64,000 bases of DNA from assembly GCF_009363715.1 (NCBI RefSeq), contig NZ_CP045404.1, positions 3,688,001 to 3,752,000 on the forward strand, in the 5' to 3' direction. The position numbers and the translations under genes are program-made. This stretch comes from Roseovarius sp. THAF9 (GTDB lineage Bacteria; Pseudomonadota; Alphaproteobacteria; Rhodobacterales; Rhodobacteraceae). Under the pieces are notes generated by a model. The model worked only from the letters and a program-made list of their open reading frames with translations, searched no databases and was not told where the DNA came from. This document shows positions 1 to 64,000 of the stretch, piece after piece (the first letter of the stretch is position 1; every line of letters begins with the position of its first letter).

Positions 1-2
1 CC

Positions 3-1796
3 TCCCTGCCGCGCTTTCTCGCCCCCGGCGACGAAAGCCGACTGCTGCTGGAAATCCAGCACACCGAAGGGCCCACGGGCCGCATGGGCCTCGACGTCTC
101 CGGCACCGGCCTCACTTTGGGTGGCGCCATCCCCTCCGGCCTCGAACTGGGCGAACAGGAGAAAACCACGCTCTCCCTGCCTATCACGGCGGGCGACGTG
201 GGCGACGCTTCCGTGCGCATCGCCCTCACCACGCCCGACGGCAAACACCTGACCAAGGACATGCCGCTGGGCATCCGCTCCAACGATCCGGTCATCGCCA
301 CCACCCGCCGCTTCTCGCTCGGCGCGGGCGACAGCTTCACGCTGGGTGACGACGTCTTCGCAGACCTGCGCCCCGACACGGCCAGCGCCATCCTCGCCGC
401 CGGGCCGCTTGCGAAACTCGACGCGCCCCGGCTTCTGGCCGCGCTCGACCGCTACCCCTACGGCTGCACCGAACAGGTGGTCAGCCGCGCCATGCCGCTG
501 CTTTACTTCAACCAGGTCGCCGCCGCGATGGGCCTCGCCTCCGAGGCCGATGCGCAAAAGCGCATCGACCAATCCATCGCCCGCATCCTGACCCGGCAAT
601 CCTCCGGCGGCAGCTTCGGCCTCTGGCGGGCAAGTTCCGGCGATTTCTGGCTCGACGCCTATGTGGCCGACTTCCTATCGCGCGCCAAATCCGAAGGCTT
701 CGACGTCCCCGACACCGCGTACACCATGGCGATGGACAACCTGCGCAACCGCGTCAACTACGCCCCCGACTTCGACTCCGGCGGCGAAGACATCGCCTAC
801 GCCCTCATGGTCCTCGCCCGCGAGGGGGCCGCCCGCATGGGCGACCTGCGCTACTACGCGGACGTCAAGGCCGAGGCCTTCGCCACGCCCCTGGCCCAGG
901 CCCAGCTTGGCGCCGCCCTTGCCTTCTACGGCGACCAGACCCGCGCCGACCGCATGTTCGCCGCCGCGCAACAACGCATCAATCAGACCTCCGGCGACGA
1001 AGGCCAGGTCTGGCGTGCTGACTATGGCACCCGCCTGCGCGACCGCGCCGGCGTTCTGACCCTCGCGACCGAGGCGGGCAGCAATGCCGTCAACACCGAC
1101 GCTCTGGCCAGCGCCATCACCGCCGAAGGCCCGCACATGTCGACACAGGAACAGGCGTGGTCCCTTCTGGCCGCCCGCGCGCTTCTCAGCGACCCCTCCG
1201 TCTCGGGTCTCTCGCTTGGTGGCGAGCCGGTCTCGGGCCCCTTCGTGCGCAACATCTCCGCCACGTCGCTCACGCCGCAGACCCTCACCAACACCGGCGC
1301 GAACGCCACCGACATCACGCTCACCACCCTCGGCGTGCCTCTGACGCCGCCCGCGGCCGGCGGCTATGGCTATGCCATCGAACGCAGCTATTTCGACATG
1401 GACGGCACGCCCGTGGACTTGTCGACAGTGCCCACCGGCACCCGCCTCGTCACCGTCCTGACGGTCCGCCCCTTCGAGAAAGGCGAGGCGCGGCTCATCA
1501 TCGACGACCCTCTGCCCGCCGGGCTGGAGATAGACAACCCGAACCTGCTGCGCTCGGGCGACGTGAACGCGCTCGACTGGCTCGACCCGGCCAATGCCGA
1601 ACATTCAGAGTTCCGCGCCGACCGCTTCATTGCCGCCGTCGACTGGCGCTCGGACAAGGCCTTCCGCCTCGCCTATATCGTCCGCGCGATCAGCCCCGGC
1701 AGCTATCACCACCCGGCAGCCTCGATCGAGGACATGTACCGCCCGCAATACCGCGCCCGCTCGGCCACCGGGCGGATGACGGTCACGGCAGAATGA
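3..1796 (+). CDS. Alpha-2-macroglobulin family protein, C-terminal part (cut by window edge)
   Basis: The frame is open from the first base, so this is the last 597 residues of a large protein, usually about 1,500-1,800 aa. The fragment covers the thioester domain and the C-terminal domains of a bacterial alpha-2-macroglobulin of the YfhM type. The thioester motif is intact: YPYGCTEQ, with the Cys codon at 465-467. In this family the Cys-Gln thioester traps attacking proteases in the periplasm. The late segment containing KGEARLIIDDPLPAGLEI resembles the receptor-binding-like end of YfhM proteins. The next two genes follow in overlap, ending in a PBP1C gene, the classic partner in defence and cell-wall repair. 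The start and any signal or lipobox lie outside the window. Confidence 0.93.
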   Translation, partial: SLPRFLAPGDESRLLLEIQHTEGPTGRMGLDVSGTGLTLGGAIPSGLELGEQEKTTLSLPITAGDVGDASVRIALTTPDGKHLTKDMPLGIRSNDPVIATTRRFSLGAGDSFTLGDDVFADLRPDTASAILAAGPLAKLDAPRLLAALDRYPYGCTEQVVSRAMPLLYFNQVAAAMGLASEADAQKRIDQSIARILTRQSSGGSFGLWRASSGDFWLDAYVADFLSRAKSEGFDVPDTAYTMAMDNLRNRVNYAPDFDSGGEDIAYALMVLAREGAARMGDLRYYADVKAEAFATPLAQAQLGAALAFYGDQTRADRMFAAAQQRINQTSGDEGQVWRADYGTRLRDRAGVLTLATEAGSNAVNTDALASAITAEGPHMSTQEQAWSLLAARALLSDPSVSGLSLGGEPVSGPFVRNISATSLTPQTLTNTGANATDITLTTLGVPLTPPAAGGYGYAIERSYFDMDGTPVDLSTVPTGTRLVTVLTVRPFEKGEARLIIDDPLPAGLEIDNPNLLRSGDVNALDWLDPANAEHSEFRADRFIAAVDWRSDKAFRLAYIVRAISPGSYHHPAASIEDMYRPQYRARSATGRMTVTAE

Positions 1797-2371
1797 CGGG
1801 CAAGACCGTCGCCACGATCACTTGGCGCGCGCTCTATTGCGAGGGGCAGGACACCTGCCGCCTCGCCCGCGCCGATCACGGCTGGCTGCTGGTCGGCCAC
1901 GCCCGTTTTCACGACGATGACGGTTTCGCCGCGCTGGATTACGTCGTGCGCTGCTCTGAGGACTGGCAGACCCTCGACGCCGATATCGCCGGCACCCATG
2001 GCGAGATGGACGTCCGCCTGCATATCGACCACCGCAATGGCGAATGGCTGCTGAACGAGACACCGCAACCCGGGCTGAAGGACGCAACCGACATCGACCT
2101 CAGCTTCACCCCCGCCACCAACCTCATGCCCCTGCGCCGCCTTGCGAAACAGCAGGACGACACCCTGACCACCCGCGCCGCGTGGCTGCGCTACCCCGCT
2201 GCCACGTTGGCGCCGCTGGATCAGACCTATAAACGTACGCAAACGTATGGCGTGATCGACTACCGCGCCGAACAGACCGACTATACGACTACGCTCGAGG
2301 TAAACGACGCGGGCTTCGTCACCGACTATCCCGGCCTCTGGCACGCGGAAGACCAGCATGTTCCGCTTTGA
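1793..2371 (+). CDS. Putative glycolipid-binding protein (COG3554/PF06475-like)
   Basis: 192 aa; the start ATG overlaps the upstream stop (ATGA), so it is translationally coupled to the alpha-2-macroglobulin gene. It ends 14 bases inside pbpC. The sequence follows the pattern I recall for the putative glycolipid-binding family: an N-terminal CTWRRL-like segment (here ITWRALYCEG), the central DIDLSFTPATNLMPLRRL, then RAAWLRYP, LDQTYKR and a terminal VTDYPGLWHAE. No signal peptide is visible, so a periplasmic site is not supported. The biochemical function of the family is not established. Its placement between the macroglobulin and PBP1C genes is unusual, since these two are normally adjacent. 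Confidence 0.8.
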   Translation: MTGKTVATITWRALYCEGQDTCRLARADHGWLLVGHARFHDDDGFAALDYVVRCSEDWQTLDADIAGTHGEMDVRLHIDHRNGEWLLNETPQPGLKDATDIDLSFTPATNLMPLRRLAKQQDDTLTTRAAWLRYPAATLAPLDQTYKRTQTYGVIDYRAEQTDYTTTLEVNDAGFVTDYPGLWHAEDQHVPL

Positions 2372-4406
2372 CCGCCTCCTCCTCTTGCTGGCGCTCACGC
2401 TCTTCGCCGCCGGCCTCGGGCGCGACAAGCTCGACAGTTGGATCGCCGCCACCGACCTCCCGCCCCTCCTGACTCCGCTTTCCACCGAGGTCCGCGACCG
2501 CAACGGCAAACTCCTGCGGGTCTACACCGTCGAGGAAGGCCGCTGGCGTCTCGGCGCCACGCCCGACGCGGTGGACGCGGGCTATCTCGACATGCTCATC
2601 GCCTACGAGGACAAACGCTTTTACACCCATTCCGGCGTCGACCCCCGCGCCATCCTCCGCGCGACCGCGCAGGCCATCTGGAACGGCGAGGTCGTCTCCG
2701 GCGCTTCCACCCTGACCATGCAGGTCGCGCGGCTGCTCGAGGACAGCGGCACCGGCCAGCTCAGTGGCAAGCTCCGACAGGCCCGCGTCGCGCTGGCGTT
2801 GGAGCGTCGTCTCACCAAGGCACAGATCCTCCAACTCTACCTCGAACGCGCCCCCTTCGGCGGCAATATCGAAGGCGTCCGCGCCGCCAGCTACGCATGG
2901 TTTGGCAAGGACCCCCGCCGCCTGACACCCGCCGAAGCCGCCCTCTTGGTGGCCCTGCCCCAATCGCCCGAATCCCGCCGCCCCGACCGGCACCACTTTC
3001 AGGCCGCCGAGGCCCGCGCCCGCGTCCTCGCCCGCGCAGAACGCGACGGCCTGCTGACGCCCGGCGCGGTCACGGCCGCCCTGACCGAGCCGGTGCCTCA
3101 CACCCGCCGCGCCTTCCCGTCCCTCGCGCCGCACATGGCCGACCGCGCGGTCTCGGACGATCCCGCGCGCCTGCGCCATGACCTCACGCTCGACGCACCC
3201 CTGCAAGCCTCCCTTGAACGCCTCGCCACGCACAGCCTGCGCGACCTGCCCGCCGATGTCTCCATCGCCATGATGATCGCCGACCACCAGACCGGCGACA
3301 TCCTCGCCTCCGTCGGCTCCGCCACTTATGGCATCGGCGACGCACGCTCCGGCTTCGTCGACATGACCCGCGCCAAGCGCTCCCCCGGCTCCACCCTCAA
3401 GCCGTTCATCTACGCCATGGGTTTCGACCGCGGCCTTGCCCATCCTCAGACGCTGATCCACGACCGCCCCGTCGCCTTCGGCACCTACGCGCCACAGAAT
3501 TTCGACGGCGCCTTCCGGGGCGAGCTGACCGTGGCCGACGCCCTGCGCCAGTCGCTCAACATCCCCGTAGTTCTTCTGCTGGACGAGATCGGCCCCGCCC
3601 ACCTGCTCGACACCCTGCGCCGCACGGGCGTGCGCACCGAACTGCCCGGCGACCAGCCCGGCCTCGCCGTCGGCCTTGGCGGCCTCGGCATTACGCTCGA
3701 AGGCATGACCACCGCCTACGCCATGCTGGCAAATGGCGGCCACACCCGCCCGCTGAACTGGCGTCAGGGCGCCCTCAAACATACGCCCTCGAGTGTTTTG
3801 AACCGCGCCGCCGCTTGGCACGTGGCCGACATCCTCGCGGGCCTCGCCCCACCGCCCGGCGCGCCCAAGCGCCGCCTCGCCTACAAGACCGGCACCTCAT
3901 ATGGCCACCGCGACGCCTGGGCCGTGGGCTTCGACGGCCGCCACGTCGCCGTCGTCTGGATCGGCCGCCCCGACGGCACGCCCGTCCCCGGCGCCTTCGG
4001 CGGGGACCTCGCCGCGCCGGTGCTGTTCGAGGCGTTCCAGCGCCTGAAACCCAAAGCCGACCCCCTGCCGCCGCCTCCGCCAGAGGCGCTGCTATTGCCC
4101 ACCGCCCGCCTGCCGCAACCGCTGCGCCGCTTCGCCGGCCGCGACGCGGTGTTCCAGCCGTCCGAGGATGCGCCCAAGCTGATCTTCCCCCCCGCCGGCG
4201 CCCGCCTGCCCATTCAGGACGGTCGCCTGACGGTCAAACTGCGCGACGGCAAGCCGCCCTTCACATGGCTCGCCAACGGTACGCCGCAGAAAACCGGTAC
4301 CCGCCGCCGCGAGGCCGAATTGACCGGCCTCGCCCAGGGCTATTCCAAGCTGTCGGTGATCGACGCGATGGGTCGCTCCAGCAGCGTCACCGTCTGGATC
4401 GACTGA
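2358..4406 (+). CDS. pbpC: Penicillin-binding protein 1C (bifunctional transglycosylase/transpeptidase)
   Basis: 682 aa peptidoglycan synthase anchored by an N-terminal membrane segment (residues about 5-20). The GT51 transglycosylase domain is shown by AYEDKRFYTHSGVDPRA (catalytic Glu about residue 84) and SGASTLTMQVARLLE. The transpeptidase domain carries the three penicillin-binding motifs: SPGSTLKP (nucleophile about S345, with K348), SLN in LRQSLNIPV, and KTGTSYGHRDAW. The last ~100 residues form the small C-terminal domain typical of PBP1C. It overlaps the upstream gene by 14 bases and is the last gene of the operon. Length and domain order are normal for PBP1C. Confidence 0.97.
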   Translation: MFRFDRLLLLLALTLFAAGLGRDKLDSWIAATDLPPLLTPLSTEVRDRNGKLLRVYTVEEGRWRLGATPDAVDAGYLDMLIAYEDKRFYTHSGVDPRAILRATAQAIWNGEVVSGASTLTMQVARLLEDSGTGQLSGKLRQARVALALERRLTKAQILQLYLERAPFGGNIEGVRAASYAWFGKDPRRLTPAEAALLVALPQSPESRRPDRHHFQAAEARARVLARAERDGLLTPGAVTAALTEPVPHTRRAFPSLAPHMADRAVSDDPARLRHDLTLDAPLQASLERLATHSLRDLPADVSIAMMIADHQTGDILASVGSATYGIGDARSGFVDMTRAKRSPGSTLKPFIYAMGFDRGLAHPQTLIHDRPVAFGTYAPQNFDGAFRGELTVADALRQSLNIPVVLLLDEIGPAHLLDTLRRTGVRTELPGDQPGLAVGLGGLGITLEGMTTAYAMLANGGHTRPLNWRQGALKHTPSSVLNRAAAWHVADILAGLAPPPGAPKRRLAYKTGTSYGHRDAWAVGFDGRHVAVVWIGRPDGTPVPGAFGGDLAAPVLFEAFQRLKPKADPLPPPPPEALLLPTARLPQPLRRFAGRDAVFQPSEDAPKLIFPPAGARLPIQDGRLTVKLRDGKPPFTWLANGTPQKTGTRRREAELTGLAQGYSKLSVIDAMGRSSSVTVWID

Positions 4407-4413
4407 GGCACCC

Positions 4414-4460
4414 GATTTCTTGAAAAGAAATCGCCCCGGAAACTTTCAAAGATTCCGGGC
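4414..4460. terminator. Tandem hairpins between convergent pbpC and thiolase genes
   Basis: Two hairpins fill the 62-bp gap between convergent stops. The first (4414-4434) is a perfect 9-bp stem CGATTTCTT/AAGAAATCG with a 3-base loop. The second (4436-4460) is a CCCGGAA/TTCCGGG stem with an inner CTTT/AAAG stem. Neither has a long T tract. Being symmetrical, they could stop transcription from both sides; the termination role is inferred from position. Confidence 0.6.
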
Positions 4461-4468
4461 ACGGCGCA

Positions 4469-5644
4469 TCACATCCGCTCGATGGCCACGGCAATCCCTT
4501 GCCCGCCGCCAATACACATCGTGATCAGAGCCATTTTGCCGCCGATCCGCTCCAGCTCGTGAAGCGCCTTCACTACAAGGATCGCCCCCGTGGCCCCCAC
4601 CGGGTGGCCCAGCGCAATCGCGCCGCCATTGGGGTTCACCTTGTCCGTATCCAGCCCCAGCCCGCGATTCACCGCAATCGCCTGCGCCGCAAAGGCCTCG
4701 TTCGATTCGATCACATCGAAATCCCCGGCGCTCAGCCCGGTCTTTTTCAGAAGGCTTTCCACCGCCGGCACCGGCCCGATCCCCATCACCTCGGGGCGCA
4801 CACCCGAATGGGCATACCCAAGCACGCGCGCCTTGGGCTTCAGCCCCGCCTTCTCGGCGGCCTCGGCGCGGGCAAAGACCAGCGCCGCGGCGCCATCATT
4901 GATCCCGCTGGCGTTGCCGGCCGTCACCGTGCCGTCCTTCTGAAACGCCGCGCGCAGCCCGGCCAGCCCCTCGGCGGTCGTCGGCTTGGGATGCTCGTCC
5001 GTCTCGAACGCCACCATGTCGCGCTTCACCCGTACCTCGACCGGCACGATCTGGCTGGCGAAGTGCCCCGCCTCGATGGCCTTCGCCGCGCGGTTCTGGC
5101 TTTCCAGCGCAAATGCGTCCTGATCTTCGCGGCTGACGTCATGCTCGGACGCCACGTTCTCGGCGGTCACGCCCATATGCCCCGTGCCAAAGGGACAGTT
5201 CAGCGCCCCCAGCATCATGTCCAGTGTGCGCACGTCGCCCATCTTGGCGCCCCAGCGCTGATCCGGCACGATAAAGGGCGAGCGGCTCATGTTCTCGGCC
5301 CCGCCCGCGACGCCGAACTCGGCATCGCCCAGCATCAGCGATTGCACCACCGAGGCCACCGCCTGCGCGCCCGACCCGCAAAGGCGGTTCACGTTCATCG
5401 CCGGCGTGGTCTCGGGTATGCCCGCCTCCATCGCCGCGACCCGGCTCAGGTACATGTCGCGCGGCTCGGTGTTGATGACATGGCCGAAAACCACGTGGCC
5501 GACCTGCCCCGGCTCTACGCCCGACCGCTCCAGCGCGGCCTTGGTTGCGATGGCCCCCAACTGCGCCGGCGGCGTGCCCGCCAGCGATCCGCCAAATGTG
5601 CCGATGGCGGTGCGCGCACCATCCAGAAGAACGATATCCGTCAT
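4469..5644 (-). CDS. Acetyl-CoA C-acyltransferase (beta-ketothiolase, BktB/PhaA-like)
   Basis: 391 aa, full length for a biosynthetic-type thiolase. The acylated nucleophile is Cys89 in NVNRLCGSGAQA. The His of the GGAIALGHPVGATGA block and the second Cys of CIGGGQGIA complete the active site, and NEAFAAQA is the conserved Asn-containing loop. The NRLCGSG form is closer to BktB-like thiolases than to PhaA (NKVCGSG). It would condense or cleave acyl-CoAs in beta-oxidation or polyhydroxyalkanoate precursor supply. It stands upstream of no partner gene; the next minus-strand gene upstream (phosphatase-like) is 68 bp away. The physiological chain length cannot be read from sequence. Confidence 0.93.
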   Translation of the reverse strand: MTDIVLLDGARTAIGTFGGSLAGTPPAQLGAIATKAALERSGVEPGQVGHVVFGHVINTEPRDMYLSRVAAMEAGIPETTPAMNVNRLCGSGAQAVASVVQSLMLGDAEFGVAGGAENMSRSPFIVPDQRWGAKMGDVRTLDMMLGALNCPFGTGHMGVTAENVASEHDVSREDQDAFALESQNRAAKAIEAGHFASQIVPVEVRVKRDMVAFETDEHPKPTTAEGLAGLRAAFQKDGTVTAGNASGINDGAAALVFARAEAAEKAGLKPKARVLGYAHSGVRPEVMGIGPVPAVESLLKKTGLSAGDFDVIESNEAFAAQAIAVNRGLGLDTDKVNPNGGAIALGHPVGATGAILVVKALHELERIGGKMALITMCIGGGQGIAVAIERM

Positions 5645-5712
5645 GAGAGCCTCCCTATATCATTATTCCGATCATCGCCGCCAACTGCACATCCCGCAAC
5701 CCCAACGTGCCG

Positions 5713-6411
5713 TCACGGCACCAGCGGCACCGGGCCGTCTTCCGCCAGGACCCACGCATCCCGCCCCTCGAACACGGCCAGTTGCAAGGGCCGCCCCCAG
5801 CCCGTGCCGCAATCCAGCGCGACGCGGTTGCCGTGATGCTCGGGCGCATTGACCGGCGTATGTCCGTGCACCACCAGCTTGCCATGGTCGCGGGTGTCGT
5901 AAAGGAACGGCTCGCGGATCCACATCAGATCTTCCGGCACCTGGCGCTCCAGCGGCGTACCCGGCGAAATCCCGGCATGGCACAGGAACAGGTCGTCCGT
6001 CTCATGGGTGTACGGCAAGGTACTCAGGAATTGCCGATGCAGGCCAGGTATCTTCTCGCGCCAGTCGCCTTCATACGTGGGCTTATACTCTCCGTAAGAG
6101 GCCAGCGTTTCACGCCCACCCAGGTTTCCCTGCATCCACCACTGAAAGCGCTCGGGTTCCATCCGGCCTTCCAGCGCATCCAGAAACATCTGATCGTGAT
6201 TGCCCCTGAGCGCGGTCCAGTTCCGCCCCGCCGCGATCCCGTCGATCAGCGTCTGCAACACGCCACGGCTGTCCGGCCCCCGGTCGGTGTAGTCGCCAAG
6301 GAACACGATTCGCGCGTCCTCACCGCCGTTCTGCGCCACGCGGTCCAGCACGCGGTCAAGCTCGGTTCGGTAGCCATGAATATCGGGGATCACGTATATC
6401 GGTTCGGTCAT
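5713..6411 (-). CDS. Metallophosphoesterase, ser/thr protein phosphatase-like
   Basis: 232 aa PPP-family phosphoesterase. Metal-binding motifs are all present: DIHG (residues ~9-12), GDYTDRGPDSRGV, and GNHDQMF, followed by downstream His residues including VVHGHTPV near the C-terminus. The family includes ApaH (diadenosine tetraphosphate hydrolase), PrpA/PrpB-type protein phosphatases and related enzymes. The short length fits a bacterial PPP-like phosphatase rather than ApaH (~280 aa). It starts 41 bp downstream of the DddQ-like gene on the same strand and may be co-transcribed with it. The substrate is unknown. Confidence 0.9.
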   Translation of the reverse strand: MTEPIYVIPDIHGYRTELDRVLDRVAQNGGEDARIVFLGDYTDRGPDSRGVLQTLIDGIAAGRNWTALRGNHDQMFLDALEGRMEPERFQWWMQGNLGGRETLASYGEYKPTYEGDWREKIPGLHRQFLSTLPYTHETDDLFLCHAGISPGTPLERQVPEDLMWIREPFLYDTRDHGKLVVHGHTPVNAPEHHGNRVALDCGTGWGRPLQLAVFEGRDAWVLAEDGPVPLVP

Positions 6412-6452
6412 GCCACAGACTTAATGCGCCACGGCCCGGCTGCAAACCCGTC

Positions 6453-7064
6453 TCAGGCGGCGACGGCCCCGAACGCCTCTGCCCCGTGATGCACGCGGTA
6501 GCTGTCGATGCCGATATCCCCCGACCAGCGCCACAGCGCAACCACGCCCTCGTCGCCGGTCTGGCACGCATGGGGCAGGTAGGTCGTATGATGCACCGAA
6601 TGCCCTGCCATCATCTCGCGCTGCGCGTCGCCCGCCGTCCAAAGCGCCCGGCCTGCGATGATCACATAGGTCTCGACGGCGGCATGAGAATGCAGCCCAT
6701 AGCGCGTATTGGGGCGCTGATAATAGAGACCCGCCCGCAGGGTCGGACAATACAGCGGCGCCTCAGGGCCCATCAGGTCCACCACCGAGAACAGCGCCTC
6801 GTCCTCGGGCTTCATCTGGCTCGACACCGGGTTATGGCCCCAGGGCAGCTCATCATACGCCGCCAAGGCCGCCCGGGCCACCGCCAAGGGCGAAGCCGTC
6901 AGCAGGACGCAGATCGCGTCCGTATCGCCGGGCGAGTCGTTCTTCAGCAGCGCAACCTCGGTCGCCGAGAGCAGCGCCGCGGCAGTCTCGGTGGCACACT
7001 CACGCCCCTCGGCGCGAAACACCGCCGCCATCTCGAACAGGAACTTCTGGAACGGATCGTGCAT
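6453..7064 (-). CDS. dddQ: DddQ-like cupin, probable DMSP lyase family enzyme
   Basis: 203 aa. The start chosen is the ATG at 7064, preceded by AAGAGG; a longer frame upstream lacks support. A single cupin motif reads YGLHSHAAVETY, followed by a downstream His. With this start the residues are Tyr122, His125, His127, Glu131, Tyr133 and His165. That is the same spacing, shifted by two, as I recall for the metal and catalytic residues of DddQ of Ruegeria lacuscaerulensis (Y120, H123, H125, E129, Y131, H163). DddQ cleaves dimethylsulfoniopropionate to acrylate and DMS in the cytoplasm of marine roseobacters, and its length (~200 aa) matches. Cupin relatives without lyase activity exist, so the activity is inferred. 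Confidence 0.72.
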   Translation of the reverse strand: MHDPFQKFLFEMAAVFRAEGRECATETAAALLSATEVALLKNDSPGDTDAICVLLTASPLAVARAALAAYDELPWGHNPVSSQMKPEDEALFSVVDLMGPEAPLYCPTLRAGLYYQRPNTRYGLHSHAAVETYVIIAGRALWTAGDAQREMMAGHSVHHTTYLPHACQTGDEGVVALWRWSGDIGIDSYRVHHGAEAFGAVAA

Positions 7065-7179
7065 CGGAACCTCTTGGAGCGAATGCACCTTCCTTAGCGC
7101 GAACGGGCCGCCACGGCTTTCGCAGCAGCGACCCGGATATGGTCGTTTTTCGCAGGAGGACCCTTCAAGCAGTGCGCAT

Positions 7180-7270
7180 CCGCGCGGAATCAAGGGCCGT
7201 CAGGCCCGCCGCGCGATCGCCCGCTGACCGAAAGGCGATTGCTCGCAATCGCCGAAAGGGGGGCGCCCGT
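7180..7270 (+). repeat. Dispersed intergenic repeat with variable hairpin, copy 1
   Basis: Lies in the 281-bp gap between the serA stop and the DddQ-like start. The core 7180-7221 reads CCGCGCGGAATCAAGG, a hairpin (GGGCC-GTCA-GGCCC, 7194-7207), then GCCGCGCGATCGCC. A second hairpin, GGCGATTG-CTCG-CAATCGCC, follows at 7234-7253. The same flanks with a different stem recur in inverted orientation at 11002-11047. Confidence 0.65.
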
Positions 7271-7345
7271 CACGCCGGAGGCGTGCCGACTATGAACGGC
7301 GCACCTCTGGTGCGACGGGCTGGCAATCACGCGACACCCTCGCCC

Positions 7346-8938
7346 TCACCCCACATCGAACTCCAGCGCCCGGATCTGCTGAAACAGCCCCGTCTGGTGC
7401 AGCTTGGCAATGACGTCATCCGGCACCGGCGCATCCACGTAAAGCAGCGCAATCGCCTCGGCCCCCGCCGCCGACCGGCCCAGGGTAAAGTTGGCGATGT
7501 TCACACCATTACCGCCCAGCGTCTGGCCCAGCGCGCCGATGATGCCCGGCTCGTCACGGTTCGTCGTGTACAGCATGTGCTGCCCGATCTCGGCGTCGAT
7601 GTTGATCCCCTTGATCTGGATAAAGCGCGGCTTGCCGTCGCTGAACACCGTCCCGCCAATCGACCGCTCGCGCTCCGCCGTCACGACGGTCAGCTTGATG
7701 TAACCCTCGAACGCGCCCGACTTGTCCTGCTTGGTGGTCGAGATCTTGATGCCCCGTTCCTTGGCGATGAGCGGCGCCGAGACCATGTTCACCTCCGGAT
7801 TGACCGCCTTCATGATCCCCGCCACGGCCCCGGAGGTCAGCGCCTCCAGGTTCATTTCGCTGACCACGCCATCGTAAAGCAGGTTGATCGCCTTGATCGG
7901 CTCGTCCGTCATCTGCCCGATGAAATTGCCCAGATGATCGGCCAGCTTGATCCACGGTCCCATCACCTTGGCTTCCTCGGCGGTCACCGACGGCATGTTC
8001 AACGCGTTGGTCACGGCCCCCGTCAGCAGGTAATCCGACATCTGCTCGGCCACTTGAAGCGCCACGTTCTCCTGCGCCTCGCTGGTCGCAGCCCCCAAAT
8101 GCGGCGTGCAGACGACGTTGGGCAGCCCGAACAGCGGGTTCTCTGTCGCCGGTTCCTCGGCAAACACGTCAAGCGCCGCGCCCGCCACATGCCCCGATTG
8201 CAGCAACTCCGCCAGCGCGGCCTCGTCCACCAGCCCACCTCGGGCACAGTTGACGATCCGCACACCCTTCTTGGTCTTGCCAAGGTTCTCACGGCTCAGG
8301 ATGTTGCGCGTCGCATCAATCAGCGGCGTGTGCAGCGTGATGAAATCCGACCGCGCCAGCAGCGTATCGAGGTCCACCTTCTCGGCCCCCTTCTGCGCGA
8401 TTTTCTCCTCGCTCAGCGTCGGGTCATAGGCGACCACCTTCATCTTCAGCCCCCGCGCCCGCTCGGCCACGACACCGCCGATATTGCCGATGCCGATGAT
8501 GCCCAGCGTCTTGTTGGTCAGCTCGACCCCCATGAACTTGGACTTCTCCCACTTGCCGGCATGGGTGCTGGCGCTCGCCTCGGGGATCTGGCGCGCAACG
8601 GCGAACATCATCGCGATGGCGTGCTCGGCGGTGGTCACCATGTTGCCGAAGGGCGTGTTCATCACGATCACGCCTTTCTTGCTGGCCGCCGGCTTGTCGA
8701 CATTGTCGGTGCCGATCCCGGCGCGACCGATGACCTTCAGGTTCCTGGCCGCCTCCAGGATCGTCGGCGTCACCTTGGTGGCCGAACGGATCGCCAAGCC
8801 GTCATAATCGCCGATCACCTCGGCCAGTTTTTCCTTGTCCTTGCCCAGTTCGGGCATGAAATCCACCTCGATCCCCCGGTCGCGGAAGATCTGCACGGCG
8901 GTTTCGGAAAGTTTGTCGGATACGAGTACCTTGGGCAT
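7346..8938 (-). CDS. serA: D-3-phosphoglycerate dehydrogenase
   Basis: 530 aa, the long type with substrate, NAD-binding, intervening (ASB) and ACT regulatory domains. The start MPKVLVSDKL at 8938 follows GGAG; earlier in-frame codons lack a ribosome site. The Rossmann motif is GIIGIGNIGGVVAERA, the D-isomer dehydrogenase signature region includes NCARGG, and the catalytic His lies in VCTPHLGAAT. The C-terminal ~75 residues (TNRDEPGIIGALGQTLGG) form the ACT domain, the usual site of serine feedback. It catalyses the first step of serine synthesis. It is last in the minus-strand run serC, HEXXH gene, serA, 98 bp after the middle gene. Confidence 0.97.
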   Translation of the reverse strand: MPKVLVSDKLSETAVQIFRDRGIEVDFMPELGKDKEKLAEVIGDYDGLAIRSATKVTPTILEAARNLKVIGRAGIGTDNVDKPAASKKGVIVMNTPFGNMVTTAEHAIAMMFAVARQIPEASASTHAGKWEKSKFMGVELTNKTLGIIGIGNIGGVVAERARGLKMKVVAYDPTLSEEKIAQKGAEKVDLDTLLARSDFITLHTPLIDATRNILSRENLGKTKKGVRIVNCARGGLVDEAALAELLQSGHVAGAALDVFAEEPATENPLFGLPNVVCTPHLGAATSEAQENVALQVAEQMSDYLLTGAVTNALNMPSVTAEEAKVMGPWIKLADHLGNFIGQMTDEPIKAINLLYDGVVSEMNLEALTSGAVAGIMKAVNPEVNMVSAPLIAKERGIKISTTKQDKSGAFEGYIKLTVVTAERERSIGGTVFSDGKPRFIQIKGINIDAEIGQHMLYTTNRDEPGIIGALGQTLGGNGVNIANFTLGRSAAGAEAIALLYVDAPVPDDVIAKLHQTGLFQQIRALEFDVG

Positions 8939-9036
8939 GAGAAGCTCCGTGTCTTGCGGTGGTCCTGCCACCGCGTCGTTTGAAATGTAAAAGGCGCGGG
9001 CCCCTCAGCGGGCCGGCGCGCAATCAGGGTCGCCCG

Positions 9037-9519
9037 CTACCGGACCCAGCGGTCCATGTGCGGGAAACAGCGTTTGCCCTCCGCGTGGGGCGCATGGGGA
9101 TCCGTGGTCAGCTCCAGCCACCCCAGAACCGGCACACCGGGCCCGCCACCGTCGCGAAACGCGTCCACGAGGTTGCCGGCCCCGCCTTGGTAGCCGTCGC
9201 CGTGAAACACGGTTTCCTCCGGAAGGCCCAGGTTCCGCACGGCGGCATAGGACCATGCCATGGCGGCCATTTCCTCTGCCTGTGTCGGCTTCAGCGCCGG
9301 CTGGTCTCGCCGCGCGGCATCGGCAACGGCAATATGACCGGCCTCGTGCAGGATATCGCCCGGATAGGCCAGCCGCGCCGCGTCGATGCACAGCGCGCCA
9401 TCCCGGATGTCCAGCCCGGGAAGGAAGGTGGGTTCCGGCATGTCCACGGCCCGCACCTCGATGCCGATGCTTTCCACGAAATCGGCCAGCTGGCGCACCA
9501 GCGGATCGGCGAAGGTCAT
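9037..9519 (-). CDS. Conserved hypothetical with HEAGH (HEXXH) motif, inside the ser operon
   Basis: 160 aa. The ATG at 9519 overlaps the serC stop as ATGA, so it is translationally coupled to serC. The only clear motif is HEAGH at residues 58-62, matching the HEXXH zinc-binding signature of metallopeptidases, next to GALCIDAARLAYPGDIL. No signal peptide or membrane segment is visible, so it would be cytoplasmic. A third metal ligand cannot be assigned by eye; several Glu and His residues follow. I do not recognise a named family. Its coupling to serine biosynthesis genes is the only hint of role. Confidence 0.8.
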   Translation of the reverse strand: MTFADPLVRQLADFVESIGIEVRAVDMPEPTFLPGLDIRDGALCIDAARLAYPGDILHEAGHIAVADAARRDQPALKPTQAEEMAAMAWSYAAVRNLGLPEETVFHGDGYQGGAGNLVDAFRDGGGPGVPVLGWLELTTDPHAPHAEGKRCFPHMDRWVR

Positions 9520-10673
9520 CAGACCGTTTCCGCCAGTGCCGCGATCTCGGCGTTGAACGCCCATTCGATCCACGGCATCAGCGCGGCCACATCGGCCGTC
9601 TCCACCGTGCCCCCGCACCAGATGCGCAGGCCCGGAGGCGCATCCCGATAGGCGCCCACGTCATAGGCCACGCCCTCGGCCTCCAGCCGCTTGGCCACGG
9701 CCTTGGCAAACGCCGCACCGTCGCTGATCCGGTCATCGGTGAACTTCAGGCAGACGCTGGTGTTCGACGCCGTGGCCGGGTCCTCGGCCAGGAACGCGAC
9801 CCACTCATGCGTGCCGACGAAATCCGCCACCGCCTTGGTGTTGGCATCCGCCCGCGCCATCAGGCCACTCAGCCCGCCGACCGAGCGTGCCCAGTCGAGC
9901 GCCAGCAGGTAATCCTCCACCGCCAGCATCGACGGCGTGTTGATCGTCGCACCCTCGAAAATGCCCTCGTTCAGCTTGCCACCCTTGGTCAGTCGGAAAA
10001 TCTTCGGCATCGGCCAGGGCGGCGTATAGCTCTCCAGCCGTTCCACCGCGCGGGGGCTCAGGATCAGCATCCCGTGCGCCGCCTCGCCGCCCAACACCTT
10101 CTGCCAAGAGAACGTCACCACATCCAGCTTGTCCCACGGCAGGTCCTGCGCAAACGCCGCAGAGGTCGCGTCACAGATCGTCAGCCCCTGACGGTCCGCC
10201 TTGATCCAATCGCCATCCGGCACGCGCACGCCGCTCGTCGTGCCGTTCCACGTAAAGACCACGTCATTGTCCGTATCCACGCCGTTCAGATCGACGATCT
10301 CGCCATACTCGGCTGTCTTGACCTCGGCATCGAGCTTCAGTTGCTTCACCGCATCGGTGACCCAGCCCGCGCCAAAGCTTTCCCAAGCCAGCATCTCGAC
10401 CTTGCGTTCGCCAAGCAGGCTCCACATCGCCATCTCGACCGCGCCGGTATCGGACGCGGGCACGATGCCGACCTTGTAGTCGTCGGGAATCCCCAGCACC
10501 TCGCGCGTGCCGTCAATCGCGGCCTTCAGCTTGGCCTTGCCCACGGCGGCACGGTGCGACCGGCCCAACGGGGCGTCGTTAAGCTTGCTCAGGTCAAAAA
10601 CGGGGGGTTTGGCACAGGGGCCGGAGGAAAAACGCGGATTCGCCGGCCGCGTCGCCGGGTAGTCAGTAGCCAT
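9519..10673 (-). CDS. serC: Phosphoserine aminotransferase
   Basis: 384 aa. The start at 10673 ([19 protein letters not shown]) is preceded by GGAAGGA; the frame extends upstream without a better site. [13 protein letters not shown] and the PLP-lysine segment [15 protein letters not shown] are typical of the alphaproteobacterial SerC branch, which is longer than E. coli SerC. It converts 3-phosphohydroxypyruvate and glutamate to phosphoserine. It is the first gene of the minus-strand operon with the HEXXH gene and serA, and is divergent from serB, so all three serine-pathway enzymes are in one locus. A structured leader lies directly upstream. Confidence 0.96.
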
Positions 10674-10790
10674 TGCTGCTATCCTTCCAGATAAGCGCCC
10701 CTCGTTGGGGAGGGGTGTCCCAATTGTCTGGATACGCCTGTCGCCCGCAGCCCGCAAGCCTAGAAATCGCTTGCCAGCGGCAGTTCAGTG
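10674..10790 (-). promoter_or_regulatory. Structured 5' leader of serC (candidate serC RNA motif)
   Basis: On the minus strand the sequence before serC forms two tandem hairpins. The outer one is a perfect GCAAGC/GCTTGC stem with a 9-base loop (10754-10774). The inner one combines CCAGA/TCTGG closure with an internal CCCCTC/GAGGGG stem (10687-10731). The GGAAGGA ribosome-binding site and ATG follow immediately. I recall a described alphaproteobacterial serC motif built of two tandem hairpins just before the serC ribosome site. The match is by architecture only; no covariance model was run. Confidence 0.5.
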
Positions 10791-10839
10791 TACGGATGCG
10801 ACCCGGACGGCTATCATAGGAAACTTCGTTTCGGCGCGC

Positions 10840-10863
10840 GTAGGGTGGGTGAAAACCCACGCG
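10840..10863. repeat. GTAGGGTGGG hairpin repeat, copy 1
   Basis: GTAGGGTGGGTGAAAACCCACGCG. It folds as TGGGT-GAAA-ACCCA. The second copy at 11991-12014 differs at three positions, two of which are the paired closing bases of the loop (T-A here, C-G there). Confidence 0.7.
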
Positions 10864-11001
10864 CTCCATCCCAAGCCGCGTGGTCGCCAGACCGCGGGAT
10901 GGCGACCGCCAGCACTTCAGGGCACTTTATGTCAGCTAAATCCGGAAAACTTTTGATCGGCGCGCCGACGTCTCCCAATCGCCAGCTCGTCCGGGCGGTC
11001 T

Positions 11002-11047
11002 GGCGATCGCGCGGCAGCGCAGTGAGCTGCGCCTTGATTCCGCGCGG
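11002..11047 (-). repeat. Dispersed intergenic repeat with variable hairpin, copy 2
   Basis: Read on the minus strand it shares the flanks CCGCGCGGAATCAAGG and GCCGCGCGATCGCC with copy 1 at 7180, but the hairpin between them is GCGCAG-CTCA-CTGCGC instead of GGGCC-GTCA-GGCCC. An adjacent inverted repeat ATCGCCAG/CTGGCGAT parallels the second hairpin of copy 1. Confidence 0.65.
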
Positions 11048-11121
11048 CCAATCATCCCCACCTAGAACCCCACCCCAACCTGCGCTATGCCGCACCTTAA
11101 GCGCACAGCGGAGACGCCCCC

Positions 11122-11994
11122 ATGTTCACCACCACCCTCATCGCCCCTCCGGGCACACTCGACCCCGCCCTGGTCGAGAACCTGCGCAACGCCTGGGGCG
11201 GGTTCGACGCCCGCTGGCTCTCGCCCGACGAGGCGGCGGAGTTCGACATGGCCGCGCTCCCCGACAACCAATGGGAGGTCTGGGACAACCTGCAAACCCT
11301 GCGCACCGACCTTGTCGTCCAACCGTCCGAAAACCGCCGCAAGCGCATGTTGCTGGCCGACATGGACAGCACCATGATCCAGCAGGAGTGCATCGACGAA
11401 CTGGCCGAGGAGGCCGGCGTCGGCGCTCATGTGAAAGACATCACCGCCCGGGCCATGAACGGTGAACTCGACTTCGAAGGCGCCCTTCTGGAACGCGTCG
11501 CGCTTCTGAAAGACCTTCCCGAAGACGTCATCGCCGAGGTGCTCGACACCCGCATCACCCTCATGCCCGGCGGCGCCACCCTGCTCGCTACGATGAAGGC
11601 CCACGGCGCCTACACCGCCCTCGTCTCGGGCGGCTTCACCGCCTTCACCTCGCATATCGCGACATTGCTCGGCTTTGACGAGAACCGCGCCAACACCCTG
11701 CTTGTCGAGAACGGCAAGCTCACCGGCGACGTTGCCCGTCCCATCCTGGGGCGCGCGGCCAAGGTGCAGGCGCTCGCCGACATCACCGCCCGCCTCAACA
11801 TCTCCGACATCGACGTGCTGGCGGTGGGCGACGGCGCGAACGACCTCGGGATGCTCGCCCGCGCCGGCAGCGGCGTCGCGCTCCATGCCAAGCCCTCCGT
11901 CGCCGCCGAATGCGATCTGCGCATCAACCACGGCGATCTCACGGCGCTCCTTTACCTGCAAGGTTACGACCGCAACGATTTCCAGATCCTGTAG
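11122..11994 (+). CDS. serB: Phosphoserine phosphatase
   Basis: 290 aa HAD-superfamily enzyme catalysing the last step of L-serine synthesis. The nucleophile motif is LADMDSTMIQQE (Asp80 and Asp82), motif II Ser/Thr lies in ALVSGGFTAFT, the conserved Lys in GRAAKVQALAD, and motif IV is VGDGANDLGML. The N-terminal ~70 residues form the extra domain found in proteobacterial SerB. It is divergent from serC across 448 bp. The stop codon TAG is the second to fourth base of a GTAGGGTGGG repeat, so the repeat sits directly on the 3' end. Confidence 0.97.
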   Translation: MFTTTLIAPPGTLDPALVENLRNAWGGFDARWLSPDEAAEFDMAALPDNQWEVWDNLQTLRTDLVVQPSENRRKRMLLADMDSTMIQQECIDELAEEAGVGAHVKDITARAMNGELDFEGALLERVALLKDLPEDVIAEVLDTRITLMPGGATLLATMKAHGAYTALVSGGFTAFTSHIATLLGFDENRANTLLVENGKLTGDVARPILGRAAKVQALADITARLNISDIDVLAVGDGANDLGMLARAGSGVALHAKPSVAAECDLRINHGDLTALLYLQGYDRNDFQIL

Positions 11995-12014
11995 GGTGGG
12001 CGAAAGCCCATGCG
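11991..12014. repeat. GTAGGGTGGG hairpin repeat, copy 2, overlapping the serB stop
   Basis: GTAGGGTGGGCGAAAGCCCATGCG. It folds as TGGGC-GAAA-GCCCA. Compared with copy 1 the loop-closing pair has changed on both sides, keeping the pairing. It may act as a 3' end structure for serB. Confidence 0.7.
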
Positions 12015-12150
12015 CCCTCGGTCAGCCCGCAACAGTCCGCACACCCCGTCCCGGGCGTGACCCGGAACCTCACCGGCTGTGGCAACCGTCAACCTGCTCT
12101 TACTTCGCCGCAACCCCGCGCTGTACGTTTACTCTGCTACCAGCGACGCC

Positions 12151-12234
12151 AACACCGACGCGATACCACCCGAATACCGACGCGATACCGACGTCATTCC
12201 GGGCCTTCCGACGAGATTAACCTTCCGATTCGCC
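12151..12234 (+). repeat. ACCGACGCGATACC dispersed repeat, copy A
   Basis: A 44-base block (12151-12194) made of two tandem ACCGACGCGATACC units matches the block at 57974-58017 at 41 of 44 positions in the same orientation. In both copies a TTAACCTT(C)CGATTCGC segment follows at short distance. The block lies in the 426-bp gap between serB and thiB, about 90 bases before the TPP riboswitch. Nothing else was recognised in the 12015-12150 part of the gap. Confidence 0.7.
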
Positions 12235-12280
12235 AATTCGCCTTGTCCCGCCCACGGCTTGCCCCTACGTTCCTCTTTGA

Positions 12281-12374
12281 AACCTCGGGGTGTCGACCGG
12301 CCAAGACCCGGCGACTGAGATGCACATCGCGAACCCGTTGAACCTGAACCGGCTGACACCGGCGGAGGGAAGGT
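12281..12374 (+). ncRNA. TPP riboswitch (THI element) upstream of thiBPQ
   Basis: The conserved parts of the thiamine pyrophosphate riboswitch are present in order: CTCGGGGTG at the 5' side, ACTGAGATGCACATCGCGAACCC, then GTTGAACCTGAACCGG, and TGACACCGGCGGAGGGAAGG at the 3' side. It ends about 46 bases before the thiB ATG. Binding of TPP is expected to lower expression of the thiamine uptake operon. Whether it acts on transcription or on translation cannot be decided; no clear terminator follows it, which leans towards translational control. Confidence 0.95.
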
Positions 12375-12420
12375 CATGCACCCGCATCGCGCCGCCCCTT
12401 CCGCCGAAAGGGAGGATGCC

Positions 12421-13413
12421 ATGAAACGCCTTGTTTTCACTGCGGGATGTCTGCTCACCGCCACGTCCGCGATGGCGCAGGACTCAAGCGGGACGCCCGA
12501 ACTGACCGTCTACACCTATGACAGCTTCGTCGCCGACTGGGGCCCCGGCCCGCAGATCGAAGAGGCGTTCGAGGCCACCTGCAACTGCGATCTCAATCTC
12601 GTCGGCGTCGAGGACGGCGCGGCCCTTCTCGCCCGCGTCCGGCTGGAGGGGCAGAATACCGACGCCGACATAGTCCTCGGCCTCGACACCAACCTGATGG
12701 CCGCCGCCAAGGACACCGGCCTTTTCGCCGAACACGGCCAGTCCCCCGACCTCGATCTGCCGATCTCTTGGGACGACCCGGTCTTCCTGCCCTACGACTG
12801 GGGCTATTTCGCCTTCGTCCACGACAAGGACATGGACGCGCCCAAAAATTTCAAGGCCTTGGCCGACAGCGACACCTCCATCGTCATCCAGGATCCGCGC
12901 TCTTCCACGCCCGGCCTGGGCCTGCTGATGTGGGTCAAGACCGCCTATGGCGACGAGGCCCCGGCGATCTGGGAAGGCCTGTCGGACAACATCGTCACCG
13001 TCACCAAGGGCTGGACCGAAGCATACGGCCTTTTCCTCGAAGGCGAGGCCGACATGGTGCTTTCCTATACCACATCGCCCGCCTATCACCTGATCGCCGA
13101 GGAGGACGCCAGCAAGACCGCCGCCGCCTTCGACGAGGGCCATTACATGCAGGTCGAGGTAGCCGGGAAACTGGCCTCTACTGACCAGCCCGAACTGGTC
13201 GATCGCTTCCTCGCGTTCATGCTGACCCAGGACTTCCAGTCCGTCATCCCGACGACCAACTGGATGTATCCGGCCAAGGAGCTTGAGGGGGGCCTGCCCG
13301 ACGGATTCGACACCCTGATCCAACCGGAAAAATCCCTGCTGCTCAGCGCCGAAGAGGCCGCCGCCGCCCGCGATGCAGCGCTGGATGAATGGCTGAACGC
13401 GCTCAGCCGCTAA
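12421..13413 (+). CDS. thiB: Thiamine ABC transporter, periplasmic binding protein
   Basis: 330 aa. The start at 12421 follows GGGAGG; the frame continues upstream into the riboswitch end without support. A Sec signal peptide is visible (MKRLVFTAGCLLTATSAMAQ, cleavage after AMA). The mature protein begins with LTVYTYDSFVADWGPGP, the typical ThiB opening, and contains LPYDWGYFAFV, DPRSSTPGLGLL and YTTSPAYHL, conserved in thiamine/TPP binding proteins. It overlaps thiP by 25 bases. The riboswitch directly upstream confirms the substrate. Confidence 0.96.
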   Translation: MKRLVFTAGCLLTATSAMAQDSSGTPELTVYTYDSFVADWGPGPQIEEAFEATCNCDLNLVGVEDGAALLARVRLEGQNTDADIVLGLDTNLMAAAKDTGLFAEHGQSPDLDLPISWDDPVFLPYDWGYFAFVHDKDMDAPKNFKALADSDTSIVIQDPRSSTPGLGLLMWVKTAYGDEAPAIWEGLSDNIVTVTKGWTEAYGLFLEGEADMVLSYTTSPAYHLIAEEDASKTAAAFDEGHYMQVEVAGKLASTDQPELVDRFLAFMLTQDFQSVIPTTNWMYPAKELEGGLPDGFDTLIQPEKSLLLSAEEAAAARDAALDEWLNALSR

Positions 13414-14945
13414 GCGCCAGACCGGGATGGAGCGCCGCCGCCCTCGTGGCGGTGCTCATCTTCGGGGCGCTTCTGGCGGTCGCCCTGCGCGCCGAAACCG
13501 GGCGCGGCTTCAATGCTGCCGACTGGGCCGCCCTGCGCTTCACGCTGGTACAGGCCACCCTATCAGCCTTGTTTTCCGTGCTTCTGGCCATCCCCGTCGC
13601 CCGCGCCCTCGCCCGCCGCCGGTTCCGCGGCCGTAGCCTGCTGATTGCCCTTCTGGGCGCCCCGTTCATCCTGCCCGTGATCGTCGCCGTGCTCGGCCTG
13701 ATCGAGGTCTTCGGGCGTGGCGGCTGGGTCAGCGCGGCCCTCGGCACGCTCAGCCTGCCTCCGGTGCAGATCTACGGGCTTCACGGCGTGGTCCTCGCGC
13801 ATGTGTTCTTCAACCTGCCGCTTGCCACCCGCCTTGTCCTGCAAGGCTGGCAGGAAATTCCCGCCGAACGTTTCCGCCTTGCCACGCTTCTGGGCATCGA
13901 TGGCTGGTCGATGTTCCGCGTGATCGAACTGCCCATGCTTCTGCGTCTAGTCCCCGGCGCCTTCACCGTGATTTTCGCCATCTGCCTCACCAGCTTTGCG
14001 GTCGCGCTCACCCTCGGCGGCGGGCCGCGTGCCACCACGATAGAACTCGCCATTTACCAAGCGTTCAGGTTTGACTTCGATCTTGGGCGGGCCGCGCTTT
14101 TGTCCGCCGTGCAGCTTGGCCTGACGGTTTTCGCCGGTGGCATCGCCCTCTGGCTGGCGCGCGGCGAAGGGTTCGGCTCCGGTCTCGACCGCGGGTTGCG
14201 CCGGTTCGACGGAAAAACGACCACCGCGCGGTGCATTGACGCGCTGTTCATCCTTGTCGCGGCAGTCTTCCTGCTCGTGCCGCTCATGGCCATCGCTCTG
14301 TCCGGCCTACCCGGCTTTGCCGACATGCCGGGCCAGGTCTGGACCGCCGCGCTCACCTCCCTATGGGTCGCCGCGCTCAGCACGGTCCTGCTGCTGTGCA
14401 TGGCCTTGCCCATGGCCACCGCCATCGCGACAGAACGGGGCCGTATGGTTGAAATCGCGGGCCTTCTCGGCCTCGCCGCCTCGCCGCTCGTGATCGGCAC
14501 CGGGCTCTTCATCGCCATCCGGCCCTATGCCAACCCCCAAGCCTTCGCGCTTCCCGTCACCGCGCTGGTCAACGCTATCACCGTCCTGCCCTTCGCGCTG
14601 CGCATCCTCGTGCCCCGCGCCCGCGATATCATGGCGCGCCAAGGCCGTCTCGGCCTGTCTCTCGGCATGGCCGGTTTGCCTTTTTTGCGCCATGTCCTGC
14701 TGCCCCGCCTGCGCCCGCAGATCGGCTTTGCCGCCGGTCTGGCCGCCGCCCTCTCGATGGGCGATCTCGGCGTCATCACGCTCTTTGCCGACCCGGACGT
14801 GGCCACCTTGCCATTGCAGATCTACCGCCTCATGGGCTCCTACCAGATGGAGGCCGCCGCCGCCGCGTCCTTCCTTCTGCTGATCCTGTCCTTCGGAGTC
14901 TTCTGGCTGCTGGACCGTGGGGGGCACCGCCATGCTGAAACTTGA
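13389..14945 (+). CDS. thiP: Thiamine ABC transporter permease
   Basis: 518 aa, inner-membrane permease made of two fused halves, each with about six transmembrane segments and an EAA-type loop (first half near RFRLATLLGIDGWSMF, second near RQGRLGLSLGMAGLPF). This duplicated layout is typical of ThiP and of the related iron FbpB permeases. The start lies inside the thiB end (25-base overlap) and the gene ends 14 bases inside thiQ, so translation of the three genes is coupled. The role follows from the flanking thiB, thiQ and riboswitch. Confidence 0.95.
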   Translation: MAERAQPLSARPGWSAAALVAVLIFGALLAVALRAETGRGFNAADWAALRFTLVQATLSALFSVLLAIPVARALARRRFRGRSLLIALLGAPFILPVIVAVLGLIEVFGRGGWVSAALGTLSLPPVQIYGLHGVVLAHVFFNLPLATRLVLQGWQEIPAERFRLATLLGIDGWSMFRVIELPMLLRLVPGAFTVIFAICLTSFAVALTLGGGPRATTIELAIYQAFRFDFDLGRAALLSAVQLGLTVFAGGIALWLARGEGFGSGLDRGLRRFDGKTTTARCIDALFILVAAVFLLVPLMAIALSGLPGFADMPGQVWTAALTSLWVAALSTVLLLCMALPMATAIATERGRMVEIAGLLGLAASPLVIGTGLFIAIRPYANPQAFALPVTALVNAITVLPFALRILVPRARDIMARQGRLGLSLGMAGLPFLRHVLLPRLRPQIGFAAGLAAALSMGDLGVITLFADPDVATLPLQIYRLMGSYQMEAAAAASFLLLILSFGVFWLLDRGGHRHAET

Positions 14946-15627
14946 GGGCGCGACCATCCGCAACGGCAGCTTCGCGCTGACCGCCGACCTCACCGTGCCA
15001 GACAGCGCGACCGTCGCGGTGATCGGCCCCTCCGGCGCGGGCAAGTCCACCCTGATCGAAGGGATCGCGGGCTTCCTGCCCGTGAAGCATGGCCGCATCA
15101 CGTGGGACGGCATCGACATCACGGATCAGCCCCCGGGCGCCCGCCCCGTCGCCATGCTCTTTCAAGAGGACAACCTCTTTCCCCACCTGACGCTCGCGCA
15201 GAACGTGGGCCTCGGCCTGTCGCCCAACCTGCGCCTGTCGCAGGACGACAGGACCCGCGTCACAGCCGCGCTCGACCGTGTCGGTCTCGCCGGCATGGAC
15301 ACCCGCAAACCCGGCGAACTGTCGGGTGGCCAGCGCAGCCGCGCCGCACTGGCTCGCGTCATGCTTCAGGACAAGCCGCTGTTATTGCTCGATGAACCCT
15401 TCGCCGCGCTCGGCCCCGCCCTGCGGATGGAGATGCTCGACCTCGTGGCCGAGATCGCGGGGGAAACCGGCGCGACGATCATGATGATCTCCCACGCGCC
15501 AGAGGACGCCCGCCGCATCACGGCGCAGGCCATTCTCGTGGCCGATGCCACCGCTCACGCCCCGCAGCCGACCGCCGATCTTCTCGACGATCCGCCGCCG
15601 GTCCTGCGCGACTATCTCGGCTCCTGA
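14932..15627 (+). CDS. thiQ: Thiamine ABC transporter ATP-binding protein
   Basis: 231 aa ABC ATPase. Walker A is GPSGAGKST (residues ~34-42), the Q-loop is in AMLFQEDNLFPHLT, the signature is LSGGQRSR, Walker B is LLLLDEPFAALGP, and the H-loop is SHAPEDA. The start MLKLEGATI at 14932 was preferred over the ATG 15 bases upstream because it gives the family N-terminus; both overlap thiP. It energises the ThiBP importer. Confidence 0.96.
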   Translation: MLKLEGATIRNGSFALTADLTVPDSATVAVIGPSGAGKSTLIEGIAGFLPVKHGRITWDGIDITDQPPGARPVAMLFQEDNLFPHLTLAQNVGLGLSPNLRLSQDDRTRVTAALDRVGLAGMDTRKPGELSGGQRSRAALARVMLQDKPLLLLDEPFAALGPALRMEMLDLVAEIAGETGATIMMISHAPEDARRITAQAILVADATAHAPQPTADLLDDPPPVLRDYLGS

Positions 15628-15648
15628 GCCTTCATTTCAAAAGAAAAA

Positions 15649-15752
15649 GCGGCACGGGCCTCGGAGAGGTCGGGCACAGATATGATCATCTGGGGAATGT
15701 GCCCGCTTGCCGGCCCGTGCCGCGCCCCGGGATTTCATAAAAGGTTCCGGGG
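15649..15752 (+). terminator. Long nested hairpin and second hairpin after thiQ
   Basis: A perfect 12-bp inverted repeat GCGGCACGGGCC (15649-15660) / GGCCCGTGCCGC (15712-15723) encloses a second perfect 7-bp pair CGGGCAC/GTGCCCG (15671-15677 / 15699-15705). A further CCCCGG/CCGGGG hairpin follows at 15725-15752. The position between convergent thiQ and the EF-hand gene suggests transcription termination, but the first hairpin is larger than usual and no T tract follows, so it may be another structured element. The rest of the 186-bp gap holds nothing recognisable. Confidence 0.5.
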
Positions 15753-15813
15753 TATTAATTGGGGCGTGCGCAAAGGATGGGGAAAAACACGCACGCCCCG
15801 GCCGAGTGGCGGC

Positions 15814-16047
15814 TTATGCCGGCAGGATGCCCGCCTCTTGCCCGGCGGCGATCTCGTCTTCGCTCAGCAGGCCATCTGCGTTCGCATCCAGCTGCTCGAA
15901 CGTGCCGGTCGGTGCTTCGGGCATCGCGGCCTGGAATTCTTCCATCGAGACCATGCCATCGCCGTCGGTATCCGCATCCATGGCAAAGGCCATCGCCGGG
16001 ACGGTCAGGGCAAACGCGAACGTCGCTGCAGAAAGTGTCTTGGTCAT
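15814..16047 (-). CDS. Small secreted EF-hand protein
   Basis: 77 aa. The start MTKTLSAATF at 16047 gives a clean signal peptide ending PAMAFA; the longer frame adds an Arg/Pro-rich stretch that is not a leader. The mature part has two EF-hand loops: DADTDGDGMVSMEEF and DANADGLLSEDEI, each with Asp/Asn at positions 1, 3 and 5 and Glu at 12. It should be a periplasmic calcium-binding protein. Such small calmodulin-like proteins are common in Rhodobacteraceae and are of unknown partner. The 258-bp gap upstream contains a CTGCCG/CGGCAG hairpin and no gene. Confidence 0.85.
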   Translation of the reverse strand: MTKTLSAATFAFALTVPAMAFAMDADTDGDGMVSMEEFQAAMPEAPTGTFEQLDANADGLLSEDEIAAGQEAGILPA

Positions 16048-16305
16048 CTTTGGTTTCCCTTTTCTGGGTTCAGGTTGTCCGGGGCGTTGCTGCCCGCGGA
16101 CCCTCAACATGGGCGCACCATTCCATCCCCGGAAGACACGTCGCCGGACAGGCGGTGATCGCGCGAAAACAGGCCCAAAGCGCCCGGTTTCCTCGGCACC
16201 GTACTGCCGGCAATCGGCAGGGAAACGCCACGGCGCGGAAAGCAGCGCATGGCAGATACGGCAATCGGCAGAATGTCGTCAAACGCGCCGCGACACCTTG
16301 CAGAC

Positions 16306-17304
16306 TCAGGCCAGCAGCCCATCCACCGGCTTTACGATTCCCGTCCGCACCTTGCGACGGTTCAGGATCGGCGCGTTCATGAATTTCAGGGTCGCCGGAT
16401 GCTCGGCCTCCAGCACCCCGATCCGCACCAGCAGGGCCGCGATGGTGCAATTGGCCGCCCGCGTGCTGCCATCGGCGGCCTTCAACGCGATCCCCAGTTT
16501 TTTCGTCGGCGCGATGGCCACGAAAAAGCCCTCGGCCCCGGTCTTCAGCGCCACAGGCTCATGGCAGGCCTTCATCAGCTCGGTACAGGCGCGTTTCTCG
16601 CCCGCCACTAACAGGGGGTTGGCAATCATCGCCTCTCGCAGCCGCACCGCAGCATCCTGCCGCGCACCGCCGCCCGTCGTGGCATTGGCGAACCAGCCCA
16701 TCGCCCGGCCGATCCCCCGCATCGTGGTGATCGAATTGGGCGCGTTACAGCCATCGGGGGCAAAACCCGGGCTGCGCTCTCCGGTCAGTTCCTCGAACGC
16801 CTCGAAACAGGCGCGCTGCACCGGGTGGTCGGGATCGACATAGTCCGGCCCGCCGTTCAGGTGCTTCGACAAGGTCATGAACCCTGCATGCTTGCCGGAA
16901 CAGTTGTTATGCACCTGGCAGGGCGAACCGTCGGTCTTGATCAGGTGGTTGAACGCTTCGCGGTCCTGCGGCATCTGCGGGCCACAGCGGAAATCGTCAT
17001 CCGTGTAGCCCAGACCGTGAATCCACTCGGTCACCGCATCCGTATGCACCGCCGCGCCCTGGTGCGACGCACAGGCCAGCGCCAGCTGCTGCTGGGTCAG
17101 GCCAAAGGCATCCGCCGCGCCACTGTCCACCAGCGGCATCGCCTGGATCATCTTGGCCGAGCTGCGCGGATAGATCACCGCATCCGGGTCCCCCCACGCC
17201 TCGATCACCTCGCCCTGTCCGTTACAGATCACGGCATGGCCCAGATGCAGGCTTTCCACAATGTCTCCGCGCCAGATTTCGGTCAGGGGAACGGCATTGG
17301 TCAC
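16306..17304 (-). CDS. L-asparaginase, Rhizobium etli type (Asparaginase_II)
   Basis: 332 aa with a GTG start at 17304, six bases after GGAGG; the frame extends upstream but only this start has a ribosome site. With this start the residues are Ser48, Lys51, Cys135 and Lys138 (RSSAKMIQ and NNCSGKHAG). These equal the active-site positions I recall for R. etli ReAV, where a Cys189 corresponds to Cys186 here in PDGCNAPN. This class is unrelated to E. coli-type asparaginases and hydrolyses asparagine to aspartate and ammonia in the cytoplasm. It is divergent from the IalB-like gene. Confidence 0.92.
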   Translation of the reverse strand: MTNAVPLTEIWRGDIVESLHLGHAVICNGQGEVIEAWGDPDAVIYPRSSAKMIQAMPLVDSGAADAFGLTQQQLALACASHQGAAVHTDAVTEWIHGLGYTDDDFRCGPQMPQDREAFNHLIKTDGSPCQVHNNCSGKHAGFMTLSKHLNGGPDYVDPDHPVQRACFEAFEELTGERSPGFAPDGCNAPNSITTMRGIGRAMGWFANATTGGGARQDAAVRLREAMIANPLLVAGEKRACTELMKACHEPVALKTGAEGFFVAIAPTKKLGIALKAADGSTRAANCTIAALLVRIGVLEAEHPATLKFMNAPILNRRKVRTGIVKPVDGLLA

Positions 17305-17506
17305 TTGGGGCCTCCGGTCGTCAGGCAGGTCTTCTCGGCGCATCATTCCTGCGGCGAAAATTCGCCAATTGCACCTTTCATGTCTCGCGTGTTTCAGGCT
17401 AGTATTGCAATGTCGAGAAAGAAATGGCTGCACGTGCAGAAAATTCCGTCAGGGGATGGGGCAGCCAAGGACAATTGAGGTTTAGGACAGCTTGGAGGCT
17501 GGACAA

Positions 17507-18034
17507 ATGGGATCACTGAAAGCATTCGGCATCGCCGGGGCCCTTATGGCCATGGCCGCGTCGGGCGCAAGCGCACAAGAAGAAAGCACCAATCAGGTCG
17601 CCGCGAAAACCGCGTGGAGCGTGTTCGAGGATTCCGACCCGAAAGAGTGCTGGGCCGTCAGTTCACCCACTGAGACGGTCAACACCAAGGATGGGCGCGT
17701 TGTCGCCGTTCGCCGTGGCGACATCCTGATGATGACGTTCTTCCGGCCCGGTGCCGGCGTGAATGGCCAGATCACCTTTACCGGCGGCTACCCCTTCGCG
17801 GGCGGCTCGACTGTGAACGTGAATATCGGCGGAACCGAGTTCGAAATGTTCACCGAAGGCGAATGGGCCTGGCCCGCCAGCGCGTCCGATGATGCCAAGA
17901 TCATCGCGGCGATGAAGCGCGGTGTGGATGCCGTTCTGACGGCGCGGTCCTCGCGCGGGACGGTCACCAAGGACACGTTCTCGCTCTTGGGCTACACCGC
18001 CGCTCTCGAAGAAGCCGAAAAGCGCTGCCAGTGA
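17507..18034 (+). CDS. IalB-like (invasion-associated locus B) family secreted protein
   Basis: 175 aa. The ATG at 17507 follows GGAG and opens a signal peptide (MGSLKAFGIAGALMAMAASGASAQ); an earlier TTG is less likely. The mature part has the IalB-family layout: an early Cys in KECWAVSSP, beta-rich core, the stretch EFEMFTEGEWAWPASASDDAK, then AMKRGVDAVLTARSSRGTVTKDTFSLLG, ending in a Cys (EKRCQ). IalB proteins are periplasmic and widespread in alphaproteobacteria. The invasion name comes from Bartonella and is not evidence of pathogenicity here. It converges with sua5 across 13 bp. Confidence 0.85.
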   Translation: MGSLKAFGIAGALMAMAASGASAQEESTNQVAAKTAWSVFEDSDPKECWAVSSPTETVNTKDGRVVAVRRGDILMMTFFRPGAGVNGQITFTGGYPFAGGSTVNVNIGGTEFEMFTEGEWAWPASASDDAKIIAAMKRGVDAVLTARSSRGTVTKDTFSLLGYTAALEEAEKRCQ

Positions 18035-18047
18035 CCCCTACTATTCG

Positions 18048-19004
18048 CTAGCCAATGACGTCGCGCGGAGCTGCCGCGCGGCGCAACCGGTCGTTTATGG
18101 CGCGGCCAAGCCCCGTGTCGGGGATCGGGGCCACGGCTATACCGACCGCATTCGCGGCGTCCAGCCTGTGCAGATAGCCAAAGAGGTTTGCCGCCGCTTC
18201 CACAAGATCGCCGGTGGGCGACAGGTTCAGGTCGCTCTCCACCGGCCCGAAGCCCAGCATCACCTCGCCCTCTGCCGCCTGCGTCGCGTTCAGTCGCACC
18301 GCCGCCCCCGGCGCGTAATGCGAGGTCATCTGCCCCGGCGCGGTCAGCGTACCGCCCTCGATATGCCGCTGCAGCGATGTGCCCAGCGCGGCCTCGATCG
18401 CTTCTGCCGGTATGCCGCCGGGTCGCAACAGGGTTGGCGCGCCCTCCAGCCCCAGAATCGTCGATTCCAGCCCTACATCACAGGCCCCGCCTGCGACGAT
18501 CGCCTCGATCCGGCCTGACAGGCCCGCCGCCACATGCGCCGCCTCGGTCGGGCTGATCCGGCCCGACGGGTTGGCCGACGGCGCCGCCACCGGCCCGCCG
18601 AATGTCCGCAACAGGCTTTGCGCCACCGGATGCGCCGGCACCCGCACCGCCAGCGTCGGCAGCTCCGCTGTCACCAGCGGCGACAGGCCCGCATCGCCCC
18701 GGATCGGCAATACCAGCGTGATCGCCCCGGGCCAGAAGGCCGAGGCGACGATTTCCGCCGCGTCGGACCACTCCACCAGCTTCTGCGCCGTCGCGATGTC
18801 CGGCACATGCACGATCAGCGGGTTGAACCGGGGCCGCCCCTTGGCCTCGAAGATCCGCGCAACCGCATGATCGTTCCGCGCATCAGCCCCTAGCCCGTAA
18901 ACTGTCTCGGTCGGAAAGGCGACAAGCCCGCCGTCGCGCCAGACCTGTGCCGCCTGCGCATAGCCGTCCGCATCTGCGGCAAGGTGTCGTGTCTCAAGTG
19001 TCAT
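18048..19004 (-). CDS. L-threonylcarbamoyladenylate synthase, Sua5 type
   Basis: 318 aa. The start MTLETRHLAAD at 19004 was chosen over an upstream frame extension that lacks family sequence. The N-terminal YrdC domain has GGLVAFPTETVYGLGADA, AKGRPRFNPLIVHV, the LAVRVPAHPVA strand and AAPSANPSGRISPTEA, which bind ATP and threonine/bicarbonate. The extra C-terminal ~110 residues form the Sua5 domain, joined by a linker around APGQMTSHYAPG. It makes threonylcarbamoyl-AMP for the universal t6A37 tRNA modification. It is divergent from the acyl-CoA dehydrogenase gene. Confidence 0.95.
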   Translation of the reverse strand: MTLETRHLAADADGYAQAAQVWRDGGLVAFPTETVYGLGADARNDHAVARIFEAKGRPRFNPLIVHVPDIATAQKLVEWSDAAEIVASAFWPGAITLVLPIRGDAGLSPLVTAELPTLAVRVPAHPVAQSLLRTFGGPVAAPSANPSGRISPTEAAHVAAGLSGRIEAIVAGGACDVGLESTILGLEGAPTLLRPGGIPAEAIEAALGTSLQRHIEGGTLTAPGQMTSHYAPGAAVRLNATQAAEGEVMLGFGPVESDLNLSPTGDLVEAAANLFGYLHRLDAANAVGIAVAPIPDTGLGRAINDRLRRAAAPRDVIG

Positions 19005-19137
19005 GCTCGGTCTGACGCCGCGTTTCGGTTGCCGTAACAGGCCGTTGCAATAGAGTTGCCCCAAGACCCACGACACAGTTACAGATGCGCGTGCCGGATT
19101 CCAAGCCGCGCCGCCCATCGCCATTCGGGAGATACCG

Positions 19138-20853
19138 ATGCCCTACCGCGCCCCTGTCGAGGATTTCCAATTCCTGTTCGATCACGTGGTCGGTCTTGAC
19201 CGCGTCACCGCCACCGACCGCTTTGCCGAGGCGACGCCGGACGTGACCGCCGCGATCCTCTCCGAGGCCGGCAAGCTGTGCGAAGAGGTGCTGGCCCCCC
19301 TGCAACGCCCCGGCGACCTGCATCCCGCGAAACTGGAAAACGGTGTCGTGCGCACCAGCCCCGGCTTTGCCGAGGGCTACAAGGCGATTGCCGAGGGCGG
19401 CTGGGTCGCCATCGCCGCCGATCCAGACCATGGCGGCATGGGCCTGCCCATGACCGTAACCACCGCCGTGAACGACATGATGTCCGCCGCCTGCCTGTCC
19501 CTGCAACTCAGCCCGCTGATGACCCAAGGCCAGATCGAGGCGCTGGAGCACCATGCCAGCGACGCGCTCAAGCAGACCTACCTGCCCAAGCTGGTCAGCG
19601 GCGAGTGGACCGGCACCATGAATCTGACCGAGGCGCAGGCCGGCAGCGACGTTGGCGCGCTTTCCACAAAGGCCGTGCCCAACGACGACGGCACCTACGC
19701 CATCACCGGCCAGAAGATCTATATCAGCTGGGGCGACAATGATTTCACCCCCAATGTCTGCCACCTTGTGCTGGCCCGCCTGCCCGACGCCAAGCCCGGC
19801 ACCAAGGGAATCAGCCTTTTCCTCGTACCCAAGTATATCCCGGACGAGAACGGCGAACCGGGACAGGCAAACGATCTCAAGGTCGTCAGCCTCGAACACA
19901 AGATGGGCCTGCACGGCAGCCCCACCGCGGTGATGCAGTATGACGGCGCCACCGGCTGGTTGGTGGGCGAGGAACATGACGGGATGCGCGCCATGTTCAC
20001 AATGATGAACAACGCCCGGCTGGGTGTGGGCACCCAAGGCGTCGGCGTGGCCGACGGCGCCTATCAGCACGCGCTGGCCTATGCGCAGGACCGCAAGCAG
20101 GGCCGCAGCACGATCCAGAACGGCACCGGCACCATCATCGACCACGCCAATGTCCGGCGGATGCTGGCCACGATGAAGGCCGAGACCTTCGCCGCCCGCG
20201 CCATCGCGCTCACCTGTGCCGCCGCCATCGACATGGAAACCGCCACCGCCGCGCCCGACTGGGCCGCGCGGGCCGCCTTCCTGACACCCATCGCAAAGGC
20301 GTTTGGCACCTATACCGGCATCGCGGTCGCCAACATGGGCATCCAGCTGCATGGCGGCATGGGCTTCATCGAGGAAACCGGCGCCGCGCAATACCTGCGC
20401 GACGTCCGCGTGACGGCCATCTACGAAGGCACCAACGGCATCCAGGCGATGGACCTGGTGGGACGCAAGCTGATGGACGGGGGCGAGGCCGCCTATGCCA
20501 TCCTCGACGAGATCGAAAGCACCGCCGAAGCCGCCCGCGCCAAGCACCCCGATCTGGCAGAACCTGTCTGGCAAGCCACCGAATCCCTGCGCGAGGCGAC
20601 CGAGTGGATGGTCGCCCAGAACGACATGAACAACCGCTTCGCCGGGGCCGTGCCGTTCCTGCGGGCCTTCGCGCGCGTCCTCGGCGGCCACGCGCACCTG
20701 CTGGCCGCGATGCACGACACCGACGGTAGCCGCAAACGGCTGGCGCGGTTCTACATCACCCGCATCCTGCCCGAGGCGCAGGCGCATATCGCTCACGCCA
20801 CCGCCGGGGCCGACGACCTCTACGCGCTTGCACCAGAAGACTTCGCAGCCTGA
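19138..20853 (+). CDS. Acyl-CoA dehydrogenase, DmdC-like (possible 3-methylmercaptopropionyl-CoA dehydrogenase)
   Basis: 571 aa, longer than ordinary acyl-CoA dehydrogenases (~380 aa) and of the large class that includes DmdC. The opening MPYRAPVEDFQFLFDHV is characteristic of this class in roseobacters. FAD and substrate motifs include MNLTEAQAGSDVGAL and ITGQKIYISWGD. The catalytic base is Glu430 in IYEGTNGIQAMD. DmdC oxidises MMPA-CoA in the DMSP demethylation pathway; paralogues act on other acyl-CoAs, and no dmdB or dmdD is adjacent. The stop overlaps the next ATG (TGATG). Confidence 0.88.
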   Translation: MPYRAPVEDFQFLFDHVVGLDRVTATDRFAEATPDVTAAILSEAGKLCEEVLAPLQRPGDLHPAKLENGVVRTSPGFAEGYKAIAEGGWVAIAADPDHGGMGLPMTVTTAVNDMMSAACLSLQLSPLMTQGQIEALEHHASDALKQTYLPKLVSGEWTGTMNLTEAQAGSDVGALSTKAVPNDDGTYAITGQKIYISWGDNDFTPNVCHLVLARLPDAKPGTKGISLFLVPKYIPDENGEPGQANDLKVVSLEHKMGLHGSPTAVMQYDGATGWLVGEEHDGMRAMFTMMNNARLGVGTQGVGVADGAYQHALAYAQDRKQGRSTIQNGTGTIIDHANVRRMLATMKAETFAARAIALTCAAAIDMETATAAPDWAARAAFLTPIAKAFGTYTGIAVANMGIQLHGGMGFIEETGAAQYLRDVRVTAIYEGTNGIQAMDLVGRKLMDGGEAAYAILDEIESTAEAARAKHPDLAEPVWQATESLREATEWMVAQNDMNNRFAGAVPFLRAFARVLGGHAHLLAAMHDTDGSRKRLARFYITRILPEAQAHIAHATAGADDLYALAPEDFAA

Positions 20854-21887
20854 TGGCCGACGGAAGCAAGATCACCACCCCTTGGGACGAAGCCCCTGAC
20901 CACGGTAAAGCTGTCGAGGTCGCGCCCGGCATCCTCTGGATCCGCCTGCCCCTGCCGATGGCACTTGATCACGTCAACATCTACGCGCTGGACGAGGGCG
21001 ACAGCTGGACCATTGTCGATACCGGCGTGCGCACCAAACGCTCCATCGCGCTTTGGGAGGACGCGCTGACCGGGCCGCTGCAAGGCAAACCGGTCTCCCG
21101 CGTGATCCTCACCCACCACCACCCCGATCATATCGGCATGGCGGGCTGGCTGATGGACCGCTTCGGTGCGGACCTCCTGATGACCCGCACCGCCTACTTG
21201 ATGGCCCGGATGCTGATCCTCGACGTCGAGGAGCGCCCCACGCCCCAGGCGCTCGAATTCTGGCGTCGCGCGGGCATGGACCCCGAGATCTTCGAGGCCC
21301 GCAAGAACGACCGCCCCTTCAACTTCGCGGACAGCTGCGCGCCCCTCCCGGTTGGCTATACCCGCCTGCAACAGGGCGGCATGCTCACCGCCGGGGGGCG
21401 CGATTGGGACATCCATGTGGGCCACGGCCACGCGCCCGAACATCTTACGCTCTGGTCCCGCGACGACGCGCTGGTGATCGCGGGCGACCAGATCATCTCG
21501 TCGATCAGCCCCAATATCGGCGTCTACCCGACCGAGCCCGACGCCGACCCTTTGGGCGAATGGCTGGAAAGCTGCGACCGCCTCTCTGCGCTTGCCAGAC
21601 CCGATCAACTGGTTCTGTCGGGTCACAAGCTGCCTTTCACCGGCCTGCCCACCCGCATGCGGCAATTGGCCGACAACCATCACGGCGCTCTGAACCGGCT
21701 GGAAAAACACCTTGCCACCCCCCGCACCGCAGCCGAATGCTTCCCCCCGCTCTTCAAGCGCAAGATCGACAGCGGCACCTACGGCCTTGCACTGGTCGAG
21801 GCGGTTGCACACCTCAACCATCTATATCAGGCTGGCCGCATCACGCGTCAGCTGAACGCGGAAGGCGCGTGGCTCTGGAAAGTTTAA
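20853..21887 (+). CDS. MBL-fold metallo-hydrolase
   Basis: 344 aa. The metal site HxHxDH reads THHHPDHIGMAG (residues 87-96), with further ligands in VGHGHAPEHLTLW, AGDQIISS and a final His in LSGHKLPFTG. The C-terminal ~100 residues look helical, as in LACTB2/glyoxalase-II-like relatives. It is translationally coupled to the DmdC-like dehydrogenase (TGATG), so a thioesterase-like or acyl-CoA-related hydrolase role is plausible but inferred. Cytoplasmic; no signal peptide. Confidence 0.88.
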   Translation: MADGSKITTPWDEAPDHGKAVEVAPGILWIRLPLPMALDHVNIYALDEGDSWTIVDTGVRTKRSIALWEDALTGPLQGKPVSRVILTHHHPDHIGMAGWLMDRFGADLLMTRTAYLMARMLILDVEERPTPQALEFWRRAGMDPEIFEARKNDRPFNFADSCAPLPVGYTRLQQGGMLTAGGRDWDIHVGHGHAPEHLTLWSRDDALVIAGDQIISSISPNIGVYPTEPDADPLGEWLESCDRLSALARPDQLVLSGHKLPFTGLPTRMRQLADNHHGALNRLEKHLATPRTAAECFPPLFKRKIDSGTYGLALVEAVAHLNHLYQAGRITRQLNAEGAWLWKV

Positions 21888-21900
21888 GGGGTACGCCAAT

Positions 21901-22356
21901 ATGGACGAAGTAATCGAAACGACGGCAGAATATGCAGAGAGCGCCGTACTCGCCCGATGCCACGAGGTGCATGTCGATCCGAACACACCCTGTACCGAGA
22001 TTCCCGACAACCTGGTCAATGAGAACGCCGGAATCGCCAAGAGCCCCGCACAATGGGCCTACGAACGGCTGATTCTCTACATCCAGAACTTCGAGAAGAC
22101 GCTGGACAACGAGCATGAGGTCGCCATGGGCTTTGCCGGCGGCGGCCCCGGGACACTGCGCATCGAGGGCATGGGCTATTTCGATCCCGACATCGTCACC
22201 TTCTACGGCTCCGACCCGTCGGGCGCCAAGACCCAGCTTATCCAGCATGTCAGCCAGCTTGGCGTGATGCTGCGCGCCCTGCCCAAACCGCCCGAAACGT
22301 CCCAACCGACGCGCATCGGCTTCCGCTTGGCGCAGGACCTGGAAACGTCTGCCTGA
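21901..22356 (+). CDS. Conserved protein, DUF6173-like
   Basis: 151 aa, soluble and acidic, with no catalytic motif seen. The segment SPAQWAYERLILYIQNFEKT, followed by EVAMGFAGGGPGTLRIEGMG, YFDPDIVTFYG, GAKTQLIQHVSQL and PTRIGFRLAQDLE, is a pattern I associate with DUF6173 proteins of Rhodobacteraceae; this was not checked. It begins 13 bp after the MBL gene and is probably the third gene of that operon. Function unknown. Confidence 0.75.
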   Translation: MDEVIETTAEYAESAVLARCHEVHVDPNTPCTEIPDNLVNENAGIAKSPAQWAYERLILYIQNFEKTLDNEHEVAMGFAGGGPGTLRIEGMGYFDPDIVTFYGSDPSGAKTQLIQHVSQLGVMLRALPKPPETSQPTRIGFRLAQDLETSA

Positions 22357-22439
22357 CTGCGACGATCCGGGCCGTGACAGCCGCTTTGAAATCCGTTATA
22401 GGTCGCGAACAGTGACAACCGCACACGAGGATCGGGATC

Positions 22440-22577
22440 ATGGCCAACGAACACAAGCACGGCGAAATGGACATCAAGGTCCAGGAAAAGACCTTCGAGG
22501 GCTTCATCAAGTGGTCGGCCTACGTCGCGGCCGGCTCCATCATCTTTCTTATCCTGCTGGCGATGATCAACATCTAA
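22440..22577 (+). CDS. aa3-type cytochrome c oxidase subunit IV
   Basis: 45 aa, too short for routine gene finding. Sequence begins MANEHKHGEMDIKVQEKTF and continues with a single membrane helix (about residues 24-43, AYVAAGSIIFLILLAMI). The soluble His/Lys-rich start, the EKTFEGFIKW junction and one helix are typical of the small bacterial aa3 oxidase subunit IV. GAGG lies before the ATG and a clear terminator follows. It stands alone, not near the genes for subunits I-III. Confidence 0.85.
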   Translation: MANEHKHGEMDIKVQEKTFEGFIKWSAYVAAGSIIFLILLAMINI

Positions 22578-22607
22578 GTCACGCATAGGCGCAGCGCCGG
22601 TAATGCG

Positions 22608-22638
22608 ACGCCCCCTTGGGAAATTGAGGGGGCGTTTT
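22608..22638 (+). terminator. Rho-independent terminator after the oxidase subunit IV gene
   Basis: ACGCCCCC pairs with GGGGGCGT around a TTGGGAAATTGA loop, followed by TTTT. It separates this gene from the convergent azlD gene. Confidence 0.85.
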
Positions 22639-22673
22639 GTGTTGTGACTCCTGCTCCGCAAAAGCGCGCCGCG

Positions 22674-22997
22674 TCACCCCACCAGGTACAACATCAGGTA
22701 AAGCGCGGCACCGCCCGATAGAATCGCCGCGATGATGTTGCGGGTCCATCCCCCCACGACGACAGTGACCGCCGCCGCCACCAGCCGCGCCGGGTCCGGC
22801 TCTCCGTTCGTGGCCGCGGGCCACAGGACCAACGGCGCCACCAGCCCGGGCAGGATCGCAACCGCGGTATAGCGCAGATGCCTGATCAGCCACGGCGGCA
22901 GCGGCCTGTCCCCGACGATGCCGATGAAAAAGAACCGCAGCAGGTAACTGCCCAGCCCAAGAAGGACGATCACGGTCCAGACGGTTGCGGTGTCCAT
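22674..22997 (-). CDS. azlD: AzlD-type branched-chain amino acid transport protein
   Basis: 107 aa with about four membrane helices. The conserved AzlD elements are SYLLRFFFIG near the N-terminus, PPWLIRHLRYTAVAILPGL in the middle and GWTRNIIAAILSGGAALYL at the end. The ATG at 22997 overlaps the azlC stop (TGATG); a GTG three bases earlier is an alternative. AzlD works with AzlC as an exporter of branched-chain amino acids in the inner membrane. Confidence 0.9.
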   Translation of the reverse strand: MDTATVWTVIVLLGLGSYLLRFFFIGIVGDRPLPPWLIRHLRYTAVAILPGLVAPLVLWPAATNGEPDPARLVAAAVTVVVGGWTRNIIAAILSGGAALYLMLYLVG

Positions 22998-23710
22998 CAC
23001 GCGCCCCCTTCGGGCTGCGTCCGCCGCTCGATCTCGGCGCCCGTCATCATCGCGGCAATTCCCGCCACGAAGAGGCCAAGGTTATAGGGCAAAAAGGCGA
23101 AGATCAGCGCCCCCACGACCGAGACCAGCGCCGCCGCCAGGTGCGCGCGCGTGCGCAACATCGGCATGATGATCGCGATAAAGGTGATCGGCACCGCAAA
23201 ATCCAGCGCCATCCACTCCGGGATCGAACTGCCCAGCACCGCGCCAATGACCGTGAACAGATACCAGAACGGACAGACCGGCACGACCGTCCCCCAGAAA
23301 TAGACCAGCTTCTGGCGCAACGCCCAGTCCCGGTTCTCCTCGAATCGCATCTGCGCCAACGCATAGCTCTGGTCGACGATGAAATAGGCGGCCAGCGCCC
23401 GGTGCCACAGCGGCGCGGCCCCCAGATAGGGCGTCAGCGCAGCGGAATACATCGCCATCCGCAGGTTCACCGCCAGCGCCGAGGCCAGCACCAGGATCAC
23501 CGGCGCGTTGTCCACCATCAGCGCCAGCGCCGTGAACTGCGCCGCCCCCGCAATCACCGCAAAGGAAAAGGTCAGCGCCTCCAGTACGTTCAGCCCGGCC
23601 TCGGTCGCGACAACGCCAAAGAGCGTGGCAAAGGGTGACACGACCAAAATAAAGGGGGCCGCATCGCGTACCCCTTTGAAGAAAATCGACTTGTCGGTTT
23701 CCGTTGTCAT
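22997..23710 (-). CDS. azlC: AzlC family ABC-independent amino acid exporter subunit
   Basis: 237 aa polytopic membrane protein. The family hallmarks FFKGVRDAAPFILVVSPFATLFG, EALTFSFAVIAGAAQFTALALM and LRMAMYSAALTPYLG (the NxRHxLY-like segment) are present. It pairs with AzlD, whose start overlaps its stop. It is divergent from fdhD with only 32 bp between the two ATG codons, so the promoters must overlap the coding ends. Confidence 0.93.
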   Translation of the reverse strand: MTTETDKSIFFKGVRDAAPFILVVSPFATLFGVVATEAGLNVLEALTFSFAVIAGAAQFTALALMVDNAPVILVLASALAVNLRMAMYSAALTPYLGAAPLWHRALAAYFIVDQSYALAQMRFEENRDWALRQKLVYFWGTVVPVCPFWYLFTVIGAVLGSSIPEWMALDFAVPITFIAIIMPMLRTRAHLAAALVSVVGALIFAFLPYNLGLFVAGIAAMMTGAEIERRTQPEGGA

Positions 23711-23742
23711 CCGAACATCTTACGTTACCACTTACCCAAGGG

Positions 23743-24657
23743 ATGCCTATCCTGCAATTAGAGGGATCGCAATTGGCGAAGACCGACAATCTGAACGCGT
23801 ATATCATCGCGCCCGACCCCAAGGCGCCCCGCCTGACACGGTCTGTGGAAGGCGTGGACCATGACGGCAACCCGACCAACATCGCTGTGGTCGAGGAACG
23901 ACCCCTGACGATTTTCCTCAACGGTCAGGAAATCGTCACCGCCATGACCATCGGCGACTATCCCGACTACCTCGCCCTCGGCTTCCTGAGAAACCAGGGG
24001 ATGCTCAAGGATCACGAGACGATCAAGGGCGTCGACTATGACGAGGATCTCGAAACCGTGGTCGTGCGCACCGATGGCGAAACGACCTACGAAGAAAAGC
24101 TCAAGAAAAAGACCCGCACCTCGGGCTGTGCCGTGGGCACCGTCTTCGGCGACATGATGGAGGGGCTGGAGGATACGACCCTGCCAGACCTGCGGGTGAA
24201 GACATCGGACCTCTACGCGCTGTCGGCGACGATCAACCGCACGCCGTCCCTGTACCTCGAGGCCGGCGCGATCCACGGCACCGTCCTCTGCCAGGGCGAT
24301 CGCCCGCTTGTTTACATGGAGGATGTCGGCCGCCACAACGCCGTCGACAAGATCGCCGGCTGGATGCTCTCCGAAGGCGTGTCACCCGATGACAAGCTGC
24401 TCTACACCACCGGGCGCCTGACCTCGGAAATGGTCATCAAGACCGCCCTCATGGGTATCCCCGCCCTCGCCTCACGCTCCGGCTTCACCGCCTGGGGGGT
24501 CGAGATCGCCCGCGAGGTCGGCCTTACCCTCATCGGCCGGATGCGCGGGCGGCGGTTCGTCTGCCTTGCGGGCGAAGAGCGGCTAGTACGCGACGCCGAT
24601 CCCTCCTCGATTCCGGACGAAGACAAGAAACACCGCCGTAAAGGTCACGAGACTTGA
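23743..24657 (+). CDS. fdhD: Formate dehydrogenase accessory sulfurtransferase
   Basis: 304 aa from the ATG at 23743. A TTG at 23773 has a better ribosome site (GAGGGA six bases upstream), so the true start may be there. Family motifs: NIAVVEERPLTIFLNGQE, YPDYLALGFL, YMEDVGRHNAVDKIAGW, TTGRLTSEMVIKTA and PALASRSGFTAWGVEIA. FdhD carries sulfur to the Mo cofactor of formate dehydrogenase. The catalytic loop is SGCAVGT: one Cys is present, while the second Cys of the E. coli CxxC motif is replaced by Gly. It heads a Mo-cofactor gene group. Confidence 0.94.
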   Translation: MPILQLEGSQLAKTDNLNAYIIAPDPKAPRLTRSVEGVDHDGNPTNIAVVEERPLTIFLNGQEIVTAMTIGDYPDYLALGFLRNQGMLKDHETIKGVDYDEDLETVVVRTDGETTYEEKLKKKTRTSGCAVGTVFGDMMEGLEDTTLPDLRVKTSDLYALSATINRTPSLYLEAGAIHGTVLCQGDRPLVYMEDVGRHNAVDKIAGWMLSEGVSPDDKLLYTTGRLTSEMVIKTALMGIPALASRSGFTAWGVEIAREVGLTLIGRMRGRRFVCLAGEERLVRDADPSSIPDEDKKHRRKGHET

Positions 24658-25196
24658 AACAGTCCATTGAACTGAAATACCGGGTTTCGCCCGAGTTGAT
24701 CCTGGCCGCCGCCTATTCCACCTCGCTCAATCCGAAGGCAAAGCGTAAGGGCGATTCTGGAAAGGCCAAACGCCTTGGTTTGGTTGCACTGTGGACCGCG
24801 CTGTTCCTTGTTTTTCTTTACATCTTCAACCTTCAGTTAATCGACGCAACAAGCGGAGCGATCCTCGGCGTTTTTGTCGGCCTGGCCGCCGCCGTAGTCA
24901 TAGCCTTGATCTACAACGCGCGGTTGAACGCAAGGCTCAGAAGGTTCGCCGCATCGCACGAAGACCTTCGCGGAGAATCCGTGGCAACCTTCGATAAGGA
25001 CGGCGTCACATATCGTAACAGGCACGAGCGGTTCGAGGCGCGATGGGCAGCGGTGGATCATATCGTTGAACTGCATGAAGGCACCGGGTTGCGGATGGGT
25101 ATCGGAACCATGCCCGTGCCCGACAGCGCGCTGCCGAAAGACATGTCGCCGGACGCGTTTCGGCACAAGTTGTTCCTTTGGAAAGCATCGCAATGA
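24654..25196 (+). CDS. Membrane protein of unknown function, YcxB-like, inside the Mo-cofactor group
   Basis: 180 aa with a TTG start that overlaps the fdhD stop (TTGA), after AAAGG. Two adjacent membrane helices (about residues 43-60 and 68-88, WTALFLVFLYIFNLQL and AILGVFVGLAAAVVIALIY) precede a soluble C-terminal domain with DGVTYRNRHERFEARWAAVDHIVE. This layout resembles YcxB-like proteins. Base composition is lower than the neighbours (for example 26 G+C in the 60 bases from 24781). Its stop overlaps the mobA ATG. Function unknown; possibly an insertion in the mob operon. Confidence 0.75.
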   Translation: MKQSIELKYRVSPELILAAAYSTSLNPKAKRKGDSGKAKRLGLVALWTALFLVFLYIFNLQLIDATSGAILGVFVGLAAAVVIALIYNARLNARLRRFAASHEDLRGESVATFDKDGVTYRNRHERFEARWAAVDHIVELHEGTGLRMGIGTMPVPDSALPKDMSPDAFRHKLFLWKASQ

Positions 25197-25837
25197 CCAA
25201 ACCCTTGGGCGTGATCCTCGCGGGCGGCCTCGCCACGCGCATGGGCGGCGGAGACAAGGGCCTTTTGCCCTTGGGCGACGGCACGATACTGGATCAGGTC
25301 ATTTCGCGCCTCGGGCCGCAGGCTGCAGGCATGACCCTGAACGCGAACGGCGATCCCGACCGCTTCGCGCATCTCGGCCTGCCTGTTTTGCCCGACCCCC
25401 TGCCCGATTTCCCCGGGCCGCTGGTGGGCGTGCTGGCCGGTCTCGACTGGGCCGCGACGCAAGGCGCGGACACAATCGTTACCGTCGCCGCAGACACACC
25501 GTTTTTTCCCGAAAATCTCGTATCTCACCTGACCGAAACCGCGGCGGACATGGCCCACCCCCTCGTCCTCGCCGCCACCCCGCGCAGCGCGGACGAGAAA
25601 ACCAAGTCCATGTCCCGCTCCGGCCTGATCCGCCATCCCACCTTCGGCCTCTGGCCCACAGCTCTGCGCGACGACCTGCGCGCGGCCCTGCAGGACGGGC
25701 TGCGGAAGGTCGTCCTCTGGACCGAAAAGCATGGCGGCCGCGAGGCGCTGTTTGACATCCCCGGCGATCCGTTCTTCAACGTGAACACGCCCGAGGACCT
25801 GGCGCACGCGCAAGAGCTCATGAAAGACCACAGATGA
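25193..25837 (+). CDS. mobA: Molybdenum cofactor guanylyltransferase
   Basis: 214 aa. The start at 25193 overlaps the upstream stop (ATGA). The nucleotide-binding opening LGVILAGGLATRMGGGDKGLLPLG is diagnostic, and VAADTPFFP and FFNVNTPEDLAHA follow as in MobA. It transfers GMP to molybdopterin to give the guanine dinucleotide form used by formate dehydrogenases and DMSO-reductase-family enzymes. It is followed in overlap by mobB. Confidence 0.96.
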   Translation: MTKPLGVILAGGLATRMGGGDKGLLPLGDGTILDQVISRLGPQAAGMTLNANGDPDRFAHLGLPVLPDPLPDFPGPLVGVLAGLDWAATQGADTIVTVAADTPFFPENLVSHLTETAADMAHPLVLAATPRSADEKTKSMSRSGLIRHPTFGLWPTALRDDLRAALQDGLRKVVLWTEKHGGREALFDIPGDPFFNVNTPEDLAHAQELMKDHR

Positions 25838-26325
25838 AAATATACGGTGTCGTAGGGTGGAAGAACGCCGGCAAGACCGGCCTGATGGAACGCCTCGTGA
25901 CCGAGATCACTGGCCGCGGTTTCTCCGTCTCCACCGTAAAGCACGCCCATCACCGCTTTGACGTCGATCATCCCGGCAAGGACAGCCACCGCCACCGCGT
26001 CGCCGGCGCGACCGAGGTGCTGCTGGCCTCCCGCGCGCGTTTCGCCCTGATGCACGAGTTGCGCGACGAGGATGAACCCTCACTCGACACGCTTTTGTCC
26101 AAGCTCTCGCCGGTCGATCTCGTGCTGGTCGAAGGCTACAAGCGCGACGCCCATCCCAAGGTCGAGGCGCACCGCTCGGTCACCGGCAACCCGCTGATTG
26201 CACCGGACGATCCGACGATCCACGCCGTGGCCAGCGACACGCCGCTCGGCCTCGATCGCCCCGTCTTCGACCTCGACCACACAAAGGCCATCGCAGATTT
26301 CATTCTAAAAGAGGTGGACCTGTGA
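25834..26325 (+). CDS. mobB: Molybdopterin-guanine dinucleotide biosynthesis adaptor protein
   Basis: 163 aa GTPase-like protein. Walker A is GWKNAGKTGLM (residues ~7-17); STVKHAHHRFDVDHPGKDSHRHR and DLVLVEGYKRDAHPKVE are the other MobB hallmarks. It assists MobA. The ATG overlaps the mobA stop (ATGA), and its own stop overlaps the GTG of the next gene (GTGA). Confidence 0.96.
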   Translation: MKIYGVVGWKNAGKTGLMERLVTEITGRGFSVSTVKHAHHRFDVDHPGKDSHRHRVAGATEVLLASRARFALMHELRDEDEPSLDTLLSKLSPVDLVLVEGYKRDAHPKVEAHRSVTGNPLIAPDDPTIHAVASDTPLGLDRPVFDLDHTKAIADFILKEVDL

Positions 26326-28499
26326 GTGCGTTTGACACTTTCGCCGTTGTTGATTGGTCGGCCAGATCCGGTCCTTCGCGCAAGCGCCCCTCGCAAGATG
26401 CAATCTGGCTGGGGATTTCGCGCCAAGGGCAGCTTGCCGAGCCACTCTATTTTTGGACCCGAGCCAAGGCCGAGGAACATCTTGCTTGTATGGTAAAGGA
26501 AGAAGCTGCCGCTGGTCGGCGAATGCTACTCACATTTGATTTCCCGTTCGGCTACCCGCTTGGATTTGCGAAGGCTCTGACCGGCGAAGATGATCCGTTT
26601 GCCGTGTGGGATTGGATCGCAGAACGCATTGAGGACAAACAGGACACTGAAAGGTCAAACAACCGCTTCGAAGTCGCAGAAGAAATGAACCGCAAGTTCT
26701 CAGGGCTCGGCCCTTTCTGGGGTAAATCCCACGAGGATCGTTGGCCTGACCTGCCCTATCGGAAGGCTGGAATTTCCTACGATACAATCCCGGAGAAGCG
26801 TGAATGCGATAAAGTCGCGCGCACCGCCTCCAGTTGCTTTCAGTTGTTCTACAACCCAACTGTCGGCTCTCAGGTGCTGATGGGCCTTCCAATGTTGAAT
26901 CGCCTGCGCACCCTGCCCGGCGTGGCAGTCTGGCCTTTTGAAGAACATGATGCCGCCAATGTCGTGCTTGCTGAAATCTGGCCCGGACTGATCGAGGACG
27001 CCATTCGAGAAGACACCGGCGGCGTCATCCGCGACGCTTTGCAAGTCACACGGCTTGCACTGGCGCTTTCCCGGCTCGACCCGGCCCGTCTTGAGCACCT
27101 GTTGAAAGACCTTCCGTATCAGGCGCGCGAAGAGGCATGGATCCTCGGCGCAGGCGCGACGAAAGATTTGACAGAACTAGCACGCGGGGAAATATCGGTT
27201 GTCATACCGGCAAGGCCCAACCAACGTGTCGCAGGCAACAATGAGCCTCTCGCGCCCCCACCCCTGCGCGACGACTGCTTCGCGCTGCCTGCCGGCGTGG
27301 ACTGGACCCCGGTGGACGATGCCCTCGCCATGCTGCAGGACAGGCTTCACCCGGTCGTTGCGACCCAAACCCTGCCGCTCGACCGCGCACTTGGCCGCAC
27401 CCTTGCCGCCGATGTCACCGCTAAACGGGCCAATCCCCCCCATGCCAACACCGCCGTCGACGGCTACGGCTTTGCTCATGCCAGCCTGACGGAAGGCGAC
27501 CAGACCCTGCCGCTGACGCCCGGCCGCGCCGCCGCGGGCAAGGCCTTCGAGGGGGCCGTGCCTCACGGCCATGCCATCCGCATCCTCACCGGCGCCGCCC
27601 TGCCACAGGGCGTCGACACCGTGATCCTGCAAGAGGACGTCACCGCCAGCGACACCGCCATCGCCTTTCACCCCGGCATCAAACCCGGCGCCAACACCCG
27701 CAAGGCGGGCGAAGACGTCTCGGCCGGCGATACGATCCTGTCGAAGGGCCGCAAGCTCACCCCCACCGACCTCGCGCTCCTGTCCGCCACCGGCAACACA
27801 GACCTCACCGTCCACGCCCCCCTGCGCGTCGCGGTCCTGTCCACCGGTGACGAACTGGTCGAACCGGGCGCATCCGCGGCACCCGGCCAGATTTTCGACG
27901 CCAACCGCCCAATGCTTCTCGGCCTGACCGAACGCTTCGGCTTCACGCCCATAGACCTCGGCCGCGTCCCCGACAACCGCGAGACCCTCCGCGCCACGCT
28001 CGACAGGGGCGCGGCAAAGGCCGACGTCATCCTGACGTCCGGCGGTGCCTCCTCGGGCGACGAAGACCATGTCTCGGCCCTGCTGAACGAGACCGGCGCC
28101 ATGTCCCAATGGCGCATCGCAGTCAAACCGGGCCGTCCGCTCGCGCTCGGGCTCTGGAAGGGCACACCCGTCTTCGGCCTCCCAGGAAATCCGGTCGCCG
28201 CACTTGTCTGCACGCTCGTCTTCGCCCGCCCCGCTATGGGACTTCTGTCGGGTCAGGGCTGGCACCGCCCGCAGAGCTTCACTCTGCCCGCGGCCTTCTC
28301 GAAATCCAAGAAGCCCGGCCGCCGTGAATACCTCCGCGCCAGGGTTACCGACGGACAGGCCGAGGTCTTCAAATCCGAAGGCTCCGGGCGCATCAGCGGC
28401 CTCAGCTGGGCCGAAGGGTTGGTCGAACTTCCCGACCACGCGGTCACGATCTCGCCCGGCGACCCGGTCTCCTACATCCCCTTCGCCAGCTTTCTCTGA
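26322..28499 (+). CDS. moeA: MoeA molybdotransferase fused to an N-terminal DUF429/RNase H-like domain
   Basis: 725 aa with a GTG start overlapping mobB (GTGA). Residues ~320-725 are a complete MoeA: NTAVDGYGF, TGDELVEPG, DANRPML, TSGGASSGDEDHV, VKPGRPLALG and FGLPGNPVAALV. MoeA inserts molybdate into adenylylated molybdopterin. Residues 1-~315 are an added domain with AVVDWSARSG near the start and LTFDFPFGYPLGFA at ~65-80. The early Asp-Trp-Ser and the Asp-Phe-Pro-hydrophobic-Gly pattern resemble DUF429/RNase H-fold proteins. The added part is visibly poorer in G+C (28 of 60 bases from 26641) than the MoeA part (41 of 60 from 27841). Confidence 0.92.
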   Translation: MSAFDTFAVVDWSARSGPSRKRPSQDAIWLGISRQGQLAEPLYFWTRAKAEEHLACMVKEEAAAGRRMLLTFDFPFGYPLGFAKALTGEDDPFAVWDWIAERIEDKQDTERSNNRFEVAEEMNRKFSGLGPFWGKSHEDRWPDLPYRKAGISYDTIPEKRECDKVARTASSCFQLFYNPTVGSQVLMGLPMLNRLRTLPGVAVWPFEEHDAANVVLAEIWPGLIEDAIREDTGGVIRDALQVTRLALALSRLDPARLEHLLKDLPYQAREEAWILGAGATKDLTELARGEISVVIPARPNQRVAGNNEPLAPPPLRDDCFALPAGVDWTPVDDALAMLQDRLHPVVATQTLPLDRALGRTLAADVTAKRANPPHANTAVDGYGFAHASLTEGDQTLPLTPGRAAAGKAFEGAVPHGHAIRILTGAALPQGVDTVILQEDVTASDTAIAFHPGIKPGANTRKAGEDVSAGDTILSKGRKLTPTDLALLSATGNTDLTVHAPLRVAVLSTGDELVEPGASAAPGQIFDANRPMLLGLTERFGFTPIDLGRVPDNRETLRATLDRGAAKADVILTSGGASSGDEDHVSALLNETGAMSQWRIAVKPGRPLALGLWKGTPVFGLPGNPVAALVCTLVFARPAMGLLSGQGWHRPQSFTLPAAFSKSKKPGRREYLRARVTDGQAEVFKSEGSGRISGLSWAEGLVELPDHAVTISPGDPVSYIPFASFL

Positions 28500-28521
28500 A
28501 CACCCGCTTTCACTGTTCCCC

Positions 28522-28543
28522 AAATACTCCCGCCGGAGGCACC
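28522..28543 (+). repeat. Partial copy of the TCTGGCCA-AAATATCCC dispersed repeat
   Basis: AAATACTCCCGCCGGAGGCACC matches 20 of 22 bases of the copy at 59896-59917. It lacks the TCTGGCCA part. It lies in the 151-bp gap between convergent moeA and ABC-exporter genes, which holds nothing else recognised. Confidence 0.55.
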
Positions 28544-28650
28544 GGCCACACGCTCTACGCGCGGTATCAAGGCGTCGCGGCAGACACTGACCCGAGGCGG
28601 CGGCCAAAAGGCCGACGCCGAGACAAACCTGCGCGGCGCAGCCGCACCGA

Positions 28651-30435
28651 TTACCTGCCGTCATAGCCCTTTTTCTGCGCCTGGTAGAGCCGCGCATAAA
28701 GCCCGTTCTCGGCCAGCAACTCCTCGTGTCGCCCCTGCTCCACCAACTCCCCCGATTCCAGCACGAAGATCCGGTCCGCATCCGCAATCGAGCTCAGCCG
28801 GTGCGCCACCACGATCGTCGTCTTTCCCTTGGTCAGCCGCGCCAGCGCCGACTTGATGCGTTCTTCTGTCGCCTGGTCCAGCGCCGAGGTCGCCTCGTCC
28901 AGCAGCAATATCGGCGCATCCCGCAGGAAGGCACGCGCAATGGCGATGCGCTGCTTCTGGCCGCCGGACAACTGCGCGCCCTTGGGTCCCACCGGCGTCT
29001 CGCCTCGCGCGCGGATCAGCTCGGCGATCTCGGCATCTTCCGCGGCCTGCCAGACCTCCGCCTCGCTCGCCTGGGGGTTCACGTAACGGATATTGTCCCA
29101 GATCGACGCGTTGAAGATCACGATATCCTGCGCCACCACGGAAAACGCCCCGCGTAGGGCCGCCACCTGCAACTCCCGGATGGGCGTGCCGCCAAAGGTG
29201 ATGTCCCCGCCCTTCACATCGTAAAGCCGCGACAACAGCGACAGGATCGTGGTCTTGCCCGACCCCGTGGAGCCGACGATGGCCGAAACCTTGCCCCCTG
29301 CGAACTCCATGTTCAGCCCGGCGAAAAGCGGATGATCGGCCGAGTAGGAAAAGTCCACATCCTTCAGAACGATATCGCCGCCAGTGTCGAACTCGGTCTT
29401 GGCGCCATCCGCGTCCCTGATGCTGGACTGCTGGTCATAGAGGTTCCGAACCCGGTCCAGCAGCACAAGGTTCGACTGTAACCCGCCAAAGAACTGCGCC
29501 AGCAGGCGTGCCGGGTCGAACACCATCACCATCCCCAGAAGGAAGGTGATGATTCCCGCACCGTCCACATCGTAGTCCGGCGACAGGACCATATACCCTC
29601 CGCCGCCGATCACCAGCACGTAAACGAAGGCCGAGCTCAGGTCGATCGACGGCAATATCAAGGCCTGCGTCACCTGCACTCGGTTCATCAGCCGCCGGAT
29701 CGCGTCGGTCCCGGCCATCAGCCGATCCTTCTCGACCTCCTCCTGCCGGGCGATCTTCACGGTGCGCATTCCGTTCACCGTCTCCTCGATCCCGTTCATG
29801 TAGCCGCCAAGCGCCTCCTCGGCCTCGCCCTGCGCCTGTTTCACCCGGTCGGAGACGAAATTCATCACCACGATGATGAACGGCAGCACCACGATGGCCG
29901 AAACGAACAGGATCGGATTCTTCCAGATGAGATATCCCGACACCACGACGACAGTTACCGCATCGCGCAGAGCCCCGGCGACGCCCAAGCCCACGAAGAC
30001 CCCGATCTGCTGCGTTTGAGTTACCAGTTTCTGGATGATTTCACCCGATTTCGTGCGCTCGAAATAGGCCAGGTCCAGCGACATCAGGTGCCCGATCAGG
30101 TCCCGCCGCATCTCATAGATCGCCTGGTTCGAGACTTTCACCGTGATCATCGGCGCCACGAAAGACACCAAACCGCGCACCGTAAAAAGCACGAAAACCA
30201 CAATGCAGACCTCTATCAGGTCGCGCATCGCGCCGGATTCGAAGATCACCCGCAAGCCATCCTCGGTCATCGCCAGGAACTGCTGGTAGACCAGCCCTTG
30301 CACAAGGATCAGGACCAGCACCAGCAACAGCTTGCCCGAGTGCTTCCGCAGATACTTCTGCCAGAACCACCGCATGTTCCGCTTGTCCGCCGCGCTGTAA
30401 AGCGGCTGACGTTTCCTTGCTGAGGTATCGCTCAT
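28651..30435 (-). CDS. ABC exporter, fused permease-ATPase (MsbA-like)
   Basis: 594 aa half-transporter. The N-terminal ~330 residues hold about six membrane helices. The ATPase domain has Walker A GSTGSGKTT, signature LSGGQKQR, Walker B ILLLDEATSALDQ and H-loop VVAHRLSSIADADRI. It works as a homodimer in the inner membrane. MsbA-like lipid or lipopolysaccharide-core export is the usual assignment for this type, but drug or peptide exporters share the layout, and no biosynthetic partner is adjacent. The upstream 154-bp gap holds a dispersed repeat and GC-rich hairpins. Confidence 0.9.
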   Translation of the reverse strand: MSDTSARKRQPLYSAADKRNMRWFWQKYLRKHSGKLLLVLVLILVQGLVYQQFLAMTEDGLRVIFESGAMRDLIEVCIVVFVLFTVRGLVSFVAPMITVKVSNQAIYEMRRDLIGHLMSLDLAYFERTKSGEIIQKLVTQTQQIGVFVGLGVAGALRDAVTVVVVSGYLIWKNPILFVSAIVVLPFIIVVMNFVSDRVKQAQGEAEEALGGYMNGIEETVNGMRTVKIARQEEVEKDRLMAGTDAIRRLMNRVQVTQALILPSIDLSSAFVYVLVIGGGGYMVLSPDYDVDGAGIITFLLGMVMVFDPARLLAQFFGGLQSNLVLLDRVRNLYDQQSSIRDADGAKTEFDTGGDIVLKDVDFSYSADHPLFAGLNMEFAGGKVSAIVGSTGSGKTTILSLLSRLYDVKGGDITFGGTPIRELQVAALRGAFSVVAQDIVIFNASIWDNIRYVNPQASEAEVWQAAEDAEIAELIRARGETPVGPKGAQLSGGQKQRIAIARAFLRDAPILLLDEATSALDQATEERIKSALARLTKGKTTIVVAHRLSSIADADRIFVLESGELVEQGRHEELLAENGLYARLYQAQKKGYDGR

Positions 30436-30523
30436 TTGGGCTGCAATCCGATCGCTTCTCGATTGAGGCCTATAGAGGGTTCAATCCCAAAGGTCAGCCC
30501 CCCGCGTGGACGCCCCCTTTTCC

Positions 30524-30585
30524 TCTGGCCAAAAAAATCCTGGGGGAGGCCCGGGCCTTCCCGGGACGGGGGCAAAGCCCCCAAA
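30524..30585. repeat. TCTGGCCA-AAATATCCC dispersed repeat with following hairpins
   Basis: TCTGGCCAAAAAAATCC followed by TGGGGGAGGC, and then the inverted repeats CCCGGGC-CTT-CCCGGG and GGGGGC-AAA-GCCCCC. The first part matches the copies at 43175 and 59889. On the minus strand it lies between the DUF1185 gene stop and the ABC exporter start, so the hairpins may end the ten-gene operon transcript. Confidence 0.65.
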
Positions 30586-30589
30586 ACCT

Positions 30590-31171
30590 TCAGCGCAACC
30601 CGTCCTCTCCGGTCACCTCGTCCACCGTCAACCCGCCCATCCGGTCATGGATACGCCCGCCGCGGCTCATGGCCAGCACGAACAACAGCTCATCGGCCCG
30701 TGGCCCGTCGGGCAGGCCCACTTCCATGCCGTCGAAATGACTGCGCACATAGGCGGCATTGATATGGCCCAGCGGCACGTCGATCCGGGCACCCGGCCCG
30801 CCCTGCTTCATCGACGAAGGCACGATCGCCTTGGCCTCGCCCAGCCGCGCGCGCATCGCGTAACCGCCGGGCACGTGCCAGAGCGCCGTATGCTCCAGCT
30901 CCCCGGCCTCACCCGCCATGGCGGCCTTGCCATAGCCGTCGATGCCCCCGATACCGCCCATCGCCTCGATCAGCCGGTCTGTCATCATCAGACCCAGCGG
31001 CTTCAGATCCTCCATCGCCGACTGCAGATCCTCGGCGTAGCTGCCCGCAAACGGGTTTTTGACCAAAGCCGACATCGCGGCGCGGCGGCGGGGCAGCTTC
31101 GCCGCCGGCCCGCCGTCATGGTGGATCTCCTCGACGAACAGCGCAGTCTTGCGCAGGGTGAATTCAGGCAT
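30590..31171 (-). CDS. DUF1185 (amino acid synthesis family) protein
   Basis: 193 aa. Matches the DUF1185 pattern as I know it: RKTALFVEEIHHDGGP at the N-terminus, AAMSALVKNPFAGSYAEDL, EDLKPLGLMMTDRLIEAMGG, GYGKAAMAGEAGELEHTALWHVPGG and PSSMKQGGPGARIDVPLGHINAAYVRSHFD. The family name amino acid synthesis is an old label without a proven reaction. It is the last gene of the ten-gene operon and overlaps the UPF0280 gene by 8 bases. The conserved Glu/His segment ELEHTALWH and the SSMKQGG loop suggest an enzyme, not a structural protein, but this is inference. Confidence 0.85.
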   Translation of the reverse strand: MPEFTLRKTALFVEEIHHDGGPAAKLPRRRAAMSALVKNPFAGSYAEDLQSAMEDLKPLGLMMTDRLIEAMGGIGGIDGYGKAAMAGEAGELEHTALWHVPGGYAMRARLGEAKAIVPSSMKQGGPGARIDVPLGHINAAYVRSHFDGMEVGLPDGPRADELLFVLAMSRGGRIHDRMGGLTVDEVTGEDGLR

Positions 31172-32006
31172 GTTCAGAGTCCTTTTCTTCGATCATGACA
31201 GTCTCGCCAACGGTCACGACAGCGCCCCGCAGGCTCAGGCAGGCGGCCTGAATGATACTGCGTGCGACCAGTCTCGCGGCATAGGAGCGCCCAGCCTCCA
31301 ACGCCGCCGCGATCTCGCAAGCGGTCAGCGTGCCGACCTCTTGCGTCACCGCGCGCGCGCCAAGATCACTGTCGGGGGACACCTCACAGGCCGGAACGCG
31401 GACAATCTCCGGATGCCCCGGCAGGTCCACGGCATTGGCGATCATCGTCGCGGCGGCATCCGCCGTTGCCGCACTTTGCGCCAGCACCGTCACCGCATCC
31501 GCGATGCCCAGAGAATGGCTGCGCCCGCCTGCGCCCGAGGTTGCCACGCCACGCACCGGATCGCCTGCCCGCAACATGACAGTACCCGGAACCGGGCTTG
31601 CGATAGCCGCCGTCATTTTCTCACACGGCGCGATGTGAAACGCCACGTCCCCGCCGTTGTTGACAAATGCCTTGGACACGTCCGGCCCGTCCAGAATGGC
31701 GGCCAGGATCGTCTCCGCTCCTGCACCCGCCACCGCCGCCATCGGCGTGACAAACTCGGGCGCAAAGGGTCGGACTGCCTCGACCATGCGCCGTGCCGTC
31801 TCTCCTTCGACGGCCCCGCCACCGGGTCTGCGCAAGCGCGGCAACTCCGCCACCAATTCATCCATCAACGTTCCGAACCGCGCCACCGCTCTATTAAACG
31901 CCGCATCGCGTCCCGCGCCCTCGATGCCCACGATCATGTCGATTGGCCCGTGATGCATGTGCAGCCTTTGCCCGTCCGGCAACCAGCTCGCCTGCGCGAC
32001 CGACAT
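31164..32006 (-). CDS. UPF0280 family protein (ApbE-like fold)
   Basis: 280 aa from the ATG at 32006, which overlaps the upstream stop (TGATG); a GTG three bases earlier is an alternative. UPF0280 features: LHMHHGPIDMIVGIEG, FVTPMAAVAGAGAETILAA, KAFVNNGGDVAFHI and GVATSGAGGRSHSLGIADAVTVLA. The NNGGDVA and GRSHSLG-ADAVTV segments resemble ApbE (FAD:protein FMN transferase), where they bind flavin and metal, so a flavin-related role is possible. No biochemical function is established for UPF0280. It sits between the reductase-like gene and DUF1185. Confidence 0.85.
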   Translation of the reverse strand: MSVAQASWLPDGQRLHMHHGPIDMIVGIEGAGRDAAFNRAVARFGTLMDELVAELPRLRRPGGGAVEGETARRMVEAVRPFAPEFVTPMAAVAGAGAETILAAILDGPDVSKAFVNNGGDVAFHIAPCEKMTAAIASPVPGTVMLRAGDPVRGVATSGAGGRSHSLGIADAVTVLAQSAATADAAATMIANAVDLPGHPEIVRVPACEVSPDSDLGARAVTQEVGTLTACEIAAALEAGRSYAARLVARSIIQAACLSLRGAVVTVGETVMIEEKDSEHA

Positions 32007-33445
32007 CACTCGCCCTCCACGAAACGCACTGCGCTGCCGTAGTCGCCGCCATGTTCCAGGATATCGCTCACCGTCCGCACAGAAGCGTCATGCCCGCCCA
32101 GCGCTCGGTAATCCTCGCGGCTGAGCGTGAACTCCAGCGGCGCCACCAGGGCCGGGGTCGGCACATGCCCAAACGACCCCTCTGGCATCGCCAACACGTC
32201 CACCATCAGGGTGATTCCACCCCCGGGCCAAACAAACGCCGGCGCCCCTCCACAGGTCACCCGCGTCTTCAGCGCCTGCACCGACCGGGTCAGCTGCACC
32301 GGGTTCTGCGTCACGCCCGACCGCAGCGACCCGCCCGCGCCCGCCTGGAACATCACCGTGCACAGCGCCGGCTCGCAATTTTCGGCGATCAGGTCCGCGG
32401 ATGGCCGCAAGGCCTCCGGCAACGCCGCCTCTCGCGGCTGCAGATCGTCATCCAACACATAGTACCCGTGATGCTCGCCCGTGGTGCTGACCATCAACAG
32501 GGTCAGCCCCGGTCTCGCGCCCTTCTTCTCCAACCACGGGTTCAAAATCGCCAACGGATCGTCCAGGTCCGTCCCGCCCCAGCCCTGCCCCGGCTCGGCC
32601 ACCTTGAAATACCGCCCCGGCGTCGACCGGCGTCCCTTGATCCGTATCCCCGTATCGGGCCAGCCCAGCACTTTCCCAGCCTGATGTTCGCTGACGACGC
32701 CGGTGATATGGTCGTCCACCACCACCACCTCGTCCACCAGCCCGCGCCACTGGCTTGCGAACATCCCGATCGTGGCCGAGCCGCAGCCCACGCGCATCCG
32801 TTCCTCGCGCTGGCCGTTGACCACGGGCGCCTGCCCCGCCTGTACCACCACGGTCGCGCCGTCGTCGATCTCCAACTCCACCGCCTCACGGTTGCACAGC
32901 CGCAGCAACGCATCGCAGGTCGCACGCCCCTCGGGTTTGCCGCCCCCGGTCAGATGATCCACCCCGCCCAAAGACAACATCTGCGAGCCATATTCGGACG
33001 TGGTCACATGCCCCACCGCCTCGCCATTGCTGCGCACGGTCGCGGTCTCGTGCCCGAGGTGCCGGTCGGTGTCGATCTTCACTTTCACACCGCAATAGGA
33101 ATAGATCGCCTCGGTCACCACGGTGACGAAATCCGCGCCCTTGACGTCGCGGCTCACGATGAACGGCGCTGGCTTGTAATCGGGATAGGTCGTGCCCGCC
33201 CCCACGCCGCTGACGAACACCTCCTCGCCGCCCAATATCTCGCCATCCCATTCGGGTCCAAGGAATGGCTTCACCGCATCGCCCTTCGCCACCCTACGGT
33301 CAAGTATGGTCAGAGGATCGCACCGCACGATCCGGCCATCCTCGTTGGCATAGCGATCACACGCCCCGATCTTGCCCGGCGCGATATAGCACATCACCGG
33401 ACACGCATCGCAGCGGATCTTCTCCTCGCGCCCGCGCTCAGCCAT
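32006..33445 (-). CDS. 6-hydroxynicotinate reductase-like Fe-S protein
   Basis: 479 aa. The N-terminus has four closely spaced Cys (C12, C15, C19, C29 in RCDACPVMCYIAPGKIGACD), a plausible iron-sulfur cluster site. Beyond this the protein resembles what is annotated as 6-hydroxynicotinate reductase after the Eubacterium barkeri enzyme, with GTTYPDYKPAPFIV, YGSQMLSLGGVDHLTGG and GGAPAFVWPGGGITLMVD. The E. barkeri enzyme reduces 6-hydroxynicotinate after a xanthine-dehydrogenase-family nicotinate hydroxylase acts. Here the upstream, overlapping gene is also a hydroxylase of that family. The later enzymes of nicotinate fermentation are not present in the window, so the substrate is open. Confidence 0.78.
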   Translation of the reverse strand: MAERGREEKIRCDACPVMCYIAPGKIGACDRYANEDGRIVRCDPLTILDRRVAKGDAVKPFLGPEWDGEILGGEEVFVSGVGAGTTYPDYKPAPFIVSRDVKGADFVTVVTEAIYSYCGVKVKIDTDRHLGHETATVRSNGEAVGHVTTSEYGSQMLSLGGVDHLTGGGKPEGRATCDALLRLCNREAVELEIDDGATVVVQAGQAPVVNGQREERMRVGCGSATIGMFASQWRGLVDEVVVVDDHITGVVSEHQAGKVLGWPDTGIRIKGRRSTPGRYFKVAEPGQGWGGTDLDDPLAILNPWLEKKGARPGLTLLMVSTTGEHHGYYVLDDDLQPREAALPEALRPSADLIAENCEPALCTVMFQAGAGGSLRSGVTQNPVQLTRSVQALKTRVTCGGAPAFVWPGGGITLMVDVLAMPEGSFGHVPTPALVAPLEFTLSREDYRALGGHDASVRTVSDILEHGGDYGSAVRFVEGE

Positions 33446-36128
33446 TTCCGGCCTCGCGGATCGCCGCCAGCACCCGGTGCGGCAACGCCGGCAGGCGCGT
33501 CACCAGCGCCCCGGTGGCATCCCGGATCGCGTTCAATATCGCGGGGGCGGTCGGGATCAGCACATGCTCCCCCAGCCCTTTCGCCCCCATCGGCCCTTCC
33601 GGGTCCGGCACCTCCAGAAAGATCGTCTCGATTTCCGGCATATCGCCCGTCGTGGGGATCAGGTAATCATGCAGGTTCTCTGTCCGCCCGGGAATGAATT
33701 CCTCCATCAACGCCAGTCCCAACCCCTGCGCGATACCGCCCTCGACCTGCCCTTCGGCCAGTTGCGGGTTGATCACCCGGCCCAGATCATGCGCCGCGGT
33801 AATCTTGAGCACCTTCACCGTGCCAAGGCCCATGTCCACCGACAGTTCCACCAGTTGCGCGCCATAGCCATAGACGGCATAAGGAACACCCTGCCCGTCC
33901 TCGTCCAAGGGTTGCGTCGGCGGATCATAGCTTTCCTCGGCGCACAGGACATACCCATGCGCTTGCTCGGAAAGCGCTGCCAGATCAATCGCTTGCTCCC
34001 GCGCGCCATCGCTCACGCGCAAAATCGAGCCCTCAAGATGCAGAACCGCGTCCGGCCCCATGTTCGTCTGCTTCAGGATCAGCGCCCGCAGCGCCTGCCC
34101 GGCCCTCAATGCCGCGCTTCCGGTCACATAGGTCTGGCGCGACCCGGACGTTTTCCCGCAATCCGGCGTCAGCGCGGTATCCGCCCCGATGATCTGCATC
34201 TGCGCCAGCGGCAACCCCAACGCATCCGCCGCGATCTGCGGGATCACCGTGTTCGATCCCTGCCCGATATCAACCGCCCCCTGGTGCAAGCACAGATGCC
34301 CATCTGACGTCAGCCCGATCCGAATGGTCGACGGATTGGCAATCGCCGTATTCCCGCAGCCATACCAGCAGGACGCGATGCCAACCCCATGCCGGACACT
34401 CCCGCCCCCCGCATTGGCCCGCTCGGCCCGTTCCAGCGCATCGGTCCAAGGTCCTTCCAGCACCTCCAGGCAAGCCGCGATCCCCACACCATGAAGCGTC
34501 TGACCAAACACCGTCTCCTGCCCGTCGCGCAGCGCGTTCAGCTTGCGAAAGGCCAGCCGGTCGATGCCCAACTTGCCCGCCAGATCATCGAACAGCGTCT
34601 CCTGCATGATCGCCGCCTGCGGCACACCGAACCCCCTGAACGCGCCGGAGATCGGCTCGTAGGTGTAATTCGCCCGCGCCTCGGCGTGGTAGTTCGGGAT
34701 GAAGTACGGCCCCGACGCGTGGACAGGCACGCGCCCTGCCACGGTCGGCCCCCAGCTTGCATACGCTCCCGTATTGAAATCTCCATCGAACTCCATCGCC
34801 ACGATCCGCCCGTCGGCGTCGGCGCCAAGGGTGCAACGCATGTCGGACGGGTGCCGCTTGGTGGTCGCAGCCATGCTCTCGGCCCGGCTATAGACCATCC
34901 GCGCTGGTTGACCGGTTTTCAACGCCACCAGCCCGACCAACGGCTGCAAAGACACATCCAGCTTAGATCCGAACCCCCCGCCCGTGGCCGCCGGAATGTT
35001 CCGCACGGCCTCCGGCGGCAGGCCCAGCACGGCCGCGGTATCGTCGCGATCCATGACGGGCGCCTGCGTGCAGGCCCGGATCACCAGCGTCTCACCCTCC
35101 ATCCATGCGACACCGGCCTCGGGTTCGATATAGGCGTGCTCGACATATCCCGTCTGCATCGCGCCACTGACGGTAAAGGCGGCGTCCTGCATCGCTTGTC
35201 GCGCCGCGCCGCGCCGGACCTTGCCGGCGATCAACAGGTTTTGGGGATGCGCGTCATGCACGGGCCGGTCCGCCGGGTCCTCGCGCCACGTGATCGGAAA
35301 GTCCGACAGGTCCAGCGCCTCGACCACCGCAGGTTCACCGGCAACCAGCGCCACCGCTTCGCCCGCCAGACGTGCGCGGTCCTCCGCCAGCGCCGGCTGG
35401 TCGCGAAAGGCGGGAATCACGCCAAAGCGGTTGGTCCCGGCGATATCCTGCGCGGTGAACACCTGCACGCCCCGCGCTGCGGCCCAGTCCGCGATCTCTC
35501 CGAACTGAAAGGATACGGGTGCGTATGGCGCACGTACCGCCCGCACCAGCAAAGCACGATCCGGCACGTGATCCGCGCCATAGGCCTCGGTCCCATCCAC
35601 CTTCGCGGCACCGTCCAATCTTGCGACGGCCGCGCCTACGGCCTCTCCGGCGTCGGGCATCCTCGCCACGTCGCCGGGGGCGGCATCCAGCACCGCGTCG
35701 ATGATCTTGGTGTACCCGGTGCACCGGCACAGCACGCCCCCCAAGGCCTCCTCGACCTCGGAGCGCGTTGGCTCCGGCGTGTCGCGCAGTAACGCCTCCG
35801 CCGTCATCACCATGCCGGGCGTGCAGATCCCGCATTGCGCCGCCCCATGCCGCAGAAAGGCCTGCTGCAAAGGCGTGTGCGCCTGCCCCTCGATCGTCTC
35901 AACTTTGCGCCCTGCCGCCTGGCCCAGCGGCGTCATGCAGGCACAGACCGGCGCGCCGTCCAGCAACACGGTGCAGGCCCCGCAATCGCCCGCGTCACAA
36001 CCCACCTTCGTGCCGCGCAGGCGAAGGCCGTCGCGCAGGACCTCCGACAAGCGTCGTGCCGGATCGGCGGGCAGCACGTGGCGCTGCCCGTTGACCGTCA
36101 GAGTGCAGGTGTCCAACGGACGGTTCAC
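33438..36128 (-). CDS. Xanthine dehydrogenase family Mo-hydroxylase, fused 2Fe-2S and Mo-binding subunits
   Basis: 896 aa with a GTG start at 36128 that overlaps the upstream stop (GTGA). Residues ~1-155 are a two-cluster 2Fe-2S subunit: C44, C49, C52 and C64 (GCDAGDCGACTV) and the second cluster in AAQCGICTPGMVM and VLCRCTGYTKI. The rest is the large molybdopterin-binding subunit with GYVEHAYIEPEAGVAW, ATGGGFGSKLDVSLQP, EPISGAFRGFGVPQ and QGAVDIGQGSNTVI. The catalytic Glu lies in MGAKGLGEH (about E854). Normally these parts are separate genes. Members hydroxylate purines, nicotinate and other N-heterocycles or aldehydes; the substrate is not readable here. Confidence 0.93.
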   Translation of the reverse strand: MNRPLDTCTLTVNGQRHVLPADPARRLSEVLRDGLRLRGTKVGCDAGDCGACTVLLDGAPVCACMTPLGQAAGRKVETIEGQAHTPLQQAFLRHGAAQCGICTPGMVMTAEALLRDTPEPTRSEVEEALGGVLCRCTGYTKIIDAVLDAAPGDVARMPDAGEAVGAAVARLDGAAKVDGTEAYGADHVPDRALLVRAVRAPYAPVSFQFGEIADWAAARGVQVFTAQDIAGTNRFGVIPAFRDQPALAEDRARLAGEAVALVAGEPAVVEALDLSDFPITWREDPADRPVHDAHPQNLLIAGKVRRGAARQAMQDAAFTVSGAMQTGYVEHAYIEPEAGVAWMEGETLVIRACTQAPVMDRDDTAAVLGLPPEAVRNIPAATGGGFGSKLDVSLQPLVGLVALKTGQPARMVYSRAESMAATTKRHPSDMRCTLGADADGRIVAMEFDGDFNTGAYASWGPTVAGRVPVHASGPYFIPNYHAEARANYTYEPISGAFRGFGVPQAAIMQETLFDDLAGKLGIDRLAFRKLNALRDGQETVFGQTLHGVGIAACLEVLEGPWTDALERAERANAGGGSVRHGVGIASCWYGCGNTAIANPSTIRIGLTSDGHLCLHQGAVDIGQGSNTVIPQIAADALGLPLAQMQIIGADTALTPDCGKTSGSRQTYVTGSAALRAGQALRALILKQTNMGPDAVLHLEGSILRVSDGAREQAIDLAALSEQAHGYVLCAEESYDPPTQPLDEDGQGVPYAVYGYGAQLVELSVDMGLGTVKVLKITAAHDLGRVINPQLAEGQVEGGIAQGLGLALMEEFIPGRTENLHDYLIPTTGDMPEIETIFLEVPDPEGPMGAKGLGEHVLIPTAPAILNAIRDATGALVTRLPALPHRVLAAIREAGNG

Positions 36129-36988
36129 GACCCACCCTCTGCACCGACCGCATCCGTCACCGCCCGGCGCAAAAGCTCCGTCGCCGCGTGCCCGCGATAG
36201 CCGGCCGTCGCCCGGATGTCGTCCAGCGGCGACAAGACTGCGCAAACCACATCCTCGGAAATCGCATCCGCCAGCGTATGGTCTGCCGCAAGTCCTGTCA
36301 GCGCAGCCTCCACCTGTGGCAATCGCGTGGCCACGGCACTACACGCACCCACGGCCACCGCGGCGTCGCCGACGCGCCCGTCTTCCACCACCAGACGCAC
36401 AGCGACCATGGCGATGGAAATCACCAGATAGCGCCGCGCGCCGAGTTTGAGAAACCGCGACCGTCCCTCCAGCGCCGATCGCGGCACGTGAACACTTGTC
36501 ACGATCTCGCCGGGGTTAAGCGCCGTGCGGCGTGGCCCGACAATGAAATCCTCCAGCGGCAATCTCCGCACCCCATGCGCCGAGGCCAGTTCCACCTCTG
36601 CATCGAGCGCCAGCAGGCACGGCACCCCGTCCGCCGCGGGCGAGGCGTTGCACAGATTGCCCGCGATCGTTCCCGCGTTCTGTATCTGAATCGAGCCGAC
36701 CTCCCGCGCCGCCTGTTTCAGCATGTCGCAAGCCGGTGGCAGCTCCGCTTTCAAGATATCTGTCCATGTCGTCGCCGCCCCGATGCGCAACCCGGCATCG
36801 GTCAAGGCGACCCCGCGCAAACCGGCCAGCCCGGTGATATCCACCACCGGACCCTGCAAGGCCCGCGCGTCCGTCGCCGGAAAGAGGTCGGTACAGCCTG
36901 CCGCCACGCGCCCGCCTGTCTCCGCCAGCAGCGCCAGCGCGTCGTCCAGGGTTTCGGGCCGTGTGTATCCGGTCACGCCGCTCTCCAT
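36125..36988 (-). CDS. FAD-binding subunit of the xanthine dehydrogenase family hydroxylase
   Basis: 287 aa, the medium (FAD) subunit. FAD-contact motifs are VAAGCTDLFP (the AGGTD-like loop) and GSIQIQNAGTIAGNLCNASPAAD. The CO dehydrogenase flavoprotein C-terminal domain follows (residues ~170-280). Together with the fused 2Fe-2S/Mo gene it gives a full electron path from Mo through Fe-S to FAD. It is separated from livF by 121 bp containing a strong hairpin. Confidence 0.93.
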   Translation of the reverse strand: MESGVTGYTRPETLDDALALLAETGGRVAAGCTDLFPATDARALQGPVVDITGLAGLRGVALTDAGLRIGAATTWTDILKAELPPACDMLKQAAREVGSIQIQNAGTIAGNLCNASPAADGVPCLLALDAEVELASAHGVRRLPLEDFIVGPRRTALNPGEIVTSVHVPRSALEGRSRFLKLGARRYLVISIAMVAVRLVVEDGRVGDAAVAVGACSAVATRLPQVEAALTGLAADHTLADAISEDVVCAVLSPLDDIRATAGYRGHAATELLRRAVTDAVGAEGGS

Positions 36989-37038
36989 GTCGGGGTGCGC
37001 TTATCGTGCGACGCCATGTTTCACCCTGTCAACTCAAA

Positions 37039-37081
37039 GCGTTTTGCCTTTGACTTGAGGCATCAGCAAAAGGCGAAACGC
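37039..37081 (-). promoter_or_regulatory. Hairpin between livF and the hydroxylase FAD gene
   Basis: GCGTTTTGCCTTT (37039-37051) pairs with AAAGGCGAAACGC (37069-37081) over 13 positions with one wobble. It is the only large gap inside the ten-gene run. It could reduce read-through or set a processing site, giving different levels of transporter and enzyme mRNA. Confidence 0.5.
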
Positions 37082-37109
37082 GCGCAACGATTGAATGTTG
37101 CGCCGCGTT

Positions 37110-37808
37110 TCACACTCCCACGTAGCGGTCCACGATCGAGTGATCCTGCCGCAGCGCCTCCGCGCTCAGCACCTCGCCGTTGCGTCCGTTCTCGATAAAC
37201 GCCACCCTGTCTGCCACCGACAGAACCGCATCCACCCGCTGCTCGACCAGCAATATCGCCACGCCCTGCGCGCGCATCTTGACGATCACTTGCCGGATCG
37301 CCTCGATCATCGAGGGTTGTAGCCCCTCGGTCGGCTCATCGAGCAGCAGCGCTTTGGGCTGGATACACAACGCCCGCGCCGTGGCCAGCATCTGCTGCTC
37401 TCCGCCCGAAAGGGTCTGCGCCGGCTGGTCCATCCGCTCGCGCAGACGCGGGAACAGATCCAGCACCTCTTCCAGAACGTCCTTGCCCGCGCCGCGCACC
37501 TGCAACCCAATCTCGAGGTTCTGCGCCACGCTGAGGCCCGCAAACAGCCGCCGCCCCTGCGGGATATAGCCAATCCCCGCGCGCGGCACCTCGTGCGCGG
37601 GCAGGCTGCCAACATCCTGCCCGTCCAGCGTGATCCGCCCCGACATCAGCGGCAGCAGACCCATGATCGTCTGCATCGTGGTGGTCTTGCCCGCCCCGTT
37701 TCGGCCCAGCAGGCACAGGATCTCTCCCGCCTCGACCCGCAGCGACAGGTCGCGCAGCACTTGCGCCGCGCCATAGCCCGAGTTGACCCCCTGCAATTCC
37801 AGCATCAT
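37110..37808 (-). CDS. livF: Branched-chain-type ABC transporter ATPase (LivF-like)
   Basis: 232 aa. Walker A GRNGAGKTTTM, LivF-type GIGYIPQGRRLFAGLSVAQNL, signature LSGGEQQM, Walker B ALLLDEPTEGLQP and VEQRVDAVL. Overlaps livG by 4 bases (ATGA). It is one of two ATPases of the importer encoded with the Mo-hydroxylase genes. The name refers to the family; the substrate need not be a branched-chain amino acid. Confidence 0.93.
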   Translation of the reverse strand: MMLELQGVNSGYGAAQVLRDLSLRVEAGEILCLLGRNGAGKTTTMQTIMGLLPLMSGRITLDGQDVGSLPAHEVPRAGIGYIPQGRRLFAGLSVAQNLEIGLQVRGAGKDVLEEVLDLFPRLRERMDQPAQTLSGGEQQMLATARALCIQPKALLLDEPTEGLQPSMIEAIRQVIVKMRAQGVAILLVEQRVDAVLSVADRVAFIENGRNGEVLSAEALRQDHSIVDRYVGV

Positions 37809-38509
37809 CCGGTCCCCAGATAGGCCGCCTGCACGTCGGCATTCTCGTGGATCTGCTGCGGCGTCCCCTCGGCCAGCATCTCTCCGAAGTTCAGCACGCT
37901 CACCATGTCTGCGGTCTCCATCACCACCTTCATGTTGTGCTCGATCAGCAGGATCGTCGTCTCGCCCGCCAAATCCCGGATCAACGCCTTGAACGCGTCG
38001 ATCTCGCCTTCCGACAGACCCTGCGTCGGCTCGTCCAAGATCAGCAGCCGCGGCGCCTGCACCAACCCCATCGCGATCTCCAGCAGGCGTTGATGCCCAT
38101 AGCTGAGGTTCCCCGCCTCCTCGTCCGCCTGCCCCTCCAGGCCGACACGGCCTAGCGCCTCCGCCGCAGCGTCACCCACCGCGCGGCCCTGCAACCGCCG
38201 CCTAGCGGCCAGCGCCACGTTCTCCTGCACCGGCAGACGCGGAAAGATCGAGGTGATCTGGAATGTATAGGCCATCCCCTTCAGGATGCGCTTGTGTGCC
38301 GGCAACCGCGTGATGTCTTCACCGTCGAACGTCACCGTCCCAGAGGTCGGCGGAATACGCCCGCAGATCATCCCCACCAGCGTCGTCTTGCCCGCCCCGT
38401 TGGGGCCTATCAAGGCCCGCACCTCGCCTTGCGGCAAATCGAAATCCACGCCGGTCACCGCCTGCAACCCGTCGAACGACTTGGACAGCCCCCGCACCTT
38501 CAGCAGCAT
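37805..38509 (-). CDS. livG: Branched-chain-type ABC transporter ATPase (LivG-like)
   Basis: 234 aa from the ATG at 38509, which overlaps the livM stop (TGATG); the open frame continues upstream in a non-coding register. Walker A GPNGAGKTTLVGMI, the LivG-type GMAYTFQITSIFPRLPVQEN, signature LSYGHQRLLEIAM, Walker B LLILDEPTQGLSEGE and LIEHNMKVVM. The signature LSYG replaces LSGG, as in many LivG proteins. Confidence 0.93.
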   Translation of the reverse strand: MLLKVRGLSKSFDGLQAVTGVDFDLPQGEVRALIGPNGAGKTTLVGMICGRIPPTSGTVTFDGEDITRLPAHKRILKGMAYTFQITSIFPRLPVQENVALAARRRLQGRAVGDAAAEALGRVGLEGQADEEAGNLSYGHQRLLEIAMGLVQAPRLLILDEPTQGLSEGEIDAFKALIRDLAGETTILLIEHNMKVVMETADMVSVLNFGEMLAEGTPQQIHENADVQAAYLGTG

Positions 38510-39453
38510 CACGGCAACCCTTTCCACAGCCGTCGCCGCACTTCCCCGGTCAGGCCCTGCGGCGCGAACAACGTCAGCGCCACCAGCGCCACGCCCGCGA
38601 TCAGCATATAGGCCGAGGTCACGCCGGAGCTGAGGTCGATCAGGTAGAACATAAAGAGCGTGCCCACGAACGGCCCCAGCACCGTGCCCGCCCCGCCCAA
38701 CAGAACCCACAACAGCGGAAAGATCGAATACTGCACCGAGCCGAATGTCGCCCCGGCATAACCGAACAGCAGTCCATAGAACGCCCCCGCCGCGGCCGAG
38801 ATCGTGCCCGACACGACCATCGCCCCCAGCTTGTGCGCATAGGTGTCATACCCCAGCATCCGCACCCGCTCCTCGTTCTCGCGGATGGCAATCAGCGTCC
38901 GCCCGAACCGGCTCCGCACCAGCCACAGCGACATGAGGAAGCAGACCGAGAACAGCCCCCACGCCGCGAAATACCGCGCTGTCGGGTCGCTCAGGTCGAT
39001 CCCCCACAGCACCCTCTGCGCCTGCTGAATGACGAACCCCTCGTCGCCCCGCGTGTACTCCCCGAAATACAGGATCGTCAGGTAGCCCGCCTGCGCGAAC
39101 ATCAGCGTCACGATCATGAACGCCACGCCCGCCGTGCGCAGCGCCAACAGCGCCAGCCCCCCGGCCACCAGCGCGCCCGCCACGATTCCCACGACCAACG
39201 CAGGCGCAGGCGTGAATCCGGCATGCTGGATGGTCAGCCCCATCCCGTACATGCCAGCCGCAAAGAACAGCGCATGCCCGAGGCTCAAAAGCCCCGTATA
39301 GCCAAAGAGGATGTTATATCCGACAGCGTAAGACGCCAGCACCATGATCCGCGCGATATTCCCGTGATGGTACGCCGGCAGCACGAATTGCAACGCGAAC
39401 AGGATTACCAGCAGCCCCAGATGCAGGCCCAGAACGCGCCCTCCCATGCTCAT
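38509..39453 (-). CDS. livM: Branched-chain-type ABC transporter permease (LivM-like)
   Basis: 314 aa from the ATG at 39453, overlapping the livH stop (ATGA). About eight to ten membrane helices; family segments are ASYAVGYNILFGYTGLLSLGH, GRTLIAIRENEERVRMLGYD (the EAA-like cytoplasmic loop) and GGAGTVLGPFVGTLFMF. The longer open frame upstream is the livH gene read in another frame. Confidence 0.93.
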   Translation of the reverse strand: MSMGGRVLGLHLGLLVILFALQFVLPAYHHGNIARIMVLASYAVGYNILFGYTGLLSLGHALFFAAGMYGMGLTIQHAGFTPAPALVVGIVAGALVAGGLALLALRTAGVAFMIVTLMFAQAGYLTILYFGEYTRGDEGFVIQQAQRVLWGIDLSDPTARYFAAWGLFSVCFLMSLWLVRSRFGRTLIAIRENEERVRMLGYDTYAHKLGAMVVSGTISAAAGAFYGLLFGYAGATFGSVQYSIFPLLWVLLGGAGTVLGPFVGTLFMFYLIDLSSGVTSAYMLIAGVALVALTLFAPQGLTGEVRRRLWKGLP

Positions 39454-40376
39454 GCCGTCCGCGTCCCGAACAGGCCCTGGGGTCTGAACACCAGCACCAA
39501 CCCCACCAGCAGCGTCGCCAAAATCTTCGCCAGCGTCGGCGAGAAGAAGACCGAGATGATCCCGTCGCTCAACCCGATGAACAGCGCCGCCAACACCGTG
39601 CCCGGCAGGCTCCCCAGCCCCCCGATGATCACCACGATGAAGGCCAGCAGCAGCGGCTCGACCCCCATCAGGTAATGCGCCTGCTGGATCGGCACGATCA
39701 GCACCGCCCCCAGCGCCGCCAGCCCCGCGCCGATCCCGAACACCAGCGCATAGACCCGCTCCACCGGGATACCGAACGCCAGAGCCATGTCCCGATCCGC
39801 CTGCGTCGCCCGCATCAGCAGGCCAATCTTTGTCCGCGCCATCATCGCCCAGACGCCGCAAAGCACCGCGCCCGCGGCAAAGATCACGAACAGCTTGTAG
39901 GACGTGATGCTCCACCCCCAGGGCTGCGCCATGCCGAACAGCGTCTCGAACCAGTCGAACCATGGCAGCTCAACTCTTGTATTAAACGGCGCCTCCACGG
40001 GCCGCGCCTCGGGGCCATAGGTCATCAACGTCAATTGCTGGATGATATAGAGCAAGCCAATCGTCGCCACGATCGTCCGCTCGGGATCATACTCAATACG
40101 CTTGAGTATGGTCACATCCGCCGCCGCGGCAAGCGCCCCCACCACCAGAGGCGCGATCACAAGTGCTGCAACAAACCCCAGCGCCGGATGCCCGCCCACC
40201 ATCTGCGCCACGTACCAGGCGATGACCGCGCCCAGCATGTAGAACTCGCCATGCGCGATGTTCACCACCCGCATCACGCCGAAGACAAGGCTCAGCCCCA
40301 CGGCGGTCAGCGCCAGCACTGCCGCCGTCACCGCGCCTTCCAGCGTGGCGAGGATAAGATGAGGTCCGAACTCCAT
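39450..40376 (-). CDS. livH: Branched-chain-type ABC transporter permease (LivH-like)
   Basis: 308 aa polytopic permease. Family segments: GLSLVFGVMRVVNIAHGEFYMLGA, KIGLLMRATQADRDMALAFGI and VIIGGLGSLPGTVLAALFIG. It starts 35 bp after the substrate-binding protein gene. Together with LivM it forms the membrane channel of the importer. Confidence 0.94.
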   Translation of the reverse strand: MEFGPHLILATLEGAVTAAVLALTAVGLSLVFGVMRVVNIAHGEFYMLGAVIAWYVAQMVGGHPALGFVAALVIAPLVVGALAAAADVTILKRIEYDPERTIVATIGLLYIIQQLTLMTYGPEARPVEAPFNTRVELPWFDWFETLFGMAQPWGWSITSYKLFVIFAAGAVLCGVWAMMARTKIGLLMRATQADRDMALAFGIPVERVYALVFGIGAGLAALGAVLIVPIQQAHYLMGVEPLLLAFIVVIIGGLGSLPGTVLAALFIGLSDGIISVFFSPTLAKILATLLVGLVLVFRPQGLFGTRTA

Positions 40377-40411
40377 CAGGTCAGGTCACACACCTCACCC
40401 AACCGCCGAGA

Positions 40412-41698
40412 TCAAAGCGGCTGCGTGGTATAGTCCACCTCGTCGGGATAAAGCGTGTCGTCAATCGACGTCGTATGCACCCGCACAAGACGCCCGTTCT
40501 CGACCCGGCTGATATGCTGATGCCCGAACACCTGGTGCGTCTTGCCGTTGAACCGCTTGGCCCCCTGCGGATGCGCCTGGCTTTCGGGCATCTCGCCCAT
40601 TGCCTCGACCGCCTCGATAAGCGCGGGCCTGTCCTCCGGCCCGGCATAGCCCGACGCCTCCATCCCGGCCTTGATGACGTGCAGCGTCTCCCAGCAGCCG
40701 AACATATGCGCATAGGTCGACACGTCGCTCGGGTCGCTCACCGACGCGCCGTTCTCGTCCACGCCCACCGCCTCGCGATAGAACTTCTCGTGCTCGCTCT
40801 GATCCTCCTGCGCATAGCGCGGCATCCCTTCCCAGAAATATGTCCCTTCCAAAAACTCCAGGCCCGGGCTGGAAATATCCACCGCCTCCAGGCTGTCGAT
40901 AAAGCCGAAAATCTCCGGCCCCTGGTCGCCGAAGAACTCGCCCAGCTCCTTCACGAAGGTCAGCACGGCCGGACCCACCATCACGTGATACAGCACCTCG
41001 GTATCGCGCGGGATTTGCGGGAAATACTTGGTAAAGCTCGTCTCGCTCGGCGGAATGGCGATCTGCTCCAGCACCTCGCCCCCCTGTTCCTTGATCGCGG
41101 CGGAAAAGAAATCGCGGTGGTCGTGGCCGAATGCGAAATCGGGGAAAATCATCGTGACCTTCTTGCCAAGGTTCTCCGACACGTAAGGCGCCATCGCCTG
41201 CACCTGGCTCTTCACATCGGTGATGCCGGGTTGCAGCGTATAGCGGTTCAGCATTCCGCTCGCCACGTGATGCCCTTCCGACACCACGAAATAGGGCAGC
41301 TTCAACTCGCCTGCCCGCGGCGCGGACCCGATCACAACATGCGAAAACAGCGTGCCAAAGCCCACGTCACAGCCATGCTGGTTGGCGAACTTCTCCACCA
41401 CCTCGGCGCCACGCTTGGGGTCCGTGCCGTCGTCCTCGGCGATGATCTCGATCATCCGGCCATTGATGCCGCCGCCCTCGTTGATCAGCTTGACCGCCGC
41501 CTCGGTGGTGCGCCCGTACCAGCGGCCATAGGCGGCCCCGATGCCGGTGCTGTGCTGCTGAAACCCGATCTTGATCGGCTCCGCGCTTTGCGCCTGTGCA
41601 TACCGCGCCCAAAGCGGAAGGCTCGCCGCCCCCGCCGCTGCTCCGGCCAGTGTTTTCAACGCGCCCCGGCGCGAGGTGCCCTTGATCAGCTTGGTCAT
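40412..41698 (-). CDS. ABC transporter substrate-binding protein (Tat-exported, urea/amide-type)
   Basis: 428 aa from the ATG at 41698, preceded by GGGAGAG. The N-terminus MTKLIKGTSRRGALKTLAG has a twin-arginine motif (SRRGALK) followed by a hydrophobic stretch ending YAQAQ, so export is likely through the Tat system. The mature protein is a type I periplasmic binding protein: IKIGFQQHSTGIGAAYGRWYGRTTEAAVKLINEGGGINGR, typical of the Leu/Ile/Val and amide-binding group. It is first in the ten-gene operon and sets the specificity of the whole system. An open frame running upstream to 43267 is read-through of a non-coding frame. Confidence 0.92.
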   Translation of the reverse strand: MTKLIKGTSRRGALKTLAGAAAGAASLPLWARYAQAQSAEPIKIGFQQHSTGIGAAYGRWYGRTTEAAVKLINEGGGINGRMIEIIAEDDGTDPKRGAEVVEKFANQHGCDVGFGTLFSHVVIGSAPRAGELKLPYFVVSEGHHVASGMLNRYTLQPGITDVKSQVQAMAPYVSENLGKKVTMIFPDFAFGHDHRDFFSAAIKEQGGEVLEQIAIPPSETSFTKYFPQIPRDTEVLYHVMVGPAVLTFVKELGEFFGDQGPEIFGFIDSLEAVDISSPGLEFLEGTYFWEGMPRYAQEDQSEHEKFYREAVGVDENGASVSDPSDVSTYAHMFGCWETLHVIKAGMEASGYAGPEDRPALIEAVEAMGEMPESQAHPQGAKRFNGKTHQVFGHQHISRVENGRLVRVHTTSIDDTLYPDEVDYTTQPL

Positions 41699-41784
41699 CG
41701 CGAACTCTCCCTGTTTCTCGATACGGATTGGCACGATCCTGCGAAGCCCACCCCGGTTTGTCCAGTGTTTTGACCAACACGCCC

Positions 41785-43161
41785 TCAGCCGCGCGGCGAT
41801 GCCAGCAGCCAAAGCCCGAAAAAGGTATAGGCCACCATGAACACCGCCAGTGGTGCTTGCCCCAACACCGCCCGCCTCCGGTCGGCCCGGTCCCGCATGG
41901 CCAGCGCGTGCGCCATCAGAATCGCCACGACATGCCCCAACACCACGGCCCCGGCCTGGCTCAGCCAGATCCGCCGCACGGTATCCTGCGTATTGAAAAA
42001 CCCGGTGGTCACATAAAACCCGTCGAGGCCCAGCAGATGCGCGCCATTGGACAGCGGATCGTCCAGCATCTGCAACACGTACTGCACCTCCACAAGGAAC
42101 GTCGGCAGGTAATGCGCCACGTGGTAGCCCAGCGCGATTGGCAGGATCGACGGTGCGAAAAGACAGAACGCGGCACGCAAGCTCCGCCCCGTCCCGGCGA
42201 TCCGCTCCCCCAGCCAAAGGCAAGTCGCGAACACCGCCAAAAGCCCAAGATTCGCCACAGCCAGCCCGATCAGGTTCGGCACCACCACCGCCGACCGCCC
42301 GGGAAACTCCAGCGGGTTGACCCCGATCACCCCCATCCACCAGAAGGTCTCGTTCACCCCGTCGAAACTGCCCGTCCCCAGCAGCAGCACCATCAGAACG
42401 GCCAAAGCCAAGGGCGGCGCCCGCCGGATCACGCCCTGCCACCCCCACAGGCCCAGAGCCAGCCGCCCGCGCTCCGGGGCAAGCACCCCCATGCGCCCAT
42501 AGGCCCGCATCATCACCGTCACCATCTCGCCCCGCAGCAGGAACGCAGGCCCGAACAGCAGCACCCCGAACAGCACCGCGTACCAGTAAAGCCCCACGAC
42601 ACTGGCCAATCGCGCCGGATCCGCCGGCGCCGGGTCGCACAGCAGGAACGCCGCGAACGCCAGGAACAGCACGACCGCCGGCCAATACCCCCAGCCGCGC
42701 GGATACCGCATCAACGCCCGCATCCCCGTCCACCGGGCCAACACCGCGATCACCCCCGTCCACGGATTCGTCCAGCGCCAGTGATTGCCGACAACCCCCT
42801 GCAGGCTCACCAACGCCACCCACCACACCGTCCAGACCAAAAGCGGCATCGGGTTCTCCATCGGCGTGCGCGGCCCGGCAAAGCCCTGCCAAACCGCAAC
42901 CGCCAGCACCCCCGTCGCCAGCAGGCTCGTCCCATGCCGAAATGCCCAGCGCGGCCGCCGCACCAACGGCACCGGCGCAAACACCGCCTCCCCCGCCCGC
43001 GCAGGCAACACCGCCAGCAACAGCACCGTCAGGACGACACTCGCCACCCCCGCCAAGATGTAGACATCCGTCGGCAGCAACAGCACAAAGCCCTGCTCCG
43101 ACGCATGCGCCCATGCCATCCCGCCCCAGAACAGGACGAGGCAAACCAGCACCCCCCGCAT
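41785..43161 (-). CDS. Polytopic membrane protein of unknown function
   Basis: 458 aa with about twelve membrane helices. The ATG at 43161 follows AGAAGAAGAG; a GTG three bases upstream is an alternative. An N-terminal leader-like segment ends AWAHASEQGFVLLLPTDVY. Conserved-looking charged and aromatic motifs include GNHWRWTNPWTG, RYPRGWGYWPA, GYHVAHYLPTFLVE and NTQDTVRRIWL, with His/Trp clusters that could bind metal or a lipid head group. I do not recognise a family with confidence. It lies 86 bp upstream of the substrate-binding protein gene on the same strand and may belong to the same transcription unit. Confidence 0.82.
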   Translation of the reverse strand: MRGVLVCLVLFWGGMAWAHASEQGFVLLLPTDVYILAGVASVVLTVLLLAVLPARAGEAVFAPVPLVRRPRWAFRHGTSLLATGVLAVAVWQGFAGPRTPMENPMPLLVWTVWWVALVSLQGVVGNHWRWTNPWTGVIAVLARWTGMRALMRYPRGWGYWPAVVLFLAFAAFLLCDPAPADPARLASVVGLYWYAVLFGVLLFGPAFLLRGEMVTVMMRAYGRMGVLAPERGRLALGLWGWQGVIRRAPPLALAVLMVLLLGTGSFDGVNETFWWMGVIGVNPLEFPGRSAVVVPNLIGLAVANLGLLAVFATCLWLGERIAGTGRSLRAAFCLFAPSILPIALGYHVAHYLPTFLVEVQYVLQMLDDPLSNGAHLLGLDGFYVTTGFFNTQDTVRRIWLSQAGAVVLGHVVAILMAHALAMRDRADRRRAVLGQAPLAVFMVAYTFFGLWLLASPRG

Positions 43162-43172
43162 CACGATCTCTT

Positions 43173-43241
43173 CTTCTGGCCAGAAATATCCCGGGGTGAG
43201 CGTTGAAACGCAGTTTCAACGTGAGGGGCTGGCCCCTCCTC
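43173..43241. repeat. TTCTGGCCAGAA-type dispersed repeat and two hairpins
   Basis: A perfect 12-base palindrome TTCTGGCCAGAA (43173-43184) begins TCTGGCCAGAAATATCCCGGGG, matching copies at 30524 and 59889. Then come CGTTGAAAC-GCA-GTTTCAACG (43201-43221) and an AGGGGC/GCCCCT hairpin. On the minus strand the purine-rich end AGAAGAAGAG provides the ribosome site of the membrane protein gene. Confidence 0.65.
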
Positions 43242-43276
43242 ACACCAATGGAGCGTGGCGCAGCCACTCATTCAGG

Positions 43277-44209
43277 TCACCCCGGGTCGCGGATCAGGCT
43301 CTGGCACATGCAATGCACGCCGCCACCCCCTTGGGTGATCATGCTCAGGTCCGGATCGTAAATCTCGAATCCCAACGCCCTCAGCTTCTCTTTCAGCGTT
43401 TTCGACCCTTCCGGCAACAGCACCCGGTCCTGCCCCAGCGCCACCACGTTGCACCCCAGCGCGATGGTCTCCTGGAACGGCACCTCGACGATCTCGATGT
43501 TCTTGGCGCGCAGCCAATCCACGATCTCGGGATCGGTGCAATCGGTGCAGACAGCCGCCAGCTTCGGCGCCAGCATCACCACCATCAGGTCGATATGCAC
43601 ATAGAAAGGGTCGATATCGGCCAGTTTCACTTCCCAGCCCTCGGCCTCCATCCACGACGCCACCTGGCGCGCGCCCTCATGCATCGACCGGCCTTCTTCG
43701 CCTTCCCAGCCGATCAGAACACACCCCGGCTCGATCACGTTGAAATCGCCCCCCTCGAAGGTGCCCGCCGTGACGAAATCGTAAATCGGAATGCCAAGGC
43801 CCTGATAGGTCTCGATCGCCCGGAAATTCTCGCCCCGGCGCCAGTGTTGCGACATATGCGTGATGATCGCGCCATATGGCGTCATCACCGAACTGTCCCG
43901 TGCATAAACCTGGTAGGGCAGTTCCGGATCCGGCACATGGGTATGCACCTCGACGCCCGCGCTTTCATAGGCGCTCACCATCTCGGCATGCTGCTTTTTG
44001 GCAATAACAGGGTCGAACTCCACGCCCCGCCGCAACGTCTTCTTGCTCACGGACGATGTCTTCAGCCAGCGGTAATTCTCGACCGGCCCCAGCAGGACCG
44101 ACCGCAACGTGCCATAGTCGCTATCCGCACCCCAGTCGTTCAGCTTGGGCGTGCCCCCGACCTCGCGCCGCGCGCGCAGGGTAAAGATGTCAGCCGGTTG
44201 ATCTTTCAT
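43277..44209 (-). CDS. Arginine deiminase / amidinotransferase superfamily enzyme
   Basis: 310 aa from the ATG at 44209; the frame extends upstream without support. Superfamily motifs in order: PYQVYARDSSVM, TFEGGDFNVI (Glu-Asp pair), VHIDLMVVML (catalytic His) and the C-terminal nucleophile Cys in GGGGVHCMCQSL. Relatives include dimethylarginine dimethylaminohydrolase, agmatine deiminase and amidinotransferases, which act on guanidino compounds. The exact substrate is undetermined. It is on the same strand as the importer operon but separated by the membrane protein gene and a hairpin-rich repeat. Confidence 0.85.
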   Translation of the reverse strand: MKDQPADIFTLRARREVGGTPKLNDWGADSDYGTLRSVLLGPVENYRWLKTSSVSKKTLRRGVEFDPVIAKKQHAEMVSAYESAGVEVHTHVPDPELPYQVYARDSSVMTPYGAIITHMSQHWRRGENFRAIETYQGLGIPIYDFVTAGTFEGGDFNVIEPGCVLIGWEGEEGRSMHEGARQVASWMEAEGWEVKLADIDPFYVHIDLMVVMLAPKLAAVCTDCTDPEIVDWLRAKNIEIVEVPFQETIALGCNVVALGQDRVLLPEGSKTLKEKLRALGFEIYDPDLSMITQGGGGVHCMCQSLIRDPG

Positions 44210-44329
44210 GACGGGTCTCCTTTGCGCGAAAGGCTGAGCCGATGCCGCGCCCAAGTCAAGCGCGACCGCGCCACCGCCGCAGTGGCCATTGTCGATTGCG
44301 CAAATTGAAGCCGCCACAGCCGTGGAACC

Positions 44330-44608
44330 TTACGGCTCGTACCGCTCCGCCAGGTCCTCGGTATCCCCGATCGACGCCAGCTTCACCTCCCGGATCAGTT
44401 TCAGCGTCGGCTTCAGGCAAAAGAACACCGATCCCACGATAAACAGCCAGATCGCCACGGTTTCCGTCTCTTTCCACAGAAACAGGACCGACCCAATCAG
44501 GAACGAGAACGCCGCGATGAAATCCGCGAGCGTGTGCAGCAGCTCGAATATCGCATAAAGCCGCCGCGTCTCGGCGCTCACGTGGCGCTTGTCCTTGAAC
44601 ATCTGCAT
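44330..44608 (-). CDS. YrhK-like small membrane protein
   Basis: 92 aa with two membrane helices (about residues 27-45 and 50-67). The opening RHVSAETRRLYAIFELLHTLADF and the ETVAIWLFIVGSVFF helix fit the YrhK domain. Function unknown. It lies 120 bp upstream of the deiminase gene and 70 bp downstream of the BLUF gene on the same strand. Confidence 0.78.
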   Translation of the reverse strand: MQMFKDKRHVSAETRRLYAIFELLHTLADFIAAFSFLIGSVLFLWKETETVAIWLFIVGSVFFCLKPTLKLIREVKLASIGDTEDLAERYEP

Positions 44609-44678
44609 GGGGTGCCTCCGGGGTTTGACTGTCGCACCCTAGAAAAAGCAAGCTCGCCATTTTGGCAAGACGCAGACC

Positions 44679-45095
44679 CTAATCCTGCCGAAAAGGCACC
44701 ACGCCATCCGCTGCCAGCCGATTGAAAAAGCCCAGCACTTCATCCTCGGTCGCCTGCTCGACCGCGCCCGCGCGCACGGCCTCGCGGCTCCAGATCCAGG
44801 ATTGCGCCGGGTCATCCCGCATCGCCCAGGCGGGGAAGAGGCGCGTCTTTATGCTGCGCGTCATCAGGTTGCGCGGCTCGATATGCCGGTCGTCCCGCTT
44901 GATCCGGGCATAGCACGCCTCGACCGCCCGGTCGGGCCCTTCCAGCAATTGCAGGTACAGATCCGCCCGACAGATCAGCGCCCCGGTGATATCATCGCGT
45001 TCATTGCATCGCCGCGCATCCAGCAGGATACCGGCCAGCATCGCGTCGTCATATCCGAAGGGTCGAGAGGCATAGATCAACTGGGTGAGCGCCAT
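44679..45095 (-). CDS. Short BLUF-domain blue-light photoreceptor
   Basis: 138 aa. The BLUF flavin site is complete: Tyr8 in LIYASRP, Asn31 in ARRCNERDDITGALI, Gln49 in LYLQLLEGP and Trp90 in RLFPAWAMRDD. These correspond to Tyr21, Asn45, Gln63 and Trp104 of AppA. The domain binds FAD and switches hydrogen bonds at Gln in blue light. There is no output domain, only a ~40-residue C-terminal extension, so it should act through a partner protein as other stand-alone BLUF proteins do. Neighbours (YrhK protein, a small membrane protein) offer no known signalling partner. Confidence 0.9.
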   Translation of the reverse strand: MALTQLIYASRPFGYDDAMLAGILLDARRCNERDDITGALICRADLYLQLLEGPDRAVEACYARIKRDDRHIEPRNLMTRSIKTRLFPAWAMRDDPAQSWIWSREAVRAGAVEQATEDEVLGFFNRLAADGVVPFRQD

Positions 45096-45151
45096 GGCGG
45101 GGCTCCTTTCCGCCTCAGCCTAGGCGACAGCGCCGCAACTGTCCACGCGCC

Positions 45152-45601
45152 TCACGCGCCGCGCTTCGCCCGAAACACCTCGGCATTGGGAATCTGCCCC
45201 GCACCCGCGTTCAGCTTCAGGTCGTCACGCATCTTCACGTTCAACTCGACCAACTTGGCCTCCAGCGCCTGCTTCGCCGCCTCGATCCGCGCCGCGCCTT
45301 GGCCTTCGCTCCTGGCATGGTGATACGCCAACACCGCCTCGTAGGCCTCCGTGCTGGCCCGCATCACCGCGAAGGACGCGATCACGTCGATCGCCTTGTC
45401 CGCCCCCGGCGCCCGCTCGGGCAGATCCTCCCCGTGGTTCAGCGCATGCGCTATCTCGTGAAGGTGGGTCAAATGCTCGGTATAGAGCCTGATCCGCGCC
45501 TCTGTCAGCCGCCCGAACGCCCGCGTCGCCTTGACCGCGATATAGGCCAGCAGCGCGCTGATGACGCCAAGAAGTGCGAGGAGGCCTTGCCCGACGCTCA
45601 A
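45152..45601 (-). CDS. Conserved hypothetical with N-terminal membrane helix, coupled to pheS
   Basis: 149 aa with a TTG start overlapping the pheS stop (TTGA). One N-terminal membrane helix ([17 protein letters not shown]) is followed by a mostly helical, charged region (residues ~30-135) likely to form a coiled coil, for example [24 protein letters not shown] and [20 protein letters not shown]. No family recognised. The direct overlap with pheS is where pheT would normally be. Confidence 0.68.
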
Positions 45602-46671
45602 CGGCTAAGGCCACCATGCAGCGTCGGCACGTCCAGCGCCGCAAAGCCATAGTGCCGAAGCCACCGCAGATCACTGTCAAAGAACGCCCGCAGGTCCGGA
45701 ATTCCGTATTTCAGCATCGCGATCCGGTCGATCCCCATGCCAAATGCAAAGCCCTGCCATTCATTCGGGTCGATATTCCCGGCCTCCAGCACCTTGGGAT
45801 GCACCATGCCGGACCCAAGGATCTCCAGCCAGTCGTCGCCTTCCCCGATCTTCAGCGTGCCACCCTCCCACGAACACCGGATATCGACTTCCGCCGACGG
45901 TTCCGTGAACGGGAAATGCGACGCGCGGAACCGCAGTTCGACCTCGTCCACTTCGAAAAACGACTTCACGAACTCTTCCAGAACCCATTTCAGGTTCGCC
46001 ATGCTGATGTCACGGTCGATGGCCAAGCCCTCGACCTGGTGGAACATCGGCGTATGCGTCTGGTCATAGTCGGCGCGGTACACCCGTCCCGGCGCGATCA
46101 CCCGGATCGGCGCGCCCTGCGCCTGCATCGCGCGGATCTGCACCGGGCTGGTGTGGGTCCGCAGCACATGCGGCGGGCGATTATCGCCTTCCGCGCGGTG
46201 GGTATAAAACGTGTCCATTTCTGCCCGCGCCGGGTGGTGGCTGGGGATGTTCAGCGCGTCGAAATTGTACCAGTCGCTTTCGATCTGCGGCCCCTCGGCC
46301 ACGGCAAAGCCCATATCGGCGAAAATCGCTGTGACTTCCTCGGTCACCTGGCTGATCGGGTGAATGGTGCCCTCCCGCCGCGGCCGCCCCGGCAGGGTCA
46401 CGTCCAGCCATTCGCCGCGCAGCCGCTCGTCCAGCGCGGCATCCGCCAGCGCCACCTTCTTGGCGGCCAGCGCGCTGTTGATCTCGTCCTTCAGCGCGTT
46501 CAGCTTCGGCCCCATTTCCTGCCGCTCTTCGGGCGTCATCTTGCCCAGCTCGCGCATCTTCAGGGCGACCTCGCCCTTCTTGCCGACGGCCTGCACGCGC
46601 AAATCCTCCAGCGCGGCCTCGTCACCGGCCTCGGCAATGGCTTTCAGGTACTTGTCTCTCAGGTCATCCAT
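45598..46671 (-). CDS. pheS: Phenylalanine--tRNA ligase alpha subunit
   Basis: 357 aa. Class II motifs are present: [19 protein letters not shown] (motif 1 region), [24 protein letters not shown] (motif 2) and [20 protein letters not shown] (motif 3), with [10 protein letters not shown] between them. The N-terminal ~85 residues form the coiled coil that binds tRNA. It joins PheT in an alpha2-beta2 enzyme, but pheT is not downstream in this window. Confidence 0.97.
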
Positions 46672-46742
46672 GTCGTCTGTCCGGGCTGTCTCGTTGCGGC
46701 GGAGTTACCGCGCCCGGCCCATCAGCGCAAGCGTCAGACCGC

Positions 46743-47678
46743 TCAGCGCCAAAAGAGTCCCATGAAGCGATCCCACAGGCTTGGGTTTTCCATTCGGCGC
46801 GCAATTTGCTCCGCCGCCCGCGCCATCTCTTCGATCTGTGCCAACTCTTCGTCGGTCGGCTCTGGCTGGGTGTCCCGCATCCACTTGGCAAACGGGTCGG
46901 TAACAGGCTCGTCCCAAGTACGCGCCGGATAGGGCAGGAAATCGGATGCGCGTGCCGGCGTGTCGATGCCATGCACCTCTTTCAGATAGGTCTGAAAGGC
47001 CCGCGGCGGATAGGGCAGCGCATAATACGCGTCCACGACCTCCCCGGCTTCCAATTGATCGGCAAGGTCTTCGGCCAGCTCGTCCCGCTTCTCCCTGAAA
47101 TCCTCGATGCCGTCGGCGCCCTCGACGCGCTGTTCGGCAATCATCTGCGCCATGTGAAAGATCGAGTCGGCACCATTCGCGGCCAACGCATCTTCCATCG
47201 GCGTGCGGTCATGCGCTTCCGAGAAAGCCGGCTCCACATACCCGATCGCCATCAGCCGCAAAAGATCCTTTGGATTGTCGGAAATCAGCCCCCACCAGTC
47301 AGAGCCAGACCCGGATCCATGATGCACGATCCACTGCTTGCCAGAGTCATCCAGCCAGAACCCAGCATAGGATCCGTCGCCACCAGTGTTGACGAACAAA
47401 AACACCCGCTCGGTTTCGTCAGCCACGGACGGCTGTGGGCCATTCAGCGAAAACGGGCCATAATACCCAAACGCCACAAGCGTTGCCCCGGGTGTCTGCC
47501 ATTCCTCAACCCGATAAAGGGCCAATGATTGACGCTCGAAGGGCAGCGCCTCTCCCCGCCATGTGGTCTGTCGCCCGCCCAGCGCCTCCAACCAATCCAT
47601 GACTTCCACGAGGATACGCGGCATTTCCATGCCCGCGGGCATCCTTTCGATTAACTCTTCCGAAAACCGTTTCACCAT
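46743..47678 (-). CDS. Conserved hypothetical protein
   Basis: 311 aa, acidic and soluble, no signal peptide or membrane segment. The middle part YAGFWLDDSGKQWIVHHGSGSGSDWWGLISDNPKDLLRLMAIGY is reminiscent of SMI1/KNR4 (SUKH) proteins, in which a short loop precedes a Leu-rich helix, but this is a weak resemblance. The C-terminal ~60 residues are charged and helical (EPTDEELAQIEEMARAAEQIA). It starts 3 bp after the desaturase stop, so the two are probably co-transcribed. Function unknown. Confidence 0.72.
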   Translation of the reverse strand: MVKRFSEELIERMPAGMEMPRILVEVMDWLEALGGRQTTWRGEALPFERQSLALYRVEEWQTPGATLVAFGYYGPFSLNGPQPSVADETERVFLFVNTGGDGSYAGFWLDDSGKQWIVHHGSGSGSDWWGLISDNPKDLLRLMAIGYVEPAFSEAHDRTPMEDALAANGADSIFHMAQMIAEQRVEGADGIEDFREKRDELAEDLADQLEAGEVVDAYYALPYPPRAFQTYLKEVHGIDTPARASDFLPYPARTWDEPVTDPFAKWMRDTQPEPTDEELAQIEEMARAAEQIARRMENPSLWDRFMGLFWR

Positions 47679-47681
47679 CGC

Positions 47682-48572
47682 CTAGACCCGAAAACCCCTT
47701 GTGTAGTCTCTGTTGAAGGTGGCATAGCCCTCTGACGTGACCCCGTGATGGCCCTGCATCATCCCATGCAATTCCGGCAGCCGGTGAAACGGCACCTGAG
47801 GCAGGGCATGATGCTCGGTGTGATAGGGCATGTTCCACGCCAGGAACCGCACGAGGCGATTTGTGTAGGTCGTCCGCGTGTTCCGGAACATGTCCGCGAC
47901 GAAGGCACAGCGCCCGTGTTCCGCCAACAGGTAGAGCCGCAGGAACGGCTGCCCCAGCAGCGCCGGCACGATCCAGACCCAGAACAGCACCGCGGTCACC
48001 GCAGGACTGGCCAGCGCCACGGCGTAGAGGGTCAGCATCACCCGCGCCTCCCGCACCACGCGCGGCCGCGCGCGCTCGGGCACATAATCGCACGGATCAC
48101 GTCCCGCTGCATTACGCAGGGTCTGACCGATCATGGCCCACCAGAACGGCAGGCCGGTCACATGCCACAGATAGGCGCGCCAGCCTTCTGGCTTCGCCCC
48201 GGCCAAAAGCTCGGGGTCCTTGCCGGGAATGTTGGTGTGTCTGTGATGGCCCAGGTGAAAATACCGGAACCACTCGAATGGCTGCACGATCAGCAGGCCA
48301 CAGACCCGCCCGACCCATTCATTCAGCCAAGCCGACCGGAACGGTGTCTTGTGAGTCGCCTCATGCTCCAGCGTGAACAGAAAACAGATCGCGATTCCCT
48401 GCGGGATCAGCACCGCCCACCACAGAGGCCAGCCCAGCCCGATCCAGATTCCCAGCCCGCCGATCAGCGCGAAATGTCCGGCCAGATGCCACAACCCGGC
48501 GGCATCTTCCCTTCGGCTCAGCCGTGCCAGCATGTCGGGCGGTAGGGTCGCGATGAAAGCCTTGTGGTCCAT
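47682..48572 (-). CDS. Membrane fatty acid desaturase
   Basis: 296 aa. The three His boxes of membrane di-iron desaturases are present: HEATH (HxxxH), HLGHHRHTN (HxxHH) and HTEHH, with a further upstream His-rich segment LAEHGRC. Four or so membrane helices separate them. It should introduce or hydroxylate a C-C bond in acyl chains or a related lipid substrate such as a carotenoid; the substrate cannot be told. It is not part of a fatty acid synthesis operon. Confidence 0.9.
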   Translation of the reverse strand: MDHKAFIATLPPDMLARLSRREDAAGLWHLAGHFALIGGLGIWIGLGWPLWWAVLIPQGIAICFLFTLEHEATHKTPFRSAWLNEWVGRVCGLLIVQPFEWFRYFHLGHHRHTNIPGKDPELLAGAKPEGWRAYLWHVTGLPFWWAMIGQTLRNAAGRDPCDYVPERARPRVVREARVMLTLYAVALASPAVTAVLFWVWIVPALLGQPFLRLYLLAEHGRCAFVADMFRNTRTTYTNRLVRFLAWNMPYHTEHHALPQVPFHRLPELHGMMQGHHGVTSEGYATFNRDYTRGFRV

Positions 48573-48617
48573 GATGTCGCGACGTTACGGCAACGCCACG
48601 TACCGAACCAGTGAGAA

Positions 48618-48737
48618 TCAGGCCTTTTTGGCGGCGCGGAATGCGCGCACTTCGCGGTCATGCGCGGCCAGCAACCGCTGGGCCTTTTCGCTCAGTTCGG
48701 ATTGCCCGTCCCGGGTTTGCACAATGGTGCGTATCAT
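48618..48737 (-). CDS. 39-aa small conserved-looking protein
   Basis: Reads MIRTIVQTRDGQSELSEKA then QRLLAAHDREVRAFRAAKKA. The start follows AAGAGG seven bases upstream. It is basic, helical and without a membrane segment. It lies between the desaturase gene and the rplT terminator on the same strand. The good ribosome site and codon use favour a real gene; no family is recognised. Confidence 0.6.
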   Translation of the reverse strand: MIRTIVQTRDGQSELSEKAQRLLAAHDREVRAFRAAKKA

Positions 48738-48852
48738 GTCTCTGCCTCTTGGTTTGCCGTCCTTTTCGGACCGTCGTGTCAAAAGGCTTCGCACCACTTT
48801 GCGGGGAGAGTGTGGCGGATTTTAGGAAATTGTTAACGAATGCGGCACAATG

Positions 48853-48880
48853 AAAAACGCCGCCGGGGGTCCCGACGGCG
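48853..48880 (-). terminator. Rho-independent terminator of rpmI-rplT
   Basis: On the minus strand CGCCGTCGGG pairs with CCCCGGCGGCG-side bases over ten positions (one wobble) with a 3-base loop, then TTTTT. It ends the ribosomal protein transcript. Confidence 0.88.
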
Positions 48881-48908
48881 CTCATTTCTTGTCCCTCGAA
48901 CGGCAGGC

Positions 48909-49274
48909 TTACGCGGTCAGCGCGCCCTTTGCCTGTTCCACGATGGCGCCGAATGCGGCGGGTTCGTGCACGGCCAGATCGGCCAGGACCTTGCGGTCCA
49001 CTTCGACACCGGCCAGCGACAGGCCGTTGATGAAACGCGAATAGGTCAGCGATTCGTCATGGGCGCGCACGGCGGCGTTGATCCGCTGGATCCACAGCGC
49101 GCGGAAGTTCCGCTTGCGGTTCTTGCGGTCGCGCGTGGCGTACTGGTTGGCCTTGTCCACGGCCTGTGCCGCCACCTTGAAGGTGTTCTTGCGGCGACCG
49201 TAATAGCCTTTCGCGGCTGTGGTAACTTTCTTGTGACGGGCGTGGGTAACGGTCCCACCTTTGACTCTTGCCAT
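48909..49274 (-). CDS. rplT: 50S ribosomal protein L20
   Basis: 121 aa, standard length. Basic N-terminal helix [17 protein letters not shown], then [44 protein letters not shown] and a globular C-terminal part. It follows rpmI by 12 bp and is followed by a strong terminator. It binds 23S rRNA early in large-subunit assembly. Confidence 0.99.
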
Positions 49275-49286
49275 GTCTCAAACTCC

Positions 49287-49487
49287 TCAGCGTGCGTAAG
49301 GCATCATCGGCTTGATGATACCTTCATCAGCCTTGCAAAGCGTCGTGGTGCCACGCGCGTTGCGGATGAACTTGTTGGTGCGTTTGATCATGCCGTGGCG
49401 CTTGCCGGCCTGGCCCGCCACCACGCGGCCCTTGGCCGTCACCTTGAACCGCTTCTTGCAGCTCGATTTCGTCTTCATCTTGGGCAT
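49287..49487 (-). CDS. rpmI: 50S ribosomal protein L35
   Basis: 66 aa: starts [17 protein letters not shown] at 49487 after AGGAG and ends PMMPYAR. The open frame runs much further upstream but only this start gives L35. It forms a two-gene operon with rplT. infC, the usual upstream partner, is absent; instead a divergent regulator gene lies 183 bp away. Confidence 0.98.
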
Positions 49488-49670
49488 TTCCGGCTCCTCT
49501 TGATGGTCGGTCTTATGCGCGACTCGGCATGCCACTTCGGCCGGCCGCGCGAATGAAAGCGCCGTATAGGACGACAGCGTGCGTAAAGCAAGGGGGTTGG
49601 TGGCACCACCAGTCCCGCAATTCAACCCGCGCGACCCTGCCGCCGCACAGCCATTTGCGCGAAACCCGCA

Positions 49671-50663
49671 ATGCTCGTAACATCCCGGACCGGGAGGAGA
49701 CGCAGACTGGACAAGAAACGCCATATCGACAAGGTCGTGAGCGCCGTCAACTCGCCCAGCGCCGCCGCGCGCTCGGCTCTGGCTGCCTCGTGGCATCGCT
49801 CGATGGAACGTCACGGGCTCGACCCCGCCGCCCCCGCACAGGGCCAGCGTGTCGATCACAGCGTGGTCGATGAAAGCCGCGCGCGCCTCGACCGTTTCAT
49901 GACCATCGCCGCCCCCAAGCTCGACCAGCTTTTCGGCCTCGTCGGGCTCTCGGGCTGCGGTGTCCTACTTACCGACGAAAGCGGCGTCATCCTCGACCAG
50001 CGCTGTTCCGACGGCGACCGATCCACCTTCGAGGACTGGGGCCTGACCACCGGCGCCGACTGGAGCGAGGCCGCCGAGGGCACCAACGGCATCGGCACCT
50101 GCCTGACCGAGAAACGCCGCATCACCATCCACCGCGACGACCATTTCCTTGCCCGCAACATCGGCATGAGCTGCATGGACGCGCCGATTTTCGGCCCCGA
50201 TGGCGGGCTTCTGGCCGCGCTCGATGTTTCCTCGGCCCGTGTCGACCAGACCGAGGCCTATAACCGCCTGATCGCCGCCATGGTCGACCAGACCGCCCAC
50301 GCGATCGAGGCCGATTTCTTCCGCGCGTCCTATCCCAAGGCCCGCATCGTCGTCGCCGATTCGGCCGAGGGCGGCGCGGCGACCCTCTTGGCCATCGATG
50401 GCGACGACATCGTCATCGGCGCCACCCGCGAGGCGCGCAAGGCGCTTGGCCTCTCGCCCAGCGGCACCTTCACCCCGCGCCCCGCGTCCGACATCTTCGG
50501 GCGCGAGGACGGCCCTCGCGGGTTTGAGAAGGCCGAGCGTGCTGCCGTTGTCCGCGCCCTCACCCGCGCGAACGGCAACGTGTCCGAGGCCGCCCGCGCG
50601 CTCGGGATTGGCCGCGCCACCCTCTATCGCCGTATGAAACGGCTCGGTCTGGACGACACCTGA
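49671..50663 (+). CDS. GAF domain and Fis-type HTH transcriptional regulator (AcoR-like, no AAA+ domain)
   Basis: 330 aa from the ATG at 49671. A CTG at 49707 has the better ribosome site (GGGAGGAG), so the true N-terminus may be 12 residues shorter. Residues ~75-215 form a GAF sensor ([32 protein letters not shown]). The C-terminus is a Fis-type helix-turn-helix ([25 protein letters not shown]). AcoR proteins also carry a sigma-54 AAA+ domain, which is missing here, so sigma-54 activation is unlikely. The gene directly downstream is an aldehyde dehydrogenase, the likely target. Confidence 0.88.
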
Positions 50664-50670
50664 CCGCACC

Positions 50671-50688
50671 TGTCTCAGTTCTGAGACA
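50671..50688 (+). promoter_or_regulatory. Palindromic operator candidate upstream of the aldehyde dehydrogenase
   Basis: TGTCTCAG-TT-CTGAGACA is a perfect 8-bp inverted repeat with a 2-base spacer, 7 bases after the regulator stop and 108 bases before the aldehyde dehydrogenase ATG. Fis-type regulators bind dyad sites, so it is the probable site of the adjacent GAF-Fis protein. Confidence 0.65.
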
Positions 50689-50796
50689 CAAGCACTCCGC
50701 CACCGTTTGACCCCCTCCTGACGAATCGCCTCTCGCAGGGCACCCCTGTCCTCACGACTTCGGGCGGAGGACCCGAGGCGACCAGGAGGAACCAAC

Positions 50797-52317
50797 ATGA
50801 ACGAACTCACGCAACTTTCGGCGGAATTCCAATCGCCGTTCAAGACCCGCTACGACAACTTCATCGGCGGCAAATTCACCCCGCCCGCGAACGGCAAGTA
50901 TTTCGACAACGTGACCCCGATCACCGGGCAAGCGGTCTGCGAAATCGCCCGCTCGGATGCCGCCGACGTGGAGCTTGCGCTCGACGCCGCCCACGCCGCC
51001 AAAGACGCGTGGGGCCGCACCTCGGCCACCGAACGCGCCAACATCCTGCTGAAAGTGGCGGATAGGATCGAGGAAAACCTCGACCTGATTGCCGTGGCAG
51101 AAACCTGGGACAACGGCAAGCCGATCCGCGAGACCGTCAATGCCGACATCCCGCTCGCCGTCGACCATTTCCGCTATTTCGCCAGCGTCCTGCGCGGGCA
51201 GGAAGGCGCGATGTCCGAAATCGACGCCGACACCGTCGCCTATCACTATCACGAACCGCTGGGCGTCGTGGGCCAGATCATTCCGTGGAACTTCTCGGTG
51301 CTGATGGCCGCGTGGAAACTCGCCCCGGCGCTGGCCGCCGGCAACTGCATCGTCCTGAAACCGGCGGAACAGACCCCTGCCGCGATCATGGTGCTGATGG
51401 AGGTCATCGCCGACCTGCTGCCCGATGGCGTTCTGAACATCGTCAACGGCTACGGCGCCGAGGTGGGCGCGGCGCTGGCGAAATCCAACCGAATCGCCAA
51501 GATCGCCTTCACCGGCTCCACCCAGACCGGCCGCACGATCATGCAATACGCGACCGAGAACCTCATTCCGGTCACGCTGGAACTTGGCGGCAAGTCCCCC
51601 AACATCTTCTTCTCCGACGTGATGGCCAAGGACGACGCCTTTCTCGACAAGGCGATCGAAGGCTTCGTGCTTTTCGCCTTCAATCAGGGCGAGGTTTGCA
51701 CCTGCCCCAGCCGCGCGCTGATCCAGGAAGACATCTATGAAGAGTTCATCGCCCGCGCCATCGAACGGGTAAAAGCCATCAAGCAGGGCGACCCGCGCCT
51801 GATGGACACGATGGTCGGCGCCCAGGCCAGCCGCGAACAGCAGGACAAAATCCTCAGCTACCTGCAAATCGGTGTCGAGGAAGGCGCCGAGGTGCTCGCC
51901 GGCGGTGCGGCGGCGCAGATGGACGGCGAGTTGTCCGAGGGCTACTACATCCAGCCGACCATCCTGAAGGGCCACAACAAGATGCGCGTCTTCCAGGAAG
52001 AGATCTTCGGCCCTGTCGTCTCTGTGACCACCTTCAAGGACGAGGCCGAGGCGCTGGCGCTGGCCAACGACACCATCTACGGCCTCGGCGCCGGGGTCTG
52101 GTCGCGCGACGCCAACACCTGCTACCGCTTCGGACGCGGCATCCAGGCCGGGCGCGTCTGGATCAACAACTACCACGCCTATCCGGCCCACGCGGCCTTT
52201 GGCGGCTACAAGCAGTCCGGCATCGGGCGCGAGAACCACAAGATGATGCTGGACCACTACCAGCAGACCAAGAACATGCTGGTCAGCTACAACCCCAACA
52301 AGCTGGGTTTCTTCTAG
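50797..52317 (+). CDS. NAD(P)-dependent aldehyde dehydrogenase (AldB/ExaC acetaldehyde dehydrogenase type)
   Basis: 506 aa, full length. Strong ribosome site AGGAGG before the ATG. Conserved motifs: [30 protein letters not shown], the general base in [12 protein letters not shown] and the nucleophile Cys in [12 protein letters not shown]. The [12 protein letters not shown] form and the C-terminal [20 protein letters not shown] are typical of AldB/ExaC-like acetaldehyde dehydrogenases of alcohol metabolism. It is monocistronic, ended by a terminator, and probably controlled by the GAF-Fis protein. Confidence 0.94.
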
Positions 52318-52326
52318 GAACGGATT

Positions 52327-52354
52327 GGGGCGGCACAGCGTGTCGCCCCTTTTT
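52327..52354 (+). terminator. Rho-independent terminator after the aldehyde dehydrogenase
   Basis: GGGGCG-(G)-CAC pairs with GTG-(T)-CGCCCC around AGC, followed by TTTTT. It lies 10 bases after the stop codon. Confidence 0.88.
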
Positions 52355-52359
52355 CCGTG

Positions 52360-52584
52360 TCAGGTCAGGTACCGCGCCACGACCTGCACGAACACATTGG
52401 GTATCTCGTTAATGTCGTACCCGCCCGGCTTGTTGCTGACCGCCCAGAACACCATCACACCGGACGCTATGATCGTAAACGCCGCAACCCGCGGCGCATG
52501 TCCGTCCGACAATGCAGACAGCACCGACGGGATGGAAAAAACGCCCAGAACCAAGCCGATAATGAAAATAAGATCGGGATCCAT
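52360..52584 (-). CDS. Small membrane protein downstream of pyk
   Basis: 74 aa with two predicted membrane helices (about residues 5-23 and 33-50, IIGLVLGVFSIPSVLSAL and AAFTIIASGVMVFWAV) and a C-terminal tail GGYDINEIPNVFVQVVARYL. The start is 46 bp after the pyk stop, so it is probably transcribed with pyk. Family and function unknown. Length, hydrophobic pattern and codon use favour a real gene over an antisense shadow. Confidence 0.75.
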   Translation of the reverse strand: MDPDLIFIIGLVLGVFSIPSVLSALSDGHAPRVAAFTIIASGVMVFWAVSNKPGGYDINEIPNVFVQVVARYLT

Positions 52585-52630
52585 TTCAAAGACCCTCCAT
52601 GAACTGCTCTGCGGGACAGTATAGCGCAGT

Positions 52631-54076
52631 TCAGTCTTGGTCAGTCGAAGAAAGTTCCTTTTGGTTACAAGGCGCTACCCGCAGGATATTGGTGGTCCCC
52701 GGCACATTGAACGGCACGCCCGCGGTCACGATCACCTGATCGTTCTCGGTCGCATAGCCCTGTTTCAGCGCGGCGCGCGTGGCGTTCTGCACCGCCATCT
52801 TGAACCGGGTCAGCTCGGGCGTCATCACGCAATCCGTCCCCCAGTTCAGGGTCAGGCGCCGCGCGGTTTCGCGCACGTTCGTCATCGCGATGATCGGCAC
52901 GCGCGGGCGCTCCCGCGCCGTCAAAAGCGCGGTCGTCCCGCTTTGCGTGTAACAACAGATCGCCGCCACCTCGGTCGTCTCCGCGATTTCCCGCGCGGCG
53001 GCGACGATGCCGTCGGCCACCGTGGTCCGGTCTGCCTTGCGCGAGGCTTCGATGATCTCGGTATAGGTCGGGTCGTCCTCGACCTCTTGTGCCACGTTGT
53101 CCATCGTCTGCACCGCCTCTACAGGATACTCACCCGCCGCCGATTCCGCCGACAGCATGATCGCGTCCGCCCCTTCGTAGATCGCGGTCGCCACGTCGCT
53201 GACTTCGGCCCGCGTCGGCATCGGGCTTGCGATCATCGATTCCAGCATCTGCGTGGCGATGATCACCGGCTTGGCCGCCGCGCGGCACTTGCGCACCATG
53301 CGCTTTTGCAACGGCGGCACGTTCTGCACCGGCAGCTCCACGCCCAAATCTCCGCGAGCCACCATGATGCCGTCCACCTCGTCCAGGATCTCGTCGAAAT
53401 CGGTCACCGCAGAGGGTTTTTCCACTTTCACCATGATCGCCGCCCGTCCACGCACCAGCGCGCTGGCCTCGATCACGTCCCGCGCCCGCTGCACGAAACT
53501 CAGCGCCAGCCAGTCCACACCCAACTCGCACGCGAACTCCAGGTCGTCGCGGTCTTTGTCTGTCAGCGCCGCCAGCGGCAGCACCACGTCCGGCACGTTC
53601 ACACCCTTGCGGTCGGAAATCGTGCCGCCGGTAATCACCTCGGTTTCGGCAAAGTCAGTGCCGCATTTCGTCACCTTCAGGCGGATCTTGCCATCGTTCA
53701 CCAACAGCCGCGCACCGGGCTTCAGCGCCTGGAAGATCTCGGGATGCGGCAGGTTCACACGGTCGATCGTCCCCTTCGCCTCATCCAGGTCCAGCCGGAA
53801 CGACGCCCCTTCCTCAAGCTCTTCCGATCCGTTCTCGAACGGCCCCACGCGCAGCTTCGGCCCCTGAAGGTCGGCCAGGATGGCGATCGGGCTGTCCATC
53901 TCCTCTTCGACACGGCGGATGATCTCGTGCTTGGCGCGGATATCGTCCTGCGTGCCGTGGCTCATGTTCAGCCGGAACACGTCCGCCCCCGCTTCGTGCA
54001 ACGCGCGGATGGTTTCATAGGTCTCCGATGCCGGGCCCAGCGTGGCCACGATCTTCACGTTGCGATGGCGTCTCAT
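52631..54076 (-). CDS. pyk: Pyruvate kinase
   Basis: 481 aa. The N-terminal NVKIVATLGPAS, the DVFRLNMSHG loop, ILADLQGPKLRVG, the active-site Lys in IMVKVEKPSAV, MVARGDLGVELP and IATQMLESMI are all present, giving a complete TIM barrel and C-terminal domain. It makes ATP and pyruvate from phosphoenolpyruvate. The start at 54076 follows AAGGTAAGGA. A TTAGCGCTAA palindrome lies 30 bases upstream of the start codon, so it is probably under control of a LacI-type regulator. Confidence 0.98.
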   Translation of the reverse strand: MRRHRNVKIVATLGPASETYETIRALHEAGADVFRLNMSHGTQDDIRAKHEIIRRVEEEMDSPIAILADLQGPKLRVGPFENGSEELEEGASFRLDLDEAKGTIDRVNLPHPEIFQALKPGARLLVNDGKIRLKVTKCGTDFAETEVITGGTISDRKGVNVPDVVLPLAALTDKDRDDLEFACELGVDWLALSFVQRARDVIEASALVRGRAAIMVKVEKPSAVTDFDEILDEVDGIMVARGDLGVELPVQNVPPLQKRMVRKCRAAAKPVIIATQMLESMIASPMPTRAEVSDVATAIYEGADAIMLSAESAAGEYPVEAVQTMDNVAQEVEDDPTYTEIIEASRKADRTTVADGIVAAAREIAETTEVAAICCYTQSGTTALLTARERPRVPIIAMTNVRETARRLTLNWGTDCVMTPELTRFKMAVQNATRAALKQGYATENDQVIVTAGVPFNVPGTTNILRVAPCNQKELSSTDQD

Positions 54077-54106
54077 GTGTATCCTTACCTTTATGTTCAG
54101 CTTGCG

Positions 54107-54116
54107 TTAGCGCTAA
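54107..54116. promoter_or_regulatory. TTAGCGCTAA operator candidate upstream of pyk
   Basis: A perfect 10-base palindrome with a central CG, the usual form of LacI-family operators. It lies in the 117-bp gap between divergent pyk and the N-formylglutamate amidohydrolase gene, 30 bases from the pyk ATG. In rhodobacters a LacI-type regulator of central carbon metabolism (CceR) is known; whether this sequence matches its site is not verified. Confidence 0.55.
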
Positions 54117-54193
54117 ACTTACACAGGGTTTATTACCCAATTCCCATTTCCTGACAACTGACATAAAAGTGGTGGTCAAGAGATGACATCAGC

Positions 54194-54964
54194 ATGACAT
54201 ATCGACCGTTTTTCACAGAAGGGGCAAATCGTCCCTCCCGCTGGCTCGTCACCTGCGACCATGCCGCCAACACCGTTCCGCCCTTCGTGAACGGCGGCTC
54301 GCTCGGGCTCGATCCGGCGGACATGGCCCGCCACATCGCGTATGACCCGGGCGCTGCCGGGGTTGCGCGGGCGCTGGCCCGTGCGCTCGACGCGCCGTGC
54401 ATCATGACCAACTTTTCCCGTCTCGTGATCGACCCCAACCGGGGCGAGGATGACCCGACCCTCGTGATGAAACTCTATGACGGCACCATCATCCCTGCAA
54501 ACCGCCATGTCGGCCCGGCCGATATCGAACAGCGCCTGAACGCCTTATATAGACCCTATCACAGCGAATTGGCCCGCATGGCGGCACGGCAGGACGATAC
54601 TATAATTGTCTCGATCCACTCCTTCACCCGCCAGCTTCAGGGCCGCCCGCCCCGGCCGTGGCATATCGGCGTTCTTTATGCCACGGACGATCGCCTGACC
54701 CGCCCGCTGATCAACCGCATGGCGCAAGAAACCGACATCTGCGTGGGCGAGAACGAGCCTTATGGCGGCCACCTGCCCGGCGACGCCATCGCCCGTCACG
54801 GCATCGCTTATCAGCGGCTCAACGCCCTGATCGAGCTGCGCAACGACCTGATCGTGACCGAGGACCAGCAAGCCGCCTGGGCCCAGCGCCTGGCCCCCAT
54901 GCTGGTCGAGGCGGCAGATCATGCCGGCGCTCGCCTCACCCCTGTAGCAGCAGAAAACAATTGA
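54194..54964 (+). CDS. N-formylglutamate amidohydrolase family protein
   Basis: 256 aa. Family motifs: VTCDHAANTVPP near the N-terminus, HIAYDPGAAGVARALARAL, SRLVIDPNRGEDDPTL, IIVSIHSFT and NEPYGG. The fold is the zinc amidohydrolase group of HutG/N-formylglutamate deformylase, which releases formate and glutamate at the end of histidine breakdown. No other hut gene is near, so another N-acyl substrate is possible. First gene of a five-gene plus-strand run. Confidence 0.88.
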   Translation: MTYRPFFTEGANRPSRWLVTCDHAANTVPPFVNGGSLGLDPADMARHIAYDPGAAGVARALARALDAPCIMTNFSRLVIDPNRGEDDPTLVMKLYDGTIIPANRHVGPADIEQRLNALYRPYHSELARMAARQDDTIIVSIHSFTRQLQGRPPRPWHIGVLYATDDRLTRPLINRMAQETDICVGENEPYGGHLPGDAIARHGIAYQRLNALIELRNDLIVTEDQQAAWAQRLAPMLVEAADHAGARLTPVAAENN

Positions 54965-55012
54965 ACCCGTCCCCCGCTTCGCGACACTTACCGCAGGAAA
55001 AAGGGGACGGTC

Positions 55013-55354
55013 ATGCCGCATATCATCATCGAACATTCCAGCGGACTGGAAAACAGCCACGACCTTCAGGCGCTCTGCGACGACCTGTGGGAAAAATTCG
55101 CGAACCACGCCAGCGTAACCGCGCCCGACACGGTGCGCACCCGCACCATCGCCGCCACCGCCTCGCGCATCGGGGTCGAACCCCAAAGCTTCGCCCACGC
55201 CACGCTGCTCCTCCTGCCCGGCCGCAGTGACGCGGTGCGCACGGATCTGGCACAATTGACGCTCGACACGCTTCAGGCACACCTGCCGGACGTCGGCAGC
55301 CTGACCGTGCGGCTGGACGCCATCGAGCAGCCCTACCTGAAACGCATGCTCTAG
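55013..55354 (+). CDS. 5-carboxymethyl-2-hydroxymuconate isomerase-like protein (tautomerase superfamily)
   Basis: 113 aa, near the usual length of CHMI (~125 aa). It begins MPHIIIEHSSGLE; after Met removal Pro becomes the N-terminal residue, the general base of the tautomerase superfamily. TLLLLPGRSDAVRTDL and VRLDAIEQPYLKRML also fit. CHMI acts in homoprotocatechuate breakdown, but no other gene of that route is nearby. It lies 48 bp after the N-formylglutamate amidohydrolase gene. Confidence 0.82.
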   Translation: MPHIIIEHSSGLENSHDLQALCDDLWEKFANHASVTAPDTVRTRTIAATASRIGVEPQSFAHATLLLLPGRSDAVRTDLAQLTLDTLQAHLPDVGSLTVRLDAIEQPYLKRML

Positions 55355-55359
55355 GCCAG

Positions 55360-56439
55360 ATGCGCCAGCCCCCGACATATCCTGCGATCGAGGGCCTTCG
55401 CGGCACATCCGTCCTGCCACAAGACGCGCAACGCACGATCAGGGAGTTCGGCACGGCCATCGCCAACGGCGACGACCTCTCTGGCCACGCGGCGCGCTAC
55501 TGCGACGCGGTCGCTGACCTGCCCGCTAACGCAATGCCCCGCGCGGAACAGGACATCATCGCGATGGCCCGCCTTTACACCCAAGAGACACCGACCGGCG
55601 ATTTCCGCTGGCGCGATGCCATCCGCACGTTATTCAAAGGCCCACGACCGGCGGAAAAAGCCTCTGTTACAGCCCAAAGCGCGCTTCTTTTCCTGCATCA
55701 CTCGGATGGCCACTTGCGCGAGGCGGCCCTGAACACACTGCAACTCGCCCCACAGAACAGCTTCGACCTCGCCGTGCTGGTCCACCGCCTTCGCGACTGG
55801 GTGCCAGAGGTCCGCGCTGCAGCGCAGGCCTATCTCGCGCGCATCGCTGTCGAGCTTGATCCCGACCTTGTCGCGGAAAATGTTCTGTTCCTCCTCGCAA
55901 ACGGCCACAACATTATCAGTGAACCAGAACATTCGCCCGGCAACCTGATCTCGGCATGCCACCGCGGCGACATCGCACGCGCCCTCACGCGCCATCTGGC
56001 CTACGTTCGCACCGGCACTCATGGCTACGCGCTCCAACAGCTCCTGAAGCAGCCTCTACTAGACTCTAGACTGCCTCAACTTGCCCAGGATGCCGCTCAT
56101 CCCGGCGTCCGTCTGGTGGCTTACCGCACGCTTCTATCCGGCGCCGCGCGCTGGCTCACGGGCCACAGGGTCGACCACTCTCGAACAAACCGCCGGCGGC
56201 TGCCGGAATATGCCACTCGGCAAGTCGAAATCGCGGTAGACGCCGACAAAATACTCCGCCAGGCGGCGCAGGACCGGTCCGTCAAGATACGCCGCCTTGC
56301 CGCAGACACCTTGATCGAGGCCCGTACCCGTGCCAAATCGATCACAGACGAGTTGGCAAGGACACTCGCGCAGGACAAATACCCGTCGGTCCGGGAGCGG
56401 GCCGAAACCTACCTGCGCAAAAGGGAAGGAGATACCTGA
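55360..56439 (+). CDS. HEAT-repeat-like protein of unknown function
   Basis: 359 aa, helical, no signal peptide or membrane segment. Repeating amphipathic helices with the D-xx-V-R-xx-A pattern are visible, for example RDWVPEVRAAAQAYLARI, DRSVKIRRLAADTLIEA and DKYPSVRERAETYLRK, the type found in HEAT/Armadillo solenoids that bind proteins. The start lies 5 bp after the isomerase stop without a strong ribosome site. Its stop overlaps the DUF1244 ATG (TGATG). Function unknown. Confidence 0.72.
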   Translation: MRQPPTYPAIEGLRGTSVLPQDAQRTIREFGTAIANGDDLSGHAARYCDAVADLPANAMPRAEQDIIAMARLYTQETPTGDFRWRDAIRTLFKGPRPAEKASVTAQSALLFLHHSDGHLREAALNTLQLAPQNSFDLAVLVHRLRDWVPEVRAAAQAYLARIAVELDPDLVAENVLFLLANGHNIISEPEHSPGNLISACHRGDIARALTRHLAYVRTGTHGYALQQLLKQPLLDSRLPQLAQDAAHPGVRLVAYRTLLSGAARWLTGHRVDHSRTNRRRLPEYATRQVEIAVDADKILRQAAQDRSVKIRRLAADTLIEARTRAKSITDELARTLAQDKYPSVRERAETYLRKREGDT

Positions 56440-56753
56440 TGGACGATCAAACCCGCATCGAGCTCGAAGCCGCCGCGTTCCGCACCCTGCGCGAACATCT
56501 GATGGAAAAACGCACCGACGTGCAAAACATCGACATGATGAACCTCGCCGGCTTCTGCCGCAACTGCCTCAGCCGCTGGTACCAGGAGGCCGCCAACGAG
56601 CGCGGCATCGACATGACCAAGGACGAGGCGCGCGAAACATTCTACGGCATGACGATGGACGAGTGGAAAGCGAATTATCAGACCGACGCCTCGGACGACC
56701 AGAAAGCGGCGTTCGACAAGTCCTTCGCCGAAAACGTAGGTTCCAAGACCTAA
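56439..56753 (+). CDS. DUF1244 domain protein
   Basis: 104 aa. The family pattern is clear: AAFRTLREHLMEKRTDVQNIDMMNLAGFCRNCLSRWY, then RGIDMTKDEARETFYGMTMDEWKANYQ. The two Cys in FCRNCLSRW are conserved in this family, as I recall it. A strong AAGGGAAGGAG ribosome site lies in the end of the upstream gene. Function unknown; it is often near formylglutamate hydrolase genes in alphaproteobacteria. Confidence 0.88.
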   Translation: MDDQTRIELEAAAFRTLREHLMEKRTDVQNIDMMNLAGFCRNCLSRWYQEAANERGIDMTKDEARETFYGMTMDEWKANYQTDASDDQKAAFDKSFAENVGSKT

Positions 56754-56756
56754 CCC

Positions 56757-57929
56757 ATGACGCTCGACATCGCGCGCCTGCGCGCCGACACCCCCGCCTG
56801 CAAGACGCTCCTGCATTTCAACAATGCCGGCGCTGGTCTGATGCCGCTGCCGGTGCAAGAGGCGCTCTTGGAATACCTGTCGCTGGAGTCCCGTATCGGC
56901 GGGTACGAGGCAGCGGCCGAGGCGAAACCGGCCATCGACCTTTTCTATACCGAAATGGCGGCGCTTCTGAACGCCAAGCCATCCGAAATCGCCTTTATTG
57001 AAAACGCCACCCGCGCCTGGGACATGGCCTTCTTCAGCCTGCCCTTGCAGCCCGGCGACCGCATCCTGACCCATGCCTCGGAATACGTGTCGAACTATCT
57101 CGGCCTGCTACTACAGGCGCAGCGGCGCGGACTGGAGATCGACCTCATCCCGTCGGATGACACCGGACAGGTCGACATCGACGCGATTCAGTCTCTGATC
57201 CAGCCTAAAACCCGTCTCGTCGCCCTTACGCATGTCCCGACGCAAGGCGGTCTCGTGAACCCCGCAGAGGAGGTTGGGCGCATCGCGAAAGATCACGGTC
57301 TTTTCTACCTGCTTGACGCTTGCCAGTCTGCAGGCCAGATCGACCTCGACGTGGGCAAACTCGGCTGCGACATGCTCTCCGGCACGGGCCGGAAATACCT
57401 TCGCGGTCCGCGCGGCACCGGGTTTCTCTATGTCCGCGAAGGCCTGATCGACAGTCTCGACCCACCCTTCATTGATCTCTTCTCCGCCACCTGGACGGGC
57501 CCCGACACCTTCGAGCTTCAGCCCGACGCCAAGCGGTTCGAGAACTGGGAGCGTTTCGTCGCCGGACAACTCGGGCTTGGTGTCGCGGCAAGCTACGCCC
57601 GCGAGATCGGCCTGCCCGCGATCGAGGCCCGCGTGGCCGACCTCGGTGAAACCCTGCGCGACGCGCTGCGCGACATTCCCGGCGTGACAGTCCGCGATCT
57701 GGGCAAGCGCAAATGCGGCATCGTGACCTTCACCCATGACGGCCACACGCCCCAGGACATGACCAGCGCGTTGCGGGCACGAAATATCAACATCTCCGTT
57801 TCCAACCGCACCAGCGCCCAGCTCGATCTCGGCGCCCGCGGCCTCGACCATCTCGCGCGCGCCTCGGTTCACGCCTACAACACCGAGGACGAGATCGCCC
57901 GTTTCACCGCGGCCGTCGCCGCGCTCTGA
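56757..57929 (+). CDS. Class V aminotransferase (cysteine desulfurase-like / epimerase-like)
   Basis: 390 aa PLP enzyme. PLP motifs: ATRAWDMAFFSLPL, the Asp-Gln pair in FYLLDACQSAGQIDLD and the Lys in SGTGRKYLRGPRGTGFLYV. The KYLRGPRGTGFLYV block is shared by cysteine desulfurases (SufS/CsdA) and isopenicillin N epimerase-like proteins. No nucleophilic Cys of SufS type was located, so a desulfurase role is not shown. Three bp after DUF1244, it ends the five-gene run. Confidence 0.88.
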   Translation: MTLDIARLRADTPACKTLLHFNNAGAGLMPLPVQEALLEYLSLESRIGGYEAAAEAKPAIDLFYTEMAALLNAKPSEIAFIENATRAWDMAFFSLPLQPGDRILTHASEYVSNYLGLLLQAQRRGLEIDLIPSDDTGQVDIDAIQSLIQPKTRLVALTHVPTQGGLVNPAEEVGRIAKDHGLFYLLDACQSAGQIDLDVGKLGCDMLSGTGRKYLRGPRGTGFLYVREGLIDSLDPPFIDLFSATWTGPDTFELQPDAKRFENWERFVAGQLGLGVAASYAREIGLPAIEARVADLGETLRDALRDIPGVTVRDLGKRKCGIVTFTHDGHTPQDMTSALRARNINISVSNRTSAQLDLGARGLDHLARASVHAYNTEDEIARFTAAVAAL

Positions 57930-57973
57930 CCGCGGAGCACCGGACGATTGGTCAACGAACACGATTTGCAGAT

Positions 57974-58037
57974 AATACCGACGCGATACCACTCAAATAC
58001 CGACGCGATACCGACGTGAGTTTCCAGCGTTAACCTT
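57974..58037 (+). repeat. ACCGACGCGATACC dispersed repeat, copy B
   Basis: The 44-base block 57974-58017 matches 12151-12194 at 41 of 44 positions, with two tandem ACCGACGCGATACC units, followed by TTAACCTTCGATTCGC. It fills the gap between convergent class V aminotransferase and dat genes. Confidence 0.7.
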
Positions 58038-58045
58038 CGATTCGC

Positions 58046-58909
58046 TCAGACCGCGACTTTCCGGCTTTCCTCGATGTAGATTTCCCGCAACCGCGTCGCC
58101 ACCGTGCCGGGCGTCCCGTCGCCAAGGGCCACACCGTCGACTTCCACCACCGGCATCACGAAGGCACTGGCCGAGGTGACGAACGCCTCGTCGGCGTCCT
58201 TGGCCTCGTCGACGCTGAAATTTCGTTCCTCCACCTGCATTTGCGCCTCTTCGGCAAAGCGCAGCACGGCCGCCCGGGTGATTCCGTGCAGGATGTCGTT
58301 CGACAGCGCGCGGGTGATGATCTTTCCATCCTTGACGATATAGGCATTGTTCGACGTGCCTTCGGTCACGAACCCGTCCTGCACCATCCACGCATCGTCG
58401 CAACCCGCCTTCTTGGCCATCATCTTGCCCATCGACGGATACAGAAGCTGCGTCGTCTTGATGTCCCGACGACCCCAGCGCATGTCCTCTACAGTGATGA
58501 TCTTGATGCCTTTTTTCGCCACGGGGTTATCGGCCAACCCGGGCTTGGACTGGGTGAACAAAACCACGGTCGGCGGCGTGTCAGGATCGGGATAGGCAAA
58601 GTCCCGATCGCCGGGCGCGCCCCGCGTGATCTGCAGATACACAAGACCGTCCTCGATCTCGTTCACCCGCACCAGCTCGCGGTGGATGTCCAGCAGATCA
58701 TCCAGCACCGCCGGGTGCGGCAGGTCCAACTCATCCAGCGACCGTTGCAGCCGACGATTGTGACCCTCGAAATCGATCAGCTTGCCGCCCAGCACGCTGG
58801 TCACCTCGTACACCCCGTCCCCCATCAAGAATGCGCGATCGAAAATCGAGATTTTCGCTTCGTTCTCAGGCAGGTAATCGCCATTCACATACACGGTCCG
58901 CATCGTCAT
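58046..58909 (-). CDS. dat: D-amino acid aminotransferase
   Basis: 287 aa, fold-type IV PLP enzyme. The ATG at 58909 overlaps the dgcA stop (ATGA); ATGs six bases either side are alternatives. Family features: YVNGDYLPENEAKISIFDRAFLMGDGVYE, the PLP Lys in RRDIKTTQLLYPSMGKMMA and EGTSNNAYIVKDGKIITRALS. It is closest to D-alanine/D-amino acid transaminases and would move amino groups from D-amino acids to 2-oxoglutarate, giving D-glutamate. Overlap with dgcA and dgcN upstream supports a D-amino acid degradation role. Confidence 0.9.
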   Translation of the reverse strand: MTMRTVYVNGDYLPENEAKISIFDRAFLMGDGVYEVTSVLGGKLIDFEGHNRRLQRSLDELDLPHPAVLDDLLDIHRELVRVNEIEDGLVYLQITRGAPGDRDFAYPDPDTPPTVVLFTQSKPGLADNPVAKKGIKIITVEDMRWGRRDIKTTQLLYPSMGKMMAKKAGCDDAWMVQDGFVTEGTSNNAYIVKDGKIITRALSNDILHGITRAAVLRFAEEAQMQVEERNFSVDEAKDADEAFVTSASAFVMPVVEVDGVALGDGTPGTVATRLREIYIEESRKVAV

Positions 58910-59871
58910 CCCCATAGCTTTGCGGTGGGCGGATGCACCCCGGCCGCGTCGAAAATCAAAGGTTCGTCCCGGTCTTCGGCCAACAGAAGCGGGCCGTCAA
59001 GGTCGGTCACCGTCGCACCCTGCGCCACCAGCACCGCAGGCGCCATCGCCAGGCTCGACCCGATCATGCAGCCCACCATCACGTCATACCCTTCGGCCAG
59101 CGCGGCAGCGCGCAGCGCCAATGCCTCGGTCAGCCCGCCGGTCTTGTCCAGCTTGATGTTCACCATGTCGTATTTGCCCTTCAGCTTGGGCAGGCTGGCG
59201 CGGTCATGACAGCTCTCGTCGGCGCAGACTGGGACTGGTCGCTCCACGCCCAGCAACGCGTCATCTTCCGCCGCCGGCAAGGGTTGCTCCACCAGGGCCA
59301 CGCCCAAGCGTTGAAGGTGCGGCGCAAGGTCGGCATAGACCTCGGCACTCCAGCCCTCGTTGGCATCCACGATGATTTTCGCATCGGACGCGCCGGCCCG
59401 TACGGCCTCCAGCCGCGGCATGTCATCGGGCGTGCCCAGCTTGATCTTCAGCAAGGGTCGATGCGCGTTCCTCGCCGCCTGCTCCCGCATCTTTTCTGGC
59501 GCATCCAACGACAGCGTATAGGCCGTGATCTCTGGCCCCGGCGCGGGCAATCCCGCCAACTCCCACGCCCGTTTTCCGGCCTGTTTCGCCTGCAAATCCC
59601 ACAACGCGCAATCCACCGCGTTCCGCGCCGCGCCCGCCGGTAACAGTTCGTAAAGCTTTTCGCGGGAAACTTCCTCGGGCAGGCTTTCGATCTGCGCCGT
59701 CGCGCTGTCCAGCGTCTCGTCATACCGCGCATAGGGCACGCATTCGCCCCACCCGGTGACAGTGCCATCGGTCACGCGCACGGTCAGCACCTTCGCCTCG
59801 GTGCGCGAGCCCCGGCTGATGGTGAACACCTGCGCCAGCTTGAACACATCGCGCGTCACGGAAATCTGCAT
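58906..59871 (-). CDS. dgcA: N-acetyl-D-glutamate racemase (enolase superfamily)
   Basis: 321 aa from the ATG at 59871, preceded by AGAAGAAGGGG provided by a dispersed repeat. Enolase-superfamily signatures: KIKLG (KxK acid/base pair), metal ligands in IVDANEGW, EQPLP and CADESCHD, and KLDKTGGLTEA. It was long labelled dipeptide epimerase. Next to dgcN it corresponds to the marine D-glutamate route, in which N-acetyl-D-glutamate is epimerised to the L form. It overlaps dat at its end. Confidence 0.9.
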   Translation of the reverse strand: MQISVTRDVFKLAQVFTISRGSRTEAKVLTVRVTDGTVTGWGECVPYARYDETLDSATAQIESLPEEVSREKLYELLPAGAARNAVDCALWDLQAKQAGKRAWELAGLPAPGPEITAYTLSLDAPEKMREQAARNAHRPLLKIKLGTPDDMPRLEAVRAGASDAKIIVDANEGWSAEVYADLAPHLQRLGVALVEQPLPAAEDDALLGVERPVPVCADESCHDRASLPKLKGKYDMVNIKLDKTGGLTEALALRAAALAEGYDVMVGCMIGSSLAMAPAVLVAQGATVTDLDGPLLLAEDRDEPLIFDAAGVHPPTAKLWG

Positions 59872-59888
59872 CAATAACGGCCCCTTCT

Positions 59889-59917
59889 TCTGGCCATAAA
59901 TATCCCCGCCGGAGGCA
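59889..59917. repeat. TCTGGCCA-AAATATCCC dispersed repeat in front of dgcA
   Basis: TCTGGCCATAAATATCC followed by CCGCCGGAGGCACC. It lies between dgcN stop and dgcA start. Read on the minus strand its end, AGAAGAAGGGG, is nine bases before the dgcA ATG. Confidence 0.65.
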
Positions 59918-59949
59918 CCCGTCAGACGCCACTGGCCTTTACGGTTGGA

Positions 59950-60951
59950 TCAAAAAGCTTCCAGCGCGTCCACCAGCTTGGCCGAGCCAAAGCGATAAGG
60001 GTCCGTCGCCGGCAGCCCCATCTCGTCCTCGACCTTGGACAAATACTCCTTGGCGTCGTCCTCGTTCATGTGCTGGGTATTCACCGAAACACCGACAACG
60101 CGACAGTCCGTATTCGCAATCCGTGCCAGCGACAGCGCGGTGTCCCGCAGCGTCTGCAGGCTGGGCAGGCTGTAATCCGGCAGGCCCCGCATATGCGTGC
60201 GCGTCGGCTCGTGACACAGGATCAACGCATCGGGCTGGCCACCATGAATAAGCGCCATGGTCACACCGGAATAGGATACGTGAAACAGGCTGCCCTGCCC
60301 CTCGATCAGGTCCCAGTGATCGTCGTCATTGTCCGGCGTCAGGTACTCGACCGACCCGGCCATGAAATCGGCAATGACCGCGTCCAGCGGCACGCCATCG
60401 CCGGTGATCAAGATACCCGTCTGCCCGGTGGCACGGAAAGACGCCTTCATGCCGCGCTCGTGCATGTCCCGCTCCATCGCCATCGCCGTGTACATCTTGC
60501 CGACCGAACAATCAGTGCCCACGGCAAGGCACCGCTTGCCGCTGCGTTTCTTGCCATCCGCAATCGGATAGCGCACCGAGGGCACCCGCACATCATGCAG
60601 GGTGCGGCCATACTTCTCAGCCGCTGCCACAAGGTCCGCCTCGTGCTTCAGCAGGTTGTGCAGGCCCGACGCGATGTCATAGCCCATTGCCAGCGCCTCC
60701 AGCAGCACTTCTTTCCACTTGTCGGAGATCACGCCGCCGCGGTTCGCCACGCCGATCACCAGTGTCTTGGCCCCCGCGTCCCGCGCCTCGGCCAGCGACA
60801 TGTCCGTCAGGCCAAGATCTGAACCGCATCCCGGCAACCGGATCTGACCCTTCGCGTAGTCCGGTCGCCAGTCCCGAATGCCGATGGCCACCTTGGCCGC
60901 CAGCATGTCAGGCGCATCGCCGAGAAAAAGCAGGTATGGGGTCTCGATCAT
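59950..60951 (-). CDS. dgcN: D-glutamate N-acetyltransferase (DUF1611)
   Basis: 333 aa from the ATG at 60951, after AAAGGA; the upstream frame extension has no ribosome site. DUF1611 features: GVANRGGVISDKW, ASGLHNLL, P-loop-like VGTDCSVGKMYTAMAME, FRATGQTGILI, GDGVPLDAVIADFMAGSVE and EGQGSLFHVSYSGVTMALIHG. In marine bacteria DgcN acetylates D-glutamate, the first step of a D-glutamate breakdown route with DgcA. The gene order dgcN-dgcA-dat in one operon fits conversion of mixed D-amino acids to L-glutamate. Confidence 0.9.
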   Translation of the reverse strand: MIETPYLLFLGDAPDMLAAKVAIGIRDWRPDYAKGQIRLPGCGSDLGLTDMSLAEARDAGAKTLVIGVANRGGVISDKWKEVLLEALAMGYDIASGLHNLLKHEADLVAAAEKYGRTLHDVRVPSVRYPIADGKKRSGKRCLAVGTDCSVGKMYTAMAMERDMHERGMKASFRATGQTGILITGDGVPLDAVIADFMAGSVEYLTPDNDDDHWDLIEGQGSLFHVSYSGVTMALIHGGQPDALILCHEPTRTHMRGLPDYSLPSLQTLRDTALSLARIANTDCRVVGVSVNTQHMNEDDAKEYLSKVEDEMGLPATDPYRFGSAKLVDALEAF

Positions 60952-61254
60952 CTCGCAATCCTTTCCGGAATCAGGTTCGCCTATGGTGCGCCGAGTCCGG
61001 ATGTATTTCATTCCAAATTGATCTTGGATAAAGCTAGCGCGACAAGATTTCCTGTCATCCTGCGAATTTTTCAGCAGATTCTTGCACTCGCATTCCGGAT
61101 GAGCGGGCGGTTCCATGTCTGCGTCGTGGTTCGCTCGGGCGAGAAAGCCGACGCCGTATCCGCCAAGCTCATGTCATCTGCTTGCCAATGGCGGCGCAAT
61201 TTTATAGCTGGTCTGCGACGTGGTTTCGCAACAATCTGACCAAAGGATCACAAT
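60952..61254. other. 303-bp divergent region between dgcN and mcl1
   Basis: No gene seen. It is A+T-richer than its surroundings, as expected for promoters of both units. A partly symmetric ATTTCATTCCAAAT at about 61007-61020 is a possible regulator site for dgcN. The mcl1 ribosome site AAAGGA lies 5 bases before its ATG. Confidence 0.6.
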
Positions 61255-62211
61255 ATGAGTTTCCGTCCGCAACCTCCCGCGCCCGCGCGCCCCAACCGCT
61301 GCCAGCTGTTCGGCCCGGCCTCCAACCCCAGCCTGTTCGAGAAGATGGCCGCGTCGAAGGCCGACGTCATAAACCTCGACCTTGAGGATGCCGTGGCACC
61401 GTCGGACAAGGACAAGGCCCGCAAGAACGCCATCGAGGCAATCAACGACATCGACTGGGGCAAGAAAACCCTCAGCGTACGTATCAACGGTCTTGATACC
61501 CAGTATTGGTACAAGGACGTGGTTGATCTGCTGGAGCAGACCAATGGCCGGCTGGACATGATCATGATCCCCAAGGCGGGGTCCGGCGATGACATCTACG
61601 CCGTCGACGCGCTGGTCAGTTCGATCGAAGCGGCCATGGGCCACAAGAAGCGCATCGCGTTCGAATGCATCATCGAAACCGCGATGGGCATCTGCCATGT
61701 CGAGGATATCGCGCAAGGCAGCCCCCGGATGGAGGCGATGAGCCTCGGCGCCGCCGACTTCGCCGCCTACATGGGGATGCAGACCACCGGCATCGGCGGC
61801 ACGCAGGAAAACTACTACATGCACCGCAATGGCGAGAACTACTGGGTTGATCCGTGGCACTGGGCGACCGCCAAGATCGTTGCCTGCTGCCGCACCCATG
61901 GCCTTCTGCCGGTCGACGGCCCCTTCGGTGACTTCTCGGATCCCGAAGGCTTCCGCGCGCAGGCGCTGCGTGTCCTGACGCAGGGCATGGTCGGCAAATG
62001 GGCGATTCACCCCAGCCAGGTCGAGGCGTGCAACGAGATCTTCACCCCCACCGAGGAAGCGGTCACCGAGGCGCGCGAGATCCTCGAGGCAATGGAAGAA
62101 GCCAAGAAAAAGGGACTGGGGGCCACCACCTACAAGGGCCGCTTGATCGACATCGCCTCGATCAAGCAAGCCGAGGTCATCGTCAAATCGGCGGAAATGA
62201 TCGAAGACTGA
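61255..62211 (+). CDS. mcl1: L-malyl-CoA / beta-methylmalyl-CoA lyase
   Basis: 318 aa, the length I recall for Mcl1 of Rhodobacter sphaeroides. HpcH/HpaI-type citrate-lyase-like fold: PNRCQLFGPASNPSLFEKMAASKADVINLDLEDAVAPSDK carries the substrate-binding Arg and metal-binding acids; FECIIETAMGICHVEDIA holds the metal-binding Glu; VGKWAIHPSQVEACNEIF is near the C-terminus. It cleaves malyl-CoA and beta-methylmalyl-CoA in the ethylmalonyl-CoA pathway, used for growth on C2 compounds and acetyl-CoA. A strong terminator follows, so it is monocistronic. Confidence 0.95.
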   Translation: MSFRPQPPAPARPNRCQLFGPASNPSLFEKMAASKADVINLDLEDAVAPSDKDKARKNAIEAINDIDWGKKTLSVRINGLDTQYWYKDVVDLLEQTNGRLDMIMIPKAGSGDDIYAVDALVSSIEAAMGHKKRIAFECIIETAMGICHVEDIAQGSPRMEAMSLGAADFAAYMGMQTTGIGGTQENYYMHRNGENYWVDPWHWATAKIVACCRTHGLLPVDGPFGDFSDPEGFRAQALRVLTQGMVGKWAIHPSQVEACNEIFTPTEEAVTEAREILEAMEEAKKKGLGATTYKGRLIDIASIKQAEVIVKSAEMIED

Positions 62212-62232
62212 CCTGCTATCTTGCTGGACAGG

Positions 62233-62263
62233 ACGGCCCCCGGCGTTTCGGGGGCCGTTTTTC
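62233..62263 (+). terminator. Rho-independent terminator after mcl1
   Basis: ACGGCCCCCG-GCGTTT-CGGGGGCCGT, a perfect 10-bp stem followed by TTTTTCTTT. Confidence 0.93.
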
Positions 62264-62379
62264 TTTGCAGATCTCGCTTTCTGACGCATGCGTGAATACA
62301 GTTTTGCAAATGTCACGGGACATCCCATTGCGACTGCGGCTAGGCTCCGGCACAGGACCAACCGCTTCAGGGACAGACG

Positions 62380-64000
62380 ATGACGACTCCGCCGCTTCGT
62401 GCCGCCGACATTCTTGCTCAGCGACTTTACCAGGCGGGGTGTCGCCACGCGTTCGGTATGCCGGGCGGCGAAGTGCTTACCATCGTTGACGCGCTCGAAA
62501 AGGCAGGCATCCGGTTCACGCTGGTCAAACACGAAAACGCCGGCGGGTTCATGGCCGAGGCCGTACACCACCGCGACGGCGCACCTGCGATCCTTGTCGC
62601 CACCGTCGGGCCCGGCGCCATGAACGGCGTCAATGTCGTCGCCAATGCCGAGCAGGACCGAGTTCCGATGATCGTGCTTACCGGATGCGTCGACGCGGAC
62701 GAGGCGCTGACCTACACGCATCAGGTCCTTGACCATCGCGCCGTCTTTGCCCCGATCACCAAGGCGACATTTCAACTGACGGCCGTCGGGGCCGGCATCG
62801 TGGCCGACAAGGCGGTGTCGATTGCAACCGAGCCGCGATGCGGTCCGGTCCTGATCGACGTGCCAATCAGCGTGGCGGATACGCCCGTTTCGGCAGATAT
62901 CCCGCGCCCCGTTCGACCCGCCGCATCGCCGGTTGCCCCCAGTGGTGCCAACGCCGCGCGTGCGCGCACGGCTCTGGCCGAGGCGGAGCAACCTGTCGCC
63001 ATTGTCGGTCTGGACGTGCTGCAAGACAGGTCACATACCGTTCTGCGCGCCTTTCTGGAACAATTCGGCATTCCCTTCATCACCACCTACAAGGCCAAAG
63101 GCGTCCTGCCGGAAGACCACCCGCTCTGTCTTGGCGCCGCAGGCCTGTCGCCATTGGCCGACACGCACCTGCTTCCGCTGGTCGCCCGGGCGGACCTTGT
63201 CTTGTGCATCGGCTACGACCCGATCGAGATGCGCACCGGCTGGCGCAACGCCGTCGACCCGACGCGGCAGACGGTGATCGACATCGCCGCTGTTCCAAAC
63301 ACTCATTACATGCATCAGGCAACGCTGAACTTCGTCGGCCATACCGGAGAAACGCTCGAGATGCTGGCCCAGAATACCGCGGTCCGCGAAACCTGGGCGG
63401 ACGGCGCGCCGGGCAAGTCGCGGGCGGCCTTGGCCGACGCCTTTCCGCATGGCGATGACTGGGGCCCAGCAGGAGTCATCGCCGAAACCCGTGCGGTCAT
63501 GCCCGATACCACGCTTGCCACCGCCGATAGCGGGGCGCATCGGATTCTCCTCAGCCAGATGTGGCGCTGCAGCGAGCCCCGCGGTTTGATCCAATCCTCG
63601 GGTCTTTGCACGATGGGGTGCGCCTTGCCGATGGCCATTGGCCTCAAGATCGCCGAGCCGGAAAGGCCCATCATCAGCTTTTCTGGCGATGCGGGTTTTC
63701 TGATGGTCGCGGGCGAGCTCGCGACCGCGTCGGAACTGGGGCTGACACCGATTTTCCTTGTCTTCGTCGATGCCAGCCTTGCGCTGATCGAACTGAAACA
63801 GCGTCAGCGACAGATGCAGAACCAAGGCGTCGATTTCGCACGGCACGACTTCGCTGCCATCGGCCGCTCTTTCGGAGGCGCCGGTCACACGGTGCGCAAC
63901 CGAGCCGAATTGCGCGCGGCGCTGCAGGAGGCACAGTCCTGCAAGACGTTCACCGTGATCGCAGCCGAGATCGAACAGGGCGGGTATGACGGCCGTATCT
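62380..64000 (+). CDS. TPP-dependent enzyme, acetolactate synthase/decarboxylase-like (runs off the window)
   Basis: 540 residues are visible from MTTPPLRAADILAQRLYQAG and the frame is still open at the edge. The catalytic Glu is E52 in VKHENAGGFMAEAV, which activates TPP. The middle domain carries AIVGLDVLQD and FGIPFITTYKAKGVLPEDHP. The TPP/metal motif begins GDAGFLMVAGELATASELGL, with FVDASLALI where many members have NN. The family includes acetolactate synthase, oxalyl-CoA decarboxylase and benzoylformate decarboxylase relatives; the substrate is not determined. Thiamine uptake genes elsewhere in the window are not linked to it. Confidence 0.9.
   Translation, partial: MTTPPLRAADILAQRLYQAGCRHAFGMPGGEVLTIVDALEKAGIRFTLVKHENAGGFMAEAVHHRDGAPAILVATVGPGAMNGVNVVANAEQDRVPMIVLTGCVDADEALTYTHQVLDHRAVFAPITKATFQLTAVGAGIVADKAVSIATEPRCGPVLIDVPISVADTPVSADIPRPVRPAASPVAPSGANAARARTALAEAEQPVAIVGLDVLQDRSHTVLRAFLEQFGIPFITTYKAKGVLPEDHPLCLGAAGLSPLADTHLLPLVARADLVLCIGYDPIEMRTGWRNAVDPTRQTVIDIAAVPNTHYMHQATLNFVGHTGETLEMLAQNTAVRETWADGAPGKSRAALADAFPHGDDWGPAGVIAETRAVMPDTTLATADSGAHRILLSQMWRCSEPRGLIQSSGLCTMGCALPMAIGLKIAEPERPIISFSGDAGFLMVAGELATASELGLTPIFLVFVDASLALIELKQRQRQMQNQGVDFARHDFAAIGRSFGGAGHTVRNRAELRAALQEAQSCKTFTVIAAEIEQGGYDGRI

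Follow-up and report, generated by a model that had tools for sequence, protein, structure and literature searches.

The window analysed here is a stretch of 64,000 nucleotides from the marine bacterium Roseovarius sp. THAF9. On its minus strand, from 41698 down to 30590, lie ten complete open reading frames with no internal stops, preceded upstream by one further gene:

41785..43164, minus strand: 459-aa protein, upstream of the binding protein; relatives in 27 of 80 Hnr loci
40412..41698, minus strand: substrate-binding protein (SBP) of a Liv/Urt-type ABC importer (Peripla_BP_6, 1.9e-45)
39450..40376, minus strand: LivH/UrtB-type permease (BPD_transp_2, 5.9e-37)
38509..39453, minus strand: LivM/UrtC-type permease, start at 39453 (BPD_transp_2, 1.2e-34)
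37805..38509, minus strand: LivG/UrtD-type ATPase (ABC_tran, 1.1e-34; UrtD 217 bits, under the cut-off)
37110..37808, minus strand: LivF/UrtE-type ATPase (ABC_tran, 1e-31)
36125..36988, minus strand: molybdenum hydroxylase FAD subunit, CutM type (FAD_binding_5, 8.9e-45; CO_deh_flav_C, 6.3e-15)
33438..36128, minus strand: fused [2Fe-2S] and molybdopterin hydroxylase subunit, MOFUS (Fer2, Fer2_2, MoCoBD_1, MoCoBD_2)
32006..33445, minus strand: 6-hydroxynicotinate reductase (Hnr) family protein (from the names of its relatives and identity)
31164..32009, minus strand: UPF0280/COG2122, ApbE fold (NF003322, 332 bits, cut-off 290)
30590..31171, minus strand: DUF1185/AA_synth (PF06684), subfamily a (1.1e-65; 221 bits, cut-off 27)

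The genes of the operon follow one another in the order SBP-LivH-LivM-LivG-LivF-CutM-Mo/FeS-Hnr-UPF0280-DUF1185, with junctions of 35, -4, -1, -4, 121, -4, -8, -4 and -8 bp. A preliminary description had reported ten minus-strand genes mostly overlapping by 1-8 bases, and both its coordinates and this layout hold: seven of the nine junctions are overlaps of 1-8 bp, the other two being gaps of 35 bp (SBP-LivH) and 121 bp (LivF-CutM). The binding protein begins with the motif SRRGALK, which we take to be a twin-arginine signal; of the 80 related loci, 46 hold a relative that reaches at least 55%, and we propose it as a candidate binder of nicotinate or nicotinamide. The 459-aa protein, a probable operon-associated member that had been overlooked, could be placed in neither a Pfam nor an NCBIfam family under the limits applied, and it probably works together with the importer.

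The two hydroxylase genes are assigned at family level, and we propose that their products form a putative nicotinate 6-hydroxylase. MOFUS, which has a GTG start and overlaps CutM by 4 bp, is present in 77 of the 80 related loci; NicA/NicB-type genes replace it in six loci (L034, L035, L036, L038, L039 and L040), and by the limits used neither type of hydroxylase was found in L093, L097 and L115 or, within the class sample, in L235, L251, L253 and L254. The Hnr-like protein matched no Pfam family above cut-off. Among its nearest database relatives, at 94-96%, those with a source name are Roseovarius proteins called “6-hydroxynicotinate reductase”. With the Hnr proteins encoded in the six NicAB loci, which served as the reference, it shares 69-71% identity. 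Cysteines C12, C15, C19, C29, C118, C221 and C357 are conserved among 60 Hnr sequences, and the predicted model has a pLDDT of 82.6. The family assignments and the Hnr identity agree with the earlier suggestion that hydroxylase and reductase mirror the first two steps of nicotinate breakdown.

The ten-gene operon is most likely one for reductive-type catabolism of nicotinate (vitamin B3), covering import, hydroxylation and reduction. The corresponding system of Eubacterium barkeri (Alhapel 2006) is reportedly anaerobic, a single cluster encoding the hydroxylase as separate subunits together with enamidase and the enzymes of the later fermentation steps. Its fermentation likewise proceeds by hydroxylation and then reduction to 1,4,5,6-tetrahydro-6-oxonicotinate (THON), as cited in PMC3511419 and PMC9304392. 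PMC3511419 describes a cluster of the same type for nicotinate in Azorhizobium caulinodans, Bradyrhizobium and strain SG-6C, with the hydroxylase, Hnr and an ABC transporter in common as well as two conserved proteins of unknown function; the two unknowns would be UPF0280 and DUF1185 by their position in similar NicAB loci, an assignment that is ours and not the paper's. Unlike that cluster, the window's operon has a fused hydroxylase with an FAD subunit and no enamidase, and we assign ring opening to an unlinked HyuAB. The operon had previously been ascribed to an unidentified compound, a view that gives way to this published cluster and to the nicotinamidase-like gene (one gene scored, above the NF008623 cut-off) found next to 31 of the 80 loci most closely related, 21 of these 31 being from Mesorhizobium.

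The gene content, the absence of enamidase, the co-occurrence and exclusivity of the families, the folds and the conserved catalytic residues are observed directly; every reaction and substrate of the following pathway, and the maturase role, we infer. The importer would bring in nicotinate or nicotinamide, and the molybdenum hydroxylase, made up of MOFUS and the FAD subunit, would convert nicotinate to 6-hydroxynicotinate, which Hnr, matured or loaded with its flavin by UPF0280, would reduce to THON. The THON lactam would then be opened by ATP-dependent HyuAB, of the oxoprolinase/caprolactamase family, and would go on to ammonia and 2-formylglutarate.

At the ring-opening step the window's genome departs from the known scheme. 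The earlier observation that enamidase is missing was confirmed for the locus and extends to the rest of the genome, where the best match to the 2vun family, by which enamidases were recognised, reaches only 24 bits over 71 residues. We sampled 289 alphaproteobacterial genomes, 44 of them with Hnr. By limits set after the hits were seen, and counting an enamidase in G553 and a HyuB in G556 that each carry an in-frame stop, 17 of these 44 have enamidase only, 27 have a HyuB orthologue only, and none has both or neither. The split partly tracks families; on the Hnr tree the opener state changes 9 times, 6 of the changes being forced by starred branches. The steps of the pathway appear in mixed combinations, with MOFUS or NicAB as hydroxylase and enamidase or HyuAB as opener; the six NicAB loci hold nicotinate phosphoribosyltransferase in three cases and enamidase in the other three. 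In the window's genome HyuAB lies on the same contig as the operon, at a distance of about 3.5 Mb, which would shrink to about 0.6 Mb on a circular contig. Its HyuA and HyuB match an operon-borne pair of Fuscovulum at 69% and 76%, and its HyuB falls within a clade of Hnr genomes that also occurs in two genomes without Hnr. Alignment to chains B and A of 6yra (CapAB) finds the six catalytic residues that were mutated in caprolactamase (PMC8453981) all kept: CapB D41, H99, D102 and H124, and CapA D11 and D295. The HyuA/HyuB architecture, the four metal ligands and the two ATP-site aspartates are shared with CapAB and OplAB, the latter a member of the same family that hydrolyses delta-valerolactam according to PMC11033972. 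HyuAB of the window's genome differs from these lactamases in its separate, Hnr-tied clade and its proposed substrate THON, and it scores far below the caprolactamase equivalog cut-off of 1000 bits (CapA 500, CapB 303). We consider it likely that nicotinate is the substrate and that HyuAB opens the ring in place of enamidase.

The preliminary description had instead let UPF0280 and DUF1185 supply what the pathway lacks, standing where enamidase would be. The co-occurrence across genomes that it had offered as a check is borne out: UPF0280 accompanies the reductase in all 44 genomes (17/17 with enamidase, 27/27 without), DUF1185 is found in 17/17 and 22/27 (absent from G139, G464, G475, G512 and G556), and MOFUS recurs as given above. 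Because both proteins co-occur with enamidase, however, they are not substitutes for it, and the gap is better filled by the HyuAB encoded elsewhere in the genome. DUF1185, whose solved relatives are 3byq and 2qtp, probably acts, in its subfamily a, on or around the ring-opened product. A relative, TgnF, belongs to the trigonelline (tgn) cluster, likewise one for a pyridine-carboxylate pathway (PMC7913881). In our tree, DUF1185 of tgn-comparable clusters falls in a different clade from that of the window. The tgn pathway cleaves the ring by a monooxygenase.

Two other readings bear on these steps. Nicotinate could be the substrate while DUF1185, or another unlinked amidohydrolase, opens the ring where enamidase is absent, HyuAB then serving another lactam; other loci do place DUF1185 next to hydrolases or to amidohydrolases resembling enamidase, and HyuAB is unlinked in the window's genome. 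We regard this as quite improbable, as five of the 27 enamidase-free genomes do without DUF1185 while every enamidase genome has it, and HyuA or HyuB lies inside the Hnr locus in 16 of the 26 enamidase-free loci fetched. It is also unlikely that the operon serves a different N-heterocycle, with the hydroxylase acting on another pyridine or amide, Hnr reducing the product, and UPF0280 and DUF1185 as new steps. The hydroxylase architecture, unlike NicAB in being fused and in having an FAD subunit, would suit such a substrate, as would the lack of enamidase in this genome and the rarity of a nicotinamidase-like neighbour outside the near set (near Hnr in only 1 of the 43 loci fetched for the class sample). 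Against it stand the identity of the window's Hnr to that of NicAB loci, the nicotinamidase-like gene beside so many near loci, the presence of UPF0280 and DUF1185 alongside enamidase, and the position of MOFUS, which adjoins Hnr in all but one of the 17 genomes with enamidase (16 of 17).

UPF0280 is exclusive to Hnr genomes, occurring in none of the other 245; in the near locus L062 other genes occupy its expected place after Hnr. Its predicted structure, ApbE-like over about 210 residues (a flavin transferase fold), leads us to propose that it matures the reductase, and a role as flavin maturase of Hnr is a tentative but real possibility. By hhalign (94.1%, E 2.3e-8) the ATSG and ADxxAT motifs of ApbE are aligned, and columns 156-159, 183, 184, 187 and 188 of UPF0280 are invariant or nearly so. 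E. barkeri Hnr reportedly carries a covalent flavin, which would also speak for a transferase. UPF0280 nevertheless differs from ApbE/Ftp FMN transferases in lacking a conserved catalytic histidine (column 165 is F in 31, H in 24 and L in 13 of 75 sequences) and, in our sample, in occurring only with Hnr. There is close to an even chance that it is another Hnr accessory and not a flavin transferase: a flavin-binding subunit, an FAD hydrolase or an Fe-S/persulfide factor. Such a function would fit the poor conservation of the histidine, and also the distantly ApbE-related COG2122 that, according to PMC5764234, is needed with DUF39 in homocysteine synthesis, a persulfide role having been proposed there by others. 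Hnr showed no Thr/Ser flavinylation motif, its best candidate being GSAT, with T225 replaced by Ala in 8 of 60 sequences; the acceptor may differ. The window's genome has no PF02424 protein.

Operons of this type are already known; what appears new, as far as the literature searched goes, is HyuAB as replacement ring opener and UPF0280 as maturase, an ATP-using opener and a dedicated reductase helper that genome comparison suggests. What looked like an unknown pathway thereby becomes a familiar one in which a single defined step was vacant and a testable enzyme takes its place, and the ATP-using lactamase would replace enamidase in 27 of the 44 Hnr genomes sampled. More doubtful is the whole picture of an aerobic B3 variant in which ATP-driven HyuAB was swapped with enamidase many times and UPF0280 is an ApbE-fold maturase dedicated to an orphan-fold flavo-iron-sulfur Hnr. 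If true, the same maturase logic may explain the COG2122 requirement in homocysteine synthesis, and DUF1185 of subfamilies a and b may process the formyl-diacid product. UPF0280/COG2122, widespread but with no reaction assigned so far, gains a specific client and a specific assay, and many marine Roseobacters and rhizobia are predicted to be consumers of vitamin B3.

The ten-gene operon of the preliminary description was found whole, with every gene on the minus strand between 30590 and 41698. The order is binding protein, LivH, LivM, LivG, LivF, FAD subunit, fused hydroxylase subunit, 6-hydroxynicotinate reductase-like protein (Hnr), UPF0280 and DUF1185; none of the ten genes has an internal stop, and seven of the nine junctions are overlaps of 1-8 bp, the other two being gaps of 35 and 121 bp.

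41698-40412, minus strand, binding protein
33438-36128, minus strand, fused [2Fe-2S] and molybdopterin hydroxylase subunit
32006-33445, minus strand, Hnr
31164-32009, minus strand, UPF0280
30590-31171, minus strand, DUF1185
41785-43164, minus strand, further gene of 459 aa; 27 of 80 related Hnr loci (the best 80 of 589) hold a relative

The named relatives of this Hnr at 94-96% are Roseovarius; at the limits used it had neither a solved-structure relative nor a clear fold match, its sole fold resemblance being to a T-protein-like barrel at residues 118-206. The 459-aa protein had no family match at the limits used. Just upstream lies a dimethylarginine dimethylaminohydrolase/arginine deiminase-like gene (43277-44317, minus strand; close relative in 2 of the best 80 of 589 loci). 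Molybdenum cofactor genes (MobA-like, MobB and MoeA, the last carrying an additional N-terminal domain; 25178-28499, plus strand) stand on the opposite strand, 2-5 kb from the operon.

The operon had been read as a new route for an unidentified compound, with UPF0280 and DUF1185 as its missing steps. The text and Figure 4 legend of PMC3511419 already describe this type of cluster, for nicotinate, and a statement there, with older references, has A. caulinodans breaking down nicotinate through 1,4,5,6-tetrahydro-6-oxonicotinate (THON), the proposed Hnr product. Six loci of one genus in our phylum sample (L034, L035, L036, L038, L039 and L040) resemble the cluster of that text and legend, and combine NicA/NicB-type hydroxylase genes (57-61% and 56-58% to an annotated Neorhizobium pair) with Hnr (69-71%), UPF0280, DUF1185 and a Liv importer; an enamidase is in reach in L035, L036 and L038, and a nicotinate phosphoribosyltransferase is present in L034, L039 and L040. 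L043, which belongs to a different class of the phylum, also has matches for NicA-type, enamidase and nicotinamidase-like genes. Because the six similar loci carry both families, the two unknown proteins of the cluster, as that text and legend present it, are probably UPF0280 and DUF1185, an assignment of our own. The hydroxylase and reductase genes do co-occur and enamidase is missing, as first proposed. The first interpretation is partly supported; the window's cluster is best read as a variant of the described nicotinate cluster.

One set of 289 genomes of the class was searched with every query. Hnr gave 47 matches, of which 44 were kept (those in G344, G365 and G463 were N-terminal pieces of just 20-24 bits), and UPF0280 gave 48, of which 44 were kept (G386, G395, G406 and G428 reached 30 bits or less). 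The same 44 genomes carry both, and none of the other 245 has UPF0280 (Fisher p 4e-53, uncorrected for relatedness). DUF1185 (57 matches, 56 over the cut-off) is in 39 of the 44 Hnr genomes and in 17 of the 245 others. Under limits fixed, like the others, after the hits had been seen, enamidase occurs in 21 genomes at E<=1e-60, 18 of them at at least 68% identity (G351, G391 and G481, with paralogues of only 39-42%, were not counted), and HyuB in 40 at E<=1e-150, 29 being counted as Hnr clade. Among the 44 Hnr genomes, 17 have only enamidase and 27 only HyuB (at least 63% identity); none has both and none neither. Among the 245, enamidase occurs in one (G369, stop in frame) and clade HyuB in two (G496, 62%; G399, 60%); in-frame stops are also present in the counted enamidase of G553 and HyuB of G556. 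The enamidase genome G510 has a HyuB at 45%, outside the clade, and the HyuB genome G391 an amidohydrolase at 42%. Clade support is 100/98 in a tree containing 24 of the 29 counted HyuB, the rest (G016, G482, G464, G555, G420; 65-68% identity) being absent through thinning or because the gene lies partly outside the fetched stretch. On the Hnr tree (49 rows: 44 genomes, 5 plasmids) the distribution of the two ring openers takes 9 changes of state, 6 of which well-supported branches make unavoidable; the exclusion is therefore not one old split, yet it is clustered by family. The Hnr gene of G016 (L044 9225-11655) is split between two reading frames that join around residue 237, through either a frameshift or an error of sequencing.

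No enamidase was found in the window's own genome (4.56 Mb, rated 99.96% complete), the best match being 24 bits over 71 residues. This genome has adjacent HyuA and HyuB genes (C1:241662-245368), 69% and 76% to a Fuscovulum pair that sits in an Hnr operon; their neighbours are genes not seen in Hnr clusters. This HyuB falls inside the Hnr clade, and a second one outside it on a long branch. Aligned to caprolactamase CapAB (6yra), HyuB retains CapB D41, H99, D102 and H124, and HyuA retains CapA D11 and D295, residues whose mutants are inactive or strongly reduced according to passages and the abstract of PMC8453981. Caprolactamase itself is ruled out for the pair, because its scores of 500 and 303 bits lie below the model cut-offs of 1000. 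A related oxoprolinase pair hydrolyzes delta-valerolactam with ATP, as the abstract of PMC11033972 reports. Of 26 enamidase-free loci, 16 have HyuA or HyuB inside the fetched Hnr locus, and of 17 enamidase loci 11 have the enamidase there, many of these loci ending at contig edges; the fused hydroxylase adjoins Hnr in 23 of the 26 and 16 of the 17. Most simply, the missing ring-opening step would be supplied by HyuAB. UPF0280 and DUF1185 do not fit as missing steps, since both also occur with enamidase (UPF0280 is in all 44 Hnr genomes, including the 17 with enamidase); we take the two families for accessories and not for enamidase substitutes.

DUF1185 has solved relatives (3byq, 2qtp), for which PMC2954203 gives a chorismate-mutase-like fold and hexamers in solution. 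Its tree, built by a quick method from the 71 rows that thinning left of 144, contains two subfamilies from Hnr loci, a, which includes the window's copy, and b, mostly with enamidase. Two further groups are separate from these: copies next to enamidase-like proteins of 39-41% (3 loci), and copies in luciferase-like monooxygenase clusters. DUF1185 matches subfamily b best at 13 of 17 enamidase loci versus 1 of 27 HyuB loci (window counted), and subfamily b is also present in two of three HyuAB plasmid loci (L048, L049). The enamidase-like amidohydrolases (39-41% to enamidase) adjoin DUF1185 at L292 8168-10002, L293 8549-10373 and L294 7984-9831, the first two from genomes without Hnr and the third from one with it. 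The own genome's second DUF1185 lies in a luciferase-like monooxygenase cluster resembling that for trigonelline; passages of PMC7913881 describe TgnF of the trigonelline cluster as a homologue of a DUF1185-type protein. In that cluster (L025 5135-10866, on C1) the monooxygenase, a flavin reductase and an alpha/beta hydrolase were scored, and an aldehyde dehydrogenase and LysR were recognized by eye from sequence starts; about seven further loci (L296, L298-L302, L304) look similar by eye. Both the nicotinate and trigonelline pathways would pass through alpha-formyl diacids, and for this reason we would guess that DUF1185 acts on such products.

UPF0280 is present in 78 of the 80 named loci whose Hnr is nearest to that of the window (the best 80 of 589 relatives, a set biased to near kin), among them all 59 loci with flanks of 5 kb or more in both directions; the two misses are a piece at a contig end (L094) and a locus with other genes in that place (L062). 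Within the same best 80 of 589, the fused hydroxylase is present in 77, DUF1185 in 67, HyuB in 18 and ferredoxin-NADP reductase in 15, and enamidase and NicAB in none. L093, L097 and L115 have Hnr and HyuAB, with neither fused nor NicAB hydroxylase in reach. A nicotinamidase-like gene occurs in 31 of these 80 (28 of the 59 with full flanks), and one such gene scored 216.5, above the curated NF008623 cut-off of 174. By title, Mesorhizobium accounts for 21 of the 31, the rest including Nitratireductor, Aminobacter, Chelativorans, Pararhizobium, Notoacmeibacter, Limibaculum, a Rhodobiaceae MAG and a SAR116 genome; however, the even class sample has the gene in just 1 of 43 fetched loci, which counts against this pattern. 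Annotated plasmids gave 26 records with Hnr, and the five opened combine fused hydroxylase with HyuAB (Fuscovulum, Pseudosulfitobacter) or enamidase (Sulfitobacter), NicAB with HyuAB (Neorhizobium), and a two-gene molybdenum enzyme with enamidase (Comamonadaceae); none of the five stretches holds both openers. The enamidases of loci L037 and L047 were checked against 2vun, and the L037 protein shares 74% identity with the enamidase of L047 and 67% with that of L050. Because these neighbours are interchangeable around one reductase, we favour a single pathway, with nicotinate as its probable substrate.
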